NCBI GenBank assembly: GCA_017634975.1
Contig: JAGBMJ010000016.1
Coordinates: 1 to 64,000, forward strand
Reading direction: 5' to 3'
DNA: 64,000 nt
DNA from: Lachnospiraceae bacterium
GTDB lineage: Bacteria; Bacillota; Clostridia; Lachnospirales; Lachnospiraceae
Shown here: positions 1 through 64,000 of the stretch, one piece after another
Position numbering within the stretch: the stretch's first letter is position 1
Layout: the number at the start of each line of letters is the position of its first letter
Program-made: the position numbers and the translations under genes
The notes under the pieces: generated by a model
What the model was told of the DNA's origin: nothing
Database searches by the model: none
What the model saw: the letters and a program-made list of their open reading frames with translations, nothing else

Positions 1-113
1 ATGCAAATGCTTTTGACACTGTATTTATTTGATAACTGTTCCGAAACCAGCTTAACTATTTCTGCAGTTGCCCCTGTGCGAACAGGGCTGCAATTAATTA
101 TCAAAGCTCGCAT
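1..113 (-). CDS. Flavodoxin-like / NAD(P)H-dependent FMN reductase family protein, N-terminal part only
   Basis: The first 37 codons of a gene that runs off the left edge are visible. The start MRALIINCSPVRTGATAEIV matches the first beta strand and phosphate-binding loop of the flavodoxin-like fold (hydrophobic strand, then NxSPRxxGxT). Proteins of this family bind FMN and act as quinone, azo or iron-sulfur flavoprotein reductases. The ATG at 113-111 is preceded by a good ribosome binding site (AAGGAG). The gene lies 33 bases downstream of the kinase gene at 147-1118 on the same strand, so it may be co-transcribed. Without the rest of the protein the substrate cannot be guessed. Confidence 0.7.
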   Translation of the reverse strand, partial: MRALIINCSPVRTGATAEIVKLVSEQLSNKYSVKSIC

Positions 114-146
114 TCCACAAAACTCCTTCGTACATAATTCTGAAAG

Positions 147-1118
147 TTATCCCTGCACATGTAACAGATAAAAATCATCCGCATATATTCGCTCTCCCTG
201 CACATATGGGATCAGGTTTTCCTTATTCCACCGTTGCATTCTCGGTGCAAACCACTCCTGCTTACGCCACTGTTTATAATGAATTCCGAGACAATCTAGC
301 AAGGTAAGAATAAAACTGGCATCTAACACATCGTAAAGGATCGTACCGCCTGCATTCCGATATCCTTCTGCCATTTGTTTCCTACACGTCAATGTTCCGC
401 CGATATTTCCAAACAGAACAGCAAGATCATGCATCGGATGTCCCATTCCGAAAAACGAAAAATCAATAGGCACAAGTCCATCCGGTGTTTGCAAGATATT
501 CGATGCAGACAGATCACCATGGAGCATCTGAAATTCATCCTGCGCGTTTTCCAATACAGCTCCGGCATGGTCACAGCACTTTTGCATGATCAAAGAATAC
601 TCGGCGCTTAACCCCAGATTTTCCAGTGCCTGAAATCTCCTTTTCGTGCATTCGCAATGTTGCTTTCCATAGGTTTTTACCGGTGATACCCGGAATCCCT
701 TTGCCTTCTGATGCAAACGAGCAAGCATCTCACCGATCTGATAACAGATCGCATCATTCAACTCAAGCTTATCTAACGATTCGCCATCCAGCCATTTCGA
801 AACCGTAACATATATACCATTCTGTAACTTTGTAATGAGTTCACCATAACGGTTTTCGACTGCTTCGCGTATCTGCATGCCCTGTTTCTTTAAGTGGGCT
901 TGAAAAGCAAGTTCCGACTTATATATCTCGAAACGTTCAACACCGTCGTAAAAAAACTCTTCTGAAAACCCCTCTGCCGGCTCGTGTATTTGCAGCAAAT
1001 ACTCGTTTCCCACGCGATAGGTCAGATTCTCATTGTGTCTGAGCAAATCTATTTCTGTCGCTGATATATTGTAATGAGCTAACGCTTCTAAAGCCGCTTG
1101 CCTGTATTCTGTCGTCAT
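147..1118 (-). CDS. Phosphotransferase (APH fold) family protein
   Basis: A 323-residue APH/choline-kinase-fold protein that should transfer the ATP gamma-phosphate to a small-molecule hydroxyl group in the cytoplasm. The catalytic loop HGDLSASNIL (Brenner motif HxDxxxxN) lies near residue 200 and is followed by the metal-binding IDFSFFGMGHP. Length and motif order fit homoserine kinase type II or APH-type enzymes. The start codon overlaps the stop of a truncated acetyltransferase (1115-1366) by an ATGA junction, a remnant of translational coupling. It is the first of five APH-fold genes within 17 kb. The substrate is unknown, and the sequence gives no support for calling it an antibiotic resistance gene. 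Confidence 0.85.
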   Translation of the reverse strand: MTTEYRQAALEALAHYNISATEIDLLRHNENLTYRVGNEYLLQIHEPAEGFSEEFFYDGVERFEIYKSELAFQAHLKKQGMQIREAVENRYGELITKLQNGIYVTVSKWLDGESLDKLELNDAICYQIGEMLARLHQKAKGFRVSPVKTYGKQHCECTKRRFQALENLGLSAEYSLIMQKCCDHAGAVLENAQDEFQMLHGDLSASNILQTPDGLVPIDFSFFGMGHPMHDLAVLFGNIGGTLTCRKQMAEGYRNAGGTILYDVLDASFILTLLDCLGIHYKQWRKQEWFAPRMQRWNKENLIPYVQGERIYADDFYLLHVQG

Positions 1119-1366
1119 ACTATCTCACCTAACACCGCGCGACCTGCTTTACGGATTTCAACAACCCTGAATCCGCCTTCTTCGTAAATCTTTTTGGGTG
1201 TATCTTCGTCAGGCCAAATATATATTTTTTCTATTCCGTTCTCTCTACACCATTCCACGTAGCTGTAGAACAGCGCTCGGCCGGCACCGGTTTTTCTGTG
1301 TTTTTTTGATACCAGAAGATAATCGACACGGCAGGCTCTCTCGGAAATATGTCCATATAACAGACC
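1115..1366 (-). pseudogene. 5'-truncated GNAT acetyltransferase remnant
   Basis: Reading the minus strand from 1366 gives an uninterrupted 83-residue stretch typical of the C-terminal half of a GNAT enzyme: VDYLLVSKKHRKTGAGRAL (the strand 4 and acetyl-CoA pyrophosphate-loop region), then an FxSYVEWCxENG helix, then a YEEGGFRVVE motif. It follows directly, in the same frame, the two stop codons that end the flavin reductase gene, and has no start codon. The N-terminal half is missing, so it is most likely inactive. Its TGA overlaps the ATG of the kinase at 1118, showing that the intact gene was once in an operon with it. Confidence 0.75.
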
Positions 1367-1369
1367 TCA

Positions 1370-2029
1370 TCAATATTCGTAGGATTGATTTACTTTCCTA
1401 AGTGCAGCCACATAATCGCAACCTTTTTCTTTCACGTCTTCCGGATTTATCGGATAATGGACATTGTAAAGAACCCCTTTATCTCCAAACATATCCTCCA
1501 TATAATCCTTCTCTATATGCCCGCCTACGACTTCAAGGCAGATCATAACATGATCATCACCCGGTACAATTTCTTTCTCCCACAAATACCTACACTCAAG
1601 GTTCATGAAACATTCAGCGACCATCGGCGCTTCTACCCATGAAGCTTTCTCCGCAGTAAGCCCTGACGAAGTTATCTCATCTGCCTCGAACTGATTGTTC
1701 TGTATTGTCTTCATGCAGGCTTCGTATAAATCAGATGACATGAAATTTAGCACTGCTACCTTCTTTTCATTTAAGCTTTGGTAAAGATGTCCTCTCTTAT
1801 TCACGCTGCATAGAATCACGTAATACCCGCCTCCATGATTCGCACTCGTAAACCCTGCCCATGACTGCATCGTAGCATTTGGCTGTCCATTAGATTTATA
1901 GGTTGTGACAAGAAACATCGGTGTCGGTATTCCCATTATAAATTCTTTCCAATCAAATCCGAAGTTTTTTGCAAATTCTCCGTATGTCCCACACATAGAT
2001 TCAGGCATTTCTTTGTATTGGTATTTCAT
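1370..2029 (-). CDS. Flavin reductase-like (FMN-binding) family protein
   Basis: A 219-residue protein of the flavin reductase / FMN-binding split-barrel family. The N-terminal region has PTPMFLVTTYKSNGQPNATM, typical of the flavin reductase domain start (a PxPxxLVTT strand followed by the conserved N-A of the FMN site), then a VLCSVNKRGHLYQSL block. Such proteins bind FMN and reduce it or another cofactor with NAD(P)H, or act as flavoredoxin-like carriers. It stands alone, with about 200 bases of low-complexity AT-rich sequence upstream. Immediately after the stop, in frame, lies the GNAT fragment, so the 3' junction is a recombination scar. Confidence 0.8.
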   Translation of the reverse strand: MKYQYKEMPESMCGTYGEFAKNFGFDWKEFIMGIPTPMFLVTTYKSNGQPNATMQSWAGFTSANHGGGYYVILCSVNKRGHLYQSLNEKKVAVLNFMSSDLYEACMKTIQNNQFEADEITSSGLTAEKASWVEAPMVAECFMNLECRYLWEKEIVPGDDHVMICLEVVGGHIEKDYMEDMFGDKGVLYNVHYPINPEDVKEKGCDYVAALRKVNQSYEY

Positions 2030-2234
2030 CTCTTTCCTTCCCTCCTTACAAAAGCCAACATAAGAATTAACTTCAGTTTTGTCGACAGCCTTCGACTATT
2101 CGAGCTATCTATCATAAATAATATTAATTCTATTAGTTTTTCAAATATCTTCTGGCTGGATCCAACATCAGAATAAACCAAAAACAAGTTTAAAACCCAT
2201 AACCATATTCTCTATTATAATCACAATATTTCAA

Positions 2235-2468
2235 TCAAAAATGTGGTCTATAAAACTTTTTAGTATCTCGGTCATAAATCAAGTCGGGCAATTCATCAGT
2301 TTCAATCTTTTCAAAACGAATCAAGTCACAAAGGATTCTCACAAAATTATCTTCTTTTATATCACATAACTTTTCAGTTTGTTTTATACTTTTATCCAAC
2401 TCTGAAAAATCAATATTTCCGCCACATATTTTTGTATCATTTTTATAATATTCAATTTCAATTATCAT
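2235..2468 (-). CDS. Hypothetical small protein
   Basis: A 77-residue acidic protein with no family I recognise. It starts MIIEIEYYKNDTKICGGNI and ends with a DLIYDRDTKKFYRPHF segment; there is no signal peptide or membrane segment. The start overlaps the end of the zinc-ribbon gene at 2458-2641 by 11 bases, so the two are translated as a pair. Two-gene pairs of a zinc ribbon plus a short acidic protein sometimes act in toxin-immunity contexts, but nothing here proves that. Confidence 0.5.
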   Translation of the reverse strand: MIIEIEYYKNDTKICGGNIDFSELDKSIKQTEKLCDIKEDNFVRILCDLIRFEKIETDELPDLIYDRDTKKFYRPHF

Positions 2469-2641
2469 TATTTTTTTCTATCTTTTCCAGCAGAACAGAA
2501 TCCACTTCACCACACTCAGATTCCGGAATATTTTCCTTATCTATAGTCTGGACAAATCCGCAATAATCACAAACGACATCCCTCCCGTCTTTTTTCATCT
2601 TAATCGGGGGCTCCACAGGATTTGCAAATGTATTCTGACAT
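2458..2641 (-). pseudogene. Small zinc-ribbon protein with a frameshift in a C homopolymer
   Basis: The best start is the ATG at 2641-2639 with a strong GGAGG ribosome binding site. It opens MSEYICKSCGAP, giving a first CxxC knuckle, but this frame stops two codons later. A run of five C on the minus strand (five G at 2606-2610) sits at the break. With four C the frame would continue into IKMKKDGRDVVCDYCGFVQ and supply the second CxxC knuckle of a complete zinc ribbon of about 60 residues. The downstream frame is open to the stop at 2458. This is either a broken gene, a phase-variable one, or a sequencing error in the homopolymer. Confidence 0.65.
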
Positions 2642-2716
2642 ACTCCACCTCCACACAATATTTCTATCAATCAGTAATAAAGGCTTGTTTGCCTTCACTA
2701 CAAGTTTGATCCGGCT

Positions 2717-3649
2717 TTATCGCTTTTCGTACCAGATCGGAATGATACGCTTAAAACCATCGAAATCGGAAAGTGTCCTCTCAGCGCGTGTTACCATCCC
2801 GTCAATATCCCTTTGTCCGAACTTTTCCGCCCATTTTATGGAGAATAACGATGCCTGTGCAACATAAACTGCATTGGCAATCCAGAAATCCATCGGCACG
2901 GAATCGTTAAAATAGGCGTCAATCTGACCGATGCAATACGGGATGCTGACTTCTGCCCCGAAGCTTTCCAGCTTGCAAAACTCCTCGTAAGGGTCTCCGA
3001 CTTCCCAACGATTAAAATCAATGACGCCGATGGATGAATCCGCCCTGTAAATCAGATTTCCGGGATGAAAATCGCCGTGCAGATATACCGGCGGAACTTT
3101 CCAGATCCGGTCAATGTTCTCCTTCACATACCGGATCGCCGTCTCGTCATTCGGTATCCGTAAAGCTGATTCCTCATACCGCGAAAGCTGTAACAGTTTC
3201 TTCTCTTTCTTCGTGATACTTGGAATATCCACTTTATCTAACGGAATCCCATGAATCTTTCGCAAAATGCATCCGGCCTCCCGGCCAAGTCTGTACTGCT
3301 CCTCTTCCGAAAGCTTGGGAAGCGCCGTCTCCAAATCGCAGCCTTCAATCCACCGAAGAAGCATATAAACATTATGCCCTTTGTTGCACGCACCGAACGC
3401 CACCGGTGTCGACCTCGTGAATCCGAGTGTCGAAAACTTTTTAATTATTTCGTACTCTTTCTTCTTTTCATCGTATTGCTTAATGTCTGAGATCCGAAGA
3501 AGCAAATGCTCTCCGGCCGATGTTCTGATATGGTATTTTTCATCAGATGACCAACCCTTGTTGACCGGTTCCACCGACACCCATATTTCGCTGCATTTTA
3601 TGTCCGATATCCAAGGGTATCGTTCAAAAAGACTCTTTGAATACTGCAT
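2717..3649 (-). CDS. Aminoglycoside phosphotransferase-family (APH-fold) kinase
   Basis: A 310-residue APH-fold kinase. The N-lobe carries a YHIRTSAGEHLLLRIS strand with the ATP-anchoring basic residue replaced in part. The C-lobe has the catalytic loop VYLHGDFHPGNLIY and the metal-binding VIDFNRWEVGDPYEEFCK. Similar proteins are annotated as aminoglycoside or macrolide phosphotransferase-like, but most family members have unknown substrates. It is followed on the same strand by the zinc-ribbon gene and preceded by the GNAT gene at 3738. No membrane segment is seen, so a cytoplasmic location is expected. Confidence 0.85.
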   Translation of the reverse strand: MQYSKSLFERYPWISDIKCSEIWVSVEPVNKGWSSDEKYHIRTSAGEHLLLRISDIKQYDEKKKEYEIIKKFSTLGFTRSTPVAFGACNKGHNVYMLLRWIEGCDLETALPKLSEEEQYRLGREAGCILRKIHGIPLDKVDIPSITKKEKKLLQLSRYEESALRIPNDETAIRYVKENIDRIWKVPPVYLHGDFHPGNLIYRADSSIGVIDFNRWEVGDPYEEFCKLESFGAEVSIPYCIGQIDAYFNDSVPMDFWIANAVYVAQASLFSIKWAEKFGQRDIDGMVTRAERTLSDFDGFKRIIPIWYEKR

Positions 3650-3673
3650 GCTCCCCTGCCTTCTTCATTAAAA

Positions 3674-3745
3674 CTATTCTATTCCACCGTCGAAGTATTC
3701 TTCTCCTTCCAACTCGTCTTCGATTTTCTTTAGTTTATCATACAT
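3674..3745 (-). CDS. Possible 23-residue leader or remnant ORF
   Basis: A short reading frame (MYDKLKKIEDELEGEEYF and five more residues) whose ATG overlaps the stop of the GNAT gene in an ATGTATGA junction. The sequence is highly charged and helical in character. The overlap with the upstream stop suggests it was or is translated by coupling. It may be the start of a lost gene rather than a functional peptide. Confidence 0.3.
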   Translation of the reverse strand: MYDKLKKIEDELEGEEYFDGGIE

Positions 3746-4331
3746 GTGTGTTCCCTCTGCTCATATAATCTTCTCTAAGCAAACCGTAGATATTATAGTC
3801 GCAATACACCGAAACCATTTTCCCTTGACGAATGGTTCCTTCTTTTATAAAACCACATTTTTGCATAACCTTATTTGAGGCAATGTTTCTTACGTCTGCT
3901 CGTCCATTCAATCGGTCCAATTCTGTGTTCTCAAATATAAACCGTACCACTTCCTTCAAAGCTTCTGTAGTAATTCCCATATTCCAGTAATCCGGATTAA
4001 CTCTGTATCCTATATCACCCATTCTGGCATTTTCGATATTAAATACCGCAATCATGCCTATCATTTTATTGGATTCTTTCAATACAATTCCCCAATCAAA
4101 ATCAGGAGAAGGTTTTCTTTTTACCCAAGGGCGGGGATCAATAAACATAAGTTCAGGATTTTTCTCGCTCTTGCTTGCTTTTCTTCCCCAATATGTATAG
4201 ATTTCATCTCTTCCCAACCACTCTTTTAAATCAGCGACATCACTTTCGTTGATCACGCGAATGATCAACCTGTCTGTTTCAAGAATTGGCTTGTTTATTT
4301 CATAATCCTTTAACATAGTTTCTTCCGTCAA
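3738..4331 (-). CDS. GNAT family N-acetyltransferase (RimJ/RimL type)
   Basis: A 197-residue acetyltransferase. It opens with LETDRLIIRVINESDVADLKEW, the usual start of RimJ/RimL-type GNAT domains, continues with GMIAVFNIENARMGDIGYRVNPDYWNMGITTEAL (the strand leading to the acetyl-CoA loop), and closes with ASNKVMQKCGFIKEGTIRQ. Enzymes of this type move an acetyl group from acetyl-CoA to an amino group of a protein or small molecule. It lies 8 bases downstream of the epimerase gene, so the two are probably co-transcribed. The target is unknown. Confidence 0.85.
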   Translation of the reverse strand: MTEETMLKDYEINKPILETDRLIIRVINESDVADLKEWLGRDEIYTYWGRKASKSEKNPELMFIDPRPWVKRKPSPDFDWGIVLKESNKMIGMIAVFNIENARMGDIGYRVNPDYWNMGITTEALKEVVRFIFENTELDRLNGRADVRNIASNKVMQKCGFIKEGTIRQGKMVSVYCDYNIYGLLREDYMSRGNTHV

Positions 4332-4339
4332 ATAGGAAG

Positions 4340-5203
4340 TTATATTATGCCAATATAATAATCCAGAAGCTCAAATATCCAGTCTTTGAGAGTCGAAAAC
4401 CTATATCCCAGGTTCTTCGCCTGCTCTGCGTTTATGCTATATTCCGGTTCTCCGTTATAGGGAGCATCATCACCAACTTTACTGATTACGGCTTTTGTTC
4501 CCGTCTTTTTCCCCACATAGTCGATGATTTCACGGATTGAAATCGTCCCTTCAGCGCTTCCATTGATTGCCCCCTTATAATCCTTATCAACAAGGAACGC
4601 CAGAAACTTTCCCGCTTCATCGGAACGGATAAAACCCATTTGGCAATCCACATTGTCAATGTTCATGGGAATGCCCTTCATCACATGCTCTACGTAGAAT
4701 AGCAACCTCTTCGTGTAATCATCCCTCCCTATCGCAAAAGGATATCTTACCGCAATCCAGTTTCTCTGAGAGTATTCCTGCCACAGGGCATATTCCGCCT
4801 GTCGCTTAATCTGCTCATACGGGAAGGCTGACCGATCACACCAGATAAGTTTTCCTGATGTTGCGTCAAAATCTTCTTCCACAGTGTTTATGTGTTTGGG
4901 ATCATATACCGACGTACTGGACATATAGATGTATTTGTCGCAATCCACTGCATCCATCACATACTTTATATCATTTGAACAATATGCAATTTTATCAATA
5001 ACAACATCATAATGCTCACCGGCCAAAGCAGCCTTCACGCTCTGCTCATCCGTTCTTTGAAATATTATTCTTTTTACCTTATCTCCAAAATCATCCGGAG
5101 TAAGTCCCCTAGTGGCGATGGTAACATCATGCCCTTTTTCAAACAATTCCTTTACCATATGTATTCCAAAATACCTTGTTCCGCCTATTACCAATATTTT
5201 CAT
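4340..5203 (-). CDS. NAD-dependent epimerase/dehydratase (extended SDR) family protein
   Basis: A 287-residue Rossmann-fold protein. MKILVIGGTRYFGIHMVKEL gives the GGTRxxG dinucleotide-binding loop, and a YMSSTSVYD strand and a PYEQIKRQAE helix provide the Ser and Tyr/Lys catalytic region of extended short-chain dehydrogenases (the Tyr-xxx-Lys spacing is altered to YEQIK). Such proteins act on nucleotide sugars or related substrates, or serve as RNA-binding variants. I start it at the ATG at 5203, which has a GAGG ribosome binding site, rather than 15 codons upstream. It is the first gene of a unit with the GNAT at 3738. Confidence 0.8.
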   Translation of the reverse strand: MKILVIGGTRYFGIHMVKELFEKGHDVTIATRGLTPDDFGDKVKRIIFQRTDEQSVKAALAGEHYDVVIDKIAYCSNDIKYVMDAVDCDKYIYMSSTSVYDPKHINTVEEDFDATSGKLIWCDRSAFPYEQIKRQAEYALWQEYSQRNWIAVRYPFAIGRDDYTKRLLFYVEHVMKGIPMNIDNVDCQMGFIRSDEAGKFLAFLVDKDYKGAINGSAEGTISIREIIDYVGKKTGTKAVISKVGDDAPYNGEPEYSINAEQAKNLGYRFSTLKDWIFELLDYYIGII

Positions 5204-5308
5204 TTTCAAAGCCTCTACAAATCCCGATTGGGAATGAACCATTCCCAAGGGTTTTATAACTCGTTAATATGATACCATATCAAGTGTAATCTTTCCAGTA
5301 TTCAAGCC

Positions 5309-5339
5309 AAAAAGAGCCTTGGCATCATCGCCAAGGCTC
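5309..5339 (-). terminator. Rho-independent terminator
   Basis: A 10-bp perfect stem (GAGCCTTGGC / GCCAAGGCTC) with a six-base loop is followed on the minus strand by five T. It lies downstream of the kinase gene at 5468-6391 and upstream of the epimerase gene, so it separates these two transcription units. Confidence 0.85.
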
Positions 5340-5362
5340 ATGATTTTCTTTCCATATTCTGT

Positions 5363-5458
5363 TTAGATTACTTTGAACATCTTCTGCGAAACCGCGGTCT
5401 CGTTCTTCTCCCCCTGCACTTCCTTCTTTGCCTGCTCAAGTTCCTCCATGCGGATCAT
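5363..5458 (-). CDS. Short orphan ORF or gene remnant (31 residues)
   Basis: The frame MIRMEELEQAKKEVQ... ends QKMFKVI and continues in frame after the stop of the kinase gene at 5468. The sequence is helical and charged. It lies before the terminator at 5309. It could be a real small protein or the last part of a lost gene; I do not recognise it. Confidence 0.3.
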   Translation of the reverse strand: MIRMEELEQAKKEVQGEKNETAVSQKMFKVI

Positions 5459-5467
5459 TCCCCATTC

Positions 5468-6391
5468 TTAAAGCCCTTCTCTAAATCCGTCCATGGTTTC
5501 CTGCCACTTATTAAGCCAGTACAGCTGACCGTCTATAAAGCCTTCATCTATGCAGTCCATTCCATATATTTCAAGGATGGTGGCTTGTAACTGAAAATGT
5601 CTGATTGCAATCCAATACGGAAAAGAAAGGATTTCCTCGCGGCTCAACTTATGATAACCAGCATATCCCGAAAGAAATTCCCGATACACTTCCTTAGTAA
5701 GTTCAATATCTTTCTGCTTCAGATTAAAATAATCCGTCATGTCACACATAACCATGACATCGAACATAAGCGGAGCACAACAAGCAGTATCAAAATCCAA
5801 AAGATAAATCTTCCCATCCGCATTCTGCAACAAGTTTCCTCTGTGCAGATCTCCGTGGCAATTACCCCGAGGGAGGTTCTTAACCTTATCCCACAAACGC
5901 TCTCCCAGTTCCTCATACTCTTTAATGCGCGGGTAGTTCTTTTTACGAAGGAACTCAATATATCGACCTATAAAGAATTCTTTGTCACGGTAGACAAGCT
6001 CCGAGGGATACTCCTCCATCAATTGATGAAATCTGCCGACAAGCCTGCCTACTTCGGATGCACATTTTTCAAGTTCCGGCTCGTCTCCCTCAATGAAGTC
6101 CATGAGAACTATCAGGATCTTCTCCCCGTCAATTTCAGTTTCAAAGAAGGCTTCCCCGCTATTTGTAAGTATCATTTTAGGTACCGGGAACCCGTTTTCT
6201 TCCAGGTATCTCATAATGGATGCAGACTGTCTTGCTGTATCCGAAAAAGCCGATCCAATAACCTTAAGCAGATACTTAGACCTTCCATTGACAATATATG
6301 TAGTGGTGCCGCCTTCTCTTAATAATTCCAAAGACAGGGATTCTATTCCGTAATTCAATGTCAATATATCTTGCAAAGTCTTTTCATCCAT
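5468..6391 (-). CDS. Phosphotransferase (APH fold) family protein
   Basis: A 307-residue APH-fold kinase. The N-lobe includes TYIVNGRSKYLLKVIG, where the K would contact ATP, the hinge reads VLMDFIEGDEPE, and the C-lobe has GNCHGDLHRGNLLQ followed by YLLDFDTACCAPLMFDVMVM. The overall layout resembles homoserine kinase / thiamine kinase-like proteins of Clostridia. Its end is followed by a short ORF and the terminator at 5309. It lies 25 bases downstream of the DUF3021 gene, so it may be the last gene of the ABC/LytTR operon. Confidence 0.85.
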   Translation of the reverse strand: MDEKTLQDILTLNYGIESLSLELLREGGTTTYIVNGRSKYLLKVIGSAFSDTARQSASIMRYLEENGFPVPKMILTNSGEAFFETEIDGEKILIVLMDFIEGDEPELEKCASEVGRLVGRFHQLMEEYPSELVYRDKEFFIGRYIEFLRKKNYPRIKEYEELGERLWDKVKNLPRGNCHGDLHRGNLLQNADGKIYLLDFDTACCAPLMFDVMVMCDMTDYFNLKQKDIELTKEVYREFLSGYAGYHKLSREEILSFPYWIAIRHFQLQATILEIYGMDCIDEGFIDGQLYWLNKWQETMDGFREGL

Positions 6392-6416
6392 GATGGTTAT
6401 TCCTCTTGCAAGCCCT

Positions 6417-6890
6417 CTATTTTCTTCTGTTATACTTATCCAAAGCTTCCTGCATTTTTGTATTTTCGGCTCTTTCTTTTAGCCTTGTTATAAGCGCACT
6501 GATGATCATGCTAAGCGCATACGATATGATAAATCCTAACCACGCAGTCATATCTCTTGTGGGAAACCAATTAAATGCCACAATCATAAATACGATCACA
6601 ATCAGTACCGACACAAAAAAGAGCACATTTCGGATCATCAATGACATATTCATGATCCATGTGTCCGTCAGAAAAACCACTTGCGCAAGCGTGATTATTA
6701 CAGCCAACAAAAGCAATTCCATCAATATCGGCATTGACATCCCGGCATTTCCCATGGAAAAAAGAGCTGCATAATCTTTCGTTCTTTCACCTATTACGAT
6801 ACTCATTATGGCAAAGACCAACACGATGACTCCATATGTCGCAAATGCCTGCCTTACATAATAAAATACAGTTTTCTTTTCTTCCATCAT
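6417..6890 (-). CDS. DUF3021 family membrane protein
   Basis: A 157-residue protein with four predicted membrane segments (about residues 15-35, 47-67, 80-102 and 108-135) and a basic C-terminal tail. DUF3021 proteins are regularly encoded next to stand-alone LytTR regulators, as here, where the start overlaps the stop of the LytTR gene by four bases. The known pairing suggests it holds the LytTR protein inactive at the membrane or senses a membrane signal; that role is inferred for this copy. Confidence 0.75.
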   Translation of the reverse strand: MMEEKKTVFYYVRQAFATYGVIVLVFAIMSIVIGERTKDYAALFSMGNAGMSMPILMELLLLAVIITLAQVVFLTDTWIMNMSLMIRNVLFFVSVLIVIVFMIVAFNWFPTRDMTAWLGFIISYALSMIISALITRLKERAENTKMQEALDKYNRRK

Positions 6891-7327
6891 TTAAGCCCCA
6901 ACTTTCTTCGAAGTTCGTCAGAATACAAGCGTGATACGACTATCTGTTCGTCATTCCTTAATGTTATCCTGATTTTTCTGTTTATGTCGGATTTTAAGCT
7001 TTTGATCATCCTGATGTTCACAATGCTCTGCTTGCTGATCCTGAAGAAATCTCGTTCAAGAAGTTCCTGCTCTATCTCATACAGTTTAAGATCCGATTCA
7101 TAAGTTTCATCCGAGGTGTACACAAATGTCTTTCTCTCAACAGCCTCTATGTATAGAATTTTCTCCACATCCAGCAGATAGGTTTCATCATTTTTGCGTA
7201 CACCAATCTGCATGTTCACCATGCGCATCATTGCAACAAGTCTTTCGACATCGCTATCCAGTTTATTTGCCCGGATCACGACTTCCGTATCCGGATATTT
7301 CTCGTCAATATCGATCTCGATCTTCAT
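6887..7327 (-). CDS. LytTR family DNA-binding regulator
   Basis: A 146-residue protein. Residues from about 50 to 146 form a LytTR domain: a YLLDVEKILYIEAVERKTFVY strand pair, LLERDFFRISKQSIVNIRMI, and a C-terminal DEQIVVSRLYSDELRRKLG. There is no response-regulator receiver domain, only a short N-terminal extension. Such proteins bind imperfect direct repeats, often their own promoter. Three repeats at 21-bp phasing lie upstream of the first operon gene (8887-8958). It overlaps both neighbours by four bases, so the ABC, LytTR and DUF3021 genes form one translationally coupled operon. Confidence 0.9.
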   Translation of the reverse strand: MKIEIDIDEKYPDTEVVIRANKLDSDVERLVAMMRMVNMQIGVRKNDETYLLDVEKILYIEAVERKTFVYTSDETYESDLKLYEIEQELLERDFFRISKQSIVNIRMIKSLKSDINRKIRITLRNDEQIVVSRLYSDELRRKLGLK

Positions 7328-8013
7328 TTATTCCAGTCCTTTTTTCTGAATGCGATAAAGAATAAAGCCATCATCAGCATTGCATTTATTGTCAGAATAC
7401 AGATATTGTCTGTCTTTATCCCGGCAAATGTCATATCATCCATGATCCTCTTAAGCTGCTGAGTATAAGCAAACCTGGCTACTTTTTCTATATTTTCGTT
7501 GAACATTCCAAGCATTGGAGAAAAGGCAAATATGAGCATCACCGGCATTACAATAGAAGTAGCGGTCATCTGGTTCTTTGAAAAAACACCTATACATGCT
7601 CCCGCCAGAATCGAAATAGCAAATCCAGCAGCCATCACCAGCAGATAAAACGGTATGTCTTCTTTCTTTAGTCCGGTTGCCATCACACCGGCTCCGAGCA
7701 TACAAATAAACCATACATAAAATCCAACTCCGATGAGATACTGCCAGGGCTTAACATTTGCCATTGTCAGTACTCTTAATGTGTTCTTTTCTTTTTCCTC
7801 GGATATGATTGATGCTACCGATGTCAAAGGTGCCATACCTATATACATTACAGAAAACAGCTTTGTGAAAAACAGTTCCGGCATTCCATCGATCTTAATG
7901 GCATTTTCCATGATAAGCGTCATGACCGGGAAGAGAATAAACTGTATCAAAACCGTTTTGTTCTTAAGAGTATCCTTAAGCTGCTTTTTTAGAATTATCA
8001 AACTGTTGCGCAT
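7324..8013 (-). CDS. ABC-2 type transporter permease
   Basis: A 229-residue membrane protein with about six membrane segments. The central MTSVASIISEEKEKNTLRVL motif (as PLTSVASIISEEKEKNTLRVL) is the signature of ABC-2 permeases that export drugs, lipids or peptides. It overlaps the ATP-binding subunit gene by 16 bases and the LytTR gene by four. With one permease and one ATPase the complex is expected to be a homodimer-type exporter in the cytoplasmic membrane. The cargo is unknown; LytTR control points to a stress or peptide-export role. Confidence 0.85.
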   Translation of the reverse strand: MRNSLIILKKQLKDTLKNKTVLIQFILFPVMTLIMENAIKIDGMPELFFTKLFSVMYIGMAPLTSVASIISEEKEKNTLRVLTMANVKPWQYLIGVGFYVWFICMLGAGVMATGLKKEDIPFYLLVMAAGFAISILAGACIGVFSKNQMTATSIVMPVMLIFAFSPMLGMFNENIEKVARFAYTQQLKRIMDDMTFAGIKTDNICILTINAMLMMALFFIAFRKKDWNK

Positions 8014-8861
8014 ATTTCATCCTCCTCTATTTTTCTTCCCGTCAGTTCCAAAAAGACTGTTTCAAGATTTGGTTCTGACGAATGGATCGTTTCAATGCTC
8101 CCATCTGACAAAAGGCGGCTAATTCTTTCAGCAGATCCGCTTTCATGAGGGATTACAACATCCTCACCGGATGATAAGTGCATTTTTATCGTTTTCTGAT
8201 GATTATACTTTCTGCATATTTCCTCGGGCGCCCCATTTTCAACGATCACTCCTTCATTAAGCAATGCAACCCTGTCGCAGAGCTTATAGGCTTCTTCCAT
8301 ATTATGAGTGGTAAGGAAGATCGTGCAGCCTTCTTTTTTCTTTTCAAGTATGATCTTATGGATCTGACGCATGGTCTGTGGATCCAGCCCGCTTGTCGGC
8401 TCGTCTAAGAAGATCAGCTTCGGAGAATGCATGAACACTCTCGCAAGAGAAAGTCTGGCTCTCATGCCTTTGGAAAGAGTCGACGCTGATTTGCCTCCCG
8501 CATCCTTTAACCCGACCTGTTGAAGAGTACTTTTTATTATGTCTGTAGGAACTCCGTATATATCAGCGAAAACCTTCAGGTTATCAATACAGGATAGTCT
8601 TTCATATACTCCAAACTGATCCATCATGATCCCTATACTTTTTTTATCCTCTCCTGACAAAGAGGAAATATCTTTATCGAAGACAGTCACCAAGCCCTTG
8701 TCAAATGACAGCTGTCCTGTCAGGATCCTGATGAGTGTGGTTTTACCTGCTCCGGATGGTCCGAGGAGCCCAAATATTTCTCCGTCTCCTATCTCAAAAT
8801 TTATTCCCGACAGAACAGTCTTTCCTGAAAAACTTTTGTATATATCATTACAACGTATCAT
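7998..8861 (-). CDS. ABC transporter ATP-binding protein
   Basis: A 287-residue ATPase subunit. The Walker A GPSGAGKTT, the signature TLSKGMRARLSLAR (an LSxGxxxR form), Walker B LIFLDEPTSGLD and the H-loop TTHNMEEA are all intact, so the enzyme should be active. A C-terminal extension of about 80 residues is typical of ATPases that energise ABC-2 exporters. It is the first gene of the four-gene operon with permease, LytTR and DUF3021. The ATG has a strong GGAGG ribosome binding site. Confidence 0.9.
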   Translation of the reverse strand: MIRCNDIYKSFSGKTVLSGINFEIGDGEIFGLLGPSGAGKTTLIRILTGQLSFDKGLVTVFDKDISSLSGEDKKSIGIMMDQFGVYERLSCIDNLKVFADIYGVPTDIIKSTLQQVGLKDAGGKSASTLSKGMRARLSLARVFMHSPKLIFLDEPTSGLDPQTMRQIHKIILEKKKEGCTIFLTTHNMEEAYKLCDRVALLNEGVIVENGAPEEICRKYNHQKTIKMHLSSGEDVVIPHESGSAERISRLLSDGSIETIHSSEPNLETVFLELTGRKIEEDEICATV

Positions 8862-8886
8862 TCCCGACCTCCTTTATAAATCTTAG

Positions 8887-8960
8887 GCACAAGATACCAA
8901 GGAAATCGGGAATGTTCAATAGCTCATTACACAAGATGCCATATACAGTACATAAGATGC
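8887..8960 (-). promoter_or_regulatory. Candidate LytTR operator: three direct repeats at 21-bp phasing
   Basis: On the minus strand the element ATCTTRTG occurs three times, as + strand CACAAGAT (8888-8895), CACAAGAT (8930-8937) and CATAAGAT (8951-8958). The spacings are 42 and 21 bp, that is, whole multiples of two helical turns. LytTR proteins bind paired direct repeats about 21 bp apart, and the only LytTR gene in the window is in the operon that begins just downstream. The match to the LytTR consensus is partial, so the assignment is an inference from spacing and context. Confidence 0.5.
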
Positions 8961-8999
8961 ACATTTGTAAATAAACAGATTAATCGTTTTTACTGAAAT

Positions 9000-9797
9000 T
9001 TATTGTTTATTTCCCTGTAGGATCATCGACAGTGGATAACCCCTATGATCTATTGAGGAAAAACCACCGCTGATATCATGATCAAACTCCTTTAGCCCGG
9101 TGATGACAATTCCGTTATTGCACATTCCGGATATTATTTCTGACAATGAATGAGTAAAATCGGTAAAAGTCTTAGAATGATAGTTCTTCAGCGTCATATA
9201 ATACATGCCGCCATTCCCGGTCCATTCATGTTCAAAGTAGGAAAAATGACATTCCATCTTATGCTCAGGATCAAACTCAGCATCGCCTTCCGTAGCTAGC
9301 ATATTTGTGCAGGGATGCTGTTCATTAAGCACGATTACTGCTCCGGGTTTCATGCATTTTGCCACGATTTCAAAAAAGCGATTCAGATTTTCAAACCAGC
9401 ATAGTGCTCCGATAGTGATGATCACAATATCAAACTGTTCTCTGAAACGATCATCAATATCATAAACATTCACAGCTTCAAATATACAAGGCAGGTTCAA
9501 TTCTTTTGCTTTTTCATTTGCAAAAGCCACTTGGTTTTCAGCAATGTCAAATCCAACACCCTTTGAGGCATTTCCGCTTTTTACCAAAGAAAGCAGCTCT
9601 CGACCGTTGTTACAACAAAACTGAGCGATCGTCTTTCCTTTCGTATCCATGTTTTTCAAAGCATCCGCCATTTCCTTTTCAAAAAACGGATAGTCTTCTT
9701 TCTGTATACGTTCCGTTATATCGGCGCCCCATGAGGCATCCCTTTTATCAAAAGCTTCTTCCCAAGCCGCTTTATTTCCTTCAATATACTTTTCCAT
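9000..9797 (-). CDS. Class I SAM-dependent methyltransferase
   Basis: A 265-residue methyltransferase. The SAM-binding motif I is KTIAQFCCNNGRELLSL (an unusual CCNNGRE in place of GxGxG, common in one clostridial subfamily), followed by GVGFDIAENQVAFANEKA and, near residue 130, DIVIITIGALCWFENLNRFF. The N-terminus ADITERIQKEDYPFFEKE is typical of this subfamily. The substrate is unknown. It stands as its own unit, with 138 bases between its stop and the ABC operon start. Confidence 0.85.
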   Translation of the reverse strand: MEKYIEGNKAAWEEAFDKRDASWGADITERIQKEDYPFFEKEMADALKNMDTKGKTIAQFCCNNGRELLSLVKSGNASKGVGFDIAENQVAFANEKAKELNLPCIFEAVNVYDIDDRFREQFDIVIITIGALCWFENLNRFFEIVAKCMKPGAVIVLNEQHPCTNMLATEGDAEFDPEHKMECHFSYFEHEWTGNGGMYYMTLKNYHSKTFTDFTHSLSEIISGMCNNGIVITGLKEFDHDISGGFSSIDHRGYPLSMILQGNKQ

Positions 9798-9843
9798 AAA
9801 AATCTCTCTTTCTTCTCGTCATTAAAATCTCATCATAAAAGGC

Positions 9844-10269
9844 TTATTCGTTCAATCCATTTTCAAAGCCTTCTTTGAGATACGCCTCCAACATCTCCAT
9901 CAAAGTGTCGTACTCTCCAATGTCCTTGTTTCCGGCAAATCCAATCCCATATTTATGATCAATATCATCATATATAAAGCAATCGTCATCGACACACCCC
10001 AGCCATATAGAGCGTTGGCCGTCTTCTTCCCACCATTCAAAAAGTGAGCTGTCATCGCATATAAAGTAACCGAAGAAACTCTTGCTCTGTCTAAAGTAAT
10101 TAATCAGTTCATCAACAATGCGTTGTTCAACATTATATTCCGCGCACAATTGCTTAAAGCTTTCCAGTTCTTCTTCCGTGGCCGGCTCAAGAGTAACACA
10201 ATGTCCATGAACTATATATTCACCATCTTCGATCTTACAGTACTTATCAAACAACGCCTTTACTGTCAT
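9844..10269 (-). CDS. SMI1/KNR4 (SUKH)-like protein
   Basis: A 141-residue acidic protein. The mid and C-terminal part, with FEWWEEDGQRSIWLGCVDDD followed by a YDDIDHKYGIGFAG loop and a final LMEMLEAYL helix, resembles SUKH (SMI1/KNR4) domains. SUKH proteins often serve as immunity proteins against polymorphic toxins, but many are orphans of unknown function. I place the start at the ATG at 10269, which has a GGAGGT ribosome binding site, seven codons inside the longest frame. It follows the kinase-acetyltransferase fusion by seven bases. No toxin gene is visible nearby. Confidence 0.55.
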   Translation of the reverse strand: MTVKALFDKYCKIEDGEYIVHGHCVTLEPATEEELESFKQLCAEYNVEQRIVDELINYFRQSKSFFGYFICDDSSLFEWWEEDGQRSIWLGCVDDDCFIYDDIDHKYGIGFAGNKDIGEYDTLMEMLEAYLKEGFENGLNE

Positions 10270-10276
10270 TACCTGT

Positions 10277-11866
10277 TTACCTCCACACATGCATTCCCGT
10301 TAATTGACTTACCATTTTCCATCCGAATCTGTTTTTTACCAGACTTTCCCTTTCAGGTCTGAACCCCAGATCATAATACACTTTGCAGGCAAGCCAGGTA
10401 TTGGTCTGGGTGTGGATCTTTACTTTTTCATAGCCCAATTCTTTCATAACTCCCAAAGTATATGTGATAAGAGGTTTTGAAAGGCCCTTACCCTGTTTCT
10501 CCTTCTTGACCGCAACCCAATGCAGCTGACCTTCTCCGTGTCTTCTGTCTCCATGAATATCATAGAATGCCGTAGCCGTCGCGATCTTCTCTCCGGTGCT
10601 GTTCTCTATAAATATCATTCTCTCCGAAAGTTCGTCTTCACGCCCACCATAATAACGTTCCCAGCATTCCTCACCATGCTTATAGTCAAGTACCTCTTCC
10701 GCAGACAATTCTATATTTATCCATGCCGTCTTATCACCCGGTTTATACTTCACGAAACGATAGCCCTCAGGCAAATCCATCTGAGGTATTTCCTGCAGTT
10801 CACCCTCAAACAAAAGATCAACATAGCACAGCATATTATCATGCGTCTTATACTTACACGGATCCGGAGCCTCAATACCGGCAAGTACACTGCATACATC
10901 TTCCTCGATATCCCTGAGATACTTAATGCGGTCTATCGTATTCTTAACCTCGTCTTCTCCCAACCGGATATCTTCTTCGTTTGATCCTTCCATTCCAAGT
11001 GCACGCCGGATGTTATACTCGAGCCATTCCAACCAGGTATAGGATATTCCAAACAATTCATCATAGGAACGAAATCCATTGTCATAGGCTGACAAATATC
11101 CTTCAAAAAAACCTGCAAGGTTTTCTTTGGAGTATTTACCATTTACCGTCCCTGCCCATTGAAGCGACAGATTGAGACAGGATGCGATCGGATTGCCTCT
11201 CTCAAGACATTCCAGGTCGATCACATATGCCTTGTCTTCACGCCACATGATGTTCTTAGGATCCATATCCGGATCATCTATCGCACTCATAGCAGGCAGC
11301 ATGCGTCTTGCGTTATTCATTTTATCCTGAGCTTCCCTAAGAAGAAGCAGATTATCAGTGATCAGCCCGGCAATGACACTTTTTTTCTTATCAGCCTCGG
11401 ATGCATATGCTTCAAAATCTATATCACTGACCTCAGGCTCTTCCGGCTCTGTATTCTGAGGATCAATCTTATGGACCCTTCCCAGGATCTCACCTGCCAT
11501 ATAGCATTGCTGCTTCGATATGGTGTTATAATCTGTAATGCTTCCTTCCTGCCATCGGAAAATATAATAATACCGTCCATCATCCTCTATCAACTTCTTT
11601 CCGTCAAAAGGAAGCGCCGGAACGATCGGAATCCCCTCTTTCTCTAAAATGCTCTCGAGCCCTTCCGCCCTTGCGTAATTATCCAGAACTCCCGGACGTT
11701 TCATAACCTCCGGATTCAGACATTTTACTGCATAGGATGCCGATTCCGTACTAACCTTATACATTTTATGCATAAGCCCGCCGGAGATCGGCTCTATGGT
11801 ACCGCATACATTCCCCAGTCCACATTTACGAAACAATGCGGATATTTTGTAACTTAGTTCACTCAT
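10277..11866 (-). CDS. Two-domain protein: APH-fold kinase fused to GNAT acetyltransferase
   Basis: A 529-residue fusion. Residues 1 to about 330 form an APH-fold kinase (YAVKCLNPEVM with the ATP-contacting K, a FRWQEGSITDY hinge, a catalytic loop, then YVIDLECLERGNP). Residues about 355-529 form a GNAT domain with QLHWVAVKKEKQGKGLSKPL, an acetyl-CoA loop of QGKGLS form, and VYYDLGFRPERE. In the catalytic loop the usual HxDxxxxN reads DPDMDPKN, so the His is Asp. The order is the reverse of the clinical AAC(6')-APH(2'') enzyme, and no common origin is implied. The two domains probably modify the same kind of small molecule, which is not known. Confidence 0.8.
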   Translation of the reverse strand: MSELSYKISALFRKCGLGNVCGTIEPISGGLMHKMYKVSTESASYAVKCLNPEVMKRPGVLDNYARAEGLESILEKEGIPIVPALPFDGKKLIEDDGRYYYIFRWQEGSITDYNTISKQQCYMAGEILGRVHKIDPQNTEPEEPEVSDIDFEAYASEADKKKSVIAGLITDNLLLLREAQDKMNNARRMLPAMSAIDDPDMDPKNIMWREDKAYVIDLECLERGNPIASCLNLSLQWAGTVNGKYSKENLAGFFEGYLSAYDNGFRSYDELFGISYTWLEWLEYNIRRALGMEGSNEEDIRLGEDEVKNTIDRIKYLRDIEEDVCSVLAGIEAPDPCKYKTHDNMLCYVDLLFEGELQEIPQMDLPEGYRFVKYKPGDKTAWINIELSAEEVLDYKHGEECWERYYGGREDELSERMIFIENSTGEKIATATAFYDIHGDRRHGEGQLHWVAVKKEKQGKGLSKPLITYTLGVMKELGYEKVKIHTQTNTWLACKVYYDLGFRPERESLVKNRFGWKMVSQLTGMHVWR

Positions 11867-11912
11867 CTCTGATCATCAATCCCTTCAAACAGCTCAACCT
11901 CATATTCCATGA

Positions 11913-11978
11913 TCACATATCCTCCAACTCCGCTGCATATTCTGAATTACCTATCCCGCTAAAATATATACCTACCAT
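11913..11978 (-). pseudogene. Truncated copy of the flavodoxin gene start
   Basis: The frame MVGIYFSGIGNSEYAAELEDM repeats the first 17 or so codons of the flavodoxin-ferredoxin gene at 13455-14216 and then stops. The match continues upstream of the start into the last codons of the preceding gene, giving an 87-bp duplicated segment (11926-12012 against 14164-14250) with about four differences. It is a recombination by-product, not a functional gene. Confidence 0.8.
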
Positions 11979-12012
11979 TTTCACACTCTCATATGCCAAT
12001 AACTTCCGATTT
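11926..12012. repeat. 87-bp duplicated segment, copy 1 (copy 2 at 14164-14250)
   Basis: This segment and 14164-14250 have equal length and differ at about four positions by eye. In copy 2 the segment spans the end of the hypothetical gene at 14219-14614 and the start of the flavodoxin gene, so the duplicated unit crosses a gene junction. Confidence 0.8.
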
Positions 12013-12048
12013 ATCTGTTTAGACGCAAAATATTCACCAAAATACTGA

Positions 12049-12858
12049 CTAATTCTCGGCTTTCTCAGGATTTTTAATCTTGTCATAGAAAACACAGATG
12101 AGAATCGACACTATCGGGAATATTGCATAGTCGATCACGTCTCTGGCCCCGAAAATAAATGAAGAAACAGCAGGCTCCGATTCAAACCCGAACAGATACC
12201 CTACTATTCTTGGTGTCAGATCCGTAAGCGCATGCAGGGCCATCGATAACGTAAGATTTCCGGTGCACATGTATATCGCAGCCCAAAAGATTCCGATTAA
12301 CATAGCGGTAGGGACTTGAACGAGCGGATTCTCTCCTAACACTATATTCGGTAAATGCGATAGCCCGAAGATTCCGCCGGATATTAAAACCGTGATGATC
12401 CTGTGTTTTATGGTGTCCCTTCGATACACCATAAGCCCCTTCATTACCAGGCCTCTGTAAACACTCTCTTCAAAGTAGCCTGTCGCCACCTGCTGGAGAG
12501 CATTTATACAAAACAGGCCGAGCACCGCTGTTCTAAATGTTCCGGCGGGAATCTTCAGCAGAGGAAGTAAAATATAGATAAACAGTGGACACAAAAGCAG
12601 CCATACTTTCCATGAAATCTTTCCTCTGAATTGATTTTTAAACCCTTCCGGATCCCCACTTTGTTTATAAAACCGGCTCAATAAAACAAGCGCTATGGTT
12701 CCGATACCGCATCTGATAACAAAATCTGCAGTATACAAAACAGTCTTATTCGGAAAAATATTGAATAAGACCATAGGTATTTCTATCACATAGAAAACTA
12801 AAAACAAAATTACGGCAGCCCATATAGGGCGGCATATTTCTTTTTTTATATCTTTCAT
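12049..12858 (-). CDS. CPBP family intramembrane glutamic endopeptidase
   Basis: A 269-residue membrane protein with about seven segments. It carries the CPBP/CAAX motif: YFEESVYRGLVMKGL (EExxxR), then FGLSHLPNIV (the second, His-containing motif) and MALHALTDLTP (the third). Such proteases cut within membranes; bacterial copies are linked to bacteriocin self-immunity, regulation or peptide processing, and none of these is shown here. I use the ATG at 12858, with an AAAGGAT ribosome binding site, rather than 14 codons upstream. One of three CPBP genes in the window. Confidence 0.85.
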   Translation of the reverse strand: MKDIKKEICRPIWAAVILFLVFYVIEIPMVLFNIFPNKTVLYTADFVIRCGIGTIALVLLSRFYKQSGDPEGFKNQFRGKISWKVWLLLCPLFIYILLPLLKIPAGTFRTAVLGLFCINALQQVATGYFEESVYRGLVMKGLMVYRRDTIKHRIITVLISGGIFGLSHLPNIVLGENPLVQVPTAMLIGIFWAAIYMCTGNLTLSMALHALTDLTPRIVGYLFGFESEPAVSSFIFGARDVIDYAIFPIVSILICVFYDKIKNPEKAEN

Positions 12859-12906
12859 TTTTATCCTTTCAACACTAGCGAAATGCAATCGCCCCCCCAT
12901 GCTCTT

Positions 12907-13443
12907 CTATTTTTCCGCTATAACATATTCCCCGTTCTTAAACTTTACAGAAGATCCCGTCATCCTGAATCCCCTTTTTTTCATCTCCTGCAACAAGGTA
13001 TGCATATAGAATCCATGTGTGACGACAGCCACATCCATATCGTCATTTCTGATCAATCCTGCAAATACTTTTGCCCGTTCTCTCGTTTGCCTGTGTCCTT
13101 CGTCCTGCCTTCTGCTATTAACAAACCACTGAAAACGTCCTGTCAGATTCCAAAACCATAGGGGCATGTTCATTTTAGTATCAAAGCTCGATTTTAGCGG
13201 GACTTCGTTTATAAGCCGGGATTCAACGTATTCTCCACTCGGAAACAGTAATTTAGCAGTATCCTTACTTCTGGACAATTCACTGACATATATTCTCTGA
13301 TATATAATCTGTGGAATGCAACAAGTCACATTCTTGATCGGAGAAAGATCATATTTTCTACACTCTGAATCAAACATATCCGAGGTACATCGCCTGCTCC
13401 AGCAAAAATCCACTTCCGCATGTCTAATAATGACTACCCTCAA
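12907..13443 (-). CDS. Histidine phosphatase superfamily protein
   Basis: A 178-residue protein with the phosphatase start MRVVIIRHAEVDF (RHxE in place of RHGE) and a second catalytic His in VAVVTHGFYMHTLL. The ERIY-VSELSRSKDTAKLLF segment supplies the usual Ser-Arg-x-x-xT part of the fold. Members remove phosphate from proteins, sugars or metabolites via a phosphohistidine. It sits between the CPBP gene and the flavodoxin-ferredoxin gene with short gaps, so the three may share a transcript. Confidence 0.8.
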   Translation of the reverse strand: MRVVIIRHAEVDFCWSRRCTSDMFDSECRKYDLSPIKNVTCCIPQIIYQRIYVSELSRSKDTAKLLFPSGEYVESRLINEVPLKSSFDTKMNMPLWFWNLTGRFQWFVNSRRQDEGHRQTRERAKVFAGLIRNDDMDVAVVTHGFYMHTLLQEMKKRGFRMTGSSVKFKNGEYVIAEK

Positions 13444-13454
13444 TAGATTTCTCC

Positions 13455-14216
13455 CTATATATACTTCTCAATCCCACACTGCTCTACAACCCTTTTCCCA
13501 AGAAGAGTGATCGCCTGCTTGGGGCATTTGTTGATACAACGATAACACATGGTACACCGGTCACTTGAAACCGCTTTATGATCCTTAATAGAAATATTCT
13601 TCATCGGGCACAGTTTTTCACATAGTCCGCACCCGATACATTTGTCAGCATCAACCTTAAGTTTTGAGGAATATGCTCTGGTCTTATGACCAAAATATGC
13701 TCTCTGCCCAAAGATACCTGCTAGTCTGTAAAACACACCTATACCTTCCTGTGTCGGATTACCGGCTTTCAGTCGCTTTACGGATTCTTTTATCTTCTGT
13801 TCTGCCTGTTTTACAAGTTCTCTATTCTTTACAAGCGGACGTTTTAATGCCTTCTCGTCGGCTATACTATCAGGCATCTTCAGATGAAGTCCGCCTATTA
13901 CGTTAGCACCGCAGCTTTGCAAAAGTCTCCCGAGCGAGCCCGACCCATCACCGCTAAAAAGCCCCATCGTCGCAATTATAAAAACCTTCTTGTTCTTCCA
14001 CAGTCCATTATGATCTGTAATATAATCCCGCAGAATCTTAGGAACCGTACTAAACTGAACCGGGTATGCGAATACGATAAGATGCGCCTCTGTTACTGCT
14101 GTCAAAGCTTCTGTATCCTCTATAGAATATGTTCTGGATTCGTTGTCATACTCTTTACAGAATAACTCCGCTGCATATTTTGAATTGCCTGTTCCGCTAA
14201 AATATATACCTACCAT
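13455..14216 (-). CDS. EFR1-type flavodoxin-ferredoxin fusion protein
   Basis: A 253-residue protein. The N-terminal flavodoxin-like domain starts MVGIYFSGTGNSKYAAELF (the FSGTGNS FMN-phosphate loop). The C-terminal part has two 4Fe-4S clusters, CIGCGLCEKLCP and CTMCYRCINKCP. This architecture is widespread in Clostridia (EFR1 family) and is expected to carry electrons from FMN to low-potential partners. I start it at the ATG at 14216; the frame runs a few codons further upstream through a TTG. A fragment of the same gene lies at 11913-11978. Confidence 0.85.
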   Translation of the reverse strand: MVGIYFSGTGNSKYAAELFCKEYDNESRTYSIEDTEALTAVTEAHLIVFAYPVQFSTVPKILRDYITDHNGLWKNKKVFIIATMGLFSGDGSGSLGRLLQSCGANVIGGLHLKMPDSIADEKALKRPLVKNRELVKQAEQKIKESVKRLKAGNPTQEGIGVFYRLAGIFGQRAYFGHKTRAYSSKLKVDADKCIGCGLCEKLCPMKNISIKDHKAVSSDRCTMCYRCINKCPKQAITLLGKRVVEQCGIEKYI

Positions 14217-14218
14217 TT

Positions 14219-14614
14219 TCACACTCTCATATGCCAATAACTTCCGATTTTATGTCCCCGACGCTTAGTCGGACACCACTCAACATTTTCATCACAAAAC
14301 ATTACTCTGTATTTGTCTTCGTCCTTAAAGATCCGAACGAACTGTAATAGCTTGTTAAAATTATCATATCGATTTTTAGTTCCTTCGGTAAATATGTTTA
14401 CACCATATTGTTTATATTCCGTAATATAAGGCCGTGCCTGTGATACCTTACCATCGTTAGGATATCTGAGACGAATATCCTGTACAAACACCTCACACTT
14501 TTTGATCTTACTTAAATCAATTTCCCGAAACAAATCTCCCCTTCTTAATCTGGCATATTCTGAAGACCGTTCCTGTTTGTCATAGTATGTGTTTAAAGAT
14601 TGAACAATTAGCAT
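14219..14614 (-). CDS. Hypothetical protein
   Basis: A 131-residue protein with no family I recognise. It begins MLIVQSLNTYYDKQERSSEY, contains several aromatic and charged stretches, and ends GSYWHMRV; there are no membrane segments. It lies two bases upstream of the flavodoxin-ferredoxin gene, so the two are translationally linked. Its last codons are included in the duplicated 87-bp segment. Confidence 0.5.
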   Translation of the reverse strand: MLIVQSLNTYYDKQERSSEYARLRRGDLFREIDLSKIKKCEVFVQDIRLRYPNDGKVSQARPYITEYKQYGVNIFTEGTKNRYDNFNKLLQFVRIFKDEDKYRVMFCDENVEWCPTKRRGHKIGSYWHMRV

Positions 14615-14653
14615 TTTACTTCGTCCTATCAACTCACCGATTTGACTGATCTA

Positions 14654-14758
14654 TCATCCTATTATGGCATCATCTGCTTTATCCATTTCGTATTCTATTT
14701 CTTCAGCAAATTCTTCAACACTGTCACAATCAAACCATGCCGTGATTTGCCGTTTCAT
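14654..14758 (-). CDS. Short ORF, possibly the C-terminal end of a truncated gene
   Basis: The frame from 14851 to 14654 is open but has no start codon before the ATG at 14758, giving 34 residues that begin MKRQITAWFDCDSVEEFAEE. The upstream part of the frame, WKIQVFRDELAIYIGRK, also looks protein-like, which suggests that a longer gene lost its 5' end. I cannot name it. Confidence 0.3.
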   Translation of the reverse strand: MKRQITAWFDCDSVEEFAEEIEYEMDKADDAIIG

Positions 14759-14823
14759 ACAGTAGGAAGATTTTCTTCCAATATAAATGGCTAATTCATC
14801 TCGAAAAACCTGAATTTTCCAGT

Positions 14824-15615
14824 CTATTTCTTGTAGGTAACTACCATTGTATTAGACAGTTTTTTCCCGACCAGGTAAATCAACCATCCCAAAAATCTCT
14901 TCAACGGGGTCAAGGGTACACCCGGTGCATATCTCATCCCCTTGTATTTTGGCCAAAAGTTATTATCCTCAGTCGGATAATCTTTTTCTCCCTTATTACC
15001 GACACACATGGCCTGAAAAAGATTAAACGGGATCAGCACACCTATTCCGGGGATATGTGCTTTTCCGGATTTCACATCAAGATAAAATCTCTTCGTGACT
15101 TCATATGTCCTTCGCAGATTCTTTTTCGTTGGCTTGTAGTCATTCCAACTCAGTGCAATTACCGGAAGCTGATAGCATTTATTAAATCCCCATCCCGGAA
15201 GTGTTGCCGCTAAGGCCTTAGTCGTACTCTCTGCTGACACACCTCCGGTTGTACTGATTATAAGTGCCTTCTTTGTAAAATATCTCGGTCGGTGTAACAT
15301 AAATGCCATATGATCCGTAAAGTTTTTCATAATTCCGGGCAAATGTCCCTGAAAACATGGAACAGAGAAAATAACTGCATCGCATTCTTCTATTGTATCT
15401 ATTATCGGCTGCACCTTCTTATGATGTGGACAGAATTTATGACCTCTGCGAAAACAATTGCTGCATCCTGTGCAAAATGGAAGATCTATTTCTGATAAAT
15501 GCACTTCGCAAAACTCAACCGTATTATCAATTTTATGGATATACTTCTTTGCAGCCAAAGTCAGCCGCCATGTATTCCCTTTGTGTGGCCCGCCATTGAA
15601 TATTAATATTTTCAT
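14824..15615 (-). CDS. Flavodoxin-like NAD(P)H-dependent oxidoreductase family protein
   Basis: A 263-residue protein with an N-terminal flavodoxin-like fold: MKILIFNGGPHKGNTWRLTL (FMN-phosphate loop), CTGCSNCFRRGHKFCPHH (a Cys-rich insertion typical of iron-sulfur flavoproteins of this clan), and DAVIFSVPCFQGHLPGIMKN (flavin contact loop). The C-terminal part is extended, with a hydrophobic segment near LKRFLGWLIYLVGKKL. It may reduce quinones or other small molecules; the substrate is unknown. A short gap of 58 bases separates it from the cupin gene upstream. Confidence 0.8.
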   Translation of the reverse strand: MKILIFNGGPHKGNTWRLTLAAKKYIHKIDNTVEFCEVHLSEIDLPFCTGCSNCFRRGHKFCPHHKKVQPIIDTIEECDAVIFSVPCFQGHLPGIMKNFTDHMAFMLHRPRYFTKKALIISTTGGVSAESTTKALAATLPGWGFNKCYQLPVIALSWNDYKPTKKNLRRTYEVTKRFYLDVKSGKAHIPGIGVLIPFNLFQAMCVGNKGEKDYPTEDNNFWPKYKGMRYAPGVPLTPLKRFLGWLIYLVGKKLSNTMVVTYKK

Positions 15616-15673
15616 ACGCTCTCACCTTCCTCCACAAATTTCGATCTGCTTATTTCACTATCCTGTATAGTTA

Positions 15674-16012
15674 TCACGCTTTCACTCTCTGTCCGCCAAA
15701 GGCATGAATTGATCGCGTACCGGCTTTAACCCTTCCTCCCTGGACACTTCCCTTGGGAATAAACAATTCATCTCCCGCATGCAATATGTATTCTGCTCCA
15801 TCTACTGTTACGATATATTCTCCCTCTACACAAAGCATCCATTCATCATAATCATGTGTATGTTCTTTTGAAACTCTGTCTGCTTTATATATCCAAAAGG
15901 CCATTTGACTCCCGTCGTTAGCCGTATAATAGTATCCCTCAATATCAGGTGTGTTTTGCTGAGAAGCAGGGATCAAATTCTTTTCATTACACATAAACTT
16001 TGGAAAGTCCAT
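15674..16012 (-). CDS. Small cupin domain protein
   Basis: A 112-residue single-domain cupin. The conserved metal-binding region reads SKEHTHDYDEWMLCVEGEYIV (HxH then E) and the second motif lies in HAGDELFIPKGSVQGGRVKAG. Stand-alone cupins bind a metal and act as dioxygenases, isomerases or ligand sensors; there is nothing here to decide. It lies 58 bases upstream of the flavodoxin-like gene on the same strand. Confidence 0.8.
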   Translation of the reverse strand: MDFPKFMCNEKNLIPASQQNTPDIEGYYYTANDGSQMAFWIYKADRVSKEHTHDYDEWMLCVEGEYIVTVDGAEYILHAGDELFIPKGSVQGGRVKAGTRSIHAFGGQRVKA

Positions 16013-16029
16013 TTGTTGTAATCCTCCCT

Positions 16030-16121
16030 TTAGAGTTCAAGCTTCATAAATACATCCGCATAAATGTTATCGTTATATCTGGCACAATCGATAAATCCAC
16101 ATTTGCCTGAGATATCTCTCT
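16030..16121 (-). pseudogene. GNAT acetyltransferase C-terminal remnant
   Basis: The minus-strand frame here ends in GKCGFIDCARYNDNIYADV and a short tail, a pattern very like the last strand of RimJ/RimL-type acetyltransferases (KxGFxxxG followed by D-V-x-M-K-L). It is open for only about 30 codons and has a stop just upstream. It is the second GNAT tail without a head in this region. Confidence 0.45.
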
Positions 16122-16189
16122 AAGTGTTCTGTCCCCCATTTGCTGACCGACCACATCCCCATTGTCCTTTACTCCAAAATATACTCTAT

Positions 16190-16279
16190 TCATTGCTTTT
16201 TTGCTACTCTTTTTGCTACTTTATTTGCTACTTTATCCGCCACTGAATTGTTTCTTCCTTTTTGGGCATCAAATTTCAT
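16190..16279 (-). CDS. Possible 29-residue basic peptide with tetrapeptide repeats
   Basis: The frame MKFDAQKGRNNS followed by VADKVANKVAKRVAKK has four tandem four-residue repeats, coded by four 12-bp repeats on the + strand at about 16195-16243. The peptide is strongly cationic and would form an amphipathic helix. The ribosome binding site is weak, so expression is doubtful. The frame stays open upstream to 16387, inside a terminator. Confidence 0.25.
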   Translation of the reverse strand: MKFDAQKGRNNSVADKVANKVAKRVAKKQ

Positions 16280-16362
16280 TCGCCTAGTACTGCTTTTAAT
16301 ATTTATACCGCCATTTGAACCGACATTACTTAACATATTGTTAGTTTCACTATGATTCACAT

Positions 16363-16394
16363 AAAAACAGCCGATGATATTCTTCATCAGCTGT
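16363..16394 (-). terminator. Rho-independent terminator
   Basis: An 11-bp stem with one mismatch (ACAGCTGATGA / TCATCGGCTGT on the minus strand) and a short loop is followed by a T run. It ends the transcript of the truncated kinase at 16433. Confidence 0.8.
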
Positions 16395-16432
16395 TTTTTC
16401 TCAATATCTCTGCGTATTCCTTTAGCTTCTAC

Positions 16433-17221
16433 TTAGGATATACTCAGTTTTTCCATATTCCTGCCAATCCATTCAGTCATAGCCTTGTTTATCCGATAGA
16501 GTTCCTCGTACTTATCTTTTCCCTCAAAGAAAGCTGTAGACACAAACTGATTTGCCAATATCATATATGGAATAGCCTTCTTTTCCGCATCCGACAATTT
16601 TACAACACTGTAATATCCGTACATGATTTCTTTCATGACTTCTACCCAAGTAAGTAACTTATCTTCGTTTCCTTCTTCAAAAGTCTCTGACAGTATGGCT
16701 GTTGCCGCATAACATGGATCAAATATCCGGGCGTTTTCCTCGCTTAGTTCAAAATCAATAAATCCCCACTTGTCCTTCGCCAGGATAATATTGCCCGGAT
16801 TCGGATCCCTATGAATCACCTGGCGCGGCAAATCCCTATAGAGATCACAAAACTGCGCCGCATATTTCTCCATAGCTTCCGGATTCATATCGATTTTCCC
16901 CTTCAAGGCCGGGACCGCCCACTCCCTGACACTCTTTCCTAAGTCCGCTTCATCCGAAATCGTGTCTATCTTGGCAAGCGCAAGATCCAATTGTCCAACG
17001 ATTTCCCCGATAAAACGTGCTTTTTCTTTATAATCGTCAAGATAAAGCCCGCTCGCCATAACTCTCTCGCCTTCAACCTTCCTTGTAAGCGTAAAGTAGA
17101 GTTCTCCGACTGTAACATACTCTTTTCCGTCTGTAGTCGGAATAACCGACGGAGCAGTAAGTCCAACACTGTTAAGTGCTTTGGAAATCTGGGTTTCCCT
17201 CCTTTCTTTGATATTTCGTAG
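16433..17221 (-). pseudogene. APH-fold kinase lacking its N-terminal ATP-binding lobe
   Basis: The frame is open from 17221 to 16433, but the only ATG (17059) lies well inside it. Reading from the upstream end gives QISKALNSVGLTAPSVIPTT, then KEYVTVGELYFTLTRKVEGE, which is the late N-lobe of an APH-fold kinase. The C-lobe is intact, with VIHRDPNPGNIILAKDKWGF, FIDFELSEENARIFDP and an AIL helix. About 70-80 residues including the ATP-anchoring strands are missing at the 5' end. A 208-residue product could be made from 17059 but would lack the ATP lobe, so I treat it as a broken gene. Confidence 0.7.
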
Positions 17222-17279
17222 CTACACATCAATCATAATCTTCTATCGCCTAAATAGTATTTCCGTTTTTGCTATTTAT

Positions 17280-17319
17280 AAAAACCGCGATCCTCCACGC
17301 ATAGCAGATAACCGCGGTA
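17280..17319 (-). terminator. Rho-independent terminator (probably bidirectional)
   Basis: ACCGCG and CGCGGT form a stem with a long loop, flanked by T-rich tracts on both strands. It lies 104 bases downstream of the hypothetical gene at 17424 and separates it from the truncated kinase. Confidence 0.65.
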
Positions 17320-17423
17320 TTTTTCTTAATCGGGTAGTCCACCTTCAAAAGGTGTAAACAAGGTGTAAATCAGATACTTCCTTGCCAAGAAATGGCTTGT
17401 TTCCCCCATTTCTTTAAGGCGGT

Positions 17424-17825
17424 TCAAATCCTGCCACGGCAGTAAAAAAGCGCTAGCGCTGACACCGCATTCTTATATGTTTCCTCCGAATCCGATGTCA
17501 GCACTTTGGAAAAGAACTCCGTATGTGCCTTTATCCCGCGCCTTTCAAGTTCCTGATCAAACAATCCGTCCAATTCCTTGAAGAAGCCTTTTACAACCGA
17601 AGTATTCTCCGGCCAATCTTCATTAAGGCATTTGGCGATCATCTCCGGACCGTTTGCCTTGATCTGTGAAATCACTGTTTCTTCAGAATCATATCTACTT
17701 GCATCATAATCGAAAACCTCACATTTTGCTGCGAAACGCGCCTCCAAGTCCAAATCTATTCCTTCTTTTGGCCAACGTTCCCGAAAGCGCACCGGCTCCG
17801 GCGTTCCAAACTTAAATTCAAACAT
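17424..17825 (-). CDS. Hypothetical protein
   Basis: A 133-residue acidic protein. The start at 17825 has a GGAGAAGG ribosome binding site. The first part, MFEFKFGTPEPVRFRERWPK, faintly resembles the beginning of the SPFH-like domain found in virion core / YdjI-type proteins, which also have an FGTPxPVxxxD element, but the rest does not confirm this. No signal peptide or membrane segment is seen. It is a stand-alone unit followed by a terminator. Confidence 0.5.
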   Translation of the reverse strand: MFEFKFGTPEPVRFRERWPKEGIDLDLEARFAAKCEVFDYDASRYDSEETVISQIKANGPEMIAKCLNEDWPENTSVVKGFFKELDGLFDQELERRGIKAHTEFFSKVLTSDSEETYKNAVSALALFYCRGRI

Positions 17826-18003
17826 ACCTTCTCCTTCCGTAAACATGGCGACTATCTGCACACCTAGGTAAATGAATTATTATCTCCACTGACCCGGTAA
17901 GTGCATCCTGAAAAGTTCTCCCGGATTCAGATGCAAAGTTCTTCAGTCTGGCTTTTACTGAAGCTACATTCATTAAACAGCAATGACTCCAAACATAATC
18001 TTT

Positions 18004-19410
18004 TTATTCTTTTCTTTTTGCGGAGAGTTTAATAACCGATTTCGGCGACTTGACATTTCCTTCTCTTATTACGATACCGTCCGCTAATAAAGGATTGATA
18101 ACCTCCGTCAAGAACTGGCTTCTACTCTTATAGTTTGTAATCTCCTGCAATTCCCTTACAGGCTTAGGACCTTCCACTCTCAACAATTCAAGAATTCTTT
18201 CAGAATCAGACATGGTCATCATTTCTAATGATTGATCATTATCATCATACAATTTGTCACGTAAGCAAAGATTTAAAAATCCCGGATAAATTGATACAAT
18301 GGGCTGCAATGTTTCATCACAATCCTCATAGCTTTCAATCATTGTCTGGAATCCCGTTCCACCTCGTTCCATCAAGTTCGCAACATCCAGACAAGCTGAT
18401 ATGATTGTATTTCTCCTTATTGAAGGAATTGAACCCAACGGATACTCTTCATATCCTTTAGGCAATAACCATGACCCCGGAGATACAATTTCTATTCTGT
18501 CACAGTAAATATCTACATCAATCTGTGTACCTGCAATAGAATAATCTCTGTGTGCCATTGCGTTAACCAACGCTACTCTGACTGCATCTTTGGGATAAGA
18601 ACGAATTGCTTCCCTTCCACCATTTTCAGTCTTTCTCCAGCCGGTTTTAGTATTTCGCTCTATAAACTTAATTGTGTTTTGGAAAACGCTTGCCAAAGAT
18701 CCCCTAAATCTATCACTATCAAGTACAGTGCCTGTTTTCTTTTTGCCCCTCCATAAACGGCAGCATAATAGAGTATCCTCCCCTTCGTAACCGTCCTGGA
18801 ACATTACCAGTCCGGACTTAACATATCCATCTTTTGAAACAATTTCCTCATTCTGGAGTTCTTTTAATGTTGGTGCATGCGAGTCATCCCTATACTCTCT
18901 GCAAAGGTCAGTATACTCTGTCCACTTTGCTTCATCATACCTTATATCTGTCGTCTCGTTATCAACTCCATATTTTCTCTTACCTAATGCAATTATCTCT
19001 TCGGGTGTTGCCGGAAGCGCATTGCCATCACCTTTTGTAAATACTTTTTCATTATAATCGCCTTCTCTGTATCGCAGAATTGAATCTGCCTGCAATACAT
19101 GGATCCCTAAAACAAAATGCTCAGCCTTATCATCTACGCTTCGCATGGAATATTGGACTCTGGCATGCGGAAAAATGCTTCTGTCATTAATTCTTGCCAC
19201 CAGATTCTTGGTCTTGTCTATTTCCTCTAGATTCAAGCCAAAGGCTTCACCTTCATTAGATACGCCAACAAACATCACTCCGCCTTTACCATTAGCATAT
19301 CCAACTATGGTTTTTGCCCATTTCATTGGATTCTCAGGATTCAATTCAGCTTTAAACTCATAATCCACGTTTTCATTGATCACGTCATTATATATTTCTG
19401 TTATCTTCAC
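18004..19410 (-). CDS. AlbA_2/RecG-like ATP-binding protein with a C-terminal winged helix
   Basis: A 468-residue protein. The N-terminal AlbA_2 (Schlafen-like) domain has YEFKAELNPENPMKWAKTIV and ANGKGGVMFVGVSNEGEAFG. The middle has the RecG-like / HATPase motif region with VALVNAMAHRDYSIAGTQID and IEIVSPGSW, then GSIPSIRRNTIISACLD and LMERGGTGFQTM. The last 70 residues look like a winged-helix DNA-binding domain. Such proteins are often called transcriptional regulators or RecG-like helicases; neither role is proven. The frame begins further upstream, but the GTG at 19410, seven bases after a perfect GGAGG, is the best start. The upstream region carries a helically phased repeat array. Confidence 0.8.
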   Translation of the reverse strand: MKITEIYNDVINENVDYEFKAELNPENPMKWAKTIVGYANGKGGVMFVGVSNEGEAFGLNLEEIDKTKNLVARINDRSIFPHARVQYSMRSVDDKAEHFVLGIHVLQADSILRYREGDYNEKVFTKGDGNALPATPEEIIALGKRKYGVDNETTDIRYDEAKWTEYTDLCREYRDDSHAPTLKELQNEEIVSKDGYVKSGLVMFQDGYEGEDTLLCCRLWRGKKKTGTVLDSDRFRGSLASVFQNTIKFIERNTKTGWRKTENGGREAIRSYPKDAVRVALVNAMAHRDYSIAGTQIDVDIYCDRIEIVSPGSWLLPKGYEEYPLGSIPSIRRNTIISACLDVANLMERGGTGFQTMIESYEDCDETLQPIVSIYPGFLNLCLRDKLYDDNDQSLEMMTMSDSERILELLRVEGPKPVRELQEITNYKSRSQFLTEVINPLLADGIVIREGNVKSPKSVIKLSAKRKE

Positions 19411-19448
19411 CTTCCTACCTCCAGGTTGTTCTTCCATAAACATATCAT

Positions 19449-19497
19449 ACATTGCGAAACATTGCAAGAACATTGCAGAACATTTCGAAAACATTGC
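19449..19497 (-). repeat. Helically phased ACATTGC repeats in the 5' region of the AlbA/RecG-like gene
   Basis: On the + strand the heptamer ACATTGC (one copy ACATTTC) starts at 19449, 19459, 19470, 19480 and 19491, that is, every 10-11 bp, one turn of the helix. All copies face the same side. The array lies 40-90 bases upstream of the GTG start of the gene at 18004-19410, in its presumed leader or promoter. A cooperative binding site for a DNA-binding protein, perhaps the gene's own product, is the simplest reading. Confidence 0.65.
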
Positions 19498-19553
19498 AAA
19501 CTCACTAAATAAACTATCTTTGGCAAGAATTTGCTATATTTGTTTTCAACCAC

Positions 19554-19589
19554 AACATTATGGAACATTACGATTTTTGCAATGTTTCC
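19554..19589. promoter_or_regulatory. Dyad of the same ACATT element
   Basis: AACATTA occurs at 19554-19560 and 19564-19570, ten bp apart, followed on the opposite strand by the same element (AATGTTTCC at 19581-19589). GGAACATT and AATGTTTCC form an imperfect dyad of 28 bp. The same half-site is used in the phased array at 19449-19497, so the region appears to be one extended operator. A promoter was not clearly visible between the two parts. Confidence 0.5.
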
Positions 19590-19807
19590 TCAATCACCAG
19601 ATGTTAATAAAAGCACCCTGCTTCTACAGAATCCGATCCCCTCCTTCCTGTTTTTGGGTAAAAGAAAAGAACCGGTCTTGCTGTTTCCAGCAACGTCGTT
19701 ACCGACTGCCACGCAAGACCCGCTACTGAAGGGCGGAGATCAACAAACAACAACTCCGGATGTATTCTTTCCAATATTCAGACCAATGCGATGGCGTAAC
19801 CATTGCC

Positions 19808-19836
19808 TTGATTTGGCGTTTGAAAAGTATTAATAT
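19808..19836 (+). promoter_or_regulatory. Candidate sigma-A promoter of the YjdI-YjdJ fusion gene
   Basis: TTGATT (19808-19813) and TAATAT (19831-19836) are separated by 17 bp and lie 37 bases before the ATG at 19873, which has a CGGAGG ribosome binding site. Confidence 0.5.
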
Positions 19837-19872
19837 GTTAGATAGACACAATGACCAACGGAGGTATTTCCA

Positions 19873-20328
19873 ATGCACAGACTGTACGAAACCGAAGACA
19901 TTTCCGTATTCTGGAATTCCGATAAATGCCGGCATGCCAAACAATGTGTTCAGGGATGCCCCGAAGCTTTTGACATCAACCGCAAGCCCTGGATCCATAT
20001 CGACGAAGCACCTGCTGACAAAGTATGGAAAACGATCTCCAAGTGTCCTTCCGGTGCCCTTGCCATAGTATATAACCACGGAGTACGGATCGTGTACGAA
20101 GCGGATGCACAGCGAAGCGCCGCTTATCTGGAGGATCGTCTGATCGGAGAATGCGATTATGAAGAGACCGAAAACGGATGGCGGATCTTTCATACCGAAG
20201 TGGATCCCGAATTCGGCGGCAAGGGAATCGCGAAACGTCTGGTCTACCGGGTCGTACAGGAAGCGGAGCGAAACAAATCCGAAGTGATTCCCTCCTGTTC
20301 CTATGCCAAAAGGATCTTAAATCTATAA
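19873..20328 (+). CDS. Fusion of a YjdI-like 4Fe-4S protein and a YjdJ-like acetyltransferase
   Basis: A 151-residue protein. The first 70 residues have the mono-cluster domain: FWNSDKCRHAKQCVQGCPEAF plus a distal C in SKCPSGAL, the four-Cys pattern of the Fer4_19 (YjdI) family. The last 75 residues (DRLIGECDYEETENGWRIFH, then GGKGIAKRLVYRVVQEAE) are a minimal GNAT domain of the YjdJ type. In many bacteria these are separate neighbouring genes; here they are joined. The role is unknown in detail. It is the first plus-strand gene after 19 kb of minus-strand genes. Confidence 0.85.
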   Translation: MHRLYETEDISVFWNSDKCRHAKQCVQGCPEAFDINRKPWIHIDEAPADKVWKTISKCPSGALAIVYNHGVRIVYEADAQRSAAYLEDRLIGECDYEETENGWRIFHTEVDPEFGGKGIAKRLVYRVVQEAERNKSEVIPSCSYAKRILNL

Positions 20329-20330
20329 GT

Positions 20331-20359
20331 AAAAGGTGCCAACCACGTTGGCACCTTTT
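20331..20359 (+). terminator. Rho-independent terminator, bidirectional
   Basis: AAAAGGTGCCAAC and GTTGGCACCTTTT form a 13-bp perfect stem with a three-base loop. It lies between the convergent YjdI-YjdJ gene and the S41 peptidase gene and can serve both. Confidence 0.9.
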
Positions 20360-20365
20360 CGTCAT

Positions 20366-21667
20366 TTACTGTATCTTTTCGTTCAATATCTCGATCGCAC
20401 GATCCAGCTGGTTATCCGTCCCGTCTTCCTGATAGGCGTCCCCATCAAATGCCAGCTCTTCATCCGGCGCAATACCTACCTTGTGGATGTCATTACCAAG
20501 CGGCGTGTAATAATGGCTGATCGTCAGCTTGACCGCCGAACCGTCAGTCAGCGTAAAGATCCGCTGAACGATTCCTTTACCGTAGGTCGTAGTTCCCAGC
20601 AGGAATCCCTTATCATAATCTTTGATCGCGCCTGCCAGGATCTCTGCCGCACTGGCACTGTTTCCGTTTACCAAAACAACCATCGGCACATCCAGCTCCT
20701 GCAGACCGTCACAATCGTATACATCCTGTTCTCCGTTCTTATCCTCGGTATATACGATTGTCCCCTTCGGCAGCATCATTCGCGCGATCTGCACACACGC
20801 TCCGAGAGATCCTCCCGGATTGCTCCGCAGATCCAGCACCAGTCCCTTCATCTGGTCGGCTCTGGCCTGATCCAGCGCTTCCTTAAACTGATCGATCGTC
20901 ACGACGTCAAACTCGCCGATCGCAATATATGCGATCCCGTCGCCCTTGTTCTCGTATTCCACCGTCGGCGTTTCCACCTTACGGCGTTCTACATCGTATT
21001 CCAGTTCTTCGCGTTCTCCCACTTCCCCGCGGATGATCGTCAGATGCACCTTGGTTCCCTCCGGTCCGCGGATCATGCTCACGACCTCAGACAGATCCAT
21101 ATCATAAACATCCGTCCCGTCGATCTCCACGATATAATCGTCTTCCTGAAGTCCGCTCTCCAGAGCCGGTGTATTCTTGATGACGCCGGTGATCCTCGGA
21201 TACAATGTGTCCAGATCCTTTACCAGATATGCGCCGATGCCGTAATATATGCCCTGCGTATCATTCTGCATCTCGATCCATTCTTCCGGTGTGTAATACT
21301 CTGCATAAGGATCGTCCAATGCTTCCATAATACCGGAATAAATCCCGTTTTCGATCGCATTATCACTGACGGAATCGATAAAGGACTCATCAATGATCAT
21401 CTCGAGTGCGCCGATCTTGCCGATCACGTCCTTATCCTGCAGGACGGATCCTTCCGGCACCTTTCCGGGTGAAATGCGGACCAGTCCGCTGTCTCTGCTC
21501 TGCTGCGGGGTCGGCACCGCCACCTCGATCGTCGTCGGCTCCTGATCCGTCATTCTCTGCCGGTAGATACTGATGCACAGTACGATCACCGCCACAAATG
21601 CCGAAACAATGCAGCCTGTGAGCACACCAACCCAGAATGATCTACCGCTGTTATCTTTCTTTTCCAT
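20366..21667 (-). CDS. S41 family C-terminal processing peptidase (CtpA-like)
   Basis: A 433-residue serine protease of the carboxy-terminal processing family. A single membrane anchor lies at residues 10-30. A PDZ domain follows (about residues 120-205, with GIGAYLVKDLDTLYPRITGV and ESGLQEDDYIVEIDGTDVYD). The catalytic domain has the Ser in VNGNSASAAEILAGAIKDY and the Lys in GTTYGKGIVQRIF. The active site faces outside the cell, where such proteases process or degrade proteins. It is the last gene of the ftsE-ftsX-envC-ctpA cluster, a common arrangement in Firmicutes, which suggests it acts with the peptidoglycan hydrolase upstream. Confidence 0.9.
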   Translation of the reverse strand: MEKKDNSGRSFWVGVLTGCIVSAFVAVIVLCISIYRQRMTDQEPTTIEVAVPTPQQSRDSGLVRISPGKVPEGSVLQDKDVIGKIGALEMIIDESFIDSVSDNAIENGIYSGIMEALDDPYAEYYTPEEWIEMQNDTQGIYYGIGAYLVKDLDTLYPRITGVIKNTPALESGLQEDDYIVEIDGTDVYDMDLSEVVSMIRGPEGTKVHLTIIRGEVGEREELEYDVERRKVETPTVEYENKGDGIAYIAIGEFDVVTIDQFKEALDQARADQMKGLVLDLRSNPGGSLGACVQIARMMLPKGTIVYTEDKNGEQDVYDCDGLQELDVPMVVLVNGNSASAAEILAGAIKDYDKGFLLGTTTYGKGIVQRIFTLTDGSAVKLTISHYYTPLGNDIHKVGIAPDEELAFDGDAYQEDGTDNQLDRAIEILNEKIQ

Positions 21668-21688
21668 TGTTTTAAACCTCTTTGTTCC

Positions 21689-22909
21689 TTACTGGATATA
21701 CGGCATCGGATCCACATATTCGCCGTTTTTACGTACACCGAAATGCAGATGATTGCCCGTGGATCGTCCCGTAGATCCGACAGCAGCGATCTTCTGTCCC
21801 CGGGTGACCGATGCCCCTTTGGATACATAGAGCGCCGAAGCATGCATATACACCGTCATCAGATTGTCTCCGTGATCGATCATGATATAATTTCCCATAC
21901 TGGAGGAATAGCCTGCTGCCACTACCTTACCGTCGTAAGCCGCCAGGATCGCTGAACCGCCCGGAGCCGCCAGATCCACACCGTTGTGAAATTTCTTCAC
22001 ATGCAATGTCGGGTGCATACGCCAGCCAAACGGATCCGATATTCTGGTATACTTGGGCGCCGGCCAGGCAAACTTGCCGCCATTGTAATGCAGACGCTGT
22101 GCCTCTGCCAGTGCCGCTTTGTCCGCTGCGATCGCCGCCTCCACGTCTTTGATCAGCTGGTTCTGTGCTGCGATCTCCTCATCATATTCCCTGATCGCCT
22201 GTTCCTGATTCGCGATATCCGTTTCGTAAGCCTTGATCTGCGCCTGCTTCTCCGCGATCAGCGTTTCCAGATCATCCTGCTCCTGCTGCGCTGCCGCCTT
22301 GGCTGCATCCAGCACCTCTTCTTCTTCCTCAAGCACCTGCTTGGTCAGATTTACCTCCTCAACAACCAGACGGTATTCATCCAGTTTCTTACGGTCATAA
22401 TCCGAAAGCATCTGGATATAATCCGCTTTGTTCAGCATATCCGTAAAGGAGTCCGCCGTCAGAAGCAGTTCCAGATACAGCGTTTCCCCATTTTCGTACA
22501 TAAAGCAGATGCGCTTTTTCATCGCTTCATACTGTTCGGTCGCGGTCTCCTCCGCAGCCAGCAGTTCTGCCCGGGTTACTTCGATCTCCGCTTCTTTCGC
22601 GGCGATCTGCACATTCAGAGCTTCGATGTTCTCCTCGATCGTTTTGACTTCCTCATCAAGTGCCGCCACATAAGAACTCATCTCGCTCTTCTTGGCTTCC
22701 AGACTGTTAATGGTCTGCTGCACGCTCTGTTTTCCGCTCTGCAGCGCTTTCTTTTCATCCTGTAGATCCCCCAGCTCATCCTGCTTTTCGCCGATGCGCT
22801 CTTTCAGGGTATCGATATCGTCATCCGCATACGACACAAGACCGGCACCAGACAGTACCAGTCCTGCAAGCCAGACTCCCATTATGGATAAAAGGATTTT
22901 CTTTTTCAT
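21689..22909 (-). CDS. EnvC-like M23 murein hydrolase with coiled coil
   Basis: A 406-residue secreted protein. A signal peptide (residues 1-30, ending near VSYADD) is followed by a long coiled coil (about residues 33-270, rich in E, K, Q and A heptads), then an M23 metallopeptidase domain. The zinc ligands are present: HNGVDLAAPGG (H and D), and HLHFG (H). Unlike E. coli EnvC, whose LytM domain is degenerate, this one should cut peptidoglycan itself, as Gram-positive PcsB-like and RipC-like partners of FtsX do. It lies four bases from ftsX and 21 from ctpA, so it is in one operon with the FtsEX complex that would activate it. Confidence 0.9.
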   Translation of the reverse strand: MKKKILLSIMGVWLAGLVLSGAGLVSYADDDIDTLKERIGEKQDELGDLQDEKKALQSGKQSVQQTINSLEAKKSEMSSYVAALDEEVKTIEENIEALNVQIAAKEAEIEVTRAELLAAEETATEQYEAMKKRICFMYENGETLYLELLLTADSFTDMLNKADYIQMLSDYDRKKLDEYRLVVEEVNLTKQVLEEEEEVLDAAKAAAQQEQDDLETLIAEKQAQIKAYETDIANQEQAIREYDEEIAAQNQLIKDVEAAIAADKAALAEAQRLHYNGGKFAWPAPKYTRISDPFGWRMHPTLHVKKFHNGVDLAAPGGSAILAAYDGKVVAAGYSSSMGNYIMIDHGDNLMTVYMHASALYVSKGASVTRGQKIAAVGSTGRSTGNHLHFGVRKNGEYVDPMPYIQ

Positions 22910-22912
22910 AGA

Positions 22913-23809
22913 TTATACTCTCAAATGCCGGCGTGTCGTAAAGGCACTGCCGAAAAATCCGATGCCTACCCCCACTGCCATAGCTACCGGGAACAGCTGC
23001 TCAAAAATATTGTCCACCGGCAGGAACTGCAATACCTGCTTCAAAACGGTATAGCGTCCCAGCAGATATGCGATCATTTTGTCATAGAGCAGATATATCG
23101 TGGCTAATGGGATCAGCGCACCGATCGCACCGATGATGATGCCTTCGATCACGAACGGTGAACGTACAAAAAAGTCCGTTGCACCGATATACTTCATGAT
23201 CGCAATTTCTTCTTTGCGGACCGAGATACCGATCATTACGGTATTGGAGATCAAAAAGATCGAAACCGCCAGCAGGATCGCTATGATACCGATGGAAACA
23301 TATGCGATCATCGAGTTCATGCTGCTGAGCATATTGGCGGTCACCTCGGAACGGTTCACCTTACGCACTCCGGACATGCTCTCCAGATATGCCACCAGAT
23401 CCGCCTGTCTGGACACATCCCGCAGATAAATCTGATAGTTCATCGAGTACTCCAGCGGGTTTTCTTTGAATCCGTCCGCATATTCTCCCAGATATTCCTG
23501 TTTAAAACTTTCCCATGCCTCGTCAGCGGAAACATAGACCACCTTGGAAACCGCCGAATGATTCCTGAGGATCTCTCCGATCTCTTCGATACGTTCCTGC
23601 GGACATCCGTCTTCAAAAAATACCGTAATGGAAACGCCTTCTTCCGCTGTTTTGACCATATGCTGAATGTTCAGAACGATCGCATAGCCCAGACCGAAAA
23701 GAAACAGACACGCACTGATCGTAGCGATCGATGCCAGTGTAAACCATTTATTTTTAAAGGTGCTCTTGATGCCCTGCCCGATGCAGTAAAACAAAGTACT
23801 AATCTTCAT
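22913..23809 (-). CDS. ftsX: Cell-division ABC transporter permease FtsX
   Basis: A 298-residue protein with the FtsX layout: cytoplasmic start, one membrane segment at about 22-45, an extracellular domain of about 120 residues (with DVSRQADLVAYLESMSGVRKV), then three more segments. The FtsX/MacB-like C-terminus KYIGATDFFVRSPFVIEGII is clear. FtsX works with FtsE to switch on the extracellular peptidoglycan hydrolase (here the M23 gene just downstream). I start at the ATG at 23809 ([14 protein letters not shown]); the frame extends nine codons further. It overlaps the ftsE stop by 11 bases. Confidence 0.93.
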   Translation of the reverse strand: MKISTLFYCIGQGIKSTFKNKWFTLASIATISACLFLFGLGYAIVLNIQHMVKTAEEGVSITVFFEDGCPQERIEEIGEILRNHSAVSKVVYVSADEAWESFKQEYLGEYADGFKENPLEYSMNYQIYLRDVSRQADLVAYLESMSGVRKVNRSEVTANMLSSMNSMIAYVSIGIIAILLAVSIFLISNTVMIGISVRKEEIAIMKYIGATDFFVRSPFVIEGIIIGAIGALIPLATIYLLYDKMIAYLLGRYTVLKQVLQFLPVDNIFEQLFPVAMAVGVGIGFFGSAFTTRRHLRV

Positions 23810-24965
23810 AAATATATCCACCCGCTTCCTCGTCACTCACGATCACACCCTTCTTGATCGTGATGACGCGCTTCTTCATGTCGTTCACGATCTTGTCGTT
23901 GTGCGTTACCACAACAACGGTTGTGCCGTTTTTATTGATGCGGTCCAAAAGATTCATGATCTCTATGGTATTCTTCACATCCAGATTACCGGTCGGCTCG
24001 TCGGCAAGCAAAATAGGCGGCTTGTTCACCAGCGCACGTGCCAATGCCACACGCTGCTGCTCGCCACCGGACAGTTCATTCGGTCTCGCTTTATATTTTC
24101 CGGCCAGTCCCACCATTGCCAAGATATTCGGCACGTTCCGCTTCATCTCCCGCATCGGTGCCTGAATGATACGCTGTGCAAATGCTACATTTTCGTATAC
24201 GTTTCGATCCTTCAGCAAACGGAAATCCTGGAACACCACTCCCATGCTGCGCCGCAGCTTCGGTACCTTGTACCTGGGAAGTTTTTCCACCTGAAAACCG
24301 TTTACCATAATACTGCCTTCCGTGGGTTTCAACTCACGCAAAAGCAGACGGATCAACGTAGACTTACCGGATCCGCTGTCACCGACAATAAATACAAATT
24401 CACCGCGTTTGATCTGAATATTGACATCATTCAAGGCCGGCACACCCTTGATATAGGATTTGCTCACGCCTTCCAATGAAATGATCACATCTTCATCGGG
24501 TTTGCCTTTGCGCTTTTTTTTGCGCGAGGTCTTCCCCGGTTCTTTCTTTCTTTTTTCCCGGTTGGCTTTTCTCTCCTGCGCGATCGCCTCTTCCATCTCA
24601 CGCTCTTCCGCCAGCCGTTCTTCATGTTCGCGGATCGCTTCCCCGATCCCGCCGGTCGGAACCGTATCATTGATACGGTCTTCAAAATTCTTTACCGCGA
24701 TCTCCTCTTCGGACAGTTCCGAAAACTCCTCCTCGTACTCTCCCTCATAGACCGCATCTACTTCCTCCGGAAACTCCTCTTCGTATCCCTCTTCTTCGTA
24801 ACCCTCTTCCCCGTCTTCGTACTCTGTTTCTTCTTCCGATACCGTCTCCTCCCCGGAAACTGTTTCGGATCCCTCTTCCGCTGCTTTCTGCGCCGCTACC
24901 TTCTCCTGCAGTTCCGCGATCGCAGCACGTACCTCTTCGGAATCCTCTAATTCTCTTCTTGCCAA
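23799..24965 (-). CDS. ftsE: Cell-division ATP-binding protein FtsE with a long acidic N-terminal extension
   Basis: A 388-residue protein. Residues 165-388 are a standard FtsE ATPase: [20 protein letters not shown], Walker [11 protein letters not shown]-loop VFQDFRLL, signature [15 protein letters not shown], Walker [13 protein letters not shown]-loop VVVTHN. The first 160 residues are extra. They consist of a glutamate-rich stretch (about residues 32-90, repeated EEGYEEE-like blocks), a helical segment, and a strongly basic stretch (KRKGKP region) before the ATPase. A typical FtsE has about 225 residues. There is no internal start with a better context that I can see. The extension is probably cytoplasmic and may regulate membrane or partner binding. 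Confidence 0.9.
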
Positions 24966-25004
24966 ACCAATTCTCCTCTTTCTGACCCGGAGATGCGCAA
25001 AACC

Positions 25005-26096
25005 TTAATAATTCTGCGTCTCCATATACTTCATATACTCAACTACCATCAATGCGATCTTGAAGGTGATCGCATCTTCAAAGATCCGCAGATCCAGATT
25101 CGTACTCTTCTGCAGTTTGTCCAGACGATAAACCAGTGTATTTCTGTGTATGAACAGCTGTCTGGAGGTCTCCGATACGTTCAGGCTGTTCTCAAAGAAC
25201 TTCTGTATCGTCGTCAGCGTCTCCTCGTCAAATTCTTCCGGATTGCGTCCGTCAAAGATCTCCTGAATGAACATCTTGCACAGCGGGATCGGCAGCTGAT
25301 AGATCAGGCGTCCGATTCCCAGCTCGTTGTACGGGATGACATCCTTCTGTGCAAAAAAGATCTTTCCGACATCCAATGCCATCTTGGCTTCCTTGTAGGA
25401 ACGGCTCACTTCCTTGATCTCAGCGACGGAAGTACCGTAAGCTACCTTTACATCCTGCAGACCTTCCTTTGTCAAAAAGGCTACAATATTGTGCGCCACC
25501 TTATCCACTTCCTTGGCTGCATTCTCATCCGGAAGGTCCTTTACGATGACCACGTTGTTTTCATCCACGGCGGTAACGATCTCTTTCGCATTACCGGCGC
25601 CGAGACATTCCCGTACCATTTCGATCGTATTGCTGTCCTTACCGGAACCCGTTTCCACGATCAGCACTACGCGCTTCAAGTCGATCTGCATGTGCAGTTT
25701 CTTTGCACGGCTGTAGATATCCACCAGAAGCAGATTGTCCAGCAGCAGGTTCTTGATGAAATTATCCTTATCGAATCTTTCCTTGTAAGCCACTAACAGG
25801 CTCTGGATCTGAAAAGCCGCCATCTTGCCTACCAGATATGCATTCTCACTGGCACCGGATACGATCAGGATATACTCGAGCTGCTGCTCGTCAAAGATCT
25901 TAAAGAACTGGCAGTTCTGGACTTCCTGGCTTTCCGCAGAAGAATTGACAAAATCCTGTACCGCCTTTTCAAAACTCTTCTTTTCCTTCATCGTGCTGAC
26001 CACAGAACGTCCGTCCCGATCCGTTACGCACAGTTCCACATGTGCAATCCCTGTCATCCCGTCAATCGTATTCTGCAGTATCTGATTTGAGATCAT
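25005..26096 (-). CDS. PucR/CdaR family transcriptional regulator
   Basis: A 363-residue regulator. The C-terminus has the PucR-type helix-turn-helix: TLTTIQKFFENSLNVSETSR then QLFIHRNTLVYRLDKLQKST, and a long helix with FEDAITFKIALMV. The middle portion has a GGDEF-like remnant typical of CdaR proteins, and the N-terminal part is a sensor-like domain (sugar diacid recognition type, ISNQILQNTIDGMTGIAHVE). It is separated by 39 bases from the ftsE start and is transcribed in the same direction, so it may be co-transcribed with or control the division genes. Its ligand is not known. Confidence 0.85.
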   Translation of the reverse strand: MISNQILQNTIDGMTGIAHVELCVTDRDGRSVVSTMKEKKSFEKAVQDFVNSSAESQEVQNCQFFKIFDEQQLEYILIVSGASENAYLVGKMAAFQIQSLLVAYKERFDKDNFIKNLLLDNLLLVDIYSRAKKLHMQIDLKRVVLIVETGSGKDSNTIEMVRECLGAGNAKEIVTAVDENNVVIVKDLPDENAAKEVDKVAHNIVAFLTKEGLQDVKVAYGTSVAEIKEVSRSYKEAKMALDVGKIFFAQKDVIPYNELGIGRLIYQLPIPLCKMFIQEIFDGRNPEEFDEETLTTIQKFFENSLNVSETSRQLFIHRNTLVYRLDKLQKSTNLDLRIFEDAITFKIALMVVEYMKYMETQNY

Positions 26097-26305
26097 AAGC
26101 TTCTCCTTCCCCTTTTCAACATATACCTTCTCAAGATATTACAAATTTGTTACGTAAACCGTAATCCATCGGCATTTTAGCCAATATAACCCCGCAATTC
26201 TTTTGTAGTTTTCCCATATATATTTGCTATTTTAATACAAATAGACAAAAAAATCTACACTTTTATCGCATTTTTTCATATACTTTTTACAATTATCGAT
26301 ATTTC

Positions 26306-26334
26306 TTGACAAAAAAGGGAAAATACACGATAAT
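26306..26334 (+). promoter_or_regulatory. Sigma-A type promoter of the YjfB-like gene
   Basis: TTGACA (26306-26311) and GATAAT (26329-26334) are spaced by 17 bp, about 45 bases before the ATG at 26380. No sigma-28 motility consensus is seen there. Confidence 0.7.
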
Positions 26335-26379
26335 AAAATCAACTATAGGAATGCAGCTTACGGGTAAAGGAGAGACGAG

Positions 26380-26592
26380 ATGAGAGTTGGTGGTATTGAA
26401 AATACAATAATCGCAGCATCCGTTAATCTTGCGCAGCGAAGCAATATGGGCGATATCGGGACTGCTGTTCTCGGCGAGGCTCTGGACAGTCAGGAAACTG
26501 CCGGAGCAGGTCTGATCAAGATGATCGATGCCGCAGCGATGGAGCGTTCCGTCAATCCGAATGTGGGTGGAAACTTCGACATCAGCGTATAA
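26380..26592 (+). CDS. Putative motility protein, YjfB-like family
   Basis: A 70-residue protein matching the YjfB-like family: an N-terminal helix with IENTIIAASVNLAQRS, then DIGTAVLGEALDSQE, then LIKMIDAAAMERSVNP with the conserved NPNVGGNFDISV-type ending. Family members are linked with motile Firmicutes, but their function is not settled. It has its own promoter, a GGAG ribosome binding site and a strong terminator, so it is a monocistronic gene. It supports a motile lifestyle together with CheV at 29641. Confidence 0.8.
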   Translation: MRVGGIENTIIAASVNLAQRSNMGDIGTAVLGEALDSQETAGAGLIKMIDAAAMERSVNPNVGGNFDISV

Positions 26593-26612
26593 ATCTGTTT
26601 CTTTCAAAAAAC

Positions 26613-26640
26613 AGCCCCTGTCTTACGACAGGGGTTTTTC
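26613..26640 (+). terminator. Rho-independent terminator
   Basis: CCCCTGTC and GACAGGGG form an 8-bp stem with a four-base loop, followed by five T on the plus strand. It ends the YjfB-like gene. Confidence 0.9.
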
Positions 26641-26646
26641 ATTTCT

Positions 26647-27567
26647 TTATGAAGCTGTCTGTAAAACCAGTTCCAATACAACAAAGCCCGCACAGATCAC
26701 CATTCCGACGATCACCGGTGCTCCGATTACACGCCCCCTCTCACGAACGCGTCCTTCCACAATATTGCACAGTTTCGGAAGCTCCCCCTGGGTTTTGGCA
26801 ATCTTGATAAGCAATCCCAAAGCCGGCGCAACCATAACAGCAGCTGCCGGCAGCATCACGCTCAGAAGCAAGGAAATCGTCTCCGGCGACAAGCCTTCCG
26901 AACTCTCCTCTAGTGTTCCGGCCAGTTCTCCGGATCCCAGAAGAAGCAGCAGTGTACTCCCGCCGTTTACCGTCATATGGCAGATGATCGACGGCAGAAT
27001 GCTCCCTGTCACCTCCCGTAATGCCGCAAAGAATATCCCCAGCACTACCGCATACATCATCTGATTCAGGTTCATATGGAACAATCCGAACAAAAGCGCC
27101 GTGATCAGGATTGCCTGCAGCGCAGAACCGTTTTTCCTGAATCCGGTATACAGAATCCCGCGAAACGTCCATTCTTCACACACCGGTGCGATCACGGAAG
27201 AAAAAAGTGCGATCACAGGCAGCGGCAGTTCCGAGAGACTGTCAAAGATCGCTGAGGCCTCATTTCCCGTAAAATACATCGTAAATGCATTGCAGCAGGT
27301 GACCAGCGGCAGGATCGTCCAGGTAAAGACAATACACAAAGGGAGCAGAACCGGCCGCACTTTACGCACACCAAATATCTGCCCGAACGGCTCTTTGCAT
27401 AAAAAGAAGGCAAACATACAGGGAATGATCATGATCAGCTCGGAAGCCACCAATGCCCCTACTACGCCCATCGCCTCACCCAGCCCGGTGAATGACAGCA
27501 ACAGTTCGATCCCCGTACTGACCAGAACGATCACACAAAACAAAATCCCCGCTCTTTTCGCATTCAT
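26647..27567 (-). CDS. CPBP family intramembrane glutamic endopeptidase
   Basis: A 306-residue membrane protein with about eight segments. The CPBP motifs are PVCEEWTFRGILYTGF (EExxxR), LLFGLFHMNLNQM and SIICHMTVNGGST. It overlaps the cvfB stop by four bases and so is translated with it. The substrate is unknown. It is the second of three CPBP genes in the window and is more GC-rich than the first. Confidence 0.87.
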   Translation of the reverse strand: MNAKRAGILFCVIVLVSTGIELLLSFTGLGEAMGVVGALVASELIMIIPCMFAFFLCKEPFGQIFGVRKVRPVLLPLCIVFTWTILPLVTCCNAFTMYFTGNEASAIFDSLSELPLPVIALFSSVIAPVCEEWTFRGILYTGFRKNGSALQAILITALLFGLFHMNLNQMMYAVVLGIFFAALREVTGSILPSIICHMTVNGGSTLLLLLGSGELAGTLEESSEGLSPETISLLLSVMLPAAAVMVAPALGLLIKIAKTQGELPKLCNIVEGRVRERGRVIGAPVIVGMVICAGFVVLELVLQTAS

Positions 27568-28412
27568 CCTTCTTTCTGCCCCTCCGTCAGCCGTATCTTT
27601 CCGTCCCGGATCTGAATCCTCCGTTCTTTATACAGATGCCCCACGGCCCGCTTAAACTCATTCTTGCTCATCCCGGTTTCCCTGCGGATCACTTCCGGGT
27701 CTGCCTTTTCTGTAAACGGAAGCACACCGCCATACGCTTTCAAAAGCTGCAGGATCTTTTCCATATCCGGATACATCTGCACGTATGCCTTTTCACGCAC
27801 ACTCAGGTTCAGCCGCCCGTCTTCCCGTACCTTGGTCACACGTGCATGGATACGGTCTCCTACCGCCACATCCCCGTACACCTCATTCTTCGGGATAATC
27901 GCCGAGTAGATGCCGTCGACCGCCACAAAGATCCCAAAGCGGTCACTCGCTTCATATGCGATTCCTTCCACATCATCCCCCGCTTTGTAGGGCGTATCCG
28001 AGCGCAGTTCCTTATACACATTCATCGTAGCACACAAACGTGAGCTCTTATCCACATACAAAGAAACCAGTACGGTATCGCCTTCCCTCACGCGTCTGGT
28101 CTGCTGGCGATACGGAAGGAACAGATCCTTCTCCAGTCCCCAGTCGAGAAATGCGCCCATTTTGCTCACGCTGACCACCGTAAGCTCTGCCACCTGTCCG
28201 ATGACCAGCTTCGGTTCCCGGGTCGTTGCGATCAGGCGGTCCTGTGAATCCCTGTATAAAAACACTTCCAGACGGTCTCCGATCTTTGCGCCTTCCCGGA
28301 GCTGCTTCTTCGGCAGCAGTACTTTTTCCTCACCGTCCAGTTCCGCCAGATAGGCTCCGAAATCGACGAGCTTTACGATCTGTAATTCCTGAATCTCTCC
28401 CAAATGAAACAT
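27564..28412 (-). CDS. cvfB: S1 RNA-binding domain protein CvfB
   Basis: A 282-residue protein with the CvfB layout: an N-terminal S1-like barrel (MFHLGEIQELQIVKLVDFGA), further S1 domains (VVSVSKMGAFLDWGLEKDLF and VAVGDRIHARVTKVREDGRL) and a C-terminal winged helix (TGMSKNEFKRAVGHLYKERR). CvfB binds RNA and affects virulence gene expression in Staphylococcus aureus; its wider role is conserved but poorly known. I place the start at the ATG at 28412, directly after the antiporter stop, instead of 12 codons upstream. Confidence 0.85.
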   Translation of the reverse strand: MFHLGEIQELQIVKLVDFGAYLAELDGEEKVLLPKKQLREGAKIGDRLEVFLYRDSQDRLIATTREPKLVIGQVAELTVVSVSKMGAFLDWGLEKDLFLPYRQQTRRVREGDTVLVSLYVDKSSRLCATMNVYKELRSDTPYKAGDDVEGIAYEASDRFGIFVAVDGIYSAIIPKNEVYGDVAVGDRIHARVTKVREDGRLNLSVREKAYVQMYPDMEKILQLLKAYGGVLPFTEKADPEVIRRETGMSKNEFKRAVGHLYKERRIQIRDGKIRLTEGQKEG

Positions 28413-28413
28413 A

Positions 28414-29400
28414 TTACCCCACTTCCCGAAGTATCGCAAAAGCGACATCCGCTACATACATGAGCACCATTGCGATGCCTTCCCAGCGTTTGATGGATTT
28501 GCCGGCCACCGCAAAAATATACGTGAGCAGGCTGACCGCGAACAGAATGAGCATGTCGTATACCGATGCCGCATTCACCGGGAACGGATGGATCGAAGAC
28601 GATATGCCAAGGATCAGCATCGCATTGAAGATGCAGGAACCCACAGCATTTCCGACCGCCATTCCCACTTCACCCTTTTTCGCCGCCACAATGGACGTCG
28701 CCAGTTCCGGCAGCGATGTGCCGATCGCCACCACGGTCAACCCAATAATCGTCTCGCTCATTCCCGCAGCCTTGGCGATGTATTTCGCCGCTTCCACGGT
28801 TGCCTTGCCGCCGGCCACGATCAATACCAGGCCGAACAGTATATATAAAACACACTTCCAGCCCGGCATTGCCTTGATCTCTTCTTCCTCCTGCACCGGA
28901 TTCTTCTTTGCGTCTGCGATCAACACCACCAGATAGATCACAAACGCCACCATCAGTGCCAACCCCAGCACGCGACTGACCGATCCCACTTCTGCGGAGA
29001 CCGCCACCTGCGTAAAACCGCCCGTTGTAAGCGTCCCCATAGAGGTTCCCAAAAGAATTGCAAGCGTCACAATCAGCATCACCGGAAAATCCCGCTTCAG
29101 GATCACCTGATCCACCGGTACTTTGCAGATGATCGCACAGCCCCCCAGCACCACCAGCAGATTAAAAATGTTAGAGCCAAGCACGTTGCTGAGTGCGATC
29201 TCATTCGATCCGGAAAGTGCCGCCGATGTACTGACCGCCAGCTCCGGTGCGCTGGTTCCCATTGCCACGATGGTCAGTCCGATGATCACCCCCGGCACCT
29301 TAAAGATCTTTGCCAGAGACGAGCTGCCGTCTACAAACAGATCCGCGCCTTTGATCAGCCCGAAAAAGCCGATCACCAACAATAAAATGTTCCAAACCAT
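28414..29400 (-). CDS. Calcium/sodium (CaCA) antiporter family protein
   Basis: A 328-residue membrane protein with about ten segments and the two inverted CaCA repeats: GTSAPELAVSTSAALSGSNE and GTSLPELATSIVAAKKGEVG, each followed by a GNxxGS-like element. Such exchangers move Ca2+ or other divalent cations against Na+ or H+. A yybP-ykoY type leader precedes it (29481-29586), which points to manganese as the regulating and possibly the transported ion. The next gene, cvfB, begins directly after its stop. Confidence 0.88.
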   Translation of the reverse strand: MVWNILLLVIGFFGLIKGADLFVDGSSSLAKIFKVPGVIIGLTIVAMGTSAPELAVSTSAALSGSNEIALSNVLGSNIFNLLVVLGGCAIICKVPVDQVILKRDFPVMLIVTLAILLGTSMGTLTTGGFTQVAVSAEVGSVSRVLGLALMVAFVIYLVVLIADAKKNPVQEEEEIKAMPGWKCVLYILFGLVLIVAGGKATVEAAKYIAKAAGMSETIIGLTVVAIGTSLPELATSIVAAKKGEVGMAVGNAVGSCIFNAMLILGISSSIHPFPVNAASVYDMLILFAVSLLTYIFAVAGKSIKRWEGIAMVLMYVADVAFAILREVG

Positions 29401-29451
29401 TGCTTTCTCCTGTCCTTTCTGTTACCGTTTCCCATTGCACTGCCGCTATCT

Positions 29452-29494
29452 GCAAAAAAAGAGACTCTTACTGTCAAAAAACAGTAAAAGTCTC
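29452..29494 (-). terminator. Leader terminator controlled by the yybP-ykoY riboswitch
   Basis: On the minus strand GAGACTTTTACTG pairs with CAGTAAGAGTCTC (one G-T pair), followed by seven T. The 5' arm overlaps the 3' end of the riboswitch aptamer, so folding of the aptamer and of the terminator exclude one another. The hairpin sits between the riboswitch and the antiporter start codon. Confidence 0.85.
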
Positions 29495-29586
29495 GCTATT
29501 TACGACATGTCCCGGGGATTCTCTCCCGTCCTGACGAGATCATATCACGCAGTAAACTGCGCCAGCTACTCCCTTATTACCTTACA
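29481..29586 (-). promoter_or_regulatory. yybP-ykoY (manganese) riboswitch
   Basis: The minus-strand leader has the two conserved ends of the yybP-ykoY class: AAGGGAGTAGC at 29575-29565 and TAGCGAGACTTTT at 29497-29485, with the internal arms between them (CGTCAGGACGGGAG, GAATCCCCGGG). These ends fit closely with the known Lactococcus lactis element as I recall it. The class senses Mn2+ and usually turns on exporters or exchangers. The aptamer starts right after a promoter (29593-29622), and its 3' end overlaps the terminator at 29452-29494, so binding should favour read-through into the antiporter gene. Confidence 0.82.
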
Positions 29587-29592
29587 GAAGAC

Positions 29593-29622
29593 AGTATAAA
29601 GCAGACAAAGCCCGTGTGTCAA
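29593..29622 (-). promoter_or_regulatory. Promoter of the riboswitch-controlled antiporter gene
   Basis: On the minus strand TTGACA (29622-29617) and TATACT (29598-29593) are spaced by 18 bp. Transcription would start at the 5' end of the riboswitch. Confidence 0.75.
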
Positions 29623-29640
29623 TTCTTTTTTCGAAAACCG

Positions 29641-30543
29641 CTATTTGCCCACGCCCAACAGTGCGTCCACTGCTGCCACCAGCCTGCCGATCTCCGGTTT
29701 GGTCAGCTGTGCGTCCGCCCCAAGCTGTTCTCCCTTCCTCCTCAGATCATCATTGATCATTGAGGAAAAGATCACCACTACAAGGTCTTTCGTTTTTTCA
29801 TCCGACTTGATCAGTCTGGTCAGCCGGTGTCCGTCCATCTGCGGCATCTCGATATCCGTGATCACGCATGCCACATTCGTTTTCAGCGTGCCTTCCTCTT
29901 TCCACTTGCAGATCAGATCCCAGGCCTGCTGACCATTCTCCGTATGGGTCAGATTGGTATAACCCGCCATCTCCAGCGACTGGACGATCAATCGGTTTAA
30001 GAGCGCCGAATCTTCTGCAATCAGTATCGGCACATCGATACGGCTGCGTCCCGCCAGTGCCTCCACCTCCTGTACCTTCAGGCTCACCTCCGGATTGATA
30101 TCCGCAACGATCTTTTCAAAATCAAGAATGATGATCAGCTTGTCGTCTTTCTTGATGATGCCGGTCGATACACCATCCTCCGAATGCGCTACCGTGGAAG
30201 ATGGTTTCATAATATCTGCCCACGATACCCTGTGGATCCCCTGCACTGCATCCACATGAAATGCCAGATTCAGGGCGTTAAAATTGGTTATGATAAACAA
30301 GCCTTTCTGCTCGGACTCTCCCATCTGCAGGCAGCTGCGCAGGTCGATCGCCGTGATCATTTCCCCACGCGGCATAAAGATGCCTTCGATACTCGGATGG
30401 GAATGCGGTACCGGCGTCACCGCCTGATAAGGAATGATCTCCCGCACCTTTGCCACATTGATCCCGTAGGAACGTGCGCCGATCTTAAACTCCAGCACTT
30501 CCAGTTCATTGGTTCCGTTTTCCAGCAAAATATTGGTATCCAT
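29641..30543 (-). CDS. cheV: Chemotaxis protein CheV
   Basis: A 300-residue protein: an N-terminal CheW-like domain (LEVLEFKIGARSYGINVAKV and GIFMPRGEMITAIDLRSCLQ) followed by a response-regulator receiver domain (ILIAEDSALLNRLIVQ with the acidic pocket, ACVITDIEMPQMDGHRLTRL with the phosphoacceptor D, and FSSMINDDLRRKGEQLGADA with the K nearby in LTKPEIG). CheV couples chemoreceptors to CheA and is modified by phosphorylation. No other chemotaxis gene is in the window. I start at the ATG at 30543, which has a GGAGGGGG ribosome binding site. Confidence 0.93.
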   Translation of the reverse strand: MDTNILLENGTNELEVLEFKIGARSYGINVAKVREIIPYQAVTPVPHSHPSIEGIFMPRGEMITAIDLRSCLQMGESEQKGLFIITNFNALNLAFHVDAVQGIHRVSWADIMKPSSTVAHSEDGVSTGIIKKDDKLIIILDFEKIVADINPEVSLKVQEVEALAGRSRIDVPILIAEDSALLNRLIVQSLEMAGYTNLTHTENGQQAWDLICKWKEEGTLKTNVACVITDIEMPQMDGHRLTRLIKSDEKTKDLVVVIFSSMINDDLRRKGEQLGADAQLTKPEIGRLVAAVDALLGVGK

Positions 30544-30652
30544 ATTGCCCCCTCCAATACCGTTTTTTCCTTTGCCTGCAAGACGGGCAAATCGCCACAA
30601 AACTCGGGGTTCGCAAGCTCACCCTCGCGGTATTCCGAAATAATTATTGTTA

Positions 30653-31591
30653 TTATACATCATGTTCCGCCGTTTTGCCACGAAATTTCAATCCGGCAAA
30701 CGCCATCGGGTACACTCCCAGTGTCACAAAACCGACGATGATATAGCGCACAAAGCGTACCATAAAAGCCGCTGTCGTTCCCGAAGCCAGAAACTCTTTG
30801 GAGAACGGTACTTTTAAGAGCAGATTGGAGAGCGCATACACCGCGAAACCGCCCAGGATCCGCAACGCGCATTCCGCCGGATTCCTTGTATTTTCAAAAT
30901 GCACATATTTTTCTTCAAACGCTATCGCAAGGAACAATCCCGCCATCAGTCCGACACTGGTGTAATAATCCGACGTCCTGCAATACAGCATGCCCGGTAG
31001 TGCTGTAAGGAACAGGATCAGATGCAGGATCCACTTCCGCTGCACCTTCTTCTGCAGATACGAAACCAGAAACACGACCACAAGCCCCATCAGCCACCCG
31101 ACCAGTACATCGGTCGGATAATGTACGCCCAGCATGACACGGGAGAGACCGATCAGCAGAGGCATCACAATCCCGAACACCATCAGCCACTTATTTCTTT
31201 TATATACCGGGATACTTCCATAGGTAATCACCGCATTGGTGGAATGCCCGCTCGGAAAAGAAAAGCCCTGCTCCGAAAGATCAAAAGGATCGGCATCCGC
31301 TTCGGCCGGCCGGATACAGCGGATCCCGGGATGATCAAAATAGGGCCGTCTGCGCAAAGCTACATTCTTTATCATCGGATTCCAGACCAGCCCCACAACG
31401 ATATTGACGCCGATAAACTTTCCGAATTCCTTATCATAACACCAGTATATGAACCCCAATACAAGGATCAGTACGAGTTCCTCGCCGCAGACCGTCAGAA
31501 CCTGCCCGACTGCTGCCCCCACAGATCCCATCCCGCTCTGCAGCAATTCCATCAATTTTACTTCCCATTCAAAATAAAACGTATTTCCCAT
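30653..31591 (-). CDS. PAP2 family phosphatase, membrane-bound
   Basis: A 312-residue membrane protein with about seven segments. The lipid-phosphatase motifs are KNVALRRRPYF (KxxxxxxRP), FSFPSGHSTNAV (PSGH) and LSRVMLGVHYPTDVLVG (SRxxxxxHxxxD). Such enzymes remove phosphate from lipid phosphates such as undecaprenyl or phosphatidate. It lies about 110 bases upstream of cheV in the same direction. I start at the ATG at 31591 because of its GGAGAGAAGG leader. Confidence 0.9.
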   Translation of the reverse strand: MGNTFYFEWEVKLMELLQSGMGSVGAAVGQVLTVCGEELVLILVLGFIYWCYDKEFGKFIGVNIVVGLVWNPMIKNVALRRRPYFDHPGIRCIRPAEADADPFDLSEQGFSFPSGHSTNAVITYGSIPVYKRNKWLMVFGIVMPLLIGLSRVMLGVHYPTDVLVGWLMGLVVVFLVSYLQKKVQRKWILHLILFLTALPGMLYCRTSDYYTSVGLMAGLFLAIAFEEKYVHFENTRNPAECALRILGGFAVYALSNLLLKVPFSKEFLASGTTAAFMVRFVRYIIVGFVTLGVYPMAFAGLKFRGKTAEHDV

Positions 31592-31708
31592 CCTGTCCTT
31601 CTCTCCGCTATTTCGCTCCTGACTGTTCAAAGCACCTATTATAGCACAGGAATCCGTATCTGCAAACCTTCCGAAACGATAGCAAAAAACGATGACAAAA
31701 AACGATCA

Positions 31709-31737
31709 TTGTCACGTCGGAACGGTTATGATACAAT
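31709..31737 (+). promoter_or_regulatory. Promoter of the AEC transporter gene
   Basis: TTGTCA (31709-31714) and TACAAT (31732-31737) are 17 bp apart, 34 bases before the start codon at 31772. Confidence 0.6.
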
Positions 31738-31771
31738 CCATTTTTGATAAAATCTTAAGTGATAGGAGTTT

Positions 31772-32698
31772 TTGATGAGTCTGTCCGTATTGCTGCAGCA
31801 GATGGGTGTGATCCTGATCCTGGTCTCCATCGGCATCATGCTGTATAAAAAGGAGATCATAGATGACAGCAATTCCAAAAATCTGTCTGCGATCGTAGTA
31901 GATGTATGCAATCCTGCACTGATCCTGGCCTCGATCCTGTCCGGCGGCCTTACGGCCACCCATGAGGACTTAATGACGGCGATCGCACTGGGAGCGGCTT
32001 TTTATGCCCTGCTGGTCATCCTCGGATTCCTGCTTCCCCGCATCCTGCGCGCCAGGCCGGAACACCGGCGTTTCTATAACCTGATGACGGTATATACCAA
32101 CTGCGGTTTCCTCGGGATTCCGGTGGCAAAGGCCATCCTGCCTCCCAATGCGATCCTGTATGTGATCGTCATCAATGTCTTTTACAGTCTGCTCTTCTAT
32201 ACCCATGGACTGACCATACTGGGCCACGGCAAACAGGCACACAAGACAAACCCTCTCCGGAGCATTTTAAATCCCGGCACGATCATGGCCGTATTAAGCC
32301 TCGTTGTCTTCTGGTATGGGATCACGCTGCCGCCGCTTCTCAAATACACCATCGAGTATATCGGCAATGCTACGATCTTCTTATCGATGGCCCTGCTCGG
32401 TGTAAACATCGCCAGATCCAAACTGGCGGATTCGGTAAAAGACCTGCGGATCTGGGCCTATATCCTGCTGCGTATGATCCTGCTGCCTGTTGCGATCGTA
32501 TTTGTGATGCGTGCGCTGTCCTTTGATCCCGTTGCCACGCTCGCCATGTGCCTGATGGCAGCCGTACCGGTCGGAAACCTGCCGATGATCCAGGCGGAAA
32601 AGATCGGCGAAGATACCCGGATCCTTTCTTCCGCCATCGCCGTGACCACCGCCGTTTCCCTTTTTACCATCACGATCCTGATGTCTGTATTCTCCTGA
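31772..32698 (+). CDS. AEC family transporter (auxin efflux carrier type)
   Basis: A 308-residue protein with about ten membrane segments. The family pattern is clear: IIDDSNSKNLSAIVVDVCNP near the start (conserved N and P in segment 2), FLGIPVAKAILPPNAI, and the C-terminal segment MAAVPVGNLPMIQAEK. AEC proteins move organic acids such as malate or related compounds in bacteria. It is monocistronic, with its own promoter and a terminator that overlaps its stop. Confidence 0.9.
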   Translation: MMSLSVLLQQMGVILILVSIGIMLYKKEIIDDSNSKNLSAIVVDVCNPALILASILSGGLTATHEDLMTAIALGAAFYALLVILGFLLPRILRARPEHRRFYNLMTVYTNCGFLGIPVAKAILPPNAILYVIVINVFYSLLFYTHGLTILGHGKQAHKTNPLRSILNPGTIMAVLSLVVFWYGITLPPLLKYTIEYIGNATIFLSMALLGVNIARSKLADSVKDLRIWAYILLRMILLPVAIVFVMRALSFDPVATLAMCLMAAVPVGNLPMIQAEKIGEDTRILSSAIAVTTAVSLFTITILMSVFS

Positions 32699-32728
32699 AA
32701 AGCCCTTGCTTTGGGCTTTTCAGGTTTT
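32694..32728 (+). terminator. Rho-independent terminator
   Basis: CCTGAAAAGCCC and GGGCTTTTCAGG form a 12-bp perfect stem with a seven-base loop and T4. It includes the last codons of the AEC gene. Confidence 0.92.
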
Positions 32729-32750
32729 AAAAATATTTTTCAAAAAATGC

Positions 32751-32779
32751 TTGCATTTTATCCGACACTGTACTATAAT
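32751..32779 (+). promoter_or_regulatory. Promoter of tRNA-Gln
   Basis: TTGCAT (32751-32756) and TATAAT (32774-32779), spaced by 17 bp, lie 21 bases before the tRNA. Confidence 0.8.
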
Positions 32780-32800
32780 ACCATTTGTTACACGACATAT

Positions 32801-32873
32801 AGCGCTATCGCCAAATGGTAAGGCAACGGACTCTGACTCCGTCATTTTCAAGGTTCGAATCCTTGTAGCGCTG
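32801..32873 (+). tRNA. tRNA-Gln (CTG anticodon)
   Basis: A 73-base cloverleaf. The seven-base acceptor stem AGCGCTA / TAGCGCT is perfect, the T-arm loop is GGTTCGAATCC, and the anticodon loop CTCTGAC carries CTG, which reads CAG. The CCA end is not encoded. It has its own promoter and terminator, so it is a single-gene unit. No integrase lies next to it. Confidence 0.95.
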
Positions 32874-32876
32874 TGA

Positions 32877-32915
32877 AAGAGAAGCTCTTGTGAATGATCA
32901 CAGGAGCTTTTCTTA
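32877..32915 (+). terminator. Terminator after tRNA-Gln
   Basis: GAAGCTCTTGTGA and TCACAGGAGCTTTTC form an imperfect stem with a short loop and T-rich tail, eight bases after the tRNA and nine before the convergent radical SAM stop. Confidence 0.75.
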
Positions 32916-32923
32916 GTTTATTC

Positions 32924-33874
32924 TCACAGGTAGCAGTTGACATCCTTAAGATCCAGGCGGCCGGTCTGTGCATAGGTTACGCAGCGGGCACCGCCGGCAC
33001 ACTTATAAAAGTATTTGCAGCTCACGCAGTCTTGCGGGAAAGAGGGTGCCGCCAGTTTCTTCATGATCTCGTTTTCTTCCAGAAATGTTTGCAGCTGTGA
33101 CACTTCCCGGATATTGCCGATCACAAACGGAAGTCTTCGACACGCCATCATATCGCCGTTTGCCAGCAGAATCAGCAGCCGCTTGCCGGCACTGCATTCA
33201 TATCCGCAGCCACCTTCCGGGATCCATTCCAACGCACGGCTGTTGCTGATAAAAGGATACCTCTTAGCCAGTTTTGCCGCCGTCCGGCTCACATCCTGAA
33301 ACTGCTCTGTGGTCAGATACTGCGCTGGATCATCGGTCACCACACGATCCCACCACAGTTTATCCACGTGATGACGGGCGCACACTGCGGCGACAGCCTT
33401 CATCTCCCGACAGTTCTGCTGCATTACGGTAAAGGATACGAGCACCTTCACCCCCTGTTCTTTCAGCCGGTCAATCCCATACAGAGCCTTCGGAAAACTG
33501 CCCGTCCCGCGGATGCTCTCATGTACTTTTTCTCCTCCATCCAGACTGACCTGCACAAAGACCGGTTTCAGTTCCGCGATCGCCCGGGCCTCTTTTGCAT
33601 CGATCATTGTCCCGTTGGTCAGGATCCCCAGGCGGATTCCCCGCCTGCGGATCTCCGAGGCAATCCTGAAAAAATCCGGATGTAACAGCGGTTCGCCCCC
33701 GGTCAGATTGATCTGTCCCTCAAAGCCCTTTGCACGGATATACTCCTCATACTTATCCAGTGTACCCACCATTTCCGGATACACCATCACACAGTGACAA
33801 TCTTCCTGATAACAATGGATGCAATGCAGATTGCATTCATGCGTGATATGCCATTGCAGGTAGTGCCGGTACAT
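32924..33874 (-). CDS. Radical SAM/SPASM enzyme next to a Cys-rich tail protein
   Basis: A 316-residue radical SAM enzyme. The cluster motif is CNLHCIHC (CxxxCxxC) at about residues 14-21, followed by the GGE motif LTGGEPLLH. The C-terminal SPASM-like region has Cys residues in GCGYECSAGK, MMACRRLPF, CVSCKYFYKCAGGARC and DVNCYL, enough for two auxiliary 4Fe-4S clusters. Enzymes of this architecture install thioether or C-C links in peptides, or modify proteins. Its start lies two bases after the stop of the Cys-tailed membrane protein, and its ribosome binding site (GGAGGT) is inside the Gly codons of that tail, so the two are tightly coupled. Confidence 0.9.
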   Translation of the reverse strand: MYRHYLQWHITHECNLHCIHCYQEDCHCVMVYPEMVGTLDKYEEYIRAKGFEGQINLTGGEPLLHPDFFRIASEIRRRGIRLGILTNGTMIDAKEARAIAELKPVFVQVSLDGGEKVHESIRGTGSFPKALYGIDRLKEQGVKVLVSFTVMQQNCREMKAVAAVCARHHVDKLWWDRVVTDDPAQYLTTEQFQDVSRTAAKLAKRYPFISNSRALEWIPEGGCGYECSAGKRLLILLANGDMMACRRLPFVIGNIREVSQLQTFLEENEIMKKLAAPSFPQDCVSCKYFYKCAGGARCVTYAQTGRLDLKDVNCYL

Positions 33875-33876
33875 AC

Positions 33877-35412
33877 TCAGTCTGCACCTCCGCCGCCGCA
33901 GCCGGAACAGGAGGAACAGCTGGAGCAGGAAGACCCACCCGAAGAAGATGAGGTATGTGCTGCATGATACGAATCGTATGCCCGGTTAGAACTGCTGTCC
34001 AGCATATAATAGAAATATACGGTATCATCATTCAGATAACCTTCCCGGTTGTCATATACCACCTGACCGGTCGTCATGATCATAAATACATCATAGTGCG
34101 ACATATTTCCCTGCAGCAGGCGTGTAATGGTGATCGTATCCTTTGCATATCCCGCTGCCAGGAAGCACTCCTTCCAGGCTTTTTTATATTGACCGTATTC
34201 TTTTTTGTCCAGTTTTCGTATTACAGCTTCCGTAAATCGTTTGTTCAGCGTGATACAAAAGCTTCCGAAGGTCTCGTATTGTACCTGGATCGTTTCCAAC
34301 AGTTTATTCTTGCTCAGACGCCCGTCTGCATCCATTGCATTCTGCCACACAAAAGTACACATATCACTGTCTGCCGGACCGGTACAGCGCTCTTTTATTT
34401 CTGCAAAATGATCATTGTCGGCATCCACCACGATCACTCCTCTGCGGATCATATCCGCAAAATAGGTACTGAAGAGTTTGGAATAATGCACAGTGCTTCC
34501 GCCATAGGCAAATTCAAAAGGATCCAGCTTTCCTGCCCATCCTGCAATAATACTCCGGATATAATTCGGATCATTGCTGACAGCCTTTTTGATACGGATC
34601 GATCTTGCGATCAGGTATATGAGTGCTCCTACCAGTACCAGCGGGAACATCAAAAATACTACGCCGATGAAGATCCACAAAAGAATATCGCTTCCGTCAT
34701 CTCCGTCCGCCGGATTGTTGAGATCTTCCGCATCGATCGATACTGCACCGGTAAACGTCACCTGGTCCATACGGATCTTTACTTTATACATACCGTTGCT
34801 GTCGGATGCCGTGATCACCGTCACATTACCGTTGTCCTGCACGCTGTCCGAACACGAAGCATAACGCAGCTCATTTACGGCACCGTCCGGTGTCTGCACC
34901 GTTACTTTTACATGATCCACTGTCTTGGAAAAATTCGCGCCGATCACGCGATAGGTAAACAGATAATAGGAATTGTCCACATACTTGACCGCATCGTAGA
35001 TCCGATATCCGATCTCGTAGGTTCGGGTCACATTCTGACTGGCTTTATAGCAGTCGATCTCATACCCCATAGATGAACTATCCAGATGAAAGGTATCATC
35101 CGGGCGTCCGTTCGTATCTTCCGTTACGCTGCACTCCACGCCGTCGATCTTAACATACAGACTGCCCTGATCCAGCTCCACGGTATCCTCTTTACCGGCG
35201 TTGGTCACGATATCCTTGTAAAATCTGGTAAAGGATCCCTCTTCAAAACGCACCGTCCAGTATTCGACCACATCCGCAGTACCGTCCTCATGGACCGTGA
35301 TCGTAAACTCCGCTTCCGGTATACGGTAGCTGGAGGCCTGCGCTTTTAACGGACTGCAGACACTCACCAGTAGAAATATGGCCGCAAAAGCAAATGTCCA
35401 AAAACGTTTCAT
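33877..35412 (-). CDS. DUF2207-like membrane protein with a CxxCxxCxxC-glycine C-terminal tail
   Basis: A 511-residue protein. A signal peptide (residues 1-27, ending AQASS) leads to an extracellular domain of about 210 residues of the DUF2207 kind (ITVHEDGTADVVEYWTVRFE and FSKTVDHVKVTVQTPDGAV). A membrane segment lies at 243-268, followed by a cytoplasmic part of about 210 residues. The last 35 residues are Ser/Gly-rich with four Cys at 496, 499, 502 and 505 and end CGGGGAD. The tail would be in the cytoplasm, where the radical SAM enzyme encoded directly downstream could reach it. DUF2207 proteins often end in Gly-rich tails; the regular Cys spacing plus the enzyme is the notable point. Confidence 0.82.
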   Translation of the reverse strand: MKRFWTFAFAAIFLLVSVCSPLKAQASSYRIPEAEFTITVHEDGTADVVEYWTVRFEEGSFTRFYKDIVTNAGKEDTVELDQGSLYVKIDGVECSVTEDTNGRPDDTFHLDSSSMGYEIDCYKASQNVTRTYEIGYRIYDAVKYVDNSYYLFTYRVIGANFSKTVDHVKVTVQTPDGAVNELRYASCSDSVQDNGNVTVITASDSNGMYKVKIRMDQVTFTGAVSIDAEDLNNPADGDDGSDILLWIFIGVVFLMFPLVLVGALIYLIARSIRIKKAVSNDPNYIRSIIAGWAGKLDPFEFAYGGSTVHYSKLFSTYFADMIRRGVIVVDADNDHFAEIKERCTGPADSDMCTFVWQNAMDADGRLSKNKLLETIQVQYETFGSFCITLNKRFTEAVIRKLDKKEYGQYKKAWKECFLAAGYAKDTITITRLLQGNMSHYDVFMIMTTGQVVYDNREGYLNDDTVYFYYMLDSSSNRAYDSYHAAHTSSSSGGSSCSSCSSCSGCGGGGAD

Positions 35413-35435
35413 AGATGTTCTCCCCCTCTTGTTCT

Positions 35436-35846
35436 CTAATATTCCCTCCGCAGGAACAGATATGCCATGATCGGTCCTTCAAGACTTACCCCAAGCATCA
35501 TAACACCAAATAACAGGATCAGCTTCACCAGCTCCTCCGGTGAACGTCCGCTCTGCGCAAAGGAACGATGAAACATCGCTGCCACCAGGATCATACAGCC
35601 ACCATATAACAGGATCCCGGAGATCTTCGGCACAAATACATAACGCCCGTCTTTTTCCGTAAAGGTATAATCGTAATACCTTCCACCTCTTCTCGCGGTT
35701 CGGTACATATATACAATAACCCCTTCTTCCGTCTCCTCCACGTACGGCTCGTGTATCCGGTTCACCAGATATTGTCCCACATAAGCCATGATAAGCACTC
35801 CCAGAACCACCAAAAGCATATAAGACCATACACTATCCTGAAACAC
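35436..35846 (-). CDS. Hypothetical membrane protein
   Basis: A 136-residue protein with a membrane segment at about 8-26, a central soluble part rich in Tyr and Arg (MYRTARRGGRYYDYTF), and two further segments at about 76-95 and 108-130. I recognise no family. It lies 23 bases upstream of the Cys-tailed protein on the same strand and 19 bases downstream of the 71-residue gene, so it is part of the same likely operon. Confidence 0.65.
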   Translation of the reverse strand: MFQDSVWSYMLLVVLGVLIMAYVGQYLVNRIHEPYVEETEEGVIVYMYRTARRGGRYYDYTFTEKDGRYVFVPKISGILLYGGCMILVAAMFHRSFAQSGRSPEELVKLILLFGVMMLGVSLEGPIMAYLFLRREY

Positions 35847-35865
35847 TACTATCCCCCCTTTACCG

Positions 35866-36081
35866 TTAATACCGTATAATATAATAGATCACATATACCC
35901 AGCTCAGCAATCCATGTATGATCGCCAGCCCCACCGAATGCCAGTTGGTATAGCTGATCACCATCGCCAGTGCCACTCCGAAAGAAATGCCTGTCTTGGC
36001 CGCTGCTTTTCCACCTTCGGATCTCTTTCTGGTCACTCTTCTGCCGTCTTCTTCAACGATCTCCACTTCTTTATATGCCAT
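35866..36081 (-). CDS. Small membrane protein
   Basis: A 71-residue protein. A charged start (EVEIVEEDGRRVTRKRSEGG) is followed by two hydrophobic stretches at about 32-46 and 50-69. It has no family I can name. It is the first gene of the likely four-gene unit that ends in the radical SAM enzyme. Confidence 0.6.
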   Translation of the reverse strand: MAYKEVEIVEEDGRRVTRKRSEGGKAAAKTGISFGVALAMVISYTNWHSVGLAIIHGLLSWVYVIYYIIRY

Positions 36082-36179
36082 AGTTCATTCCTTCCCTTCT
36101 ATCTTCTGACATTATTATATCCGAAAACATGCCGCCTTTCCAGCAAAACGGCATTGCATTTCCGCTACTCTGCAGAGCC

Positions 36180-36206
36180 CAAAACAGCCGGCATAACCGC
36201 CGGCTG
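36180..36206 (-). terminator. Rho-independent terminator
   Basis: AGCCGGC and GCCGGCT pair with a six-base loop, followed by GTTTT on the minus strand. It ends the amidase transcript and isolates the radical SAM cassette. Confidence 0.82.
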
Positions 36207-36215
36207 ACTTTCCAT

Positions 36216-37682
36216 TCACTTCATTCTGTTGTATGGGATCTCGTAGTCCCACGGGGCGATCTGCTCAAACGCCCGCGCTACCGCAAACACATCTTCATCC
36301 CGGAATCGCTTTCCGATGATCTGCATGCCCACAGGAAGACCTGCTGCCGTCAGCCCGGCCGGAACGGATGCCGCCGGATTGCCGGTAAAGTTTTCAAAAA
36401 AGGTCTCGCAAAAGCCGATCAGTGGCTCGATCTTTCTGCCGTTCAACTCCGTCGGTCCTTTGGTATTCCCATCCGCTGCATTCTTTACGGGCGGACAGAT
36501 CGTCACCGGCGATACGATGATATCATATCGTTCAAAGATATCCTGCTGTGCATCCAGGATCTCCGTACGCAGTTCATTAAAATACCGGTAATCCATGATC
36601 GTGCTGTTCAGTGCCTCACGGTTCCAGTAGATGAATTCTTCCGGAAGCTCCTCCCGGTGATCCCGCACCAGATCAAAACCATCCCTCTTCCACAGTTCCA
36701 TATCGATCGCCGTATCCACGCAGATGCTCCTGCACCACAGCTTTGCAAAATCATTCTGCGAATGCCTGAAGGAAAAGTGTACCGGCTCGACCACGGCCCC
36801 GGCTTCTTCCAGCCGGTGTGCCGCTGCTGTAACGATGCGTGCCACTTCCGGATCTACCGTAAAGATATCAAAATCCGTCGTAAACGCGATCTTCCAGTCT
36901 TTTATGGACCTTTTCATCAATTCCGTGAAATCCCGTTCTTCGCGTGGCAGGCTGAGCGGATCTCTTGGGTCATAGATTGCCATATAGTTCAGCATCACCG
37001 CACTGTCCAATACCGTTCTGGTGATCGCACCGTCAAAACAGTACGGATGTGTCGCCGTCCAGCCATCCGGACGGCACACGCTTGGGATCGTGCCCACCGA
37101 TGCCTTAAACCCGAAACACGAACACCATGCCGACGGGATCCGTATGGATCCTCCGCCGTCGGAACCTTCGGCAATCGGAACCAGTCCGTCCGCCACCGCC
37201 GCCGCCGAACCTCCGGAAGATCCTCCGGAATTGTATGCCGTATGAAACGGATTGCGGGTAGGTCCGTAGAGTTTATTATCACATGTTCCGCGAAAGGCAA
37301 ACGCCGGCGCATTGGTCTTTCCCACGGCGATCGCTCCGGCCCGGACCGCCGCATCGTAAAATACAGAATCCGCAGGATCCTCCATGATCAGGGATTTCAC
37401 ACCGCCATGGCTGTTGATCCACCCCTTCTTGGATGGTAAAAAATCTTTTAAACCGATCGGGACTCCGGTTAAGGGGCCTGTCTCTTCCCCTCGCGCCAGC
37501 CGTTCTTCCAGCTTCTTTGCTTCCGCCTTTGCATCTTCGATTTTGGTATAAACAAAAGCGTTGATCCCGGGATTTCGCGCTTCGATCCGCTCCGCAAAGA
37601 AGTCAATGACTTCCGTTGGAGTGATACGTCCGCTCTTTACTTCCGCTCCCAGTTCAACGCCGGAAAGTTTTTCAAGACTCAT
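36216..37682 (-). CDS. Amidase signature family enzyme
   Basis: A 488-residue amidase. The Ser-Ser-Lys catalytic elements are visible: TGVPIGLKDFLP (catalytic Lys), GGSSGGSAAAVADGLVPIAE (cis-Ser) and GSDGGGSIRIPSAWC (nucleophilic Ser). Its length fits stand-alone amidases such as nicotinamidase-like or arylamidases rather than GatA, and no gatB or gatC is next to it. It hydrolyses an amide to acid and ammonia; the substrate is unknown. The start is one base from the stop of the VUT gene, so they may share a transcript. Confidence 0.87.
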   Translation of the reverse strand: MSLEKLSGVELGAEVKSGRITPTEVIDFFAERIEARNPGINAFVYTKIEDAKAEAKKLEERLARGEETGPLTGVPIGLKDFLPSKKGWINSHGGVKSLIMEDPADSVFYDAAVRAGAIAVGKTNAPAFAFRGTCDNKLYGPTRNPFHTAYNSGGSSGGSAAAVADGLVPIAEGSDGGGSIRIPSAWCSCFGFKASVGTIPSVCRPDGWTATHPYCFDGAITRTVLDSAVMLNYMAIYDPRDPLSLPREERDFTELMKRSIKDWKIAFTTDFDIFTVDPEVARIVTAAAHRLEEAGAVVEPVHFSFRHSQNDFAKLWCRSICVDTAIDMELWKRDGFDLVRDHREELPEEFIYWNREALNSTIMDYRYFNELRTEILDAQQDIFERYDIIVSPVTICPPVKNAADGNTKGPTELNGRKIEPLIGFCETFFENFTGNPAASVPAGLTAAGLPVGMQIIGKRFRDEDVFAVARAFEQIAPWDYEIPYNRMK

Positions 37683-37683
37683 A

Positions 37684-38427
37684 TTATGCCGCTGCCTTTA
37701 TCGATTTGAGATACTCGACTCCTATGCCTTCGCTCTTCCACCGCTCAGATACGTGATATCCTACGGGAGAGAACATCGCTTCCGCCACCAGCTCGATCAC
37801 CATAGAAGTGGTAGAACAAATGAGCACCTGCGTCCAGTTCCATCCGAAAAATACATGGGAAACCAGTGCGGAGAACACAAAATTATCCACCCACTGTCCG
37901 ACCGCGGTTGAAATGTAACTGCGAAGTGCGAAGCCACGGAATCCGCCCTTATCTGCCTTCTTTCCGATCAGCTCATTCATCAGGGCATTTACCACCGAGG
38001 ATAACAGCATCGCGATCGACGATCCCAGCACCACATACCATGCGCTGCCGAACGTCGCGTTTAACCCGGCATTGATATACTCTCCGACCGCCGGATCTGC
38101 CGCCCCATAGTAAGCCGCCCAGCGTCCCGGCGTCAGTGACAGCAGCCAGAATACAATCACGGTAACAATGTTGACAAACATTGCCAGAAGCGAGATCTTA
38201 ATGGATGCTTTCGCCCCGAATCGCTTGCAGATACAGTCCATACATAAAAAGGATATCCATGAGAGTGCCAGGCCGCAATTGATGCAGAAATACTTTGATG
38301 CATACAGTTCTTTGCCGGCCACCAGGTTCATGCAGACAACAGACAGGATAAAGATCGAAATGACCATAGACGGCACATTCCGCAGAAGGATCCTGTAATC
38401 CTTCCATTCTTTCTTTAAGTAATTCAT
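37684..38427 (-). CDS. VUT family (YhhQ-like) probable vitamin or queuosine-precursor transporter
   Basis: A 247-residue membrane protein with about six segments. The family pattern includes LSWISFLCMDCICKRFGAKA, GSSIAMLLSSVVNALMN and the closing LRSYISTAVGQWVDNFVFSAL, where AVGQxxDxxxF is the VUT signature. Members include the queuosine precursor transporter QueT/YhhQ, but this copy may carry another compound. The start is the ATG at 38427 with an AAGGAG ribosome binding site, 39 codons inside the longest frame. A leader of about 90 bases with two abutting hairpins precedes it, which suggests RNA-level control. Confidence 0.8.
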   Translation of the reverse strand: MNYLKKEWKDYRILLRNVPSMVISIFILSVVCMNLVAGKELYASKYFCINCGLALSWISFLCMDCICKRFGAKASIKISLLAMFVNIVTVIVFWLLSLTPGRWAAYYGAADPAVGEYINAGLNATFGSAWYVVLGSSIAMLLSSVVNALMNELIGKKADKGGFRGFALRSYISTAVGQWVDNFVFSALVSHVFFGWNWTQVLICSTTSMVIELVAEAMFSPVGYHVSERWKSEGIGVEYLKSIKAAA

Positions 38428-38456
38428 TTTTCTTCTCCTTTGGTTTTGATATTTTA

Positions 38457-38516
38457 CAAGCAGGATATCGGACCCGAACTGCTTGGCACGCATCTTCCGC
38501 TTCTTTTGATGCGTGC
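38457..38516 (-). promoter_or_regulatory. Structured leader with two abutting perfect hairpins (candidate riboswitch)
   Basis: On the minus strand GCACGCATC (38516-38508) pairs perfectly with GATGCGTGC (38494-38486), and CAAGCAG (38485-38479) pairs with CTGCTTG (38463-38457). The two stems touch without a gap, so they would stack coaxially. Transcription should start right at the first stem (promoter 38524-38551). The element ends 30 bases before the VUT start codon. I do not see the preQ1-I consensus. Confidence 0.55.
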
Positions 38517-38523
38517 AGAACAC

Positions 38524-38551
38524 ATTATAAGATAAATCTGCCAAAAAGCAA
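38524..38551 (-). promoter_or_regulatory. Promoter of the VUT transporter gene
   Basis: On the minus strand TTGCTT (38551-38546) and TATAAT (38529-38524) are spaced by 16 bp, so the start would lie close to 38517. Confidence 0.6.
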
Positions 38552-38595
38552 TAGTCAGATGATACGAATTTTCCGATTTTACCGGAAACCTCTCG

Positions 38596-40011
38596 TTATT
38601 TTCCGAAATGTTCCCCGACGATCCGCTTCTGCTCCTCCGTCAGGTTCCATACATTTCCGAATTCGATCTCCACGATCCTGCGGTCATAATACAGCAGATA
38701 ACGCGGCCGCAGTCCGCCTGCGATCTCCAGTTGGTATGCTTCTTTTGCTCCCCACGGCGTTCCGTCAACTGCTATATGTTCTTCCCAGTCGACGCCTGAC
38801 ATAGGTTTGCCGTAATCGTGTGCAAACTCTTTTTCCATCGTATTCCTGCACACTCCGTAAAGCAGCGGCAGCTTCACGTCTATGATACGATAGGCCAGCT
38901 TCGGTTCATCCAGTCCATCCACACCCGGGATCTGGTGCGCCCGGTGCACCCCGCACAGAATGGATTCAGCTGTATACTCCATTTCATAAGAATACCCCTG
39001 ATACGAAGTACTGCGCAGATCCTCTACAACAAGCGGCAGTGCGTCATGAAAAATATACTCCGTAAATCCGTTTGTGTTACGCACTTCCGGCGCCGTACGG
39101 TATGCATTTGGTTCCTGTACTTCATGTACCATGACCGACAACAGCAGACCGGCGATCAGCAGTGCGCCGACGATAGCCGCTGTATATGTCAGATTACGAT
39201 TGGTCCTGCCGGATACCCTCCGCTTTTTCATAAGCTTCGAAAATTCCAGTACGACCAGCGTGATCCCCAAGATCCCGACAAACGCCATCGCCAGGATCAG
39301 GAGCCCCGACCTGCCTCCAACCAGAGATATGATCGTAAATGCCAATGCGATGAACATCATCCCGATAATGGATACCCGCAGATCCGGCGGTCCGTTTCTT
39401 TTCCCGATCTCCTCTCCCGATTCGATGAGCTCTTCCGCATGCTTATGCCAGCGATGATACTGCAAAACGGAAACAACCGGCAATACCAACACAAGCAGCG
39501 AACAGATCCCGGACAGGATCGCAGCATTATTGGAAAGAATATACATCGTATTCGTTGCCAGGCGATAGCAGAACAGACCGAACTGTATCAGACCGAGTAC
39601 GACCAGGAAACAGCATACCGGCAGGTAATATCGTTTGGCCGACTCATGGATTGCCAGCACTGCCAGTTCCTCTTCGGTTTCAAGGGGAGTTGCGTCATCC
39701 GCTTCATTATAGTAGATCTGTGTCTGCCCATCACCCGCCGCCAGCTTCCAACCGGTATGCTCACACAGATCCTGAAACATCAGCAGTTTCTCGGAAGGTT
39801 CCGGATCATAGGAAGATGCTTTCGGAAAATATACCACGGAAAAATGCAGGCTTTTCGGTTCTTCCTTACGAAACCGCCATATAATATCGTTGATACTCTC
39901 CAGCATCCAGCCACCGGCAGCTTTCTTTTCCAGAAATGACTCGATGCCTTCGCGATCCCATAAGGATTTCAGTACAAATTCACGCTTACTCTTTTTCGCT
40001 TCTGATCCCAT
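38596..40011 (-). CDS. DUF2812 membrane protein
   Basis: A 471-residue protein. The N-terminal part is a DUF2812 domain (KSKREFVLKSLWDREGIESF and EKKAAGGWMLESINDIIWRF, then a GDGQTQIYYNEADD region). Four membrane segments follow at about 130-300, then an extracellular-type C-terminal domain. DUF2812 proteins are commonly encoded with a PadR-family repressor, as here: the start overlaps the PadR stop in TAATG. The function is unknown; by association it may be a membrane sensor or effector of the PadR system. Confidence 0.8.
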   Translation of the reverse strand: MGSEAKKSKREFVLKSLWDREGIESFLEKKAAGGWMLESINDIIWRFRKEEPKSLHFSVVYFPKASSYDPEPSEKLLMFQDLCEHTGWKLAAGDGQTQIYYNEADDATPLETEEELAVLAIHESAKRYYLPVCCFLVVLGLIQFGLFCYRLATNTMYILSNNAAILSGICSLLVLVLPVVSVLQYHRWHKHAEELIESGEEIGKRNGPPDLRVSIIGMMFIALAFTIISLVGGRSGLLILAMAFVGILGITLVVLEFSKLMKKRRVSGRTNRNLTYTAAIVGALLIAGLLLSVMVHEVQEPNAYRTAPEVRNTNGFTEYIFHDALPLVVEDLRSTSYQGYSYEMEYTAESILCGVHRAHQIPGVDGLDEPKLAYRIIDVKLPLLYGVCRNTMEKEFAHDYGKPMSGVDWEEHIAVDGTPWGAKEAYQLEIAGGLRPRYLLYYDRRIVEIEFGNVWNLTEEQKRIVGEHFGK

Positions 40012-40331
40012 TACTTCGTCTCCTTTCCGAAGACTTTTCGGAAATCTTCCAACTGCGCGGAAAGCCTTGTGCATTCCTTCTCTAATACTTCACGTCCTTT
40101 GTCTGTCAGTATATAGCTGCGCCGGCGCCCCTCCACCTTGGTCTCGCGAATCCACTCCTCCTGTAAAAACTGCTCCAAAAGGGTATAAAGCGTACCGGAT
40201 CCCACATTGACCCGCTGCCCGGTCATCTCCGGCACCTTATCCAATATATCCATGCCGCAGCATTCCTGATGCAAACACAGAAGTGTATAAAACATCTGCT
40301 CGGTAAGCGTCTGATATTTTATCCTTGCCAT
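40011..40331 (-). CDS. PadR family transcriptional regulator
   Basis: A 106-residue winged-helix protein. YKTLTE-like start (MARIKYQTLTEQMFYTLLCL), recognition helix with KVPEMTGQRVNVGSGTLYTL and the wing IRETKVEGRRRSYILTDKGR are all typical of PadR. The longest frame starts 12 codons earlier, but the ATG at 40331 is the conserved start. A CTCGATATTCGAG palindrome lies at 40393-40405, just after its promoter, and the same palindrome occurs six times before the lipoprotein operon at 45582, so this protein is the best candidate to bind it. It is coupled to the DUF2812 gene. Confidence 0.88.
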   Translation of the reverse strand: MARIKYQTLTEQMFYTLLCLHQECCGMDILDKVPEMTGQRVNVGSGTLYTLLEQFLQEEWIRETKVEGRRRSYILTDKGREVLEKECTRLSAQLEDFRKVFGKETK

Positions 40332-40392
40332 CTCATCTCTCCCGATCACCCTGCCCAACCACAACACTCTGCAGCCGGCCGTATTCCTGTTT

Positions 40393-40405
40393 CTCGATAT
40401 TCGAG
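40393..40405 (-). promoter_or_regulatory. Palindromic operator before padR, same motif as the 45.6-45.8 kb array
   Basis: CTCGATATTCGAG is a perfect-arm palindrome (CTCGA / TCGAG) identical to copies 4 and 5 of the array at 45612-45789. It lies about 14 bp downstream of the -10 box at 40419-40424, that is, close to the transcription start of padR. This position fits autorepression. Confidence 0.75.
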
Positions 40406-40418
40406 ACAGTATGATATC

Positions 40419-40446
40419 ATTATATTTTGATCACAGCGTATGTCAA
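40419..40446 (-). promoter_or_regulatory. padR promoter
   Basis: On the minus strand TTGACA (40446-40441) and TATAAT (40424-40419) are spaced by 16 bp, both perfect consensus boxes. Confidence 0.85.
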
Positions 40447-40526
40447 GTATGTATCACCATCTACCATTCCGTATACATGATGGCTATCGCCCCCCATGGT
40501 TTCCGACCTTTTGCAAAATATGCCGG

Positions 40527-41735
40527 TCACTTCACAACGATTGGTTCTATTGTACACAGTTCGAGTTCCTGCGGCGAACAGATTGGCTGATATTCCGCAG
40601 CATCTGTCAAAACGTCTTTAGGTATAACCGCTATAGAAACATATTGGGTAGGGGGCCACCAGACCCGCACTCCCACGCTGCATTCGCTAAACCTATCATA
40701 CTTATAATGAAAATAGAGAAGGCCTTTATTATCATATCGGACAGAATCCGCTACTCTTACCGTCTTTTCCACAGTACCCTTAGTACCCTTGTCAATCATA
40801 ACCTGAAGTATATAATCATACTTCTCGAGCGGATAAGCTGCAGAAACAGCTCCTGTGTCTCGAAGAGGATCGGAAAACAATCCCATGGAGCTCTTTGTAT
40901 ATTCCAGTTCTTCTTCCGTTGAAATCTTAAATACCCTATTCTCCGGATATGACTCCCCTGATACCCTTGAATACGTTGCTATATATTCGCATTCCAGAGT
41001 CGGATTTTTATCTGTTCCTGTTTTACTGATCTGCCTTTCCCACAAATGCAAATAGGATGAATCTTCAAACCATTCGATGATCTTTACGAAGGATGGATCA
41101 TTATAATACCGCATTCCATCCCTCTTCGAGGGATCACTCAAAAACTGCGTCCCATCCGTCTTCGGAGGATCATTCTCCTCCAGGCCGTAATTTGGCCCCC
41201 ATATATTCCCTTCCCGTTTCGGAAAAATATCTCCACATAAATTCAGATATCTCTCAGTGTCTTGAAAGCCTTCTTTTACAGAATCCCATTTAGCCAAATT
41301 GGAATTATTATACGAAGCCTTTCCCATCCAATCCTCTATATTTTTTACCTCTTCTGACGATACTCTCCCCAGGCAATACACATCACTGAAATCCGAGCGA
41401 ACATTATCATACAGATCCGTTAATCTATCCATTTTATCTTTCGTATACAGATTGGCACAATAGATATACCCATCCCGAAGCATGATGAAAAATCTGTTAT
41501 TCCCGTTCTCCGCCTGTATACATACCAGCAGAATATCTTCCACGCTGACATTTTCCAAAGAAGCATCCGCTGTAAATAACTCTTTCGCATCCCATTGATC
41601 GGCCTGCTCTTTTCCCGCTTCCGAAACCGCCACTTCTACCGGCGAATCTTCTGCTGCCTGATTACTTTCAACATTCTGACAACCTGCGAGAGACAGAACC
41701 GCCAGACATATGAGCATAACAACTTTCCTTTTCAT
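40527..41735 (-). CDS. Lipoprotein, paralogue of the 41907-43427 gene
   Basis: A 402-residue protein with a lipobox signal (residues 1-20, LAVLSLAGCQ) and a Glu-rich linker, so it should be anchored to the outer face of the membrane. It shares long stretches with the 507-residue neighbour: QADQWDAKELFTADASLENV, a VCIQAENGNNRFFIMLRDGY block, EWFEDSSYLHLWERQISKTG and FKISTEEELEYTK. I recognise no family. It lacks the C-terminal extension of the neighbour. It is the last gene of the operon that begins at 45582. Confidence 0.75.
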   Translation of the reverse strand: MKRKVVMLICLAVLSLAGCQNVESNQAAEDSPVEVAVSEAGKEQADQWDAKELFTADASLENVSVEDILLVCIQAENGNNRFFIMLRDGYIYCANLYTKDKMDRLTDLYDNVRSDFSDVYCLGRVSSEEVKNIEDWMGKASYNNSNLAKWDSVKEGFQDTERYLNLCGDIFPKREGNIWGPNYGLEENDPPKTDGTQFLSDPSKRDGMRYYNDPSFVKIIEWFEDSSYLHLWERQISKTGTDKNPTLECEYIATYSRVSGESYPENRVFKISTEEELEYTKSSMGLFSDPLRDTGAVSAAYPLEKYDYILQVMIDKGTKGTVEKTVRVADSVRYDNKGLLYFHYKYDRFSECSVGVRVWWPPTQYVSIAVIPKDVLTDAAEYQPICSPQELELCTIEPIVVK

Positions 41736-41763
41736 AATAACCTTCTCCTATGAAGTGCACTAT

Positions 41764-41900
41764 TATCCCAGCGTTTTTCCTGTTTCTTCCATATGTCGCT
41801 GCCAATACGAACAGAGCGGCGAATTAATATACCATTCAATTACAGTTTCCGCTTCTGGTTCTCTCCGCCATAAAACCATAAGGTCCGTCCCCGTGGTTTC
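41764..41900 (-). pseudogene. Vestige of a third copy of the lipoprotein family
   Basis: Between the two lipoprotein genes, the minus-strand frame reads ETTGTDLMVLWRREPEAE, then VIEWYINSPLCSYWQRHMEE and a stop. The second part matches the EWFEnSSYLxxWxRxIxxTG block of the two lipoproteins, and the first part resembles the end of the protein at 43465 (ETMGTDQVVLQW). There is no start codon. It is a fused scrap of two neighbouring genes left by duplication and deletion. Confidence 0.6.
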
Positions 41901-41906
41901 TATGCA

Positions 41907-43427
41907 TTAACGTAACGTAATATATAACATCAATTTATTATATGATATAATATATTCCGGCACTGCTGCACTGATCTCCTCCCGTTTTTCCCGCAATTCT
42001 TCGGCGGTCAATGCATCGTCAGACGCCAGCAGATAATGCTTTTCTTCCTCCTGCGTAAATTCATCAACGATACATCTTCTGCCTCCTTCTCCAACGATAT
42101 GAAAACCATAGGGACTCACCATATTCTCTGCTTCCTCCCGACTTAATTTTCCATCTGCAATGAGCACCAGCTGATCCTTAATAACTTTTGCTTCACCTTC
42201 TGAATTCATTATGGTATATGTCGTTTTTACACTTCCGGGTGTCTGACCATCTACAGTTTTCAGATCTATCTCCTGCGGTGTGCAGATTCTGCAACAAATG
42301 GCATTTTCATCCAATACGCCTTTCGGTACGACCGCTATATCAACATACAGTTCCGGTATAAAAAATGTATAACTGCTAAAAGGAACAGCATTTTCGCGTA
42401 CGCGTCCGAAAAAACTATCGTGAAAATAAATATGTCCATTGCTGTCATATCTGACAGAATCCGCTGTTTTAATAAAATCATCTCTACCACCATCATAATA
42501 AGTTATATGAAGCAGATAATCATATTCAGCAACCGGATACTCTGTAGAATCCATTTGCAACCCGGGGCATGCCTCCTGATCCAATCCCAGAAATCCTTTT
42601 GTATATTCCAGTTCTTCCTCTGTTGAAATTCTGAATACCTCATCGTCCGGATATGTAGTACCCGCTAAAAGAACTCTATAGGTATTCACACAATCACTTT
42701 GTATACTTGCATTCTTGTCCGTTCCCGTTTCGCTGATATGTCGGTCCCAACTCTGTAGATAGGAGGAATTCTCGAACCATTCGATGATATTTACAGAATA
42801 CGGATCATCGTAATACCACATCCCATCACGCATCGACTCTTCACCGGTCATTATCGGAAACGTATAGCAAGGCCAACAAATATTCACCTCTCGATCGGAA
42901 AAATGAGTTCCATAGATATTCAGAAATCTATCCTTATCCATCATAGACTTACGGGTACTCAAAGTCCGATTCGAGTTCATTTGCCTCGCATCAGGTGAAA
43001 TCCGATCAATCCGGTCTTCCAGCTCATTCAATTTCTCCGAGGATATTCTTCCCAGACAATACACATCACTTAATTCATCCCAGGTCTCATCAAAAACTTC
43101 TGTCAGCATTACTCTGCGATCAAAGAAAACATTGTTATACATATTCGCACAATATACGTTTCCATCACGAAGTAATACAAAAATCCTGTTATTCCCATTC
43201 TCTACTTGCGTACAAGTCAATAAGATATCTTCTACGCCGGCGTTTTCCAAAGAGGCATCCGCTGTATATAACTCTTCTGCGTCCCATTGATCGGCCTGCT
43301 CTTTTTCCGGATCCGAAGCCACCTCTTCTACCGGCGAATCTTCTGTTTCCTGATCGCTTTCAGCATTCTGACAGCCGGCGAGAGACAGAACCGCCAGATA
43401 CATGAGCAAAATGGCTTTTCTTTTCAT
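41907..43427 (-). CDS. Lipoprotein with C-terminal extension, paralogue of the 40527-41735 gene
   Basis: A 506-residue lipoprotein (lipobox LAVLSLAGCQ near residue 20). The first 390 residues are homologous to the 402-residue neighbour: an N-terminal acidic linker, LLTCTQVENGNNRIFVLLRD, EWFENSSYLQSWDRHISETG and EEELEYTKGFLGLDQ. The last 110 residues are additional, with KVIKDQLVLIADGKLSREEA and a helical KREEISAAVPEYIISYNK. No known family fits. It is expected outside the cell, membrane-anchored, and is encoded in the palindrome-controlled operon. Confidence 0.75.
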   Translation of the reverse strand: MKRKAILLMYLAVLSLAGCQNAESDQETEDSPVEEVASDPEKEQADQWDAEELYTADASLENAGVEDILLTCTQVENGNNRIFVLLRDGNVYCANMYNNVFFDRRVMLTEVFDETWDELSDVYCLGRISSEKLNELEDRIDRISPDARQMNSNRTLSTRKSMMDKDRFLNIYGTHFSDREVNICWPCYTFPIMTGEESMRDGMWYYDDPYSVNIIEWFENSSYLQSWDRHISETGTDKNASIQSDCVNTYRVLLAGTTYPDDEVFRISTEEELEYTKGFLGLDQEACPGLQMDSTEYPVAEYDYLLHITYYDGGRDDFIKTADSVRYDSNGHIYFHDSFFGRVRENAVPFSSYTFFIPELYVDIAVVPKGVLDENAICCRICTPQEIDLKTVDGQTPGSVKTTYTIMNSEGEAKVIKDQLVLIADGKLSREEAENMVSPYGFHIVGEGGRRCIVDEFTQEEEKHYLLASDDALTAEELREKREEISAAVPEYIISYNKLMLYITLR

Positions 43428-43464
43428 ATAGCTTTTTCCTTTCAATTTATATATCCCTGCAGTT

Positions 43465-44052
43465 TCAATACCTTATCCATTGTAAAACCACCTGGTCCGT
43501 CCCCATGGTTTCCAGCACAATGTAATTTTGAAACGCATCGGCATAAACCGAAAAGATTTCATCCTTTTCTTCCGGTGTCGCCATATCATAATAGTATCGC
43601 CACTCGTCAACTATCCGGATCAGCTCTTCTGTCATCGCTGAAAGATCCGGATTTTGCATATCTTCTTTCAGTTGGCGTAATGTTTCCAACCTGACGTTGA
43701 TTTCTGCATTATCCTTCACCTCCGCTAGTTCTATGGTTGCTTTTTCCAAAATTGCGATCGCACCATCAATATCTCCGGCCAGTTCCTGCTCCATAGCCAT
43801 TGCCGAGTATAGTTTCTCTCCAAATGTAACAACTCCGACATCCGACAGATTGATATCACACGCCGATTGATACTCCTGCATTGCTGCATCATAATCACGT
43901 TCCGAAAGAAACTGTTCTGCAATCTGCAAATGGTTTCTCATCTCTTCTTCCTTTTCCTTTTGCACCAGAACAAGAAACACCACAACCACAAACAGTAGCA
44001 AAACACTAAAGACAAGATATTTCTTTTTATTCCTGACATCGCTATTCTTCAT
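43465..44052 (-). CDS. Membrane-anchored TPR-like protein
   Basis: A 195-residue protein. One membrane segment at about 12-30 is followed by an extracellular helical part with tetratricopeptide character (AEQFLSERDYDAAMQEYQSA and ELAGDIDGAIAILEKATIEL). The end, TMGTDQVVLQWIRY, is echoed in the remnant at 41764. TPR-like proteins serve as scaffolds, so it could hold the operon's lipoproteins together; this is an inference. It lies 12 bases downstream of the 103-residue gene. Confidence 0.65.
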   Translation of the reverse strand: MKNSDVRNKKKYLVFSVLLLFVVVVFLVLVQKEKEEEMRNHLQIAEQFLSERDYDAAMQEYQSACDINLSDVGVVTFGEKLYSAMAMEQELAGDIDGAIAILEKATIELAEVKDNAEINVRLETLRQLKEDMQNPDLSAMTEELIRIVDEWRYYYDMATPEEKDEIFSVYADAFQNYIVLETMGTDQVVLQWIRY

Positions 44053-44064
44053 ATTCTTACTCTC

Positions 44065-44376
44065 TCATTTAACAACAATCTGATTTCCTGTACCGGAGTA
44101 CGTGTTCGTCTTCTTCTGTTCCATGATGTCATACACATGATCTGCTATATCACCGGTAAGTGAATTAAGGTAAACCACTTTTTCATTCAGATCCGATACG
44201 CCTTTTTCTATTTTCTGCATACTCCATGTCTGTAATACAACGATCACAAATGCCGCTACCAGGATGATCGCCACCCCGAATACTCGGAAACGATTTGCCG
44301 CGTCAAGCGAATCTTGCAGATTTTCCAATACTGCATCATTGATATCCATTTCAACGGTTTTATTGTACTCGTCCAT
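44065..44376 (-). CDS. Small membrane protein with coiled-coil stalk
   Basis: A 103-residue protein: a cytoplasmic start, one membrane segment at about 31-53, and an outside coiled coil with IEKGVSDLNEKVVYLNSL followed by VYDIMEQKK. The same segment (IEERLSDLNEKVTDLNSV and VYDIMEQG) occurs in the 298-residue protein encoded just upstream, so the two are partial paralogues that share a membrane stalk. The start at 44376 has a GGAG ribosome binding site. No known family. Confidence 0.6.
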   Translation of the reverse strand: MDEYNKTVEMDINDAVLENLQDSLDAANRFRVFGVAIILVAAFVIVVLQTWSMQKIEKGVSDLNEKVVYLNSLTGDIADHVYDIMEQKKTNTYSGTGNQIVVK

Positions 44377-44393
44377 AATCGTATCTCCTTTCT

Positions 44394-45290
44394 TTATCTC
44401 ATTTCCAATCCGCCCCATTCAACAACCGTAAATCCGTTTCTCTCAAAGGTAGCAAATTCCTGCGGGTTCATTTCCACATATTCCTCCGATGCTTTCCACG
44501 CCATCATCACACGCAATATACTGTCCGGCTCATTTCCTGCATCATCTGTCACATGCAATTCATAGTTCTGATTGTAAATATCTTTCGGATCCAATCCGTC
44601 AAAATGTATGATGTTATATTCATTATCCTGCATCTGCGGTAACCAATAGACAATAAATTCGTTGTATTCCTTTGGCGTCAGACCGATCTCCTGCAATGTC
44701 TCCCGAAGAAATTCTGCGGTATCGCTTCCCTTCACGCAAAATCCCTCATCCGATATCTGTGCTCCGTAATCGGAGGCTTCCCAGAAAATATAGGAATACT
44801 CATTACCGCTCTGATCATAAAGTGTGCCGTCCTTATCCGCCACCATATCCCAATTGTATGTCTGATCTGTCTGTTCTCCCTGAGGCCACATATACCACAT
44901 TTCCGATTGATGAAATGTCAGGCTGATATGCGTTTCCGTGTTATCTTCTTCCGGATATATATAGGTAACCGGTTTATCAGATCCGCTGATCCATATCTGT
45001 GGCGCCGAATTATACATTTGATAATTCGCACCTTTTATTGTATTTCCCGGGCATCCTTGTTCCATAATATCGTATACATTTCCGGCCATATCCTCCGTAA
45101 CCGAGTTCAGATCCGTCACTTTTTCATTCAGATCCGACAGCCGTTCCTCGATCTTTCGAGTATTTTGTGTCTGTATGGTAACGCCGGCAACACCGCACGC
45201 TACCAGTGTTACAATACCGAGAAGGCGAAGCCGATTCCCCTTCTTGATCGCTTTACTCATTTTTTCCAAACTCGAAATCTGTTGATCCAT
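44394..45290 (-). CDS. Membrane-anchored extracellular protein
   Basis: A 298-residue protein. A short cytoplasmic part, one membrane segment at about 23-44, a coiled-coil stalk (IEERLSDLNEKVTDLNSVTE) and an extracellular domain of about 210 residues with many Tyr and Trp. The domain includes MWYMWPQGEQTDQTYNWDMV and FIVYWLPQMQDNEYNIIHFD, and ends EWGGLEMR. The final part (EYNEFIVYWLPQMQ, FNxxGLxPKDIYxxxxxLxVTD) resembles domains that bind peptidoglycan or other polymers, but I cannot assign it. It is the second gene of the operon. Confidence 0.6.
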   Translation of the reverse strand: MDQQISSLEKMSKAIKKGNRLRLLGIVTLVACGVAGVTIQTQNTRKIEERLSDLNEKVTDLNSVTEDMAGNVYDIMEQGCPGNTIKGANYQMYNSAPQIWISGSDKPVTYIYPEEDNTETHISLTFHQSEMWYMWPQGEQTDQTYNWDMVADKDGTLYDQSGNEYSYIFWEASDYGAQISDEGFCVKGSDTAEFLRETLQEIGLTPKEYNEFIVYWLPQMQDNEYNIIHFDGLDPKDIYNQNYELHVTDDAGNEPDSILRVMMAWKASEEYVEMNPQEFATFERNGFTVVEWGGLEMR

Positions 45291-45327
45291 GTATTCTCTC
45301 CTTATCTCACCGGTCTTTCTATACACT

Positions 45328-45582
45328 TCAATCTTTAAACGCCTTTGTCAGTTTTATCAATACCGGATGTAATACACTCACTCCCCGCATTTTTCCGCTG
45401 TCTGCCAAACAAGGGCTCGTTTTTCCATAGACAAAAGGCTCTGTGGGTGTCGGTGCTAATGTCGGGATCGCAGCCGGCACCTGTTCCGTTTCCGATCCAA
45501 CATCCATTGCGTCACTCATATTCGCGCACCCTGCCAGTGTGACACACGTTAGTATCGTTAGTGCAATATTTCGTTTCTTCAT
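45328..45582 (-). CDS. Small lipoprotein
   Basis: An 84-residue lipoprotein: MKKRNIALTILTCVTLAGC is a standard lipobox signal, followed by a Pro/Thr-rich linker (AAIPTLAPTPTEPF). It is the first gene of the operon whose promoter contains the palindromic operator array. RBS AGGAGG lies before the ATG. The function is unknown. Confidence 0.65.
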   Translation of the reverse strand: MKKRNIALTILTCVTLAGCANMSDAMDVGSETEQVPAAIPTLAPTPTEPFVYGKTSPCLADSGKMRGVSVLHPVLIKLTKAFKD

Positions 45583-45611
45583 ATCTTTTTCCTCCTGCGA
45601 TCCGCTTCTTA

Positions 45612-45789
45612 CTCGATAATCGAGAAACTTATTTTAAAAAAATATCTCGATTATCGAGAATTTATAGTGTTTTAAAACTCGAATATCGAGCATAACCGAT
45701 TTTAAAAAAACTCGATATTCGAGTTTGGGTTGTTTTAAAAAATCTCGATATTCGAGATTGATTAAGTTCATTATATCTCGATTATCGAG
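45612..45789 (-). promoter_or_regulatory. Array of six palindromic operators (CTCGAwwwTCGAG), about 33 bp apart
   Basis: Perfect-arm palindromes lie at 45612-45624, 45646-45658, 45678-45690, 45711-45723, 45744-45756 and 45777-45789. The steps are 34, 32, 33, 33 and 33 bp, close to three helical turns, so all face the same side. The spacers are AT-rich and several contain TTTTAAAA. The last copy lies inside the 16-bp spacer between TTGACT and TATAAT of a minus-strand promoter (45770-45797). A seventh copy lies before padR (40393-40405). It is not a CRISPR array, since the repeats are short and the spacers are similar. Confidence 0.85.
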
Positions 45790-45797
45790 AAAGTCAA
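45770..45797 (-). promoter_or_regulatory. Promoter of the lipoprotein operon with an operator in its spacer
   Basis: On the minus strand TTGACT (45797-45792) and TATAAT (45775-45770) are 16 bp apart, and the palindrome at 45777-45789 fills the spacer. A protein bound there would block RNA polymerase. Confidence 0.8.
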
Positions 45798-45845
45798 GAT
45801 ATTATTTTATAATAATCAAAAAGTTTTCAAAGATCGGGCAGATAC

Positions 45846-45881
45846 GGGGACGGTTCTTTTGTCTGACAAAGAACCGTCCCC
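45846..45881. repeat. GGGACGGTTC palindrome (REP-like), copy 1
   Basis: GGGGACGGTTCTTT and AAAGAACCGTCCCC form a 14-bp perfect hairpin with an eight-base loop. A related, longer hairpin lies at 57652-57721. Elements with this core are known as dispersed palindromes in many Firmicutes. Confidence 0.8.
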
Positions 45882-45889
45882 ATTGACAC

Positions 45890-46090
45890 TCATTGCTGAA
45901 ATGCCAGTTGAGCAAAATTATAAAAGCCCAGGTACCAGATATTAAAATCATGTCCGCCGCTCTTTTCCTGCCACATAAAGTTTTCCCCGTCCACGAACTG
46001 ATCACAGACGGAAGGCAGATTCTTTGCTGCTGCCGACGCACTGAAATATGCCACATTATCACCGGTTCCGCAAATCATTTTTTTATTCAT
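45890..46090 (-). pseudogene. C-terminal remnant of an esterase-like hydrolase
   Basis: The frame MNKKMICGTGDNVAYFSASA... ends with SGGHDFNIWYLGFYNFAQLA, which matches the last part of esterase D-type alpha/beta hydrolases (a CGTxD strand and the catalytic GGHxxxxW His motif). The nucleophile region is absent, so it is a fragment. It lies at the 3' end of the ABC operon next to the REP-like hairpin. Confidence 0.55.
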
Positions 46091-46914
46091 CAGGAACCGG
46101 TGCCGTTATACTTTCTCGCCCCCAGCATCCAGAATTTATAACTGAGCCGGAAAAACAGGATCCCCAAAAGCGGTGAAATATAGGACAACACAGGGATCTC
46201 ATCAGGTCTTAACAGTACCAATGCCGGATAGTATGCGATAAATGCGATCGGTATCACAAATGTGAAAATGACCTTGAAGATCCCGTCAAAAATGCTCGCC
46301 GGATATTTTGCATAGTCTTTAAAACGAAACATCAAGATCATCACATAGCCGGAGCGTTGGATCCAAAAACAGGTAGCCACTGCGAAATTCATAATAGCGA
46401 TCATAAACAGCGATGCCGTGAGCAGCAAAAGCAACAACTGTGCAATCGTAACCGCACTGACCGGGATCGCCAGATGCATCCAGGCATACCCAAGTACCAG
46501 GATCCCGAACGCCAGCTGTCCCAGCCCTTTGACATCAAATACTTCTGAAATATAGTAAAAAAAGACGTTGATGGGCCGAAAACAGTATTTGATAAAATCC
46601 CCCGATTCCACCGAATAACGCAGGTTCCAGTTGTTGTCAAACAGGCACTGTAGCGGTGTCAGCGCGATCAGTGAAAACCCGTAAAAGAACAGCATCTCAT
46701 AATAGTTCCATCCGTTGATGGACGGAAAGTTCTGAAACAGGATATAGAAAGAGATAAATCCTACGGCATTGGTCATTATCATCCCGAAGGTGGAAATGAT
46801 AAAATCCGCCCGGTAACTCATCTTGCTTTTCAGATCCTGGATCAATACTTTCCGATAGATTCTTGCATAAAAGGCAAGCCCTCTTTTTGTATGCATTCCG
46901 ATATTCTTACTCAT
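46090..46914 (-). CDS. ABC-2 family transporter permease (second subunit)
   Basis: A 274-residue membrane protein with six segments of the ABC-2 family first seen in YbbD-like or daunorubicin-type systems. Features are QDLKSKMSYRADFIISTFGM near the start, SVESGDFIKYCFRPINVFFY in the middle and ILFFRLSYKFWMLGARKYNG at the end. It starts at the ATG at 46914, six bases after a GGAGG site in the end of the upstream permease gene. With the other permease it would form a heterodimeric channel. Confidence 0.8.
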   Translation of the reverse strand: MSKNIGMHTKRGLAFYARIYRKVLIQDLKSKMSYRADFIISTFGMIMTNAVGFISFYILFQNFPSINGWNYYEMLFFYGFSLIALTPLQCLFDNNWNLRYSVESGDFIKYCFRPINVFFYYISEVFDVKGLGQLAFGILVLGYAWMHLAIPVSAVTIAQLLLLLLTASLFMIAIMNFAVATCFWIQRSGYVMILMFRFKDYAKYPASIFDGIFKVIFTFVIPIAFIAYYPALVLLRPDEIPVLSYISPLLGILFFRLSYKFWMLGARKYNGTGS

Positions 46915-46919
46915 ATTCT

Positions 46920-47723
46920 TTAACCTCCGTTGACTGTGATCCGTTTGACGGAATACTCCCAAAACAGTTTGGATGCAACACATAATCCCACGTACCAGAG
47001 CAGCTGCAGACCGAGCATCAGCCACAGACCGGTCTCCGGTGTATACCCCGGCTTTCTGAGCAGGATATTTAACGGCGCGTCATAGATGCAACGAAACGGC
47101 AGACACTCCACGATCCGGCGGAATCTTTCCGGAAAGAATACCAGCGGGATCGTAGCTCCCGAGAACAGCAACACGACACTCTCTTTAACGATATTGATGC
47201 CCCAGGTCGATTCCGTATGCAGACAAATGGTTGCGACAAACATATCAATATAGAAATTCACCAGCAGCGCCAGCACCACCGAGATCCCGAAATACAGGAG
47301 ATTCCAGCCGATCGCTATGGTCCCGCTCGTTATGAAAAAAACGATGATAAATGTCGGCAGGAATGTGGCAAAAAAAGTCATCACGTTTTTTCCGAAATAT
47401 TCGAAAAACTTAAGACGCCGGTATTTCAACGGTTTGAGCAGATCCAGTACGATCGCTCCGGACTGGATCGACCGGCTCATCTCCCACACGATATACATCT
47501 CCAGAAAATTAAACAACGCCGTTGCCAGTACCAGGTAGATGATCGTATCCGAAAAGCTCATCCCGTTTACCGCGTCCGTACCGGCGGAAGCATAGATAGC
47601 CTTCCACAGATGATAGATGAGCGTCAGGTAGATCAGGTTCCCGAAGATCGTAACAAATGTCCCTAGCCTAAAATGCAGTTCCTGTATGATACCGGCTCTT
47701 GTTAATGCGATATATTTTTTCAT
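46920..47723 (-). CDS. ABC-2 family transporter permease (first subunit)
   Basis: A 267-residue membrane protein with six segments, homologous in layout to its neighbour: MEYIVWEMSRSIQSGAIVLD and FVFPxRFRR-like PLVFFPERFRRIVECLPFRC. It overlaps the ATPase gene by four bases. The set of one ATPase and two related permeases is a known clostridial exporter type of unknown cargo. Confidence 0.8.
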   Translation of the reverse strand: MKKYIALTRAGIIQELHFRLGTFVTIFGNLIYLTLIYHLWKAIYASAGTDAVNGMSFSDTIIYLVLATALFNFLEMYIVWEMSRSIQSGAIVLDLLKPLKYRRLKFFEYFGKNVMTFFATFLPTFIIVFFITSGTIAIGWNLLYFGISVVLALLVNFYIDMFVATICLHTESTWGINIVKESVVLLFSGATIPLVFFPERFRRIVECLPFRCIYDAPLNILLRKPGYTPETGLWLMLGLQLLWYVGLCVASKLFWEYSVKRITVNGG

Positions 47724-48664
47724 CCGGCCACCCCCTCGTATATTTTCTTGATCACTTCTTCCGTTGCGATCTCCTCCAGCTTGATATCCAGGATATTTCC
47801 CTTCTTCTGGTATTCCGAGATAACACTCATCACATCCGTTTCGGATTCATCAATCTGTTCCTCTTCCCAGACATCTCCCGGAAGCCGCAGTTTTAACGTC
47901 CGGTAGGATCCGTAATAGGTCTTGAGATGTTCCATATCATTATCGTAGATCATCTTCCCATGGTCGATGATCACGATACGCTCACACAACGCATCCACAT
48001 CTCCCATATCATGCGTTGTCAGGATCACGGTGGTCTGTTTTTTTCGATTGAGTTCTTTGATCAGTTCCCGGATCTTCGCTTTCATCGATACGTCCAGTCC
48101 TATGGTCGGCTCATCCAGAAATACGATCTGCGGATCATGCAGAAATGCTGCCAGGATATCGCTGAGTGTTCTCTGTCCGAGAGACATCTGGCGTACCGTC
48201 TTATGCAGCAGCGGTTCCAGATCTACCAGACTCATATATAACTCCATCATCTCGTTGTAATCCGCATCCGATATGAGGTAGATCTCCTTGAGCAGCCGGA
48301 AGGATTCGATCAGCGGAAGCGACCACCACAACTGACTTCTCTGCCCGAATACCACGCCGATCTTCTCCGCATTCTTCGTCCGGTTTTTATAGGGAATACA
48401 TCCGTTTACCAGCAGTTCACCGCGTGTGGGTTCCAGCACTCCGGTCATCATCTTTATGGTTGTGGATTTGCCGGCGCCGTTCGGTCCCAGATATCCTACG
48501 ATCTGCCCTTTGGGGATTTTGACGGAAATATCGTCCACGGCAGTGACGGTTCTGTAATCTCTCGAGAACAGATCCAGAAGGCTTCCCTTCAGCCCTTCCC
48601 TTCGGTTGAGTACTTTAAACTCCTTTACGATACCGTTCATTACGATTGCATATTCCTTTTCCAT
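47720..48664 (-). CDS. ABC transporter ATP-binding protein
   Basis: A 314-residue ATPase. Walker A is GPNGAGKST, the signature is MSLGQRTLSDILAAF (LGQR in place of LSGGQ, as in the ABC-2/YbbL-like group), Walker B reads VFLDEPTIGLD, and the H-loop is LTTHDMGDVD. The C-terminal region of about 80 residues is typical of this exporter group. It is the first gene of the three-gene operon 48664-46090. Confidence 0.9.
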   Translation of the reverse strand: MEKEYAIVMNGIVKEFKVLNRREGLKGSLLDLFSRDYRTVTAVDDISVKIPKGQIVGYLGPNGAGKSTTIKMMTGVLEPTRGELLVNGCIPYKNRTKNAEKIGVVFGQRSQLWWSLPLIESFRLLKEIYLISDADYNEMMELYMSLVDLEPLLHKTVRQMSLGQRTLSDILAAFLHDPQIVFLDEPTIGLDVSMKAKIRELIKELNRKKQTTVILTTHDMGDVDALCERIVIIDHGKMIYDNDMEHLKTYYGSYRTLKLRLPGDVWEEEQIDESETDVMSVISEYQKKGNILDIKLEEIATEEVIKKIYEGVAG

Positions 48665-48711
48665 ATTTCTGCCCCTCCTGTCTTTTGAAAATATTTTTCT
48701 GTCCGCGCGGC

Positions 48712-48740
48712 TTGTATTTTGTGATAAAACGCATTATACT
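48712..48740 (+). promoter_or_regulatory. Promoter of the AraC family gene
   Basis: TTGTAT (48712-48717) and TATACT (48735-48740) are spaced by 17 bp. The divergent ABC operon starts 48 bases away. Confidence 0.55.
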
Positions 48741-48812
48741 CGTTTTGAAATCAGAAAAATATCAGTAAAATTCCTTGTTTTTATAACAATTTTACAGGAG
48801 GCATGAAATATT

Positions 48813-49712
48813 GTGATAAGAGAGTACAGAGGACTGGTAAGAACCAATGAAGACGGATCCGAGATCGTCAACTATGACGATCCCTCTTTTCCTTCCTACA
48901 TCTATGACGGATATATCTACGGCGGCTGCACCTGGGAGAAGGTTCCGCACTTTCACAAAGATGTGGAACTGCTCAGTGTACATTCCTCATGTATGGGCTA
49001 TTCGGTGAACGGAAGCAGCATCTTTCTGGAAAAAGGCGACACGATCTTTGTCAATTCCGATCAGCTGCATTATTCCTATGCCCTACCTCCCAGAGAAGCA
49101 CGCTATATCATCTCCGTTCTGCATCCGCGTATCCTGTGCTCCAACTACGCAGTGGAGTCCAAGGCCATCATGCCCGTGATCAGTAATAAGAAGATCCCCT
49201 ACATCCATTTCCGTAACGGAGACCGCGATGCTGCGGATATCCAGGCTCTGATGTTTGAACTGCACCACAAATCCCTGGGAAATGAATTTCTGATCACCAA
49301 AACTTTTTTTGAGATCTGGGAGATCATCCTAAACCGCTTTAATGAGTCCGGCCGCTTCAGCCAGGACGAAACGGTAAATCAGGATCTGCATAACGAAGTG
49401 CTGAAAGCCATGATGAACTATGTCGACAAAAACTACATGAACAATATCACGCTGACGGAGATCGCATCGGCCGGCGGCATCAGTAAATCGCTGTGCAATT
49501 CCATATTCAATAAATATACGCAGATGACGCCGATCGAGTATATCATGCACTATCGCACCAGAAAAGTGGCTGATCTGCTGCAGTCCGGCGATCTTTCCAT
49601 GTCGGAGATCGCAGAGCAGACCGGCTTTTCCAATGCCAGTTATATGGCCGAAACTTTTAAAAAGTTTTACATGCTCTCTCCTCGCGAATACAAAAAAGCA
49701 ATGGAACAATAA
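48813..49712 (+). CDS. AraC family transcriptional regulator
   Basis: A 299-residue regulator. An N-terminal cupin-type sensor domain (FHKDVELLSVHSSCMGYSVN) is followed by the C-terminal AraC domain with NITLTEIASAGGISKSLCNS and SMSEIAEQTGFSNASYMAET, then FKKFYMLSPREYKKA. It starts at GTG, 11 bases after an AGGAGG site. It is transcribed away from the ABC operon, so it may control that operon or a sugar system; the ligand is unknown. Confidence 0.9.
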   Translation: MIREYRGLVRTNEDGSEIVNYDDPSFPSYIYDGYIYGGCTWEKVPHFHKDVELLSVHSSCMGYSVNGSSIFLEKGDTIFVNSDQLHYSYALPPREARYIISVLHPRILCSNYAVESKAIMPVISNKKIPYIHFRNGDRDAADIQALMFELHHKSLGNEFLITKTFFEIWEIILNRFNESGRFSQDETVNQDLHNEVLKAMMNYVDKNYMNNITLTEIASAGGISKSLCNSIFNKYTQMTPIEYIMHYRTRKVADLLQSGDLSMSEIAEQTGFSNASYMAETFKKFYMLSPREYKKAMEQ

Positions 49713-49723
49713 AGGGTGATGCT

Positions 49724-50632
49724 ATGAAAATTGACCGACTGATCGGAATCCTGTCCATATTGTTACAAAAAGATAAAGTGACCTGCACGGAGCTGGCGGA
49801 AAAATTTGAAGTATCCCGCCGCACGATCCTGCGCGATATCGATTCCCTGAATATCGCAGGGATACCCATTGTATCCGAGGCCGGCCAGGGCGGCGGTATC
49901 TCGATCATGAACGGCTATAAGGTCGACCGCACACTCCTTTCTTCGGAAGATATGCAGGCGATCCTTTCCGGCCTGCAGAGCCTCGATAGTATCAGCGGCA
50001 CCAACCGCTACCGTCAGCTGATGGAGAAACTCTCTGCCGAAGAATCCGCTTCCGTATATGCCGATAACGATATCATCATCGACTTATCCAGCTGGGACAA
50101 ATCTCTGGTCTCCGACAAGATCGAACTGATCAAAAAAGCCATGGAACAGCGACGCGTTATCTCGTTTTGTTATTATTCGCAAAACGGTGAAAGTACGCGC
50201 ATGATCGAACCATACCATCTGGTCTTCCAGTGGTCCTCCTGGTATGTCTGGGGATACTGCACCAAACGCAGGGATTACCGCATGTTCAAGCTCACACGTA
50301 TGACCGATCTGTGTCTTACCGAACAGTCCTGCAAAGAACGGGATGTTCCGGAATATACCTGTGATAAACTGCGCCATACCAAAGGCGAGATCTCGGCAAC
50401 GGTGCGTTTTGACAACTCCCTGAAATGGCGGATGATCGATGAGTTCGGTGCCGATCTGATCCGATATGATGATGACGGAAAGATTCTGCTGGAACTGTCC
50501 TGGGAAGATGCGCCTTCGTTTTACCGCTATATCCTTTCCTTCGGAGACAATGCAGAGATCATCGCCCCCAAAGAGCTCCGGAACGGCTTTACGGATCTGG
50601 TAAAAAAAATATCCGGAAAATATGAAATGTGA
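49724..50632 (+). CDS. YafY-type regulator (HTH_11 and WYL domains)
   Basis: A 302-residue protein: an N-terminal winged helix (KDKVTCTELAEKFEVSRRTI) and a WYL domain (VISFCYYSQNGE, YHLVFQWSSWYVWGYC). WYL domains bind nucleotides or other ligands and control transcription. It lies 11 bases after the AraC gene and is likely co-transcribed. Its target is unknown. Confidence 0.9.
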   Translation: MKIDRLIGILSILLQKDKVTCTELAEKFEVSRRTILRDIDSLNIAGIPIVSEAGQGGGISIMNGYKVDRTLLSSEDMQAILSGLQSLDSISGTNRYRQLMEKLSAEESASVYADNDIIIDLSSWDKSLVSDKIELIKKAMEQRRVISFCYYSQNGESTRMIEPYHLVFQWSSWYVWGYCTKRRDYRMFKLTRMTDLCLTEQSCKERDVPEYTCDKLRHTKGEISATVRFDNSLKWRMIDEFGADLIRYDDDGKILLELSWEDAPSFYRYILSFGDNAEIIAPKELRNGFTDLVKKISGKYEM

Positions 50633-50709
50633 CAGACTGTTGTCACATTATCTTTTGTATCCTTGGTATATCAAAAAACAAATCAAACAATATACGGAGG
50701 ATATGATTT

Positions 50710-51159
50710 ATGGATTACGAAATTGTAGAACTGAAAGAAACGAAGATCGCAGGATTGACCGCACGCACCAACAATACCGCACCGGATATGGGTGCCGTGA
50801 TCGGCGGGTTGTGGCAGAAATTTTTCTCGGAAAACAGATATGCGGCGATCCCCGGCAAGATCACCGGAAAAACCATGGGGATCTATACGGATTACGCCGG
50901 CAACGAACACGACGATTACACAGTTATGACCGGCTGCGCGGTAGAAGGTGATGTTCCGGAAGGCTTTGAAGTGCGTACCTTACCGGCCGGTAAATATGCC
51001 AAATTTGTGGTCATCGGCAATATGGTCACTGCCGTTGGCGAATTCTGGCAGAAACTGTGGCAGCTGCCGTTAGACCGCACTTATGTATTTGACTTCGAAG
51101 AATACCAGAACGCCGATCCCGATCACTGCGAAGTACACATCTATATTGGGATCAAGTAA
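50710..51159 (+). CDS. GyrI-like / effector-binding domain protein
   Basis: A 149-residue single-domain protein of the GyrI-like family (AraC effector-binding fold): IAGLTARTNNTAPDMGAVIG, IYTDYAGNEHDDYTVMTGCA and YVFDFEEYQNADPDHCEVHI. Members bind hydrophobic small molecules or hydrolyse esters of them. It follows the WYL regulator by 77 bases and has its own CGGAGG ribosome binding site. Whether it works with the WYL regulator is open. Confidence 0.85.
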   Translation: MDYEIVELKETKIAGLTARTNNTAPDMGAVIGGLWQKFFSENRYAAIPGKITGKTMGIYTDYAGNEHDDYTVMTGCAVEGDVPEGFEVRTLPAGKYAKFVVIGNMVTAVGEFWQKLWQLPLDRTYVFDFEEYQNADPDHCEVHIYIGIK

Positions 51160-51183
51160 ATCATTATGATGAGGTAAAACAAA

Positions 51184-51753
51184 ATGCCGAATGTATACGA
51201 AAACTGTCCTGTCTTTGAAAACGAAAGGTTTCGGATGCGTCTGATCCGAAAGGAAGATGCCGCAGACCTGTTAGAAGTGTACAGCGATAAAAACGCTCTG
51301 CCGTTCTTTAACAGCGATAACTGCAAGGGGGATAACTTCTATTACCCTACTCTGGAAAAAATGGCAGGTGCCGTTGATTTCTGGATACAGTCCTATATTG
51401 ACAAATGGTTCGTCCGCTGGACGATCCTCGATAAATCCGTTTCCAAAGCCATCGGAACAATCGAAATGTTCCGCCGTTTATCCGACGATGCTTTTAACGA
51501 AGTGGGGTTGTTGCGTCTGGATGTGCGCAGCGATTATGAGTGTTCGGAGATACTGCAGGAACTGTTTACACTTTGTGTACCGCCCGCTTATGAACTGTTT
51601 GACTGCAGTGAAGTCGTTTCCAAGATCCCGCTCTATGCGGTGGAACGAGCCGGTGCTGCCGAAAAATATGGTTTCCGGAAATCCGAAGAACTGCTGATCG
51701 GCGGTGAAGACCATTACGCTTACAATGGTTATTGGACGGTTCGTCGTTCTTAA
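51184..51753 (+). CDS. GNAT family N-acetyltransferase
   Basis: A 189-residue protein with a RimJ/RimL-type GNAT start (FENERFRMRLIRKEDAADLL) and a late PLYAVERAGAAEKYGFRKSE motif. The acetyl-CoA loop region is weak (LRLDVRSDYECSEILQELFT), so activity is less sure. It lies 24 bases after the GyrI-like gene and ends in the bidirectional terminator. Confidence 0.75.
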   Translation: MPNVYENCPVFENERFRMRLIRKEDAADLLEVYSDKNALPFFNSDNCKGDNFYYPTLEKMAGAVDFWIQSYIDKWFVRWTILDKSVSKAIGTIEMFRRLSDDAFNEVGLLRLDVRSDYECSEILQELFTLCVPPAYELFDCSEVVSKIPLYAVERAGAAEKYGFRKSEELLIGGEDHYAYNGYWTVRRS

Positions 51754-51757
51754 AGTC

Positions 51758-51796
51758 AAAAAAGGAGCGGTAACATCAGTTTTCCGCTCCTTTTTT
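51758..51796. terminator. Bidirectional terminator
   Basis: GGAGCGG and CCGCTCC pair and are flanked by A6 and T6. It lies between the converging GNAT and CPBP genes and overlaps the CPBP stop region. Confidence 0.88.
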
Positions 51797-52402
51797 CTTT
51801 TTCCGGATCTCCAGCATCTTTTCGATCTCGTTCTCTCTGCTGTAATAATATGTCAGATAGATTCCCATTGCAATGACCAGCAACAGATCCACAACCGATG
51901 CAAGAGTAATGCCGTGTATGACGAGCCCGCTTTCATCCGTCGCCCCCACTTCAGACAACGCAATGATATCGTGTAATGTATGAAGGATCATCCCGGGCAG
52001 TATATGCCGCGTGCGCAGAAAGAGCAGGCCAAATGCCGTCCCCATTGCCATGGCGGAGATCATCTGCATAATGCTTACGTCAATCCCGGCACCGTAAAAG
52101 ATATTGCCTCCATGCGCCAGTGCAAAGATCACGGTAGAAATCATCAGTGCCCGGTACAACTGTTTCTTCTCTCTTCGCTTCCGCAGCAATACTGAGATGA
52201 TCAAAAGACGAAAGATCAGTTCCTCCAAAATCCCCGCAGCAAAAGATGCATACAGCTTCTCCGTAGACGGAAATGCAAACTCCGCATGCTCCGTAAGTAT
52301 CCCAAATACAGCTGAAGCGCTCCAATAAACGACAAACGCAATGAAAAACCGAAGTATTACGTTCAGAGTATCGGTTATGCGATCCTCTTTCTTACTCTCC
52401 AT
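51776..52402 (-). CDS. CPBP family intramembrane glutamic endopeptidase
   Basis: A 208-residue membrane protein with about five segments. CPBP motifs: GILEELIFRLLIISVLL (EExxxR), VIFALAHGGNIFYG and GMILHTLHDIIALS. It lies two bases after the DUF362 gene and is likely co-transcribed with it. Its C-terminus is a basic KKKKG tail. The substrate is unknown. Confidence 0.85.
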   Translation of the reverse strand: MESKKEDRITDTLNVILRFFIAFVVYWSASAVFGILTEHAEFAFPSTEKLYASFAAGILEELIFRLLIISVLLRKRREKKQLYRALMISTVIFALAHGGNIFYGAGIDVSIMQMISAMAMGTAFGLLFLRTRHILPGMILHTLHDIIALSEVGATDESGLVIHGITLASVVDLLLVIAMGIYLTYYYSRENEIEKMLEIRKKKKGAEN

Positions 52403-52404
52403 AT

Positions 52405-53529
52405 TTATTTCATCGTTACCAGTTCGTATTCTCTGGAGCCGACACCGATCTTTTCCGCATGCTCAAGCGTCTCTTCCCAGGATACATTATGATTACTGTT
52501 GTGCCATACATCGCCATGATCGTGGAAATGTTCGCTCGCCATGTTATCGCCCAGCTGACTGTTGCGGATCGGTTCCGCCTTCTGACACAGATCCACGCAG
52601 GCCTGATCCAGCGCTACCGGATCAAACGACGCCAGCATACCGATATCCGGCAGGATCGGTGCATCATTCTCACCATGGCAGTCACAGTTCGGTGATACAT
52701 CCGTGATCAGACTGATATGAAAACTCGGTCTGTCCGAGATCACGGCTGCGGTATACTCTGCCATCTTTCTGCCGAGCAATGCCGCCGCATTCCAGTTATC
52801 ATTTTCAATGGCGTCAAATCCGCAAGCCCCGATGCAGCGCCCACAGCCCTTGCACTTATCCGGATCGATCCATGCCTTGTTTCCGTTATACACGATCGCA
52901 TCGGATCCGCATTCCTTCGTGCATCTGCGGCATCCCCTGCACTTATCTTCGATCACATGCGGATGTCCGCTGTTATGCTGCTGCATCTTGCCTGCTCGGC
53001 TGCCGCAGCCCATACCGATATTTTTGATCGCACCGCCGAAACCGGCCTGCTCATGCCCTTTGAAATGGTTCAGGGAGATCACGATATCCGCATCCATCAC
53101 CGCACGTCCGATATAGGCTTCCTTGCAATACTCACCGTTCGGTACCGGCACGGCGACATCGTCCGTTCCGCGCAGACCGTCTGCGATCAGGATCTGGCAG
53201 CCCGTCGTGATCGTGTTGAAGCCGTTGATGTTTGCACAATCCAGATGCTCCAAGGCATGCTTGCGGCTCCCCGGATACAGGGTATTACAGTCCGTCAGAA
53301 ACGGCAGTCCGCCGCCCTCCTTGACCACATCGGCAACTGCTTTGGCATAATTAGGTCTTAAATAGGCCAGATTGCCCAATTCCCCGAAATGCATCTTGAT
53401 CGCTACGAACTTTCCGTCCATATCGATCGAACCGATCCCGGCCATGCGGATCAGCTTCTGCAGCTTCGCCGGCAGGCTGACACCCAATACCGTTCTGAAA
53501 TCCGTAAAGTACACTTTTGATCGTTCCAT
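52405..53529 (-). CDS. DUF362 protein with a 2[4Fe-4S] ferredoxin domain
   Basis: A 374-residue protein. The DUF362 domain (KMHFGELGNLAYLRPNYAKA and DIVISLNHFKGHEQAGFGGA) holds a ferredoxin segment at about residues 190-245: CRGCRRCTKECG and CKGCGRCIGACG. The DUF362 fold was first seen as an iron-sulfur protein of unknown function. It would be a redox protein of the cytoplasm. It is followed by the CPBP gene. Confidence 0.88.
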   Translation of the reverse strand: MERSKVYFTDFRTVLGVSLPAKLQKLIRMAGIGSIDMDGKFVAIKMHFGELGNLAYLRPNYAKAVADVVKEGGGLPFLTDCNTLYPGSRKHALEHLDCANINGFNTITTGCQILIADGLRGTDDVAVPVPNGEYCKEAYIGRAVMDADIVISLNHFKGHEQAGFGGAIKNIGMGCGSRAGKMQQHNSGHPHVIEDKCRGCRRCTKECGSDAIVYNGNKAWIDPDKCKGCGRCIGACGFDAIENDNWNAAALLGRKMAEYTAAVISDRPSFHISLITDVSPNCDCHGENDAPILPDIGMLASFDPVALDQACVDLCQKAEPIRNSQLGDNMASEHFHDHGDVWHNSNHNVSWEETLEHAEKIGVGSREYELVTMK

Positions 53530-53590
53530 CCGCTTCCTCCTTTTTTACCTTTTTTTATCTTTTTTCTGCTTTGATCTTACGCTTTCTCTT

Positions 53591-54184
53591 TTATTCTGCA
53601 GCAAGTTCTTCATTAATGGTATCTTCAGAGGCTGCCATTGCCTGCAGAGTCATTTCAAGCAGTTTATCGAGTTCCCAGCCAAGCTGTACTGCTCCGCGCT
53701 CGATCACCTCCCTGGAGCAGCCGGCAGCAAAGCCCTTGCTCTTGTACTTTTTCTTTAAGGACTTGAGCTCCATATCCTTGGTGCTCTTGGAAGGCCGCAT
53801 AAGGGCAGCGGCACCGATCAGTCCCGTAAGTTCATCTGCCGCAAAAAGTACCTTCTCCATCTCATGAACCGGTTCCACATCGATCGTTGTACCACAGCCT
53901 ACAGTGATGCCATAACCGTGAGAGCACACCGCATGGATGATATCATCGCTTACGCCTCCCTCTTTAAGGAGTTCGGGTGCCTTCAGGCAATGCTCTTCCG
54001 GATACAGTTCAAAATCGATATCATGCAAAAGTCCCACGATGCCCCAGTATTCCGCATCCTCTCCATATCCCAGTTCCTTCGCATACCATTTCATGACCGC
54101 CTCAACCGTCAGGGCATGCTGAATATGAAACGGATCCTTATTGTATTTTTTTAAAAGTGTAAATGCTTCCTCTCTTGTGATCAT
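53591..54184 (-). CDS. HD domain hydrolase
   Basis: A 197-residue HD-fold protein. The metal-binding motif is HALTVEAVMKWYA (H), GLLHDIDFELYPEEH (HD) and the later D (AADELTGL). Members cleave phosphate from nucleotides or related compounds. It overlaps the HAD gene by four bases, so the two hydrolases form a translational pair. The substrate is unknown. Confidence 0.85.
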   Translation of the reverse strand: MITREEAFTLLKKYNKDPFHIQHALTVEAVMKWYAKELGYGEDAEYWGIVGLLHDIDFELYPEEHCLKAPELLKEGGVSDDIIHAVCSHGYGITVGCGTTIDVEPVHEMEKVLFAADELTGLIGAAALMRPSKSTKDMELKSLKKKYKSKGFAAGCSREVIERGAVQLGWELDKLLEMTLQAMAASEDTINEELAAE

Positions 54185-54849
54185 TTTTTTCCTCCTTCGT
54201 TGCCGATATACCGGATCACGTCGTTTAAGCTTGGCAATACCACTTCTGCCAGCTCTTTCATCTCCTCATCTGCCGGAAGCAGATCCGGTACCATGATTGC
54301 CCTTAGCCCACCGGCCTGCGCAGACCGGATACCGTTGTAGGAATCTTCGATCGCAAATGCATTCTGCGGATCCACGCCGATCTTTTCACAGGCCATCCGG
54401 TAGATCTCCGGATCGGGCTTACTTTTCGTCACCATATCTCCGGTGATGATCTCGTCGAAATACTTCAGGATCCCTGCCTGCTCCAGCTGATACAATACCG
54501 TCTGTCTCCGGGTCGAAGTTGCAAGGGCGATCTTTTTTCCCTGCTCTTTCAGATAGTCCAGCAGTTCAAATACGCCCGCCTTGACCGGCAGCTTTCCGTT
54601 ATCGTATCTTTCATGAAAGATCACGGATGCTTCATGTGCAAATTCTTCATAAGGAAACTCCGCTCCATACGCTTCCAGCATGATCTCTCTGGTCCGACTC
54701 ATCGTCGTCCCGGTACATGCCAGAAAATTCTTCTCGATCTCTTTGATCCCGTATTTATCTGCGATCTCCTTCCAGCACTCAAATACACAACGCTCCGAAT
54801 CAAAGATCACACCATCCATATCAAAAACTACTGCATCATATACTGCCAT
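54181..54849 (-). CDS. HAD family phosphatase (beta-phosphoglucomutase-like)
   Basis: A 222-residue HAD hydrolase. Motif I is VVFDMDGVIFDSE (DxDxV), motif II IALATSTRRQTV (S/T), motif III near KSKPDPEIYRMA (K), and motif IV AIEDSYNGIRSAQAGGLR (D). The helical cap between motif I and II is of the beta-phosphoglucomutase type. Start at the ATG at 54849, with a GGGGAG ribosome binding site, rather than at the longest frame. Substrate probably a sugar phosphate or other small phosphate. Confidence 0.88.
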   Translation of the reverse strand: MAVYDAVVFDMDGVIFDSERCVFECWKEIADKYGIKEIEKNFLACTGTTMSRTREIMLEAYGAEFPYEEFAHEASVIFHERYDNGKLPVKAGVFELLDYLKEQGKKIALATSTRRQTVLYQLEQAGILKYFDEIITGDMVTKSKPDPEIYRMACEKIGVDPQNAFAIEDSYNGIRSAQAGGLRAIMVPDLLPADEEMKELAEVVLPSLNDVIRYIGNEGGKK

Positions 54850-54902
54850 AAGCACATCTCCCCTCTTTATTTTCCAAATCAACAGTATAGCAGAAACTGC
54901 TT

Positions 54903-57557
54903 CTATGACAAAGTCCCCCGAAACTGCTTCATCAGCTGATCCAGCTCCTGATCTACCGCCAGTTTCAGTTCCCTGGCAGACATCCGCCGGCAGTTGCTGC
55001 CCCATGCAGCGCCCTGGATCAGCAGATCCGAAGTAGCGACCGTCATATCGTATTGTCGGCCATACTGCGCCGCCATACGTTCAATGTACTGGTCTGCTGT
55101 CTGTCCTTCTCCGGTATACACAACCTTCAGTCCCGAAAGATCCTGTTCCGAACTCTTCCGGCCTTTGACACGATAGGCATCAAAGACCAGGACCACCTCG
55201 CTGCCGAGTGCCCCCTGATAATTCGACATAATGTCGATCAGCTCATCCCTCGCGCTGTCGATATTGACCGCTGCCAGTCCTTTCAGTTCCTCCCAGGCAT
55301 AGATGATATTGTACCCGTCCACGACCAGCAGTTTTTTCTTGCGCGCTACCGGCTGATAGGAATACTCTGCCGTATCGTCTGCCATGATATTCTTATTCTC
55401 CCGTTCCCCGATGCCCTTACGCTTCTCATGCTCCGCCCGGATATTGGTATCGCTGTTGGAATAAAACGTACGGTTTAAGATCGCATCCACTTCATCCGTT
55501 CCGATGCTGCCCGTCTCTGCCTGCTGCCGCTGCCGTGGCATAAAACTCTGCTCTTCCCTGCGGATATTGTTTTCGGAAAAAGGCTGGTAATCGCTCTCCA
55601 CATGCATATAGTCACGTACCTGCTGCCACGGTACTACGAACCCCGCTCCGTGCGCACAAAAGACCGAGTCCGGGGTATTGCGCAGATCGCTCTCCGGCAG
55701 ATACTTCGCCTTTTCGATCACTTCTTCCGCATTATGACAGGGTCCGTACCCGGCCAGTTCCAGGGAGATCTGTCCCATTCCCTGCGTATAAGCCGCCAGA
55801 TCTTTTGCATAATTGCGGATCGCACTGACCGGTGCCGTCCCGTTCAGGATCGCCGTCTCCGTACCGGTCTCCGGAGCCTCCATACTGCCATGCATATTTT
55901 CCACATCGGTCATGGCACGTCCCAGACTGCCGGTGGGCAGCTCCATCCGGAAGCGGTAGAACGGCTCCAGCAAAATGCTCTCAGCCTGCATCAGTCCCTG
56001 TCGTACCGCACGGTAGGTCGCCTGCCGGAAATCGCCGCCCTCAGTATGTTTCGGATGCGCGCGACCGGTCAGGATACGGATCTTCATATCCGTAATGGGG
56101 CTGCCGGTCAGCACGCCTCTGTGTATCTTTTCCTTCAGATGCGTAAGCACCAGCCTCTGCCAGTTTTTATCCAAAATATCTTCACTGCACAGGCTTCCGA
56201 AATGCAGACCGCTCCCCCGCTCATCCGGCTCCAGCAGCAGATGTATCTCCGCATAATGCCGCAGCGGTTCGAAATGTCCGATCCCTTCCACCGGAGCAGC
56301 GATCGTCTCCTTATAAACCACCGAGCCTTCATCAAAACGAATGGCGATCCCGAAACGGTCCGACACCGTTCGCTTCAGCACTTCCAGCTGTACCTCACCC
56401 ATCACGCGGATCTGGATCTCTCTCCTGCCTTTCCCACTTTCTTCATCGCAGAAGATCCGAAGCTGCGGATCCTCTTCCTCCAGAATACGCAGTTTTGCAA
56501 GCAGCACCGTATCATCGGTACCATCCTCCGCCAGCACACGATAGGAGAGCACCGGTTCCAGAAAGCCCGGGGTATTTCCGGCCAGAGCCCCCAGTCCCAT
56601 ACCGATCCTTGTTTCATTCAGTCCGGTCACTGCACCGATCCGCCCTGCCGGCAGTTCCGTCACGGTTTCATATTTTTCACCGGAATAGATGCGGATCTGA
56701 TTAACTTTTTCCCTAACCGGTTCTGCCTCACTTCCCACATACTCCAGCACATCCCTTCCGTGCAGTACACCACCCAGGATCTTCAGATAGGTCAGGCGCT
56801 CCCCTTTGGCATCCCGGCTGATCTTGAATACCCTTGCCGCAAAGTCTTCCCCATAGGAGGACTCCGGAGCATACTCCGCCAGCGCCTGCAGCAGGATATC
56901 CACGCCTTCCATCTTCAGTGCCGATCCGAAAAAGACCGGAAACAGTTTGCGCTCCTGCAGTAAGCTTCCGATTTCGTTTTTTTCCGGTGCAAACGCCCCT
57001 GCCAGATACTCTTCCATCAGCGCATCGTCACAGACGGCAACCGCCTCCAGATCCTCTTCTGAAAACCCGGTAAACGCCCGGCTGAAATCCACACAGTTTT
57101 CGTGAAGCCGTTTTTTCAACTCTGCCAGTACAGCTTCCCCATCTGCCCCTGGCTGGTCCATCTTATTAACAAAGAGGATCACAGGGATCCTGTAACGCTG
57201 AAGCAATGACCATATGGTCAGCGTATGGCCTTTCACCCCATCTGCCGCACTCACCACCAGGATACACAGATCCAGCACCTGCAGCACACTCTCTGCCTCC
57301 GCCGAAAAATCCACATGCCCCGGCGTATCGAGCAGTGTGATCTCCAGATCCTGATACGTCAATTCCGCCTGTTTGGATACGATGGTGATCCCGCGCTCCC
57401 GTTCCTGCACGTTATGATCCAGAAAACTGTCCCGCGAATCGACACGTCCGGCTTTACGCAGCACTCCCGTCTTATACAGCAGCGCCTCAGTCAGCGTTGT
57501 CTTGCCCGCATCCACGTGGGCTAATATCCCCAGATTGATATGTCTCTTACTTTCCAT
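54903..57557 (-). CDS. Tet(M)-like translation factor GTPase fused to an NYN/PIN nuclease domain
   Basis: An 884-residue protein. Residues 1-660 follow EF-G/Tet(M) ribosomal protection factors: G1 AHVDAGKTTL, G3 DTPGHVDF, G4 NKMD, then EF-G domains II to V. The last 170 residues form an NYN domain (LLVVDGYNIIYAWEELKGLA, VVLVFDAYRV, DMTVATSDLLIQGAAWGSNC) like YacP/Rae1, an mRNA endonuclease that acts at the ribosome A site. A basic linker joins them. The GTPase part would bind ribosomes and the NYN part may cut RNA there. Tetracycline resistance cannot be claimed. The fusion is seen in Clostridia, but I know of no characterised example. Confidence 0.85.
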   Translation of the reverse strand: MESKRHINLGILAHVDAGKTTLTEALLYKTGVLRKAGRVDSRDSFLDHNVQERERGITIVSKQAELTYQDLEITLLDTPGHVDFSAEAESVLQVLDLCILVVSAADGVKGHTLTIWSLLQRYRIPVILFVNKMDQPGADGEAVLAELKKRLHENCVDFSRAFTGFSEEDLEAVAVCDDALMEEYLAGAFAPEKNEIGSLLQERKLFPVFFGSALKMEGVDILLQALAEYAPESSYGEDFAARVFKISRDAKGERLTYLKILGGVLHGRDVLEYVGSEAEPVREKVNQIRIYSGEKYETVTELPAGRIGAVTGLNETRIGMGLGALAGNTPGFLEPVLSYRVLAEDGTDDTVLLAKLRILEEEDPQLRIFCDEESGKGRREIQIRVMGEVQLEVLKRTVSDRFGIAIRFDEGSVVYKETIAAPVEGIGHFEPLRHYAEIHLLLEPDERGSGLHFGSLCSEDILDKNWQRLVLTHLKEKIHRGVLTGSPITDMKIRILTGRAHPKHTEGGDFRQATYRAVRQGLMQAESILLEPFYRFRMELPTGSLGRAMTDVENMHGSMEAPETGTETAILNGTAPVSAIRNYAKDLAAYTQGMGQISLELAGYGPCHNAEEVIEKAKYLPESDLRNTPDSVFCAHGAGFVVPWQQVRDYMHVESDYQPFSENNIRREEQSFMPRQRQQAETGSIGTDEVDAILNRTFYSNSDTNIRAEHEKRKGIGERENKNIMADDTAEYSYQPVARKKKLLVVDGYNIIYAWEELKGLAAVNIDSARDELIDIMSNYQGALGSEVVLVFDAYRVKGRKSSEQDLSGLKVVYTGEGQTADQYIERMAAQYGRQYDMTVATSDLLIQGAAWGSNCRRMSARELKLAVDQELDQLMKQFRGTLS

Positions 57558-57651
57558 ATATGCTCTATCCTTTCACTTAGTCTTATTTTAAGCGATAATC
57601 CCCGCTTTTTCAAACGGCTTTTCTCCTCCGTACAAATTCATGTTTATCGGT

Positions 57652-57721
57652 GAGCCATGGGGACGGTTCTTGTGGCAACAAGATCGAAGATCTTTAGCCA
57701 CAAGAACCGTCCCTGTGGCTC
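57652..57721. repeat. GGGACGGTTC palindrome (REP-like), copy 2
   Basis: A long hairpin with arms that share GGGACGGTTCTTGTGGC / GCCACAAGAACCGTCCC and a 20-base loop, closed further by GAGCCA / TGGCTC. It lies between the oppositely oriented GTPase and GH43 genes. The core equals that of the hairpin at 45846-45881. Confidence 0.85.
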
Positions 57722-57818
57722 GCCGACTCGACAAACCGGAATTTATCAGCTTTTGGTTGGCAGGGCAAAATATGATATGTTAGAATGTAGGTATCTATTT
57801 GAAAGGGGGGATTCCGAA

Positions 57819-58739
57819 ATGTCTGAAGTAATGAGCAAAAATCCCATCATCACCAATATGTATACTGCCGATCCGGCACCTATGGTATACGGCGACACAC
57901 TGTATCTGTATACCACGCATGATGAGGATGAACTGATCAACAATTTCTATACCATGTTTGACTGGAGATGCTTCTCTACAAAGGATATGGTGAACTGGAC
58001 CGATCATGGCAAGATCTTTTCCCTGGATGATATCGAGTGGGCCGATGACCGTGCCTGGGCACCGCAGTGCATCGAGAAGAACGGTAAGTTCTATCTCTAC
58101 TGCCCGGTACACAAAAAAGACAGCGGTATGGCCATCGCCGTAGGTGTTTCCGACAGCCCGACGGGACCGTTTAAAGATCTGGGGCATCCTCTGGTGGACG
58201 AAGGTGACTGGAATGATATCGATCCGACCGTATTTGAGGATGAAGATGGTAAGGTATATCTGTACTTCGGCAATCCCGAACTGCGCTACGTGATCCTGAA
58301 TGACGATATGATCTCCTATGATGAATCCGTCGGCATCGTAAAGATCCCGATGACCGTGGAATCCTTCGGCAAAGGCAGCCACAACACCGGTACCTCCTAT
58401 GGCGAGGGGCCGTGGTTCTACAAGCGGGGCAGCCTGTACTATATGGTTTATGCCGCATTTGCTGAGGGAGAAAAACGCAACGAACACTTTGCGTATTCCA
58501 CTTCCGATTCTCCGACGGGACCCTGGGTATACCGTGGTGTCCTGATGGAGGAAGGTCCCTGCTTTACCAATCACCCGGGCATCTGCGATTACAAAGGACA
58601 TTCCTATCTCTTCTATCACACCGATGAACTGCCCGGTGGAAGCCTCTTCCACCGGAGTGTCTGCGTTGCGGAATTTTCCTATAACGAAGACGGCACTATC
58701 GATACCATAGCAAAATGCTCCGGCGTAAAGGGCATTTAA
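57819..58739 (+). CDS. Glycoside hydrolase family 43-like enzyme
   Basis: A 306-residue five-bladed propeller enzyme. The catalytic Asp base is in MYTADPAPMVYGDTLYLYTT, the pKa-tuning Asp in NDIDPTVFEDEDGKVYLYFG, and the acid Glu in TSYGEGPWFYKRGSLYYMVY. GH43 enzymes cut arabinose or xylose side chains from plant polysaccharides. It has no signal peptide, so it acts inside the cell on imported oligosaccharides. The start is the ATG at 57819 with a GGGGGG ribosome binding site; the frame extends 54 codons upstream through the repeat. It lies 21 bases before the GH27 gene, so the two form a unit. Confidence 0.9.
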   Translation: MSEVMSKNPIITNMYTADPAPMVYGDTLYLYTTHDEDELINNFYTMFDWRCFSTKDMVNWTDHGKIFSLDDIEWADDRAWAPQCIEKNGKFYLYCPVHKKDSGMAIAVGVSDSPTGPFKDLGHPLVDEGDWNDIDPTVFEDEDGKVYLYFGNPELRYVILNDDMISYDESVGIVKIPMTVESFGKGSHNTGTSYGEGPWFYKRGSLYYMVYAAFAEGEKRNEHFAYSTSDSPTGPWVYRGVLMEEGPCFTNHPGICDYKGHSYLFYHTDELPGGSLFHRSVCVAEFSYNEDGTIDTIAKCSGVKGI

Positions 58740-58760
58740 CAGTTTACGGAGGGCGGCATA

Positions 58761-60506
58761 ATGACACGGAAACCGGATAAGATCCGCAGGGAGATGACTT
58801 TTGATACTTTTACCGACGGGAAGGTATTGTACGGGAAAAAGAAAGACCGGCTGCCGGCTATGGGCTGGAACAGCTGGAATGCCTTTGGCAGCGGCAATAC
58901 GGAAGACCTGACAAAACAGATGGCTGAGTGTCTGAACAAACTGGGCCTCAATGAACTGGGCTACGAATATGTGGTTCTGGATGACGGCTGCTACAAACCG
59001 GAACGTGTAGACGGAAAACTTTCCAACGAAGAAATAAAGTTTCCAAGCGGCTTCCGTGCACTGGCCGATCATCTGCACAAGGCCGGACTGAAATTCGGTA
59101 TGTATAATGACGTGGGTACCAATCTCTGCGCCGGTGCTGCAGTAGGAACCTGCGGCCACGAAAAAGAGGATGCACGGAGCTATATCGACTGGGATGTGGA
59201 TTTTCTCAAAGTCGACAACTGCTACTATCCCTACGACAATGCCACCTTTTCCGATCCGGAAAATGCACGCTTTGTCTTTGCGCCGAATATCCGCTCCATC
59301 CGCATCGGAAGCAAAAACTATTCTGCCGTAAAAGATGCAAAGATCACGGGATCCGTTGCATCCGCAAAAAAGGACGGCTATGTAACCGGTATCGGCACTT
59401 TTGACGGCACCGGTCCCCGCTACTCACCACTCGGTCTGCGCAGCAGTGAGCTGGTATTCACGGTGACCAATAAACAGGATAGCGAAACGACACTGCTCGT
59501 CGAATACGCCACCGGAAAACGGGAAGGCGTGGGCGAATGGCTGCAGCTGGCTGTAAATGATGAGCGTGTTTATGATGCGCTCCTGCCCGCAACCGACAGC
59601 GAAAGTGCCTTTGTACTGAGCAAAGAGATCACAATCCGTTTGAAAAAAGGCAGCAATACGATCCGCCTGATGAACCACCGTCGGCAGGAAAACACCCTCA
59701 ATTCGTACGCGAAACTTCTGAAGTATCTGAAGGAAGCCGCACCGGAAAAAGATATCCTCTATTCCGCATGCGAATGGGGAAAGACACAGCCGCAAAATTG
59801 GGCCGGAAAGGTCTGTGATTCATGGCGCATCTTAAATGATATCACTTTCCGCGTGGGATGTAACGGCGATTCGGGACACGGTGACTGGGTCAGCGACTAC
59901 ACCTGCAGCGTGACTTCCCAGTACAACAAAGCCGTGATCATGGATCGTTTCGCCGGGCTCGACAAAGGCTGGAATGACCCGGATATGCTGATGATCGGCA
60001 TGGATGGTCTGAACCTTACGCAGAACCAAACCCATATGGCAATGTGGTGTATGATGAACTCGCCCCTGATGCTTGGTCTGGATCTGCGCCGTGTAAAGAA
60101 AGGTGACGAACTGTACAACATCATCGCCAACCGCGAGCTGATCTCCATCAATCAGGATCCCCTGGGCATTCCGGCCAGACGTCTGTATTGTTCGCTGGCT
60201 CCGAAACGCCCGGACAGCAATTATGTGCGCGATATACGGCGTGTGGACATCCTGGCCAAACCGCTGACCGGCGGCCGCTTTGCGATCAGCTTCATCAACG
60301 TGAGTGAGGAAGTACAGAAGGGGGATTTCGCGCTCTCTGCCGATATGATACGAAAACATTTCAAAGGTTTGGTGGACAGCGGGAAACGTTACGAAGTCCT
60401 GGATGTATGGACCAGGGAAACAAAGAGCAATCGTGACGGCATCTTCCGGGTAAAGAAACTCAAAGCCTGCGAAAACGTGACCCTGATCGTCACTCCCAAG
60501 CCGTGA
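58761..60506 (+). CDS. GH27 alpha-galactosidase-like enzyme with an inserted domain
   Basis: A 581-residue enzyme. The GH27 barrel begins PAMGWNSWNAFGSGNTEDLT, has the catalytic nucleophile Asp in VDFLKVDNCYYP and the acid Asp in GWNDPDMLMIGMDGL, and ends with a beta domain. Between the nucleophile strand and later strands lies an insertion of about 160 residues (about 175-315) with beta-rich sequence such as IRIGSKNYSAVKDAKI and GVGEWLQLAVNDERVYDALL, which looks like a carbohydrate-binding module. It has no signal peptide. With GH43 it would degrade arabinogalactan- or galactoside-type oligosaccharides; the true substrate may also be beta-L-arabinopyranoside or alpha-N-acetylgalactosaminide. 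Confidence 0.88.
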   Translation: MTRKPDKIRREMTFDTFTDGKVLYGKKKDRLPAMGWNSWNAFGSGNTEDLTKQMAECLNKLGLNELGYEYVVLDDGCYKPERVDGKLSNEEIKFPSGFRALADHLHKAGLKFGMYNDVGTNLCAGAAVGTCGHEKEDARSYIDWDVDFLKVDNCYYPYDNATFSDPENARFVFAPNIRSIRIGSKNYSAVKDAKITGSVASAKKDGYVTGIGTFDGTGPRYSPLGLRSSELVFTVTNKQDSETTLLVEYATGKREGVGEWLQLAVNDERVYDALLPATDSESAFVLSKEITIRLKKGSNTIRLMNHRRQENTLNSYAKLLKYLKEAAPEKDILYSACEWGKTQPQNWAGKVCDSWRILNDITFRVGCNGDSGHGDWVSDYTCSVTSQYNKAVIMDRFAGLDKGWNDPDMLMIGMDGLNLTQNQTHMAMWCMMNSPLMLGLDLRRVKKGDELYNIIANRELISINQDPLGIPARRLYCSLAPKRPDSNYVRDIRRVDILAKPLTGGRFAISFINVSEEVQKGDFALSADMIRKHFKGLVDSGKRYEVLDVWTRETKSNRDGIFRVKKLKACENVTLIVTPKP

Positions 60507-60512
60507 TCCCCC

Positions 60513-60917
60513 ATGGCGGAAACACCGATCACTCTGGAACAGTTTATCTCAAACCTTTGGAACAGCTATGAAAAAAGCTGCTCTTCTTCCGATACCGCGG
60601 AGGAGATGCAGCTTTTTTATGCCACGATCCGGTCTGCTTTTTCCACACAGCAGTTAAAAGCCCCGGCGCTTCGAAGGGATGCGGCGAGGATCCTTCATAT
60701 CTTTCTTTTGCAGATTGCAAAACTCCCCGACGAAGACTGGGGTGAATACACTCGTCTGAAAGATCTCTATGACTGCCGGATCTGTGCCAATGCCATCGCG
60801 CAGGTCTGCGTACGCTCCCTGCTGCATCCTGTCAGCCGCACGGAGTTTGGCAGCTTACGCCCGCTATCCGAAAAGGAGGCATCCGATGCGATCGAATGCC
60901 TCCTGTCATTACTATAA
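60513..60917 (+). CDS. Hypothetical protein
   Basis: A 134-residue, mostly helical protein starting MAETPITLEQFISNLWNSYE. It has no family I recognise. It begins six bases after the GH27 stop and is likely part of that unit, but its function has no visible link to it. The last codons overlap the terminator hairpin of the converging glutamine synthetase gene. Confidence 0.55.
   Translation: MAETPITLEQFISNLWNSYEKSCSSSDTAEEMQLFYATIRSAFSTQQLKAPALRRDAARILHIFLLQIAKLPDEDWGEYTRLKDLYDCRICANAIAQVCVRSLLHPVSRTEFGSLRPLSEKEASDAIECLLSLL
60871..60903 (-). terminator. Rho-independent terminator of the glutamine synthetase gene
   Basis: On the minus strand GGAGGCAT pairs with ATGCCTCC across a 13-base loop, followed by T4. 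It overlaps the 3' end of the gene at 60513-60917. Confidence 0.8.
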
Positions 60918-60927
60918 AAAATATTTT

Positions 60928-63036
60928 TTACACTTCAAAGATCAGCTCGCCATAGGTCGGGAACGGCCACAGCTCCTTATCCACGATCCGCTCCAGTGCA
61001 TCGGCCGGAGTACGCAGCGCCGTCATATCCACGCAGATCGTATCACGATAGTAGATTGCCTGCTTCTTGCCTTCCATCTTTACAGCCTTTGCCACATCCT
61101 TCTCCAGAGTCTCTACCGCTTTCACCATCTCTTCCAGCAGTGCATTGGCATCCTTCAGCAGTTTCTTCTGTGCCTTCGGTTCCACGCCCGCTTCCTTGAT
61201 CGCAATCACGGTCTGTGCCAGGCCGCCGGTATAATCGGTCACTGCCGGGATGATCTGCTTCTTTGCCATATCGATCATGGTCAATGCTTCAATATTGATC
61301 GTCTTGGAATAGGTCTCATACAGGATCTCCGCACGAGATTGCAGCTCTGTCTTTGTAAAGATCTTGAAACGCTCAAACATCTTTACGGTTTCCGGCTTTA
61401 ACAGTGCATCCACAGACTCTACCATCGATTTGATGTTGGGCAGACCGCGTCTTGCCGCTTCTTCTACCCAGGCTTCGGAATAACCGTCTCCGTTAAAGAT
61501 AATGCGCTGATGATCGGTTAGATATTCCTTGATCAGATCATGTACCGCCAGATCAAAGTCTTCTGCTTTTTCCAAGACATTCGCTGCCTCGCAGAAGGCT
61601 TCCGCTACGATCGCATTCAGCGTGGTATTCGGTCCTGCCACGGAATCGGCGGAACCTACCATACGGAATTCAAATTTATTGCCGGTAAATGCAAACGGTG
61701 ATGTACGGTTACGGTCGGTTGCATCCTTTTCCAGATCCGGCAGGGTGGATACGCCGGTCATCAGCTTGCCGCCCTTCTTGCTCTTCTTTGCTTCACCGGT
61801 AGATACCAGCTGACGGACCACATCTTCCAGCTGATCCCCAAGGAATATGGAGATGATCGCCGGCGGTGCCTCATCCGCTCCCAGACGATGATCATTACCG
61901 ACATCCGCCGCCGACTGACGCAGCAGATCCGCATGCTCATCGACTGCCTTGATCATACATGCCAGTACCAGAAGGAACTGGATATTCTCATTCGGGGTAT
62001 ACCCCGGATCCAGCAGGTTAACACCGTTATCCGTTACCATGGACCAGTTGTCATGCTTACCGGATCCGTTCACGCCTGCAAACGGTTTCTCATGCAGCAG
62101 ACAGTTCATACCATGACGGCCGGCTACTTTCTTCATGGTCTCCATCACCAGCTGGTTGTGGTCGATCGCCACATTCCCGCTCTCATAGATTGGCGCCAGC
62201 TCGTGCTGTGCCGGTGCCACTTCGTTATGCTGTGTCTTGGCCGTCACCCCCAGCTTCCACAGCTCCACATTCAGATCCTTCATAAATGCGCCGATACGCT
62301 CACGGATCGCACCAAAGTAATGATCCTCCATTTCCTGTCCCTTCGGAGCCGGAGCGCCGAACAGGGTACGTCCTGCAAAGATCAGGTCTTCTCTCTGCAG
62401 ATACTTCTCATGATCCACCAGAAAATACTCCTGCTCCAAACCAACTGAGGTCGTGACTTTCTTTGCCGCCGTATTTCCAAACAGACGCACAATACGCAGA
62501 GCCTGTTCATTCAATGCTTCCTCGGAACGAAGAAGCGGTGTCTTCTTATCCAGTGCCTCACCCGTATAAGCGCAAAAGGCCGTCGGGATGCAGAGGATCT
62601 TGCCGGTGGCATCCTCCTTTAAGAAGGCAGGAGATGTGATATCCCATGCCGTATAGCCTCTTGCTTCAAAAGTTGCCCGAAGGCCGCCGGAGGGAAAACT
62701 CGATGCATCCGGCTCGCCCTTGATCAGCTCCTTGCCGGAAAACTCCATCCAGGTTCTGCCTTCTTCATCCGGGTGTGTGATAAAGGAATCATGCTTCTCA
62801 GCCGTGATCCCGGTCAGTGGCTGGAACCAGTGGGTATAATGGGTGGCACCGTTCTCCACCGCCCAGTCCTTCATGGCCTTGGCTACCACATCCGCAGACG
62901 TCTTGGAAAGCTCACCGCCTTCCTCCATCACCTTCATGACTTCCTTAAACACCGCACGCGGCAGACGCTCCCGCATCTTCCCCACGGTGAATACATTCTT
63001 ACCGAATAATTCTTCGATATTGATCTGCTCTGTCAT
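60928..63036 (-). CDS. glnN: Glutamine synthetase type III
   Basis: A 702-residue enzyme that forms glutamine from glutamate, ammonia and ATP. Length and motifs fit type III (GlnN): [16 protein letters not shown] near the start, [11 protein letters not shown] for the metal-binding Glu, [20 protein letters not shown] for the glutamate and ammonia site, and [20 protein letters not shown] for ATP binding. The C-terminal helical part ([20 protein letters not shown]) is typical of this type. It is a stand-alone cytoplasmic gene with a GGAGG leader. It supports the Clostridia assignment. Confidence 0.95.
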
Positions 63037-63131
63037 TTTGACCTCCCGAAGTCTTTTTTATATTTCTTTAGGAATTGCTATATACAATACAGCAATGTCT
63101 CATTTTTTGCAAGGTATATACTGCTCACCGC

Positions 63132-64000
63132 TCATCGGCTGCCTTCCATACGCAGCAGGTCCCCGATCTCCGGCTGCCCGGAAAGCGTCAGCCAGATCGT
63201 CTCGCCGGCATGCGGACAGCTCTCCACTGCTTCGCCATCAGCATTGTGCATCGCAAGCACCTTGACCTGCACATCACGTCCGTCCGCTTTCATGATCTCG
63301 ATCGTATCACCTGCGGAGAACTTGTTCTTCTGGGTGATGCGGCAGCGTCCGCTTTCGATCTCCTCGATCTGTCCCAGATAGATGTATTCGATGATATACG
63401 TATTGGCATCGTAGATCTGTCCGTTCTCATCCGGTTTGCCGAAATAAAAGCCTGTCGAATACTGCCGGTACGTACATTTGCGTATCTCGGTACGCAGCCA
63501 GTCCAGATGCGAACGATAGCACTCTTCCGATTCCATATAAAAGTCTATGGCCTTGCGGTAGGTTCTCGCAACCATCGCCACATAGAGTGCGGTCTTCATA
63601 CGGCCTTCAATCTTGTAACTGTCGATCCCGGCTGCCACCAGTTCCGGAATATGCTCGATCATACACAGGTCACGGGAGTTGAAGATATATGTTCCCCGCT
63701 CGTTTTCGTACACCGGCAGGTATTCTCCGGGTCTGGTCTCTTCCATCACCGCATATTTCCAGCGGCACGGATGGGTGCAAGCCCCGCGGTTTGCATCCCG
63801 CCCGGTAAAGTAATTGGACAATAGACAGCGCCCGGAATACGAGATGCACATCGCCCCGTGAATGAAGCTTTCGATCTCCATATCCTCCGGGATGTGTTCA
63901 CGGATCTCTGCGATCTCCCGAAGAGACAGCTCTCTGGCCGTGACCACACGCCTGGCGCCCAGCCGGTGCCAGAAGAGAAAGGTTTCATAATTGGTATTAT
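63132..64000 (-). CDS. U32 family peptidase, C-terminal part (gene runs off the right edge)
   Basis: The frame is open to the end of the window, giving at least 289 residues. Motifs of the U32 family are seen: ELSLREIAEI, ESFIHGAMCISYSGRCLLSN (MCxSYSGRC), ACTHPCRWKY, FNSRDLCMIEHIPELVAAGI and DSYKIEGRMKTALYVAMVAR. Many U32 proteins act in tRNA or 23S rRNA hydroxylation (RlhA, TrhP/YrrN-like), with Fe-S clusters held by the Cys in this region; others are collagenase-like. It lies 95 bases upstream of glnN. Confidence 0.9.
   Translation of the reverse strand, partial: NTNYETFLFWHRLGARRVVTARELSLREIAEIREHIPEDMEIESFIHGAMCISYSGRCLLSNYFTGRDANRGACTHPCRWKYAVMEETRPGEYLPVYENERGTYIFNSRDLCMIEHIPELVAAGIDSYKIEGRMKTALYVAMVARTYRKAIDFYMESEECYRSHLDWLRTEIRKCTYRQYSTGFYFGKPDENGQIYDANTYIIEYIYLGQIEEIESGRCRITQKNKFSAGDTIEIMKADGRDVQVKVLAMHNADGEAVESCPHAGETIWLTLSGQPEIGDLLRMEGSR

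Follow-up and report, generated by a model that had tools for sequence, protein, structure and literature searches.

What a four-cysteine tail on a membrane protein has to do with the radical SAM/SPASM gene directly behind it is the question raised by a group of four genes in the window (the whole analysed stretch of Lachnospiraceae DNA, 64,000 nts). The initial annotation proposed that the enzyme modifies the tail, with the membrane protein rather than a small peptide as substrate. Judged by sequence comparison, the two genes do appear to specify an enzyme and its substrate, with the tail as the site of modification, and a probability of roughly 0.8 is given to this reading. The features concerned are as follows.

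36114..36142, minus strand: weak promoter-like site ahead of the four genes, TGGAAA-17-TATAAT (4 such sites found, 6.0 expected from shuffling)
35866..36081, minus strand: 71-aa membrane protein, local operon partner
35436..35846, minus strand: 136-aa membrane protein (GTG start), local operon partner
33877..35412, minus strand: DUF2207 membrane protein, 511 aa, proposed substrate (PF09972, hydropathy)
33880..33927, minus strand: its C-terminal tail CSSCSSCSGCGGGGAD, residues 496–511, proposed modification site
33886..33891, minus strand: GGAGGT ribosome-binding site of the enzyme gene, within Gly codons of the tail, seen directly
32924..33874, minus strand: radical SAM/SPASM enzyme, 316 aa, proposed tail modifier
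33812..33835, minus strand: CX3CX2C motif (C14, C18, C21) for the radical SAM [4Fe-4S] cluster
32933..33196, minus strand: SPASM-type auxiliary Cys residues C227, C245, C283, C286, C292, C298 and C314, with variant spacing CX2CX5CX5C

The end of the membrane protein is as initially described. Cys is present at residues 496, 499, 502 and 505, followed by Gly506–509, Ala510, Asp511 and the stop codon TGA, and after a further GT comes the ATG of the enzyme gene, which the gene coordinates confirm to start 2 bases past the stop. The GGAGGT is indeed inside the Gly tail, with a spacing of 11 bases to this ATG. The protein belongs to the DUF2207 family by its N-terminal domain (PF09972, 62.2 bits, cut-off 24.4). 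Neither the DUF2207 C-terminal domain PF20990, which is present in the proteins of L012 and L013, nor TIGR04222 (cut-off 43 bits) was found in it by profile searches at E 1. A likely signal peptide (residues ~1–26) precedes a predicted outer domain (~27–242), one transmembrane segment (~243–261) and then an inner domain with the tail, the borders being estimated from hydropathy and the K/R residues after the segment. Simple hydropathy and charge thus favour a cytoplasmic tail, whereas TIGR04222 tails are predicted to be outside the cytoplasm in PMC12452194. As the stated contamination of the window genome is 7.46%, the contig could be foreign; against this, tailed proteins of this kind occur in three further genomes of its genus, in which only 4 of 35 genomes have a DUF2207 match. 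Searched with the last 41 residues, the window genome yielded no more than the tail itself (E 2e-18) and a worthless match (E 1.43, stop inside), and further copies there were rejected for want of a credible second match.

The two small membrane-protein genes, initially taken to complete the unit, are a local addition. When six loci (L005–L010) were compared, the 136-residue gene was present only in L005 (it has a further relative in L164, apparently the same species) and the 71-residue gene in none; for the latter no relative was found in L003–L011. A conserved four-gene unit was rejected, as the small genes were not found in L006–L010.

The enzyme is a member of the radical SAM superfamily (PF04055, 85.2 bits, cut-off 29.5), and the CX3CX2C motif is present in 20 of 20 enzymes checked. 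Its score with the Pfam SPASM profile PF13186, 20.5 bits, is just below the cut-off of 21.5. The Cys pattern of the SPASM subgroup is C-X9-15-G-X4-C, then a CX2CX5C set and a last Cys; 15 of 15 rows in the group fit this pattern, spaced CX2CX5CX5C as a variant. These rows and nine aligned enzymes all retain the auxiliary Cys residues. CX2CX5CX5C is common to the 14 tail-linked enzymes in the tree and to L058, while CX2CX5CX2C is found in L059, L060, L159 and the ACGX enzyme of L008. The core of the window enzyme begins near residue 6, with no N-terminal extension able to hold an RRE. Its best NCBIfam match, SbtM (TIGR04082), reaches 152.5 bits against a curated cut-off of 350, and ACGX radical SAM (TIGR04340) reaches 130 bits against one of 400, which places it in neither family; the outgroups L059, L159 and L008:3633 match ACGX best.

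The pair recurs. A Cys-tailed frame is directly upstream of the enzyme in 15 cases (the window, L005–L011, L012, L013 and L053–L057), though the L011 contig includes just the tail end, L013 has no more than two Cys and the L005–L010 records are metagenome assemblies. Left outside this count are L164–L166, which look like the species of L005–L007, and L156, which looks like that of L008. The enzyme is directly behind the tail in 7 of 7 relatives from named genomes and in two more at 36–39% identity. Among 391 genomes of the class, 7 of the 10 enzyme matches are tail–enzyme pairs, in a search that scored at most five candidates per genome and so may have missed enzymes. The other three (L058, L059 and L060) have no tailed gene directly upstream, nor does the sole non-self match of the phylum search, L159. 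Pairing common to all relatives of the enzyme was rejected on the outgroups L059, L060 and L159; the L058 enzyme groups with the tail-linked enzymes despite having no tailed neighbour. Mapped on the enzyme tree, the label 'tail' requires 2 changes, against a mean of 5.3 in 500 shuffles, none of which came out as low. The branch uniting the 15 enzyme rows has support 52/52, which does not establish them as one clade.

The window and L005–L010 do form one clade (support 100/100), and because of this the 15 pairs are not 15 independent events. A Coriobacteriaceae row is nested among Lachnospiraceae, which suggests transfer. Both observations would suit a single recently spread cassette counted repeatedly, with the pairing a sampling artefact. 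That is very improbable, since tailed proteins in other gene contexts also precede enzymes at 36–37% identity from the same bacterial family and more distant ones from four further families of the class. The flanking genes vary from locus to locus except among near relatives.

DUF2207 genes without the enzyme provide the counterpart. The survey of tails in class genomes gave at least 150 DUF2207 rows, two of them linked to the enzyme (the window and G153). From the other 148 listed rows (two being one gene), 126 genes were read by strand and 21 rows left out; 118 of these genes have a closed 3′ end, 4 are cut there and 4 lack a usable frame. Among the matches listed, none of the 118 readable unlinked proteins has CxxCxxC in its last 60 residues, and none of their genes has such an enzyme in the flank examined, which past the gene is short in the 3.5-kb loci. 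For tail with enzyme, 2/2 against 0/118 in this class sample of listed matches gives a Fisher p of 1.4e-4. The Cys repeat is likewise missing from three more unlinked proteins in the same taxonomic order (L163, L167 and L168). [One DUF2207 match in G524, E 6.4e-6, is of unlisted place.] The Cys tail beside the enzyme is more than chance, and the co-occurrence that the initial annotation asked to have checked across genomes is borne out, though it is by itself no proof of catalysis. Its suggestion that DUF2207 tails are often Gly-rich and may predate the enzyme also fits, with 80 of the 118, among the matches listed, Gly/Ser-rich without the Cys repeat.

The tail is under selection as protein. 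Pairwise comparison of its codons in seven related rows gives 159 synonymous and 10 non-synonymous differences. In nine DUF2207 rows the bodies diverge down to 19% identity while the ends remain CSxCGGGG, and L010 has kept its tail with most of the inner domain missing. A tail that merely houses the ribosome-binding site was rejected, the Cys repeat being upstream of that site and kept as protein. A related reading is that the tail stays unmodified and serves as a strip for binding a metal or cluster, with the enzyme acting elsewhere and the genes only translationally coupled. CxxC repeats bind metals in many proteins, the tail codons double as the ribosome-binding site of the enzyme gene, and in L058 a related enzyme is found with no tailed gene next to it. 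This reading is unlikely nonetheless, as it would leave unexplained why the repeat is only beside the enzyme among the DUF2207 genes read, why it is shared by DUF2207, TIGR04222 and unnamed membrane proteins beside related enzymes, and why a different SPASM enzyme in L160 follows an ACHS-repeat protein.

These wider partners bear on the proposal of tail modification, which survived the co-occurrence comparison but with DUF2207 too narrow a target. The more distant tail-following enzymes, in four other families of the class, follow other membrane proteins with tails such as CGGCGGCGGCGGCGGCGGCGD, and two of these proteins, L053 (47.0 bits) and L054 (46.1), pass the TIGR04222 cut-off of 43 bits. 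TIGR04222 was found in 3 of 391 class genomes, twice above cut-off, and all three proteins have a Cys-repeat tail and are encoded directly before a radical SAM gene.

In the enzyme–substrate reading, the DUF2207 protein would enter the membrane like any other such protein, the N-terminal domain facing outwards and the C-terminal tail remaining in the cytoplasm. There the enzyme would meet the tail and oxidatively modify it in series, very probably at Cys and/or Gly. If one reaction serves all pairs, the choice is limited to these residues because the repeat of the L057 tail consists only of Cys and Gly. The product would be a membrane protein whose cytoplasmic side carries modified residues as a short polymer; a speculative use would be redox chemistry or the binding of a soft metal, copper for instance.

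As to the chemistry, the likeliest products are thiooxazoles or thioethers, as guesses, and the crosslinking mentioned initially becomes one candidate among at least two reactions. In the first, each Cys would be oxidised by four electrons to a thiooxazole, as the related SbtM is reported to do to its peptide, with the loss of four H (review PMC11002830). The tail would then become a strip able to chelate metals, the anaerobic counterpart of bufferins or TIGR04222 tails modified by MNIO. Cys numbers from 2 (L013) to 8, odd ones (5 and 7) included, suit a change per Cys, as does a repeat that offers only Cys and Gly. The L012 pair adjoins a copper P-type ATPase and a CsoR/RicR-like repressor. 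An MNIO gene (PF05114) is present in 0 of 10 tail-bearing genomes, which puts the loci outside the MNIO–TIGR04222 system and is likewise in keeping with this chemistry. SbtM is the best NCBIfam match, but its score is far under the cut-off and scores do not test chemistry, in other members of the group ACGX equals or exceeds it, and the copper genes, at 1 of 15 loci, were spotted by eye. This chemistry is tentatively entertained.

In the second, thioether bridges would join Cys sulfur to the alpha carbon of tail Gly or Ser, sactipeptide-like, and fold the tail into a knot. Crosslinking of Cys peptides is the activity most common among characterised SPASM enzymes, and of the PDB sequences it is that of the sactisynthase SkfB which the window enzyme matches best (E 3.4e-13). 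Inside the L057 repeat, however, Gly is the sole possible acceptor, and no recurrent peptide, protease or exporter gene is beside the pair (frames of at least 55 aa). Such bridging is entertained about as tentatively.

Radical SAM/SPASM enzymes are known mainly for maturing peptides, a few soluble proteins being further targets. A natural target in a membrane-protein tail, of a kind not found in a limited literature search, would if true widen their range. It would also give a handle on the role of DUF2207 tails and provide a repeat suited to ready expression and assay. No report of DUF2207–radical SAM pairing was found in that search, most subscription journals being outside its scope, and the pairing may be unpublished.

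Among known systems, maturases of sactipeptides and ranthipeptides (SkfB, PapB and SCIFF) are related by sequence; their substrates are short peptides, and an RRE domain is often present. Here the partner encoded upstream is the 511-residue membrane protein, in place of the short precursor peptide of such clusters, and the enzyme has no extension for an RRE. SbtM is the best match, over residues 6–302, and its chemistry is Cys-directed, but its substrate is a peptide; the alignment begins only at position 201 of the 516 in the profile, so the N-terminal part of SbtM is missing from the window enzyme. ACGX enzymes are near as well, with 130 to 147 bits for five tail-linked enzymes tested (cut-off 400), but after the third Cys of the set their SPASM spacing is CX2C, and CX5C in the window group. 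Ordinary DUF2207 proteins, for example SMU.243 of Streptococcus mutans, have the same N-terminal domain; for SMU.243, PMC10457818 predicts that the N-terminus is extracellular and that the C-terminus, with a Gly/Ser stretch, is inside. [That text prints 'intercellular' for the C-terminus, taken here as intracellular.] They differ by having neither Cys repeat nor such an enzyme in the flank examined (118 of 118 readable unlinked genes), SMU.243 being compared by its description.

The nearest published idea is the in silico proposal, in PMC12452194, that MNIO enzymes act on TIGR04222 tails; none of the terms rSAM, SPASM and DUF2207 appears in the main text of that paper. There too the gene for a Cys-modifying enzyme is beside that for a membrane protein with a C-terminal Ser/Gly/Cys tail, and two partners of the present enzymes pass the TIGR04222 cut-off. 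The difference is that the enzyme here is a radical SAM/SPASM protein and not an MNIO, and an oxygen-independent enzyme seems to take its place. A broader proposal, possible though short of probable, is a radical SAM route to polymer-like modified-Cys tails (serial thiooxazoles, for example) on proteins of the DUF2207/TIGR04222 group in anaerobic gut bacteria. It would be an oxygen-free counterpart of MNIO–TIGR04222 for which at least two SPASM enzyme types were recruited, the window group and that of L160 with its ACHS-repeat tail. The open in silico suggestion for MNIO would thereby be linked to a second, oxygen-independent class of enzyme.

Direct reading of the window gives, on the − strand, a run of four genes that includes the pair, its third and fourth members being:

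33877-35412, − strand: DUF2207 membrane protein, 511 residues, the final 16 of which are CSSCSSCSGCGGGGAD
32924-33874, − strand: radical SAM/SPASM enzyme, 316 residues, its ATG two bases past the DUF2207 stop codon

The tail and gene spacing are as the initial annotation stated. Comparison of related loci shows that the two small membrane genes, which it counted in the unit, are not a conserved part of it. The source genome is 4.36 Mb in 147 contigs (completeness 99.13%, contamination 7.46%). A tRNA-Gln (CTG) gene at 32800-32874 (+) is oriented towards the end of the enzyme gene, from which some 50 bases separate it. Four further − strand frames (147-1118, 2717-3649, 5468-6391 and 10277-11866; range 147-11866) are, judging from their translations, presumably aminoglycoside-phosphotransferase-type kinase-like.

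Scanning named genomes with the window enzyme gave seven relatives at 52 to 88% identity, the nearest from Lachnospiraceae assemblies from sheep. All seven have, immediately before the enzyme, a frame whose C-terminus reads CSSC...CGGGGAD and contains 4 to 6 cysteines. The DUF2207 protein is visible in six; the remaining locus, L011, starts at a contig end, showing only the partner's end, and its enzyme frame stops early. Two further enzymes (36-39% identity) have upstream of them full DUF2207 proteins ending CSSCGGGGSW. Near relatives excepted, gene surroundings of the pair vary between loci. The record titles of L010 and L011 name Actinomycetota, and the nesting of L010 within Lachnospiraceae in the enzyme tree suggests that the pair was transferred. 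The independence of the pairs is limited, since the window and L005-L010 form one clade and the branch joining all 15 rows of the enzyme group has support of 52/52. At relative L008 the tailed DUF2207 gene has, 3.8 kb upstream, a true ACGX-system radical SAM gene (3633-4694; TIGR04340, 583.5 bits against a cut-off of 400).

Among nine aligned DUF2207 rows, identity across the bodies falls as low as 19%, yet the CSxCGGGG ending is constant. Pairwise comparison of the final 16 codons in seven relatives gives 159 synonymous against 10 non-synonymous differences (167 comparisons identical), so the tail is conserved at the protein level.

In a survey of 391 genomes of the same class, 141 have DUF2207, and the enzyme profile (threshold E 1e-50, with no more than 5 candidates per genome scored) has at least 10 matches in at least 9. 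Among the matches listed, 126 of 148 enzyme-unlinked DUF2207 rows were retrieved and the end was readable in 118; CxxCxxC is missing from the final 60 residues of all 118, of which 80 end in a Gly/Ser-rich stretch. No such enzyme lies in the retrieved flank of the unlinked genes, a flank that is short in 3.5-kb loci. The linked DUF2207 genes among the matches listed, those of the window and genome G153, both encode the repeat. A DUF2207 match in genome G364 (C9:30605-31159) falls within an open frame given as 24,765 aa, which is either a very large gene or an anomaly of the assembly.

A Cys-tailed membrane protein precedes the enzyme in 7/10 class matches and is absent before it in L058, L059 and L060, of which L058 groups in the tree with the tail-linked enzymes and the other two do not. 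At L058:2364-7113 no Cys tail lies just upstream of the group enzyme; a 129-residue frame 1.6 kb earlier, behind another radical SAM-like gene, ends GCGSSCSGCST plus an Asn run. The seven tailed partners comprise two DUF2207 proteins, two over the TIGR04222 cut-off and three others (L055, L056, L057) with no family over its cut-off in a family profile search. The L053 partner matches the DUF2207 C-terminal model at 21.7, below the cut-off of 33, and the non-DUF2207 partners may therefore be distant kin of DUF2207 proteins. L053 and L054 have downstream, on the opposite strand, what we take to be a transketolase-like gene; as both genomes are from a single family, this neighbour may reflect common descent.

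By simple hydropathy the window DUF2207 protein has a signal-peptide-like start and one strong hydrophobic segment (243-261), with no further one after it; four K/R lie in the next 15 residues. This single segment followed by K/R predicts a tail in the cytoplasm, the compartment of the enzyme. The available text of PMC10457818 gives an inner C-terminus as predicted for DUF2207 proteins.

The radical SAM motif is present in the window enzyme, and its SPASM-type cysteines follow a variant spacing, CX2CX5CX5C, found in all 14 tail-linked enzymes tested as well as in L058. The spacing is CX2CX5CX2C in L059, L060, the outgroup enzyme L159 and the ACGX enzyme of L008. No NCBIfam family is over its cut-off among the best 25 of 87 matched, the top being SbtM (152.5, cut-off 350) and ACGX (130, cut-off 400). 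Its core begins at once, so an N-terminal RRE of its own is absent from the sequence.

The DUF2207 protein and the enzyme probably form a substrate-enzyme pair (probability about 0.8), in which the enzyme would act in the cytoplasm to modify the tail oxidatively, Cys being the likeliest site. That the tail stays unmodified is improbable; the weak deep tree support (52/52) and the scoring of at most 5 candidates per genome slightly raise that alternative and slightly lower the pair reading. For a modified tail, the only residues of the L057 repeat, CGGCGGCGGCGGCGGCGGCGD, ahead of the final Asp are Cys and Gly. Any reaction shared by every tail therefore has to act on Cys and/or Gly, which rules out, as the shared reaction, one that depends on Ser, Thr or aromatic side chains. 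Tails carry 2 to 8 Cys, and the odd counts are evidence against obligatory Cys pairs. Thiooxazole and thioether products are about equally likely. SkfB kinship of the enzyme keeps thioethers plausible, and thiooxazole is favoured by SbtM kinship, per-Cys counts and copper neighbours, noticed at one of 15 loci: at L012:4623-9468 the tailed DUF2207 gene has as divergent neighbours a CsoR/RicR-like repressor (73.6 bits against a cut-off of 175) and a copper P-type ATPase (577.1 bits against 397).

TIGR04222 was found in just 3/391 class genomes. The third, L160 (5407-8462), encodes a protein resembling TIGR04222 (23.3 bits against a cut-off of 43) with ten ACHS-type repeats at its end, and the gene overlaps a downstream gene for a 442-residue SPASM radical SAM enzyme of another type (CX2CX5CX3C), making this a second enzyme type adjoining a Cys-repeat membrane protein. 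The nearest published proposal, from the available text of PMC12452194, is that TIGR04222 tails are modified by MNIO enzymes; the words rSAM, SPASM and DUF2207 are absent from its main text. The TIGR04222 tails studied there are predicted to lie outside, unlike the cytoplasmic placement predicted here. MNIO genes are found in 0/10 genomes bearing the present tails. The best description is therefore a maturase paired with its substrate, in which the enzyme belongs to another class, radical SAM/SPASM, and the proposed target is a membrane protein.
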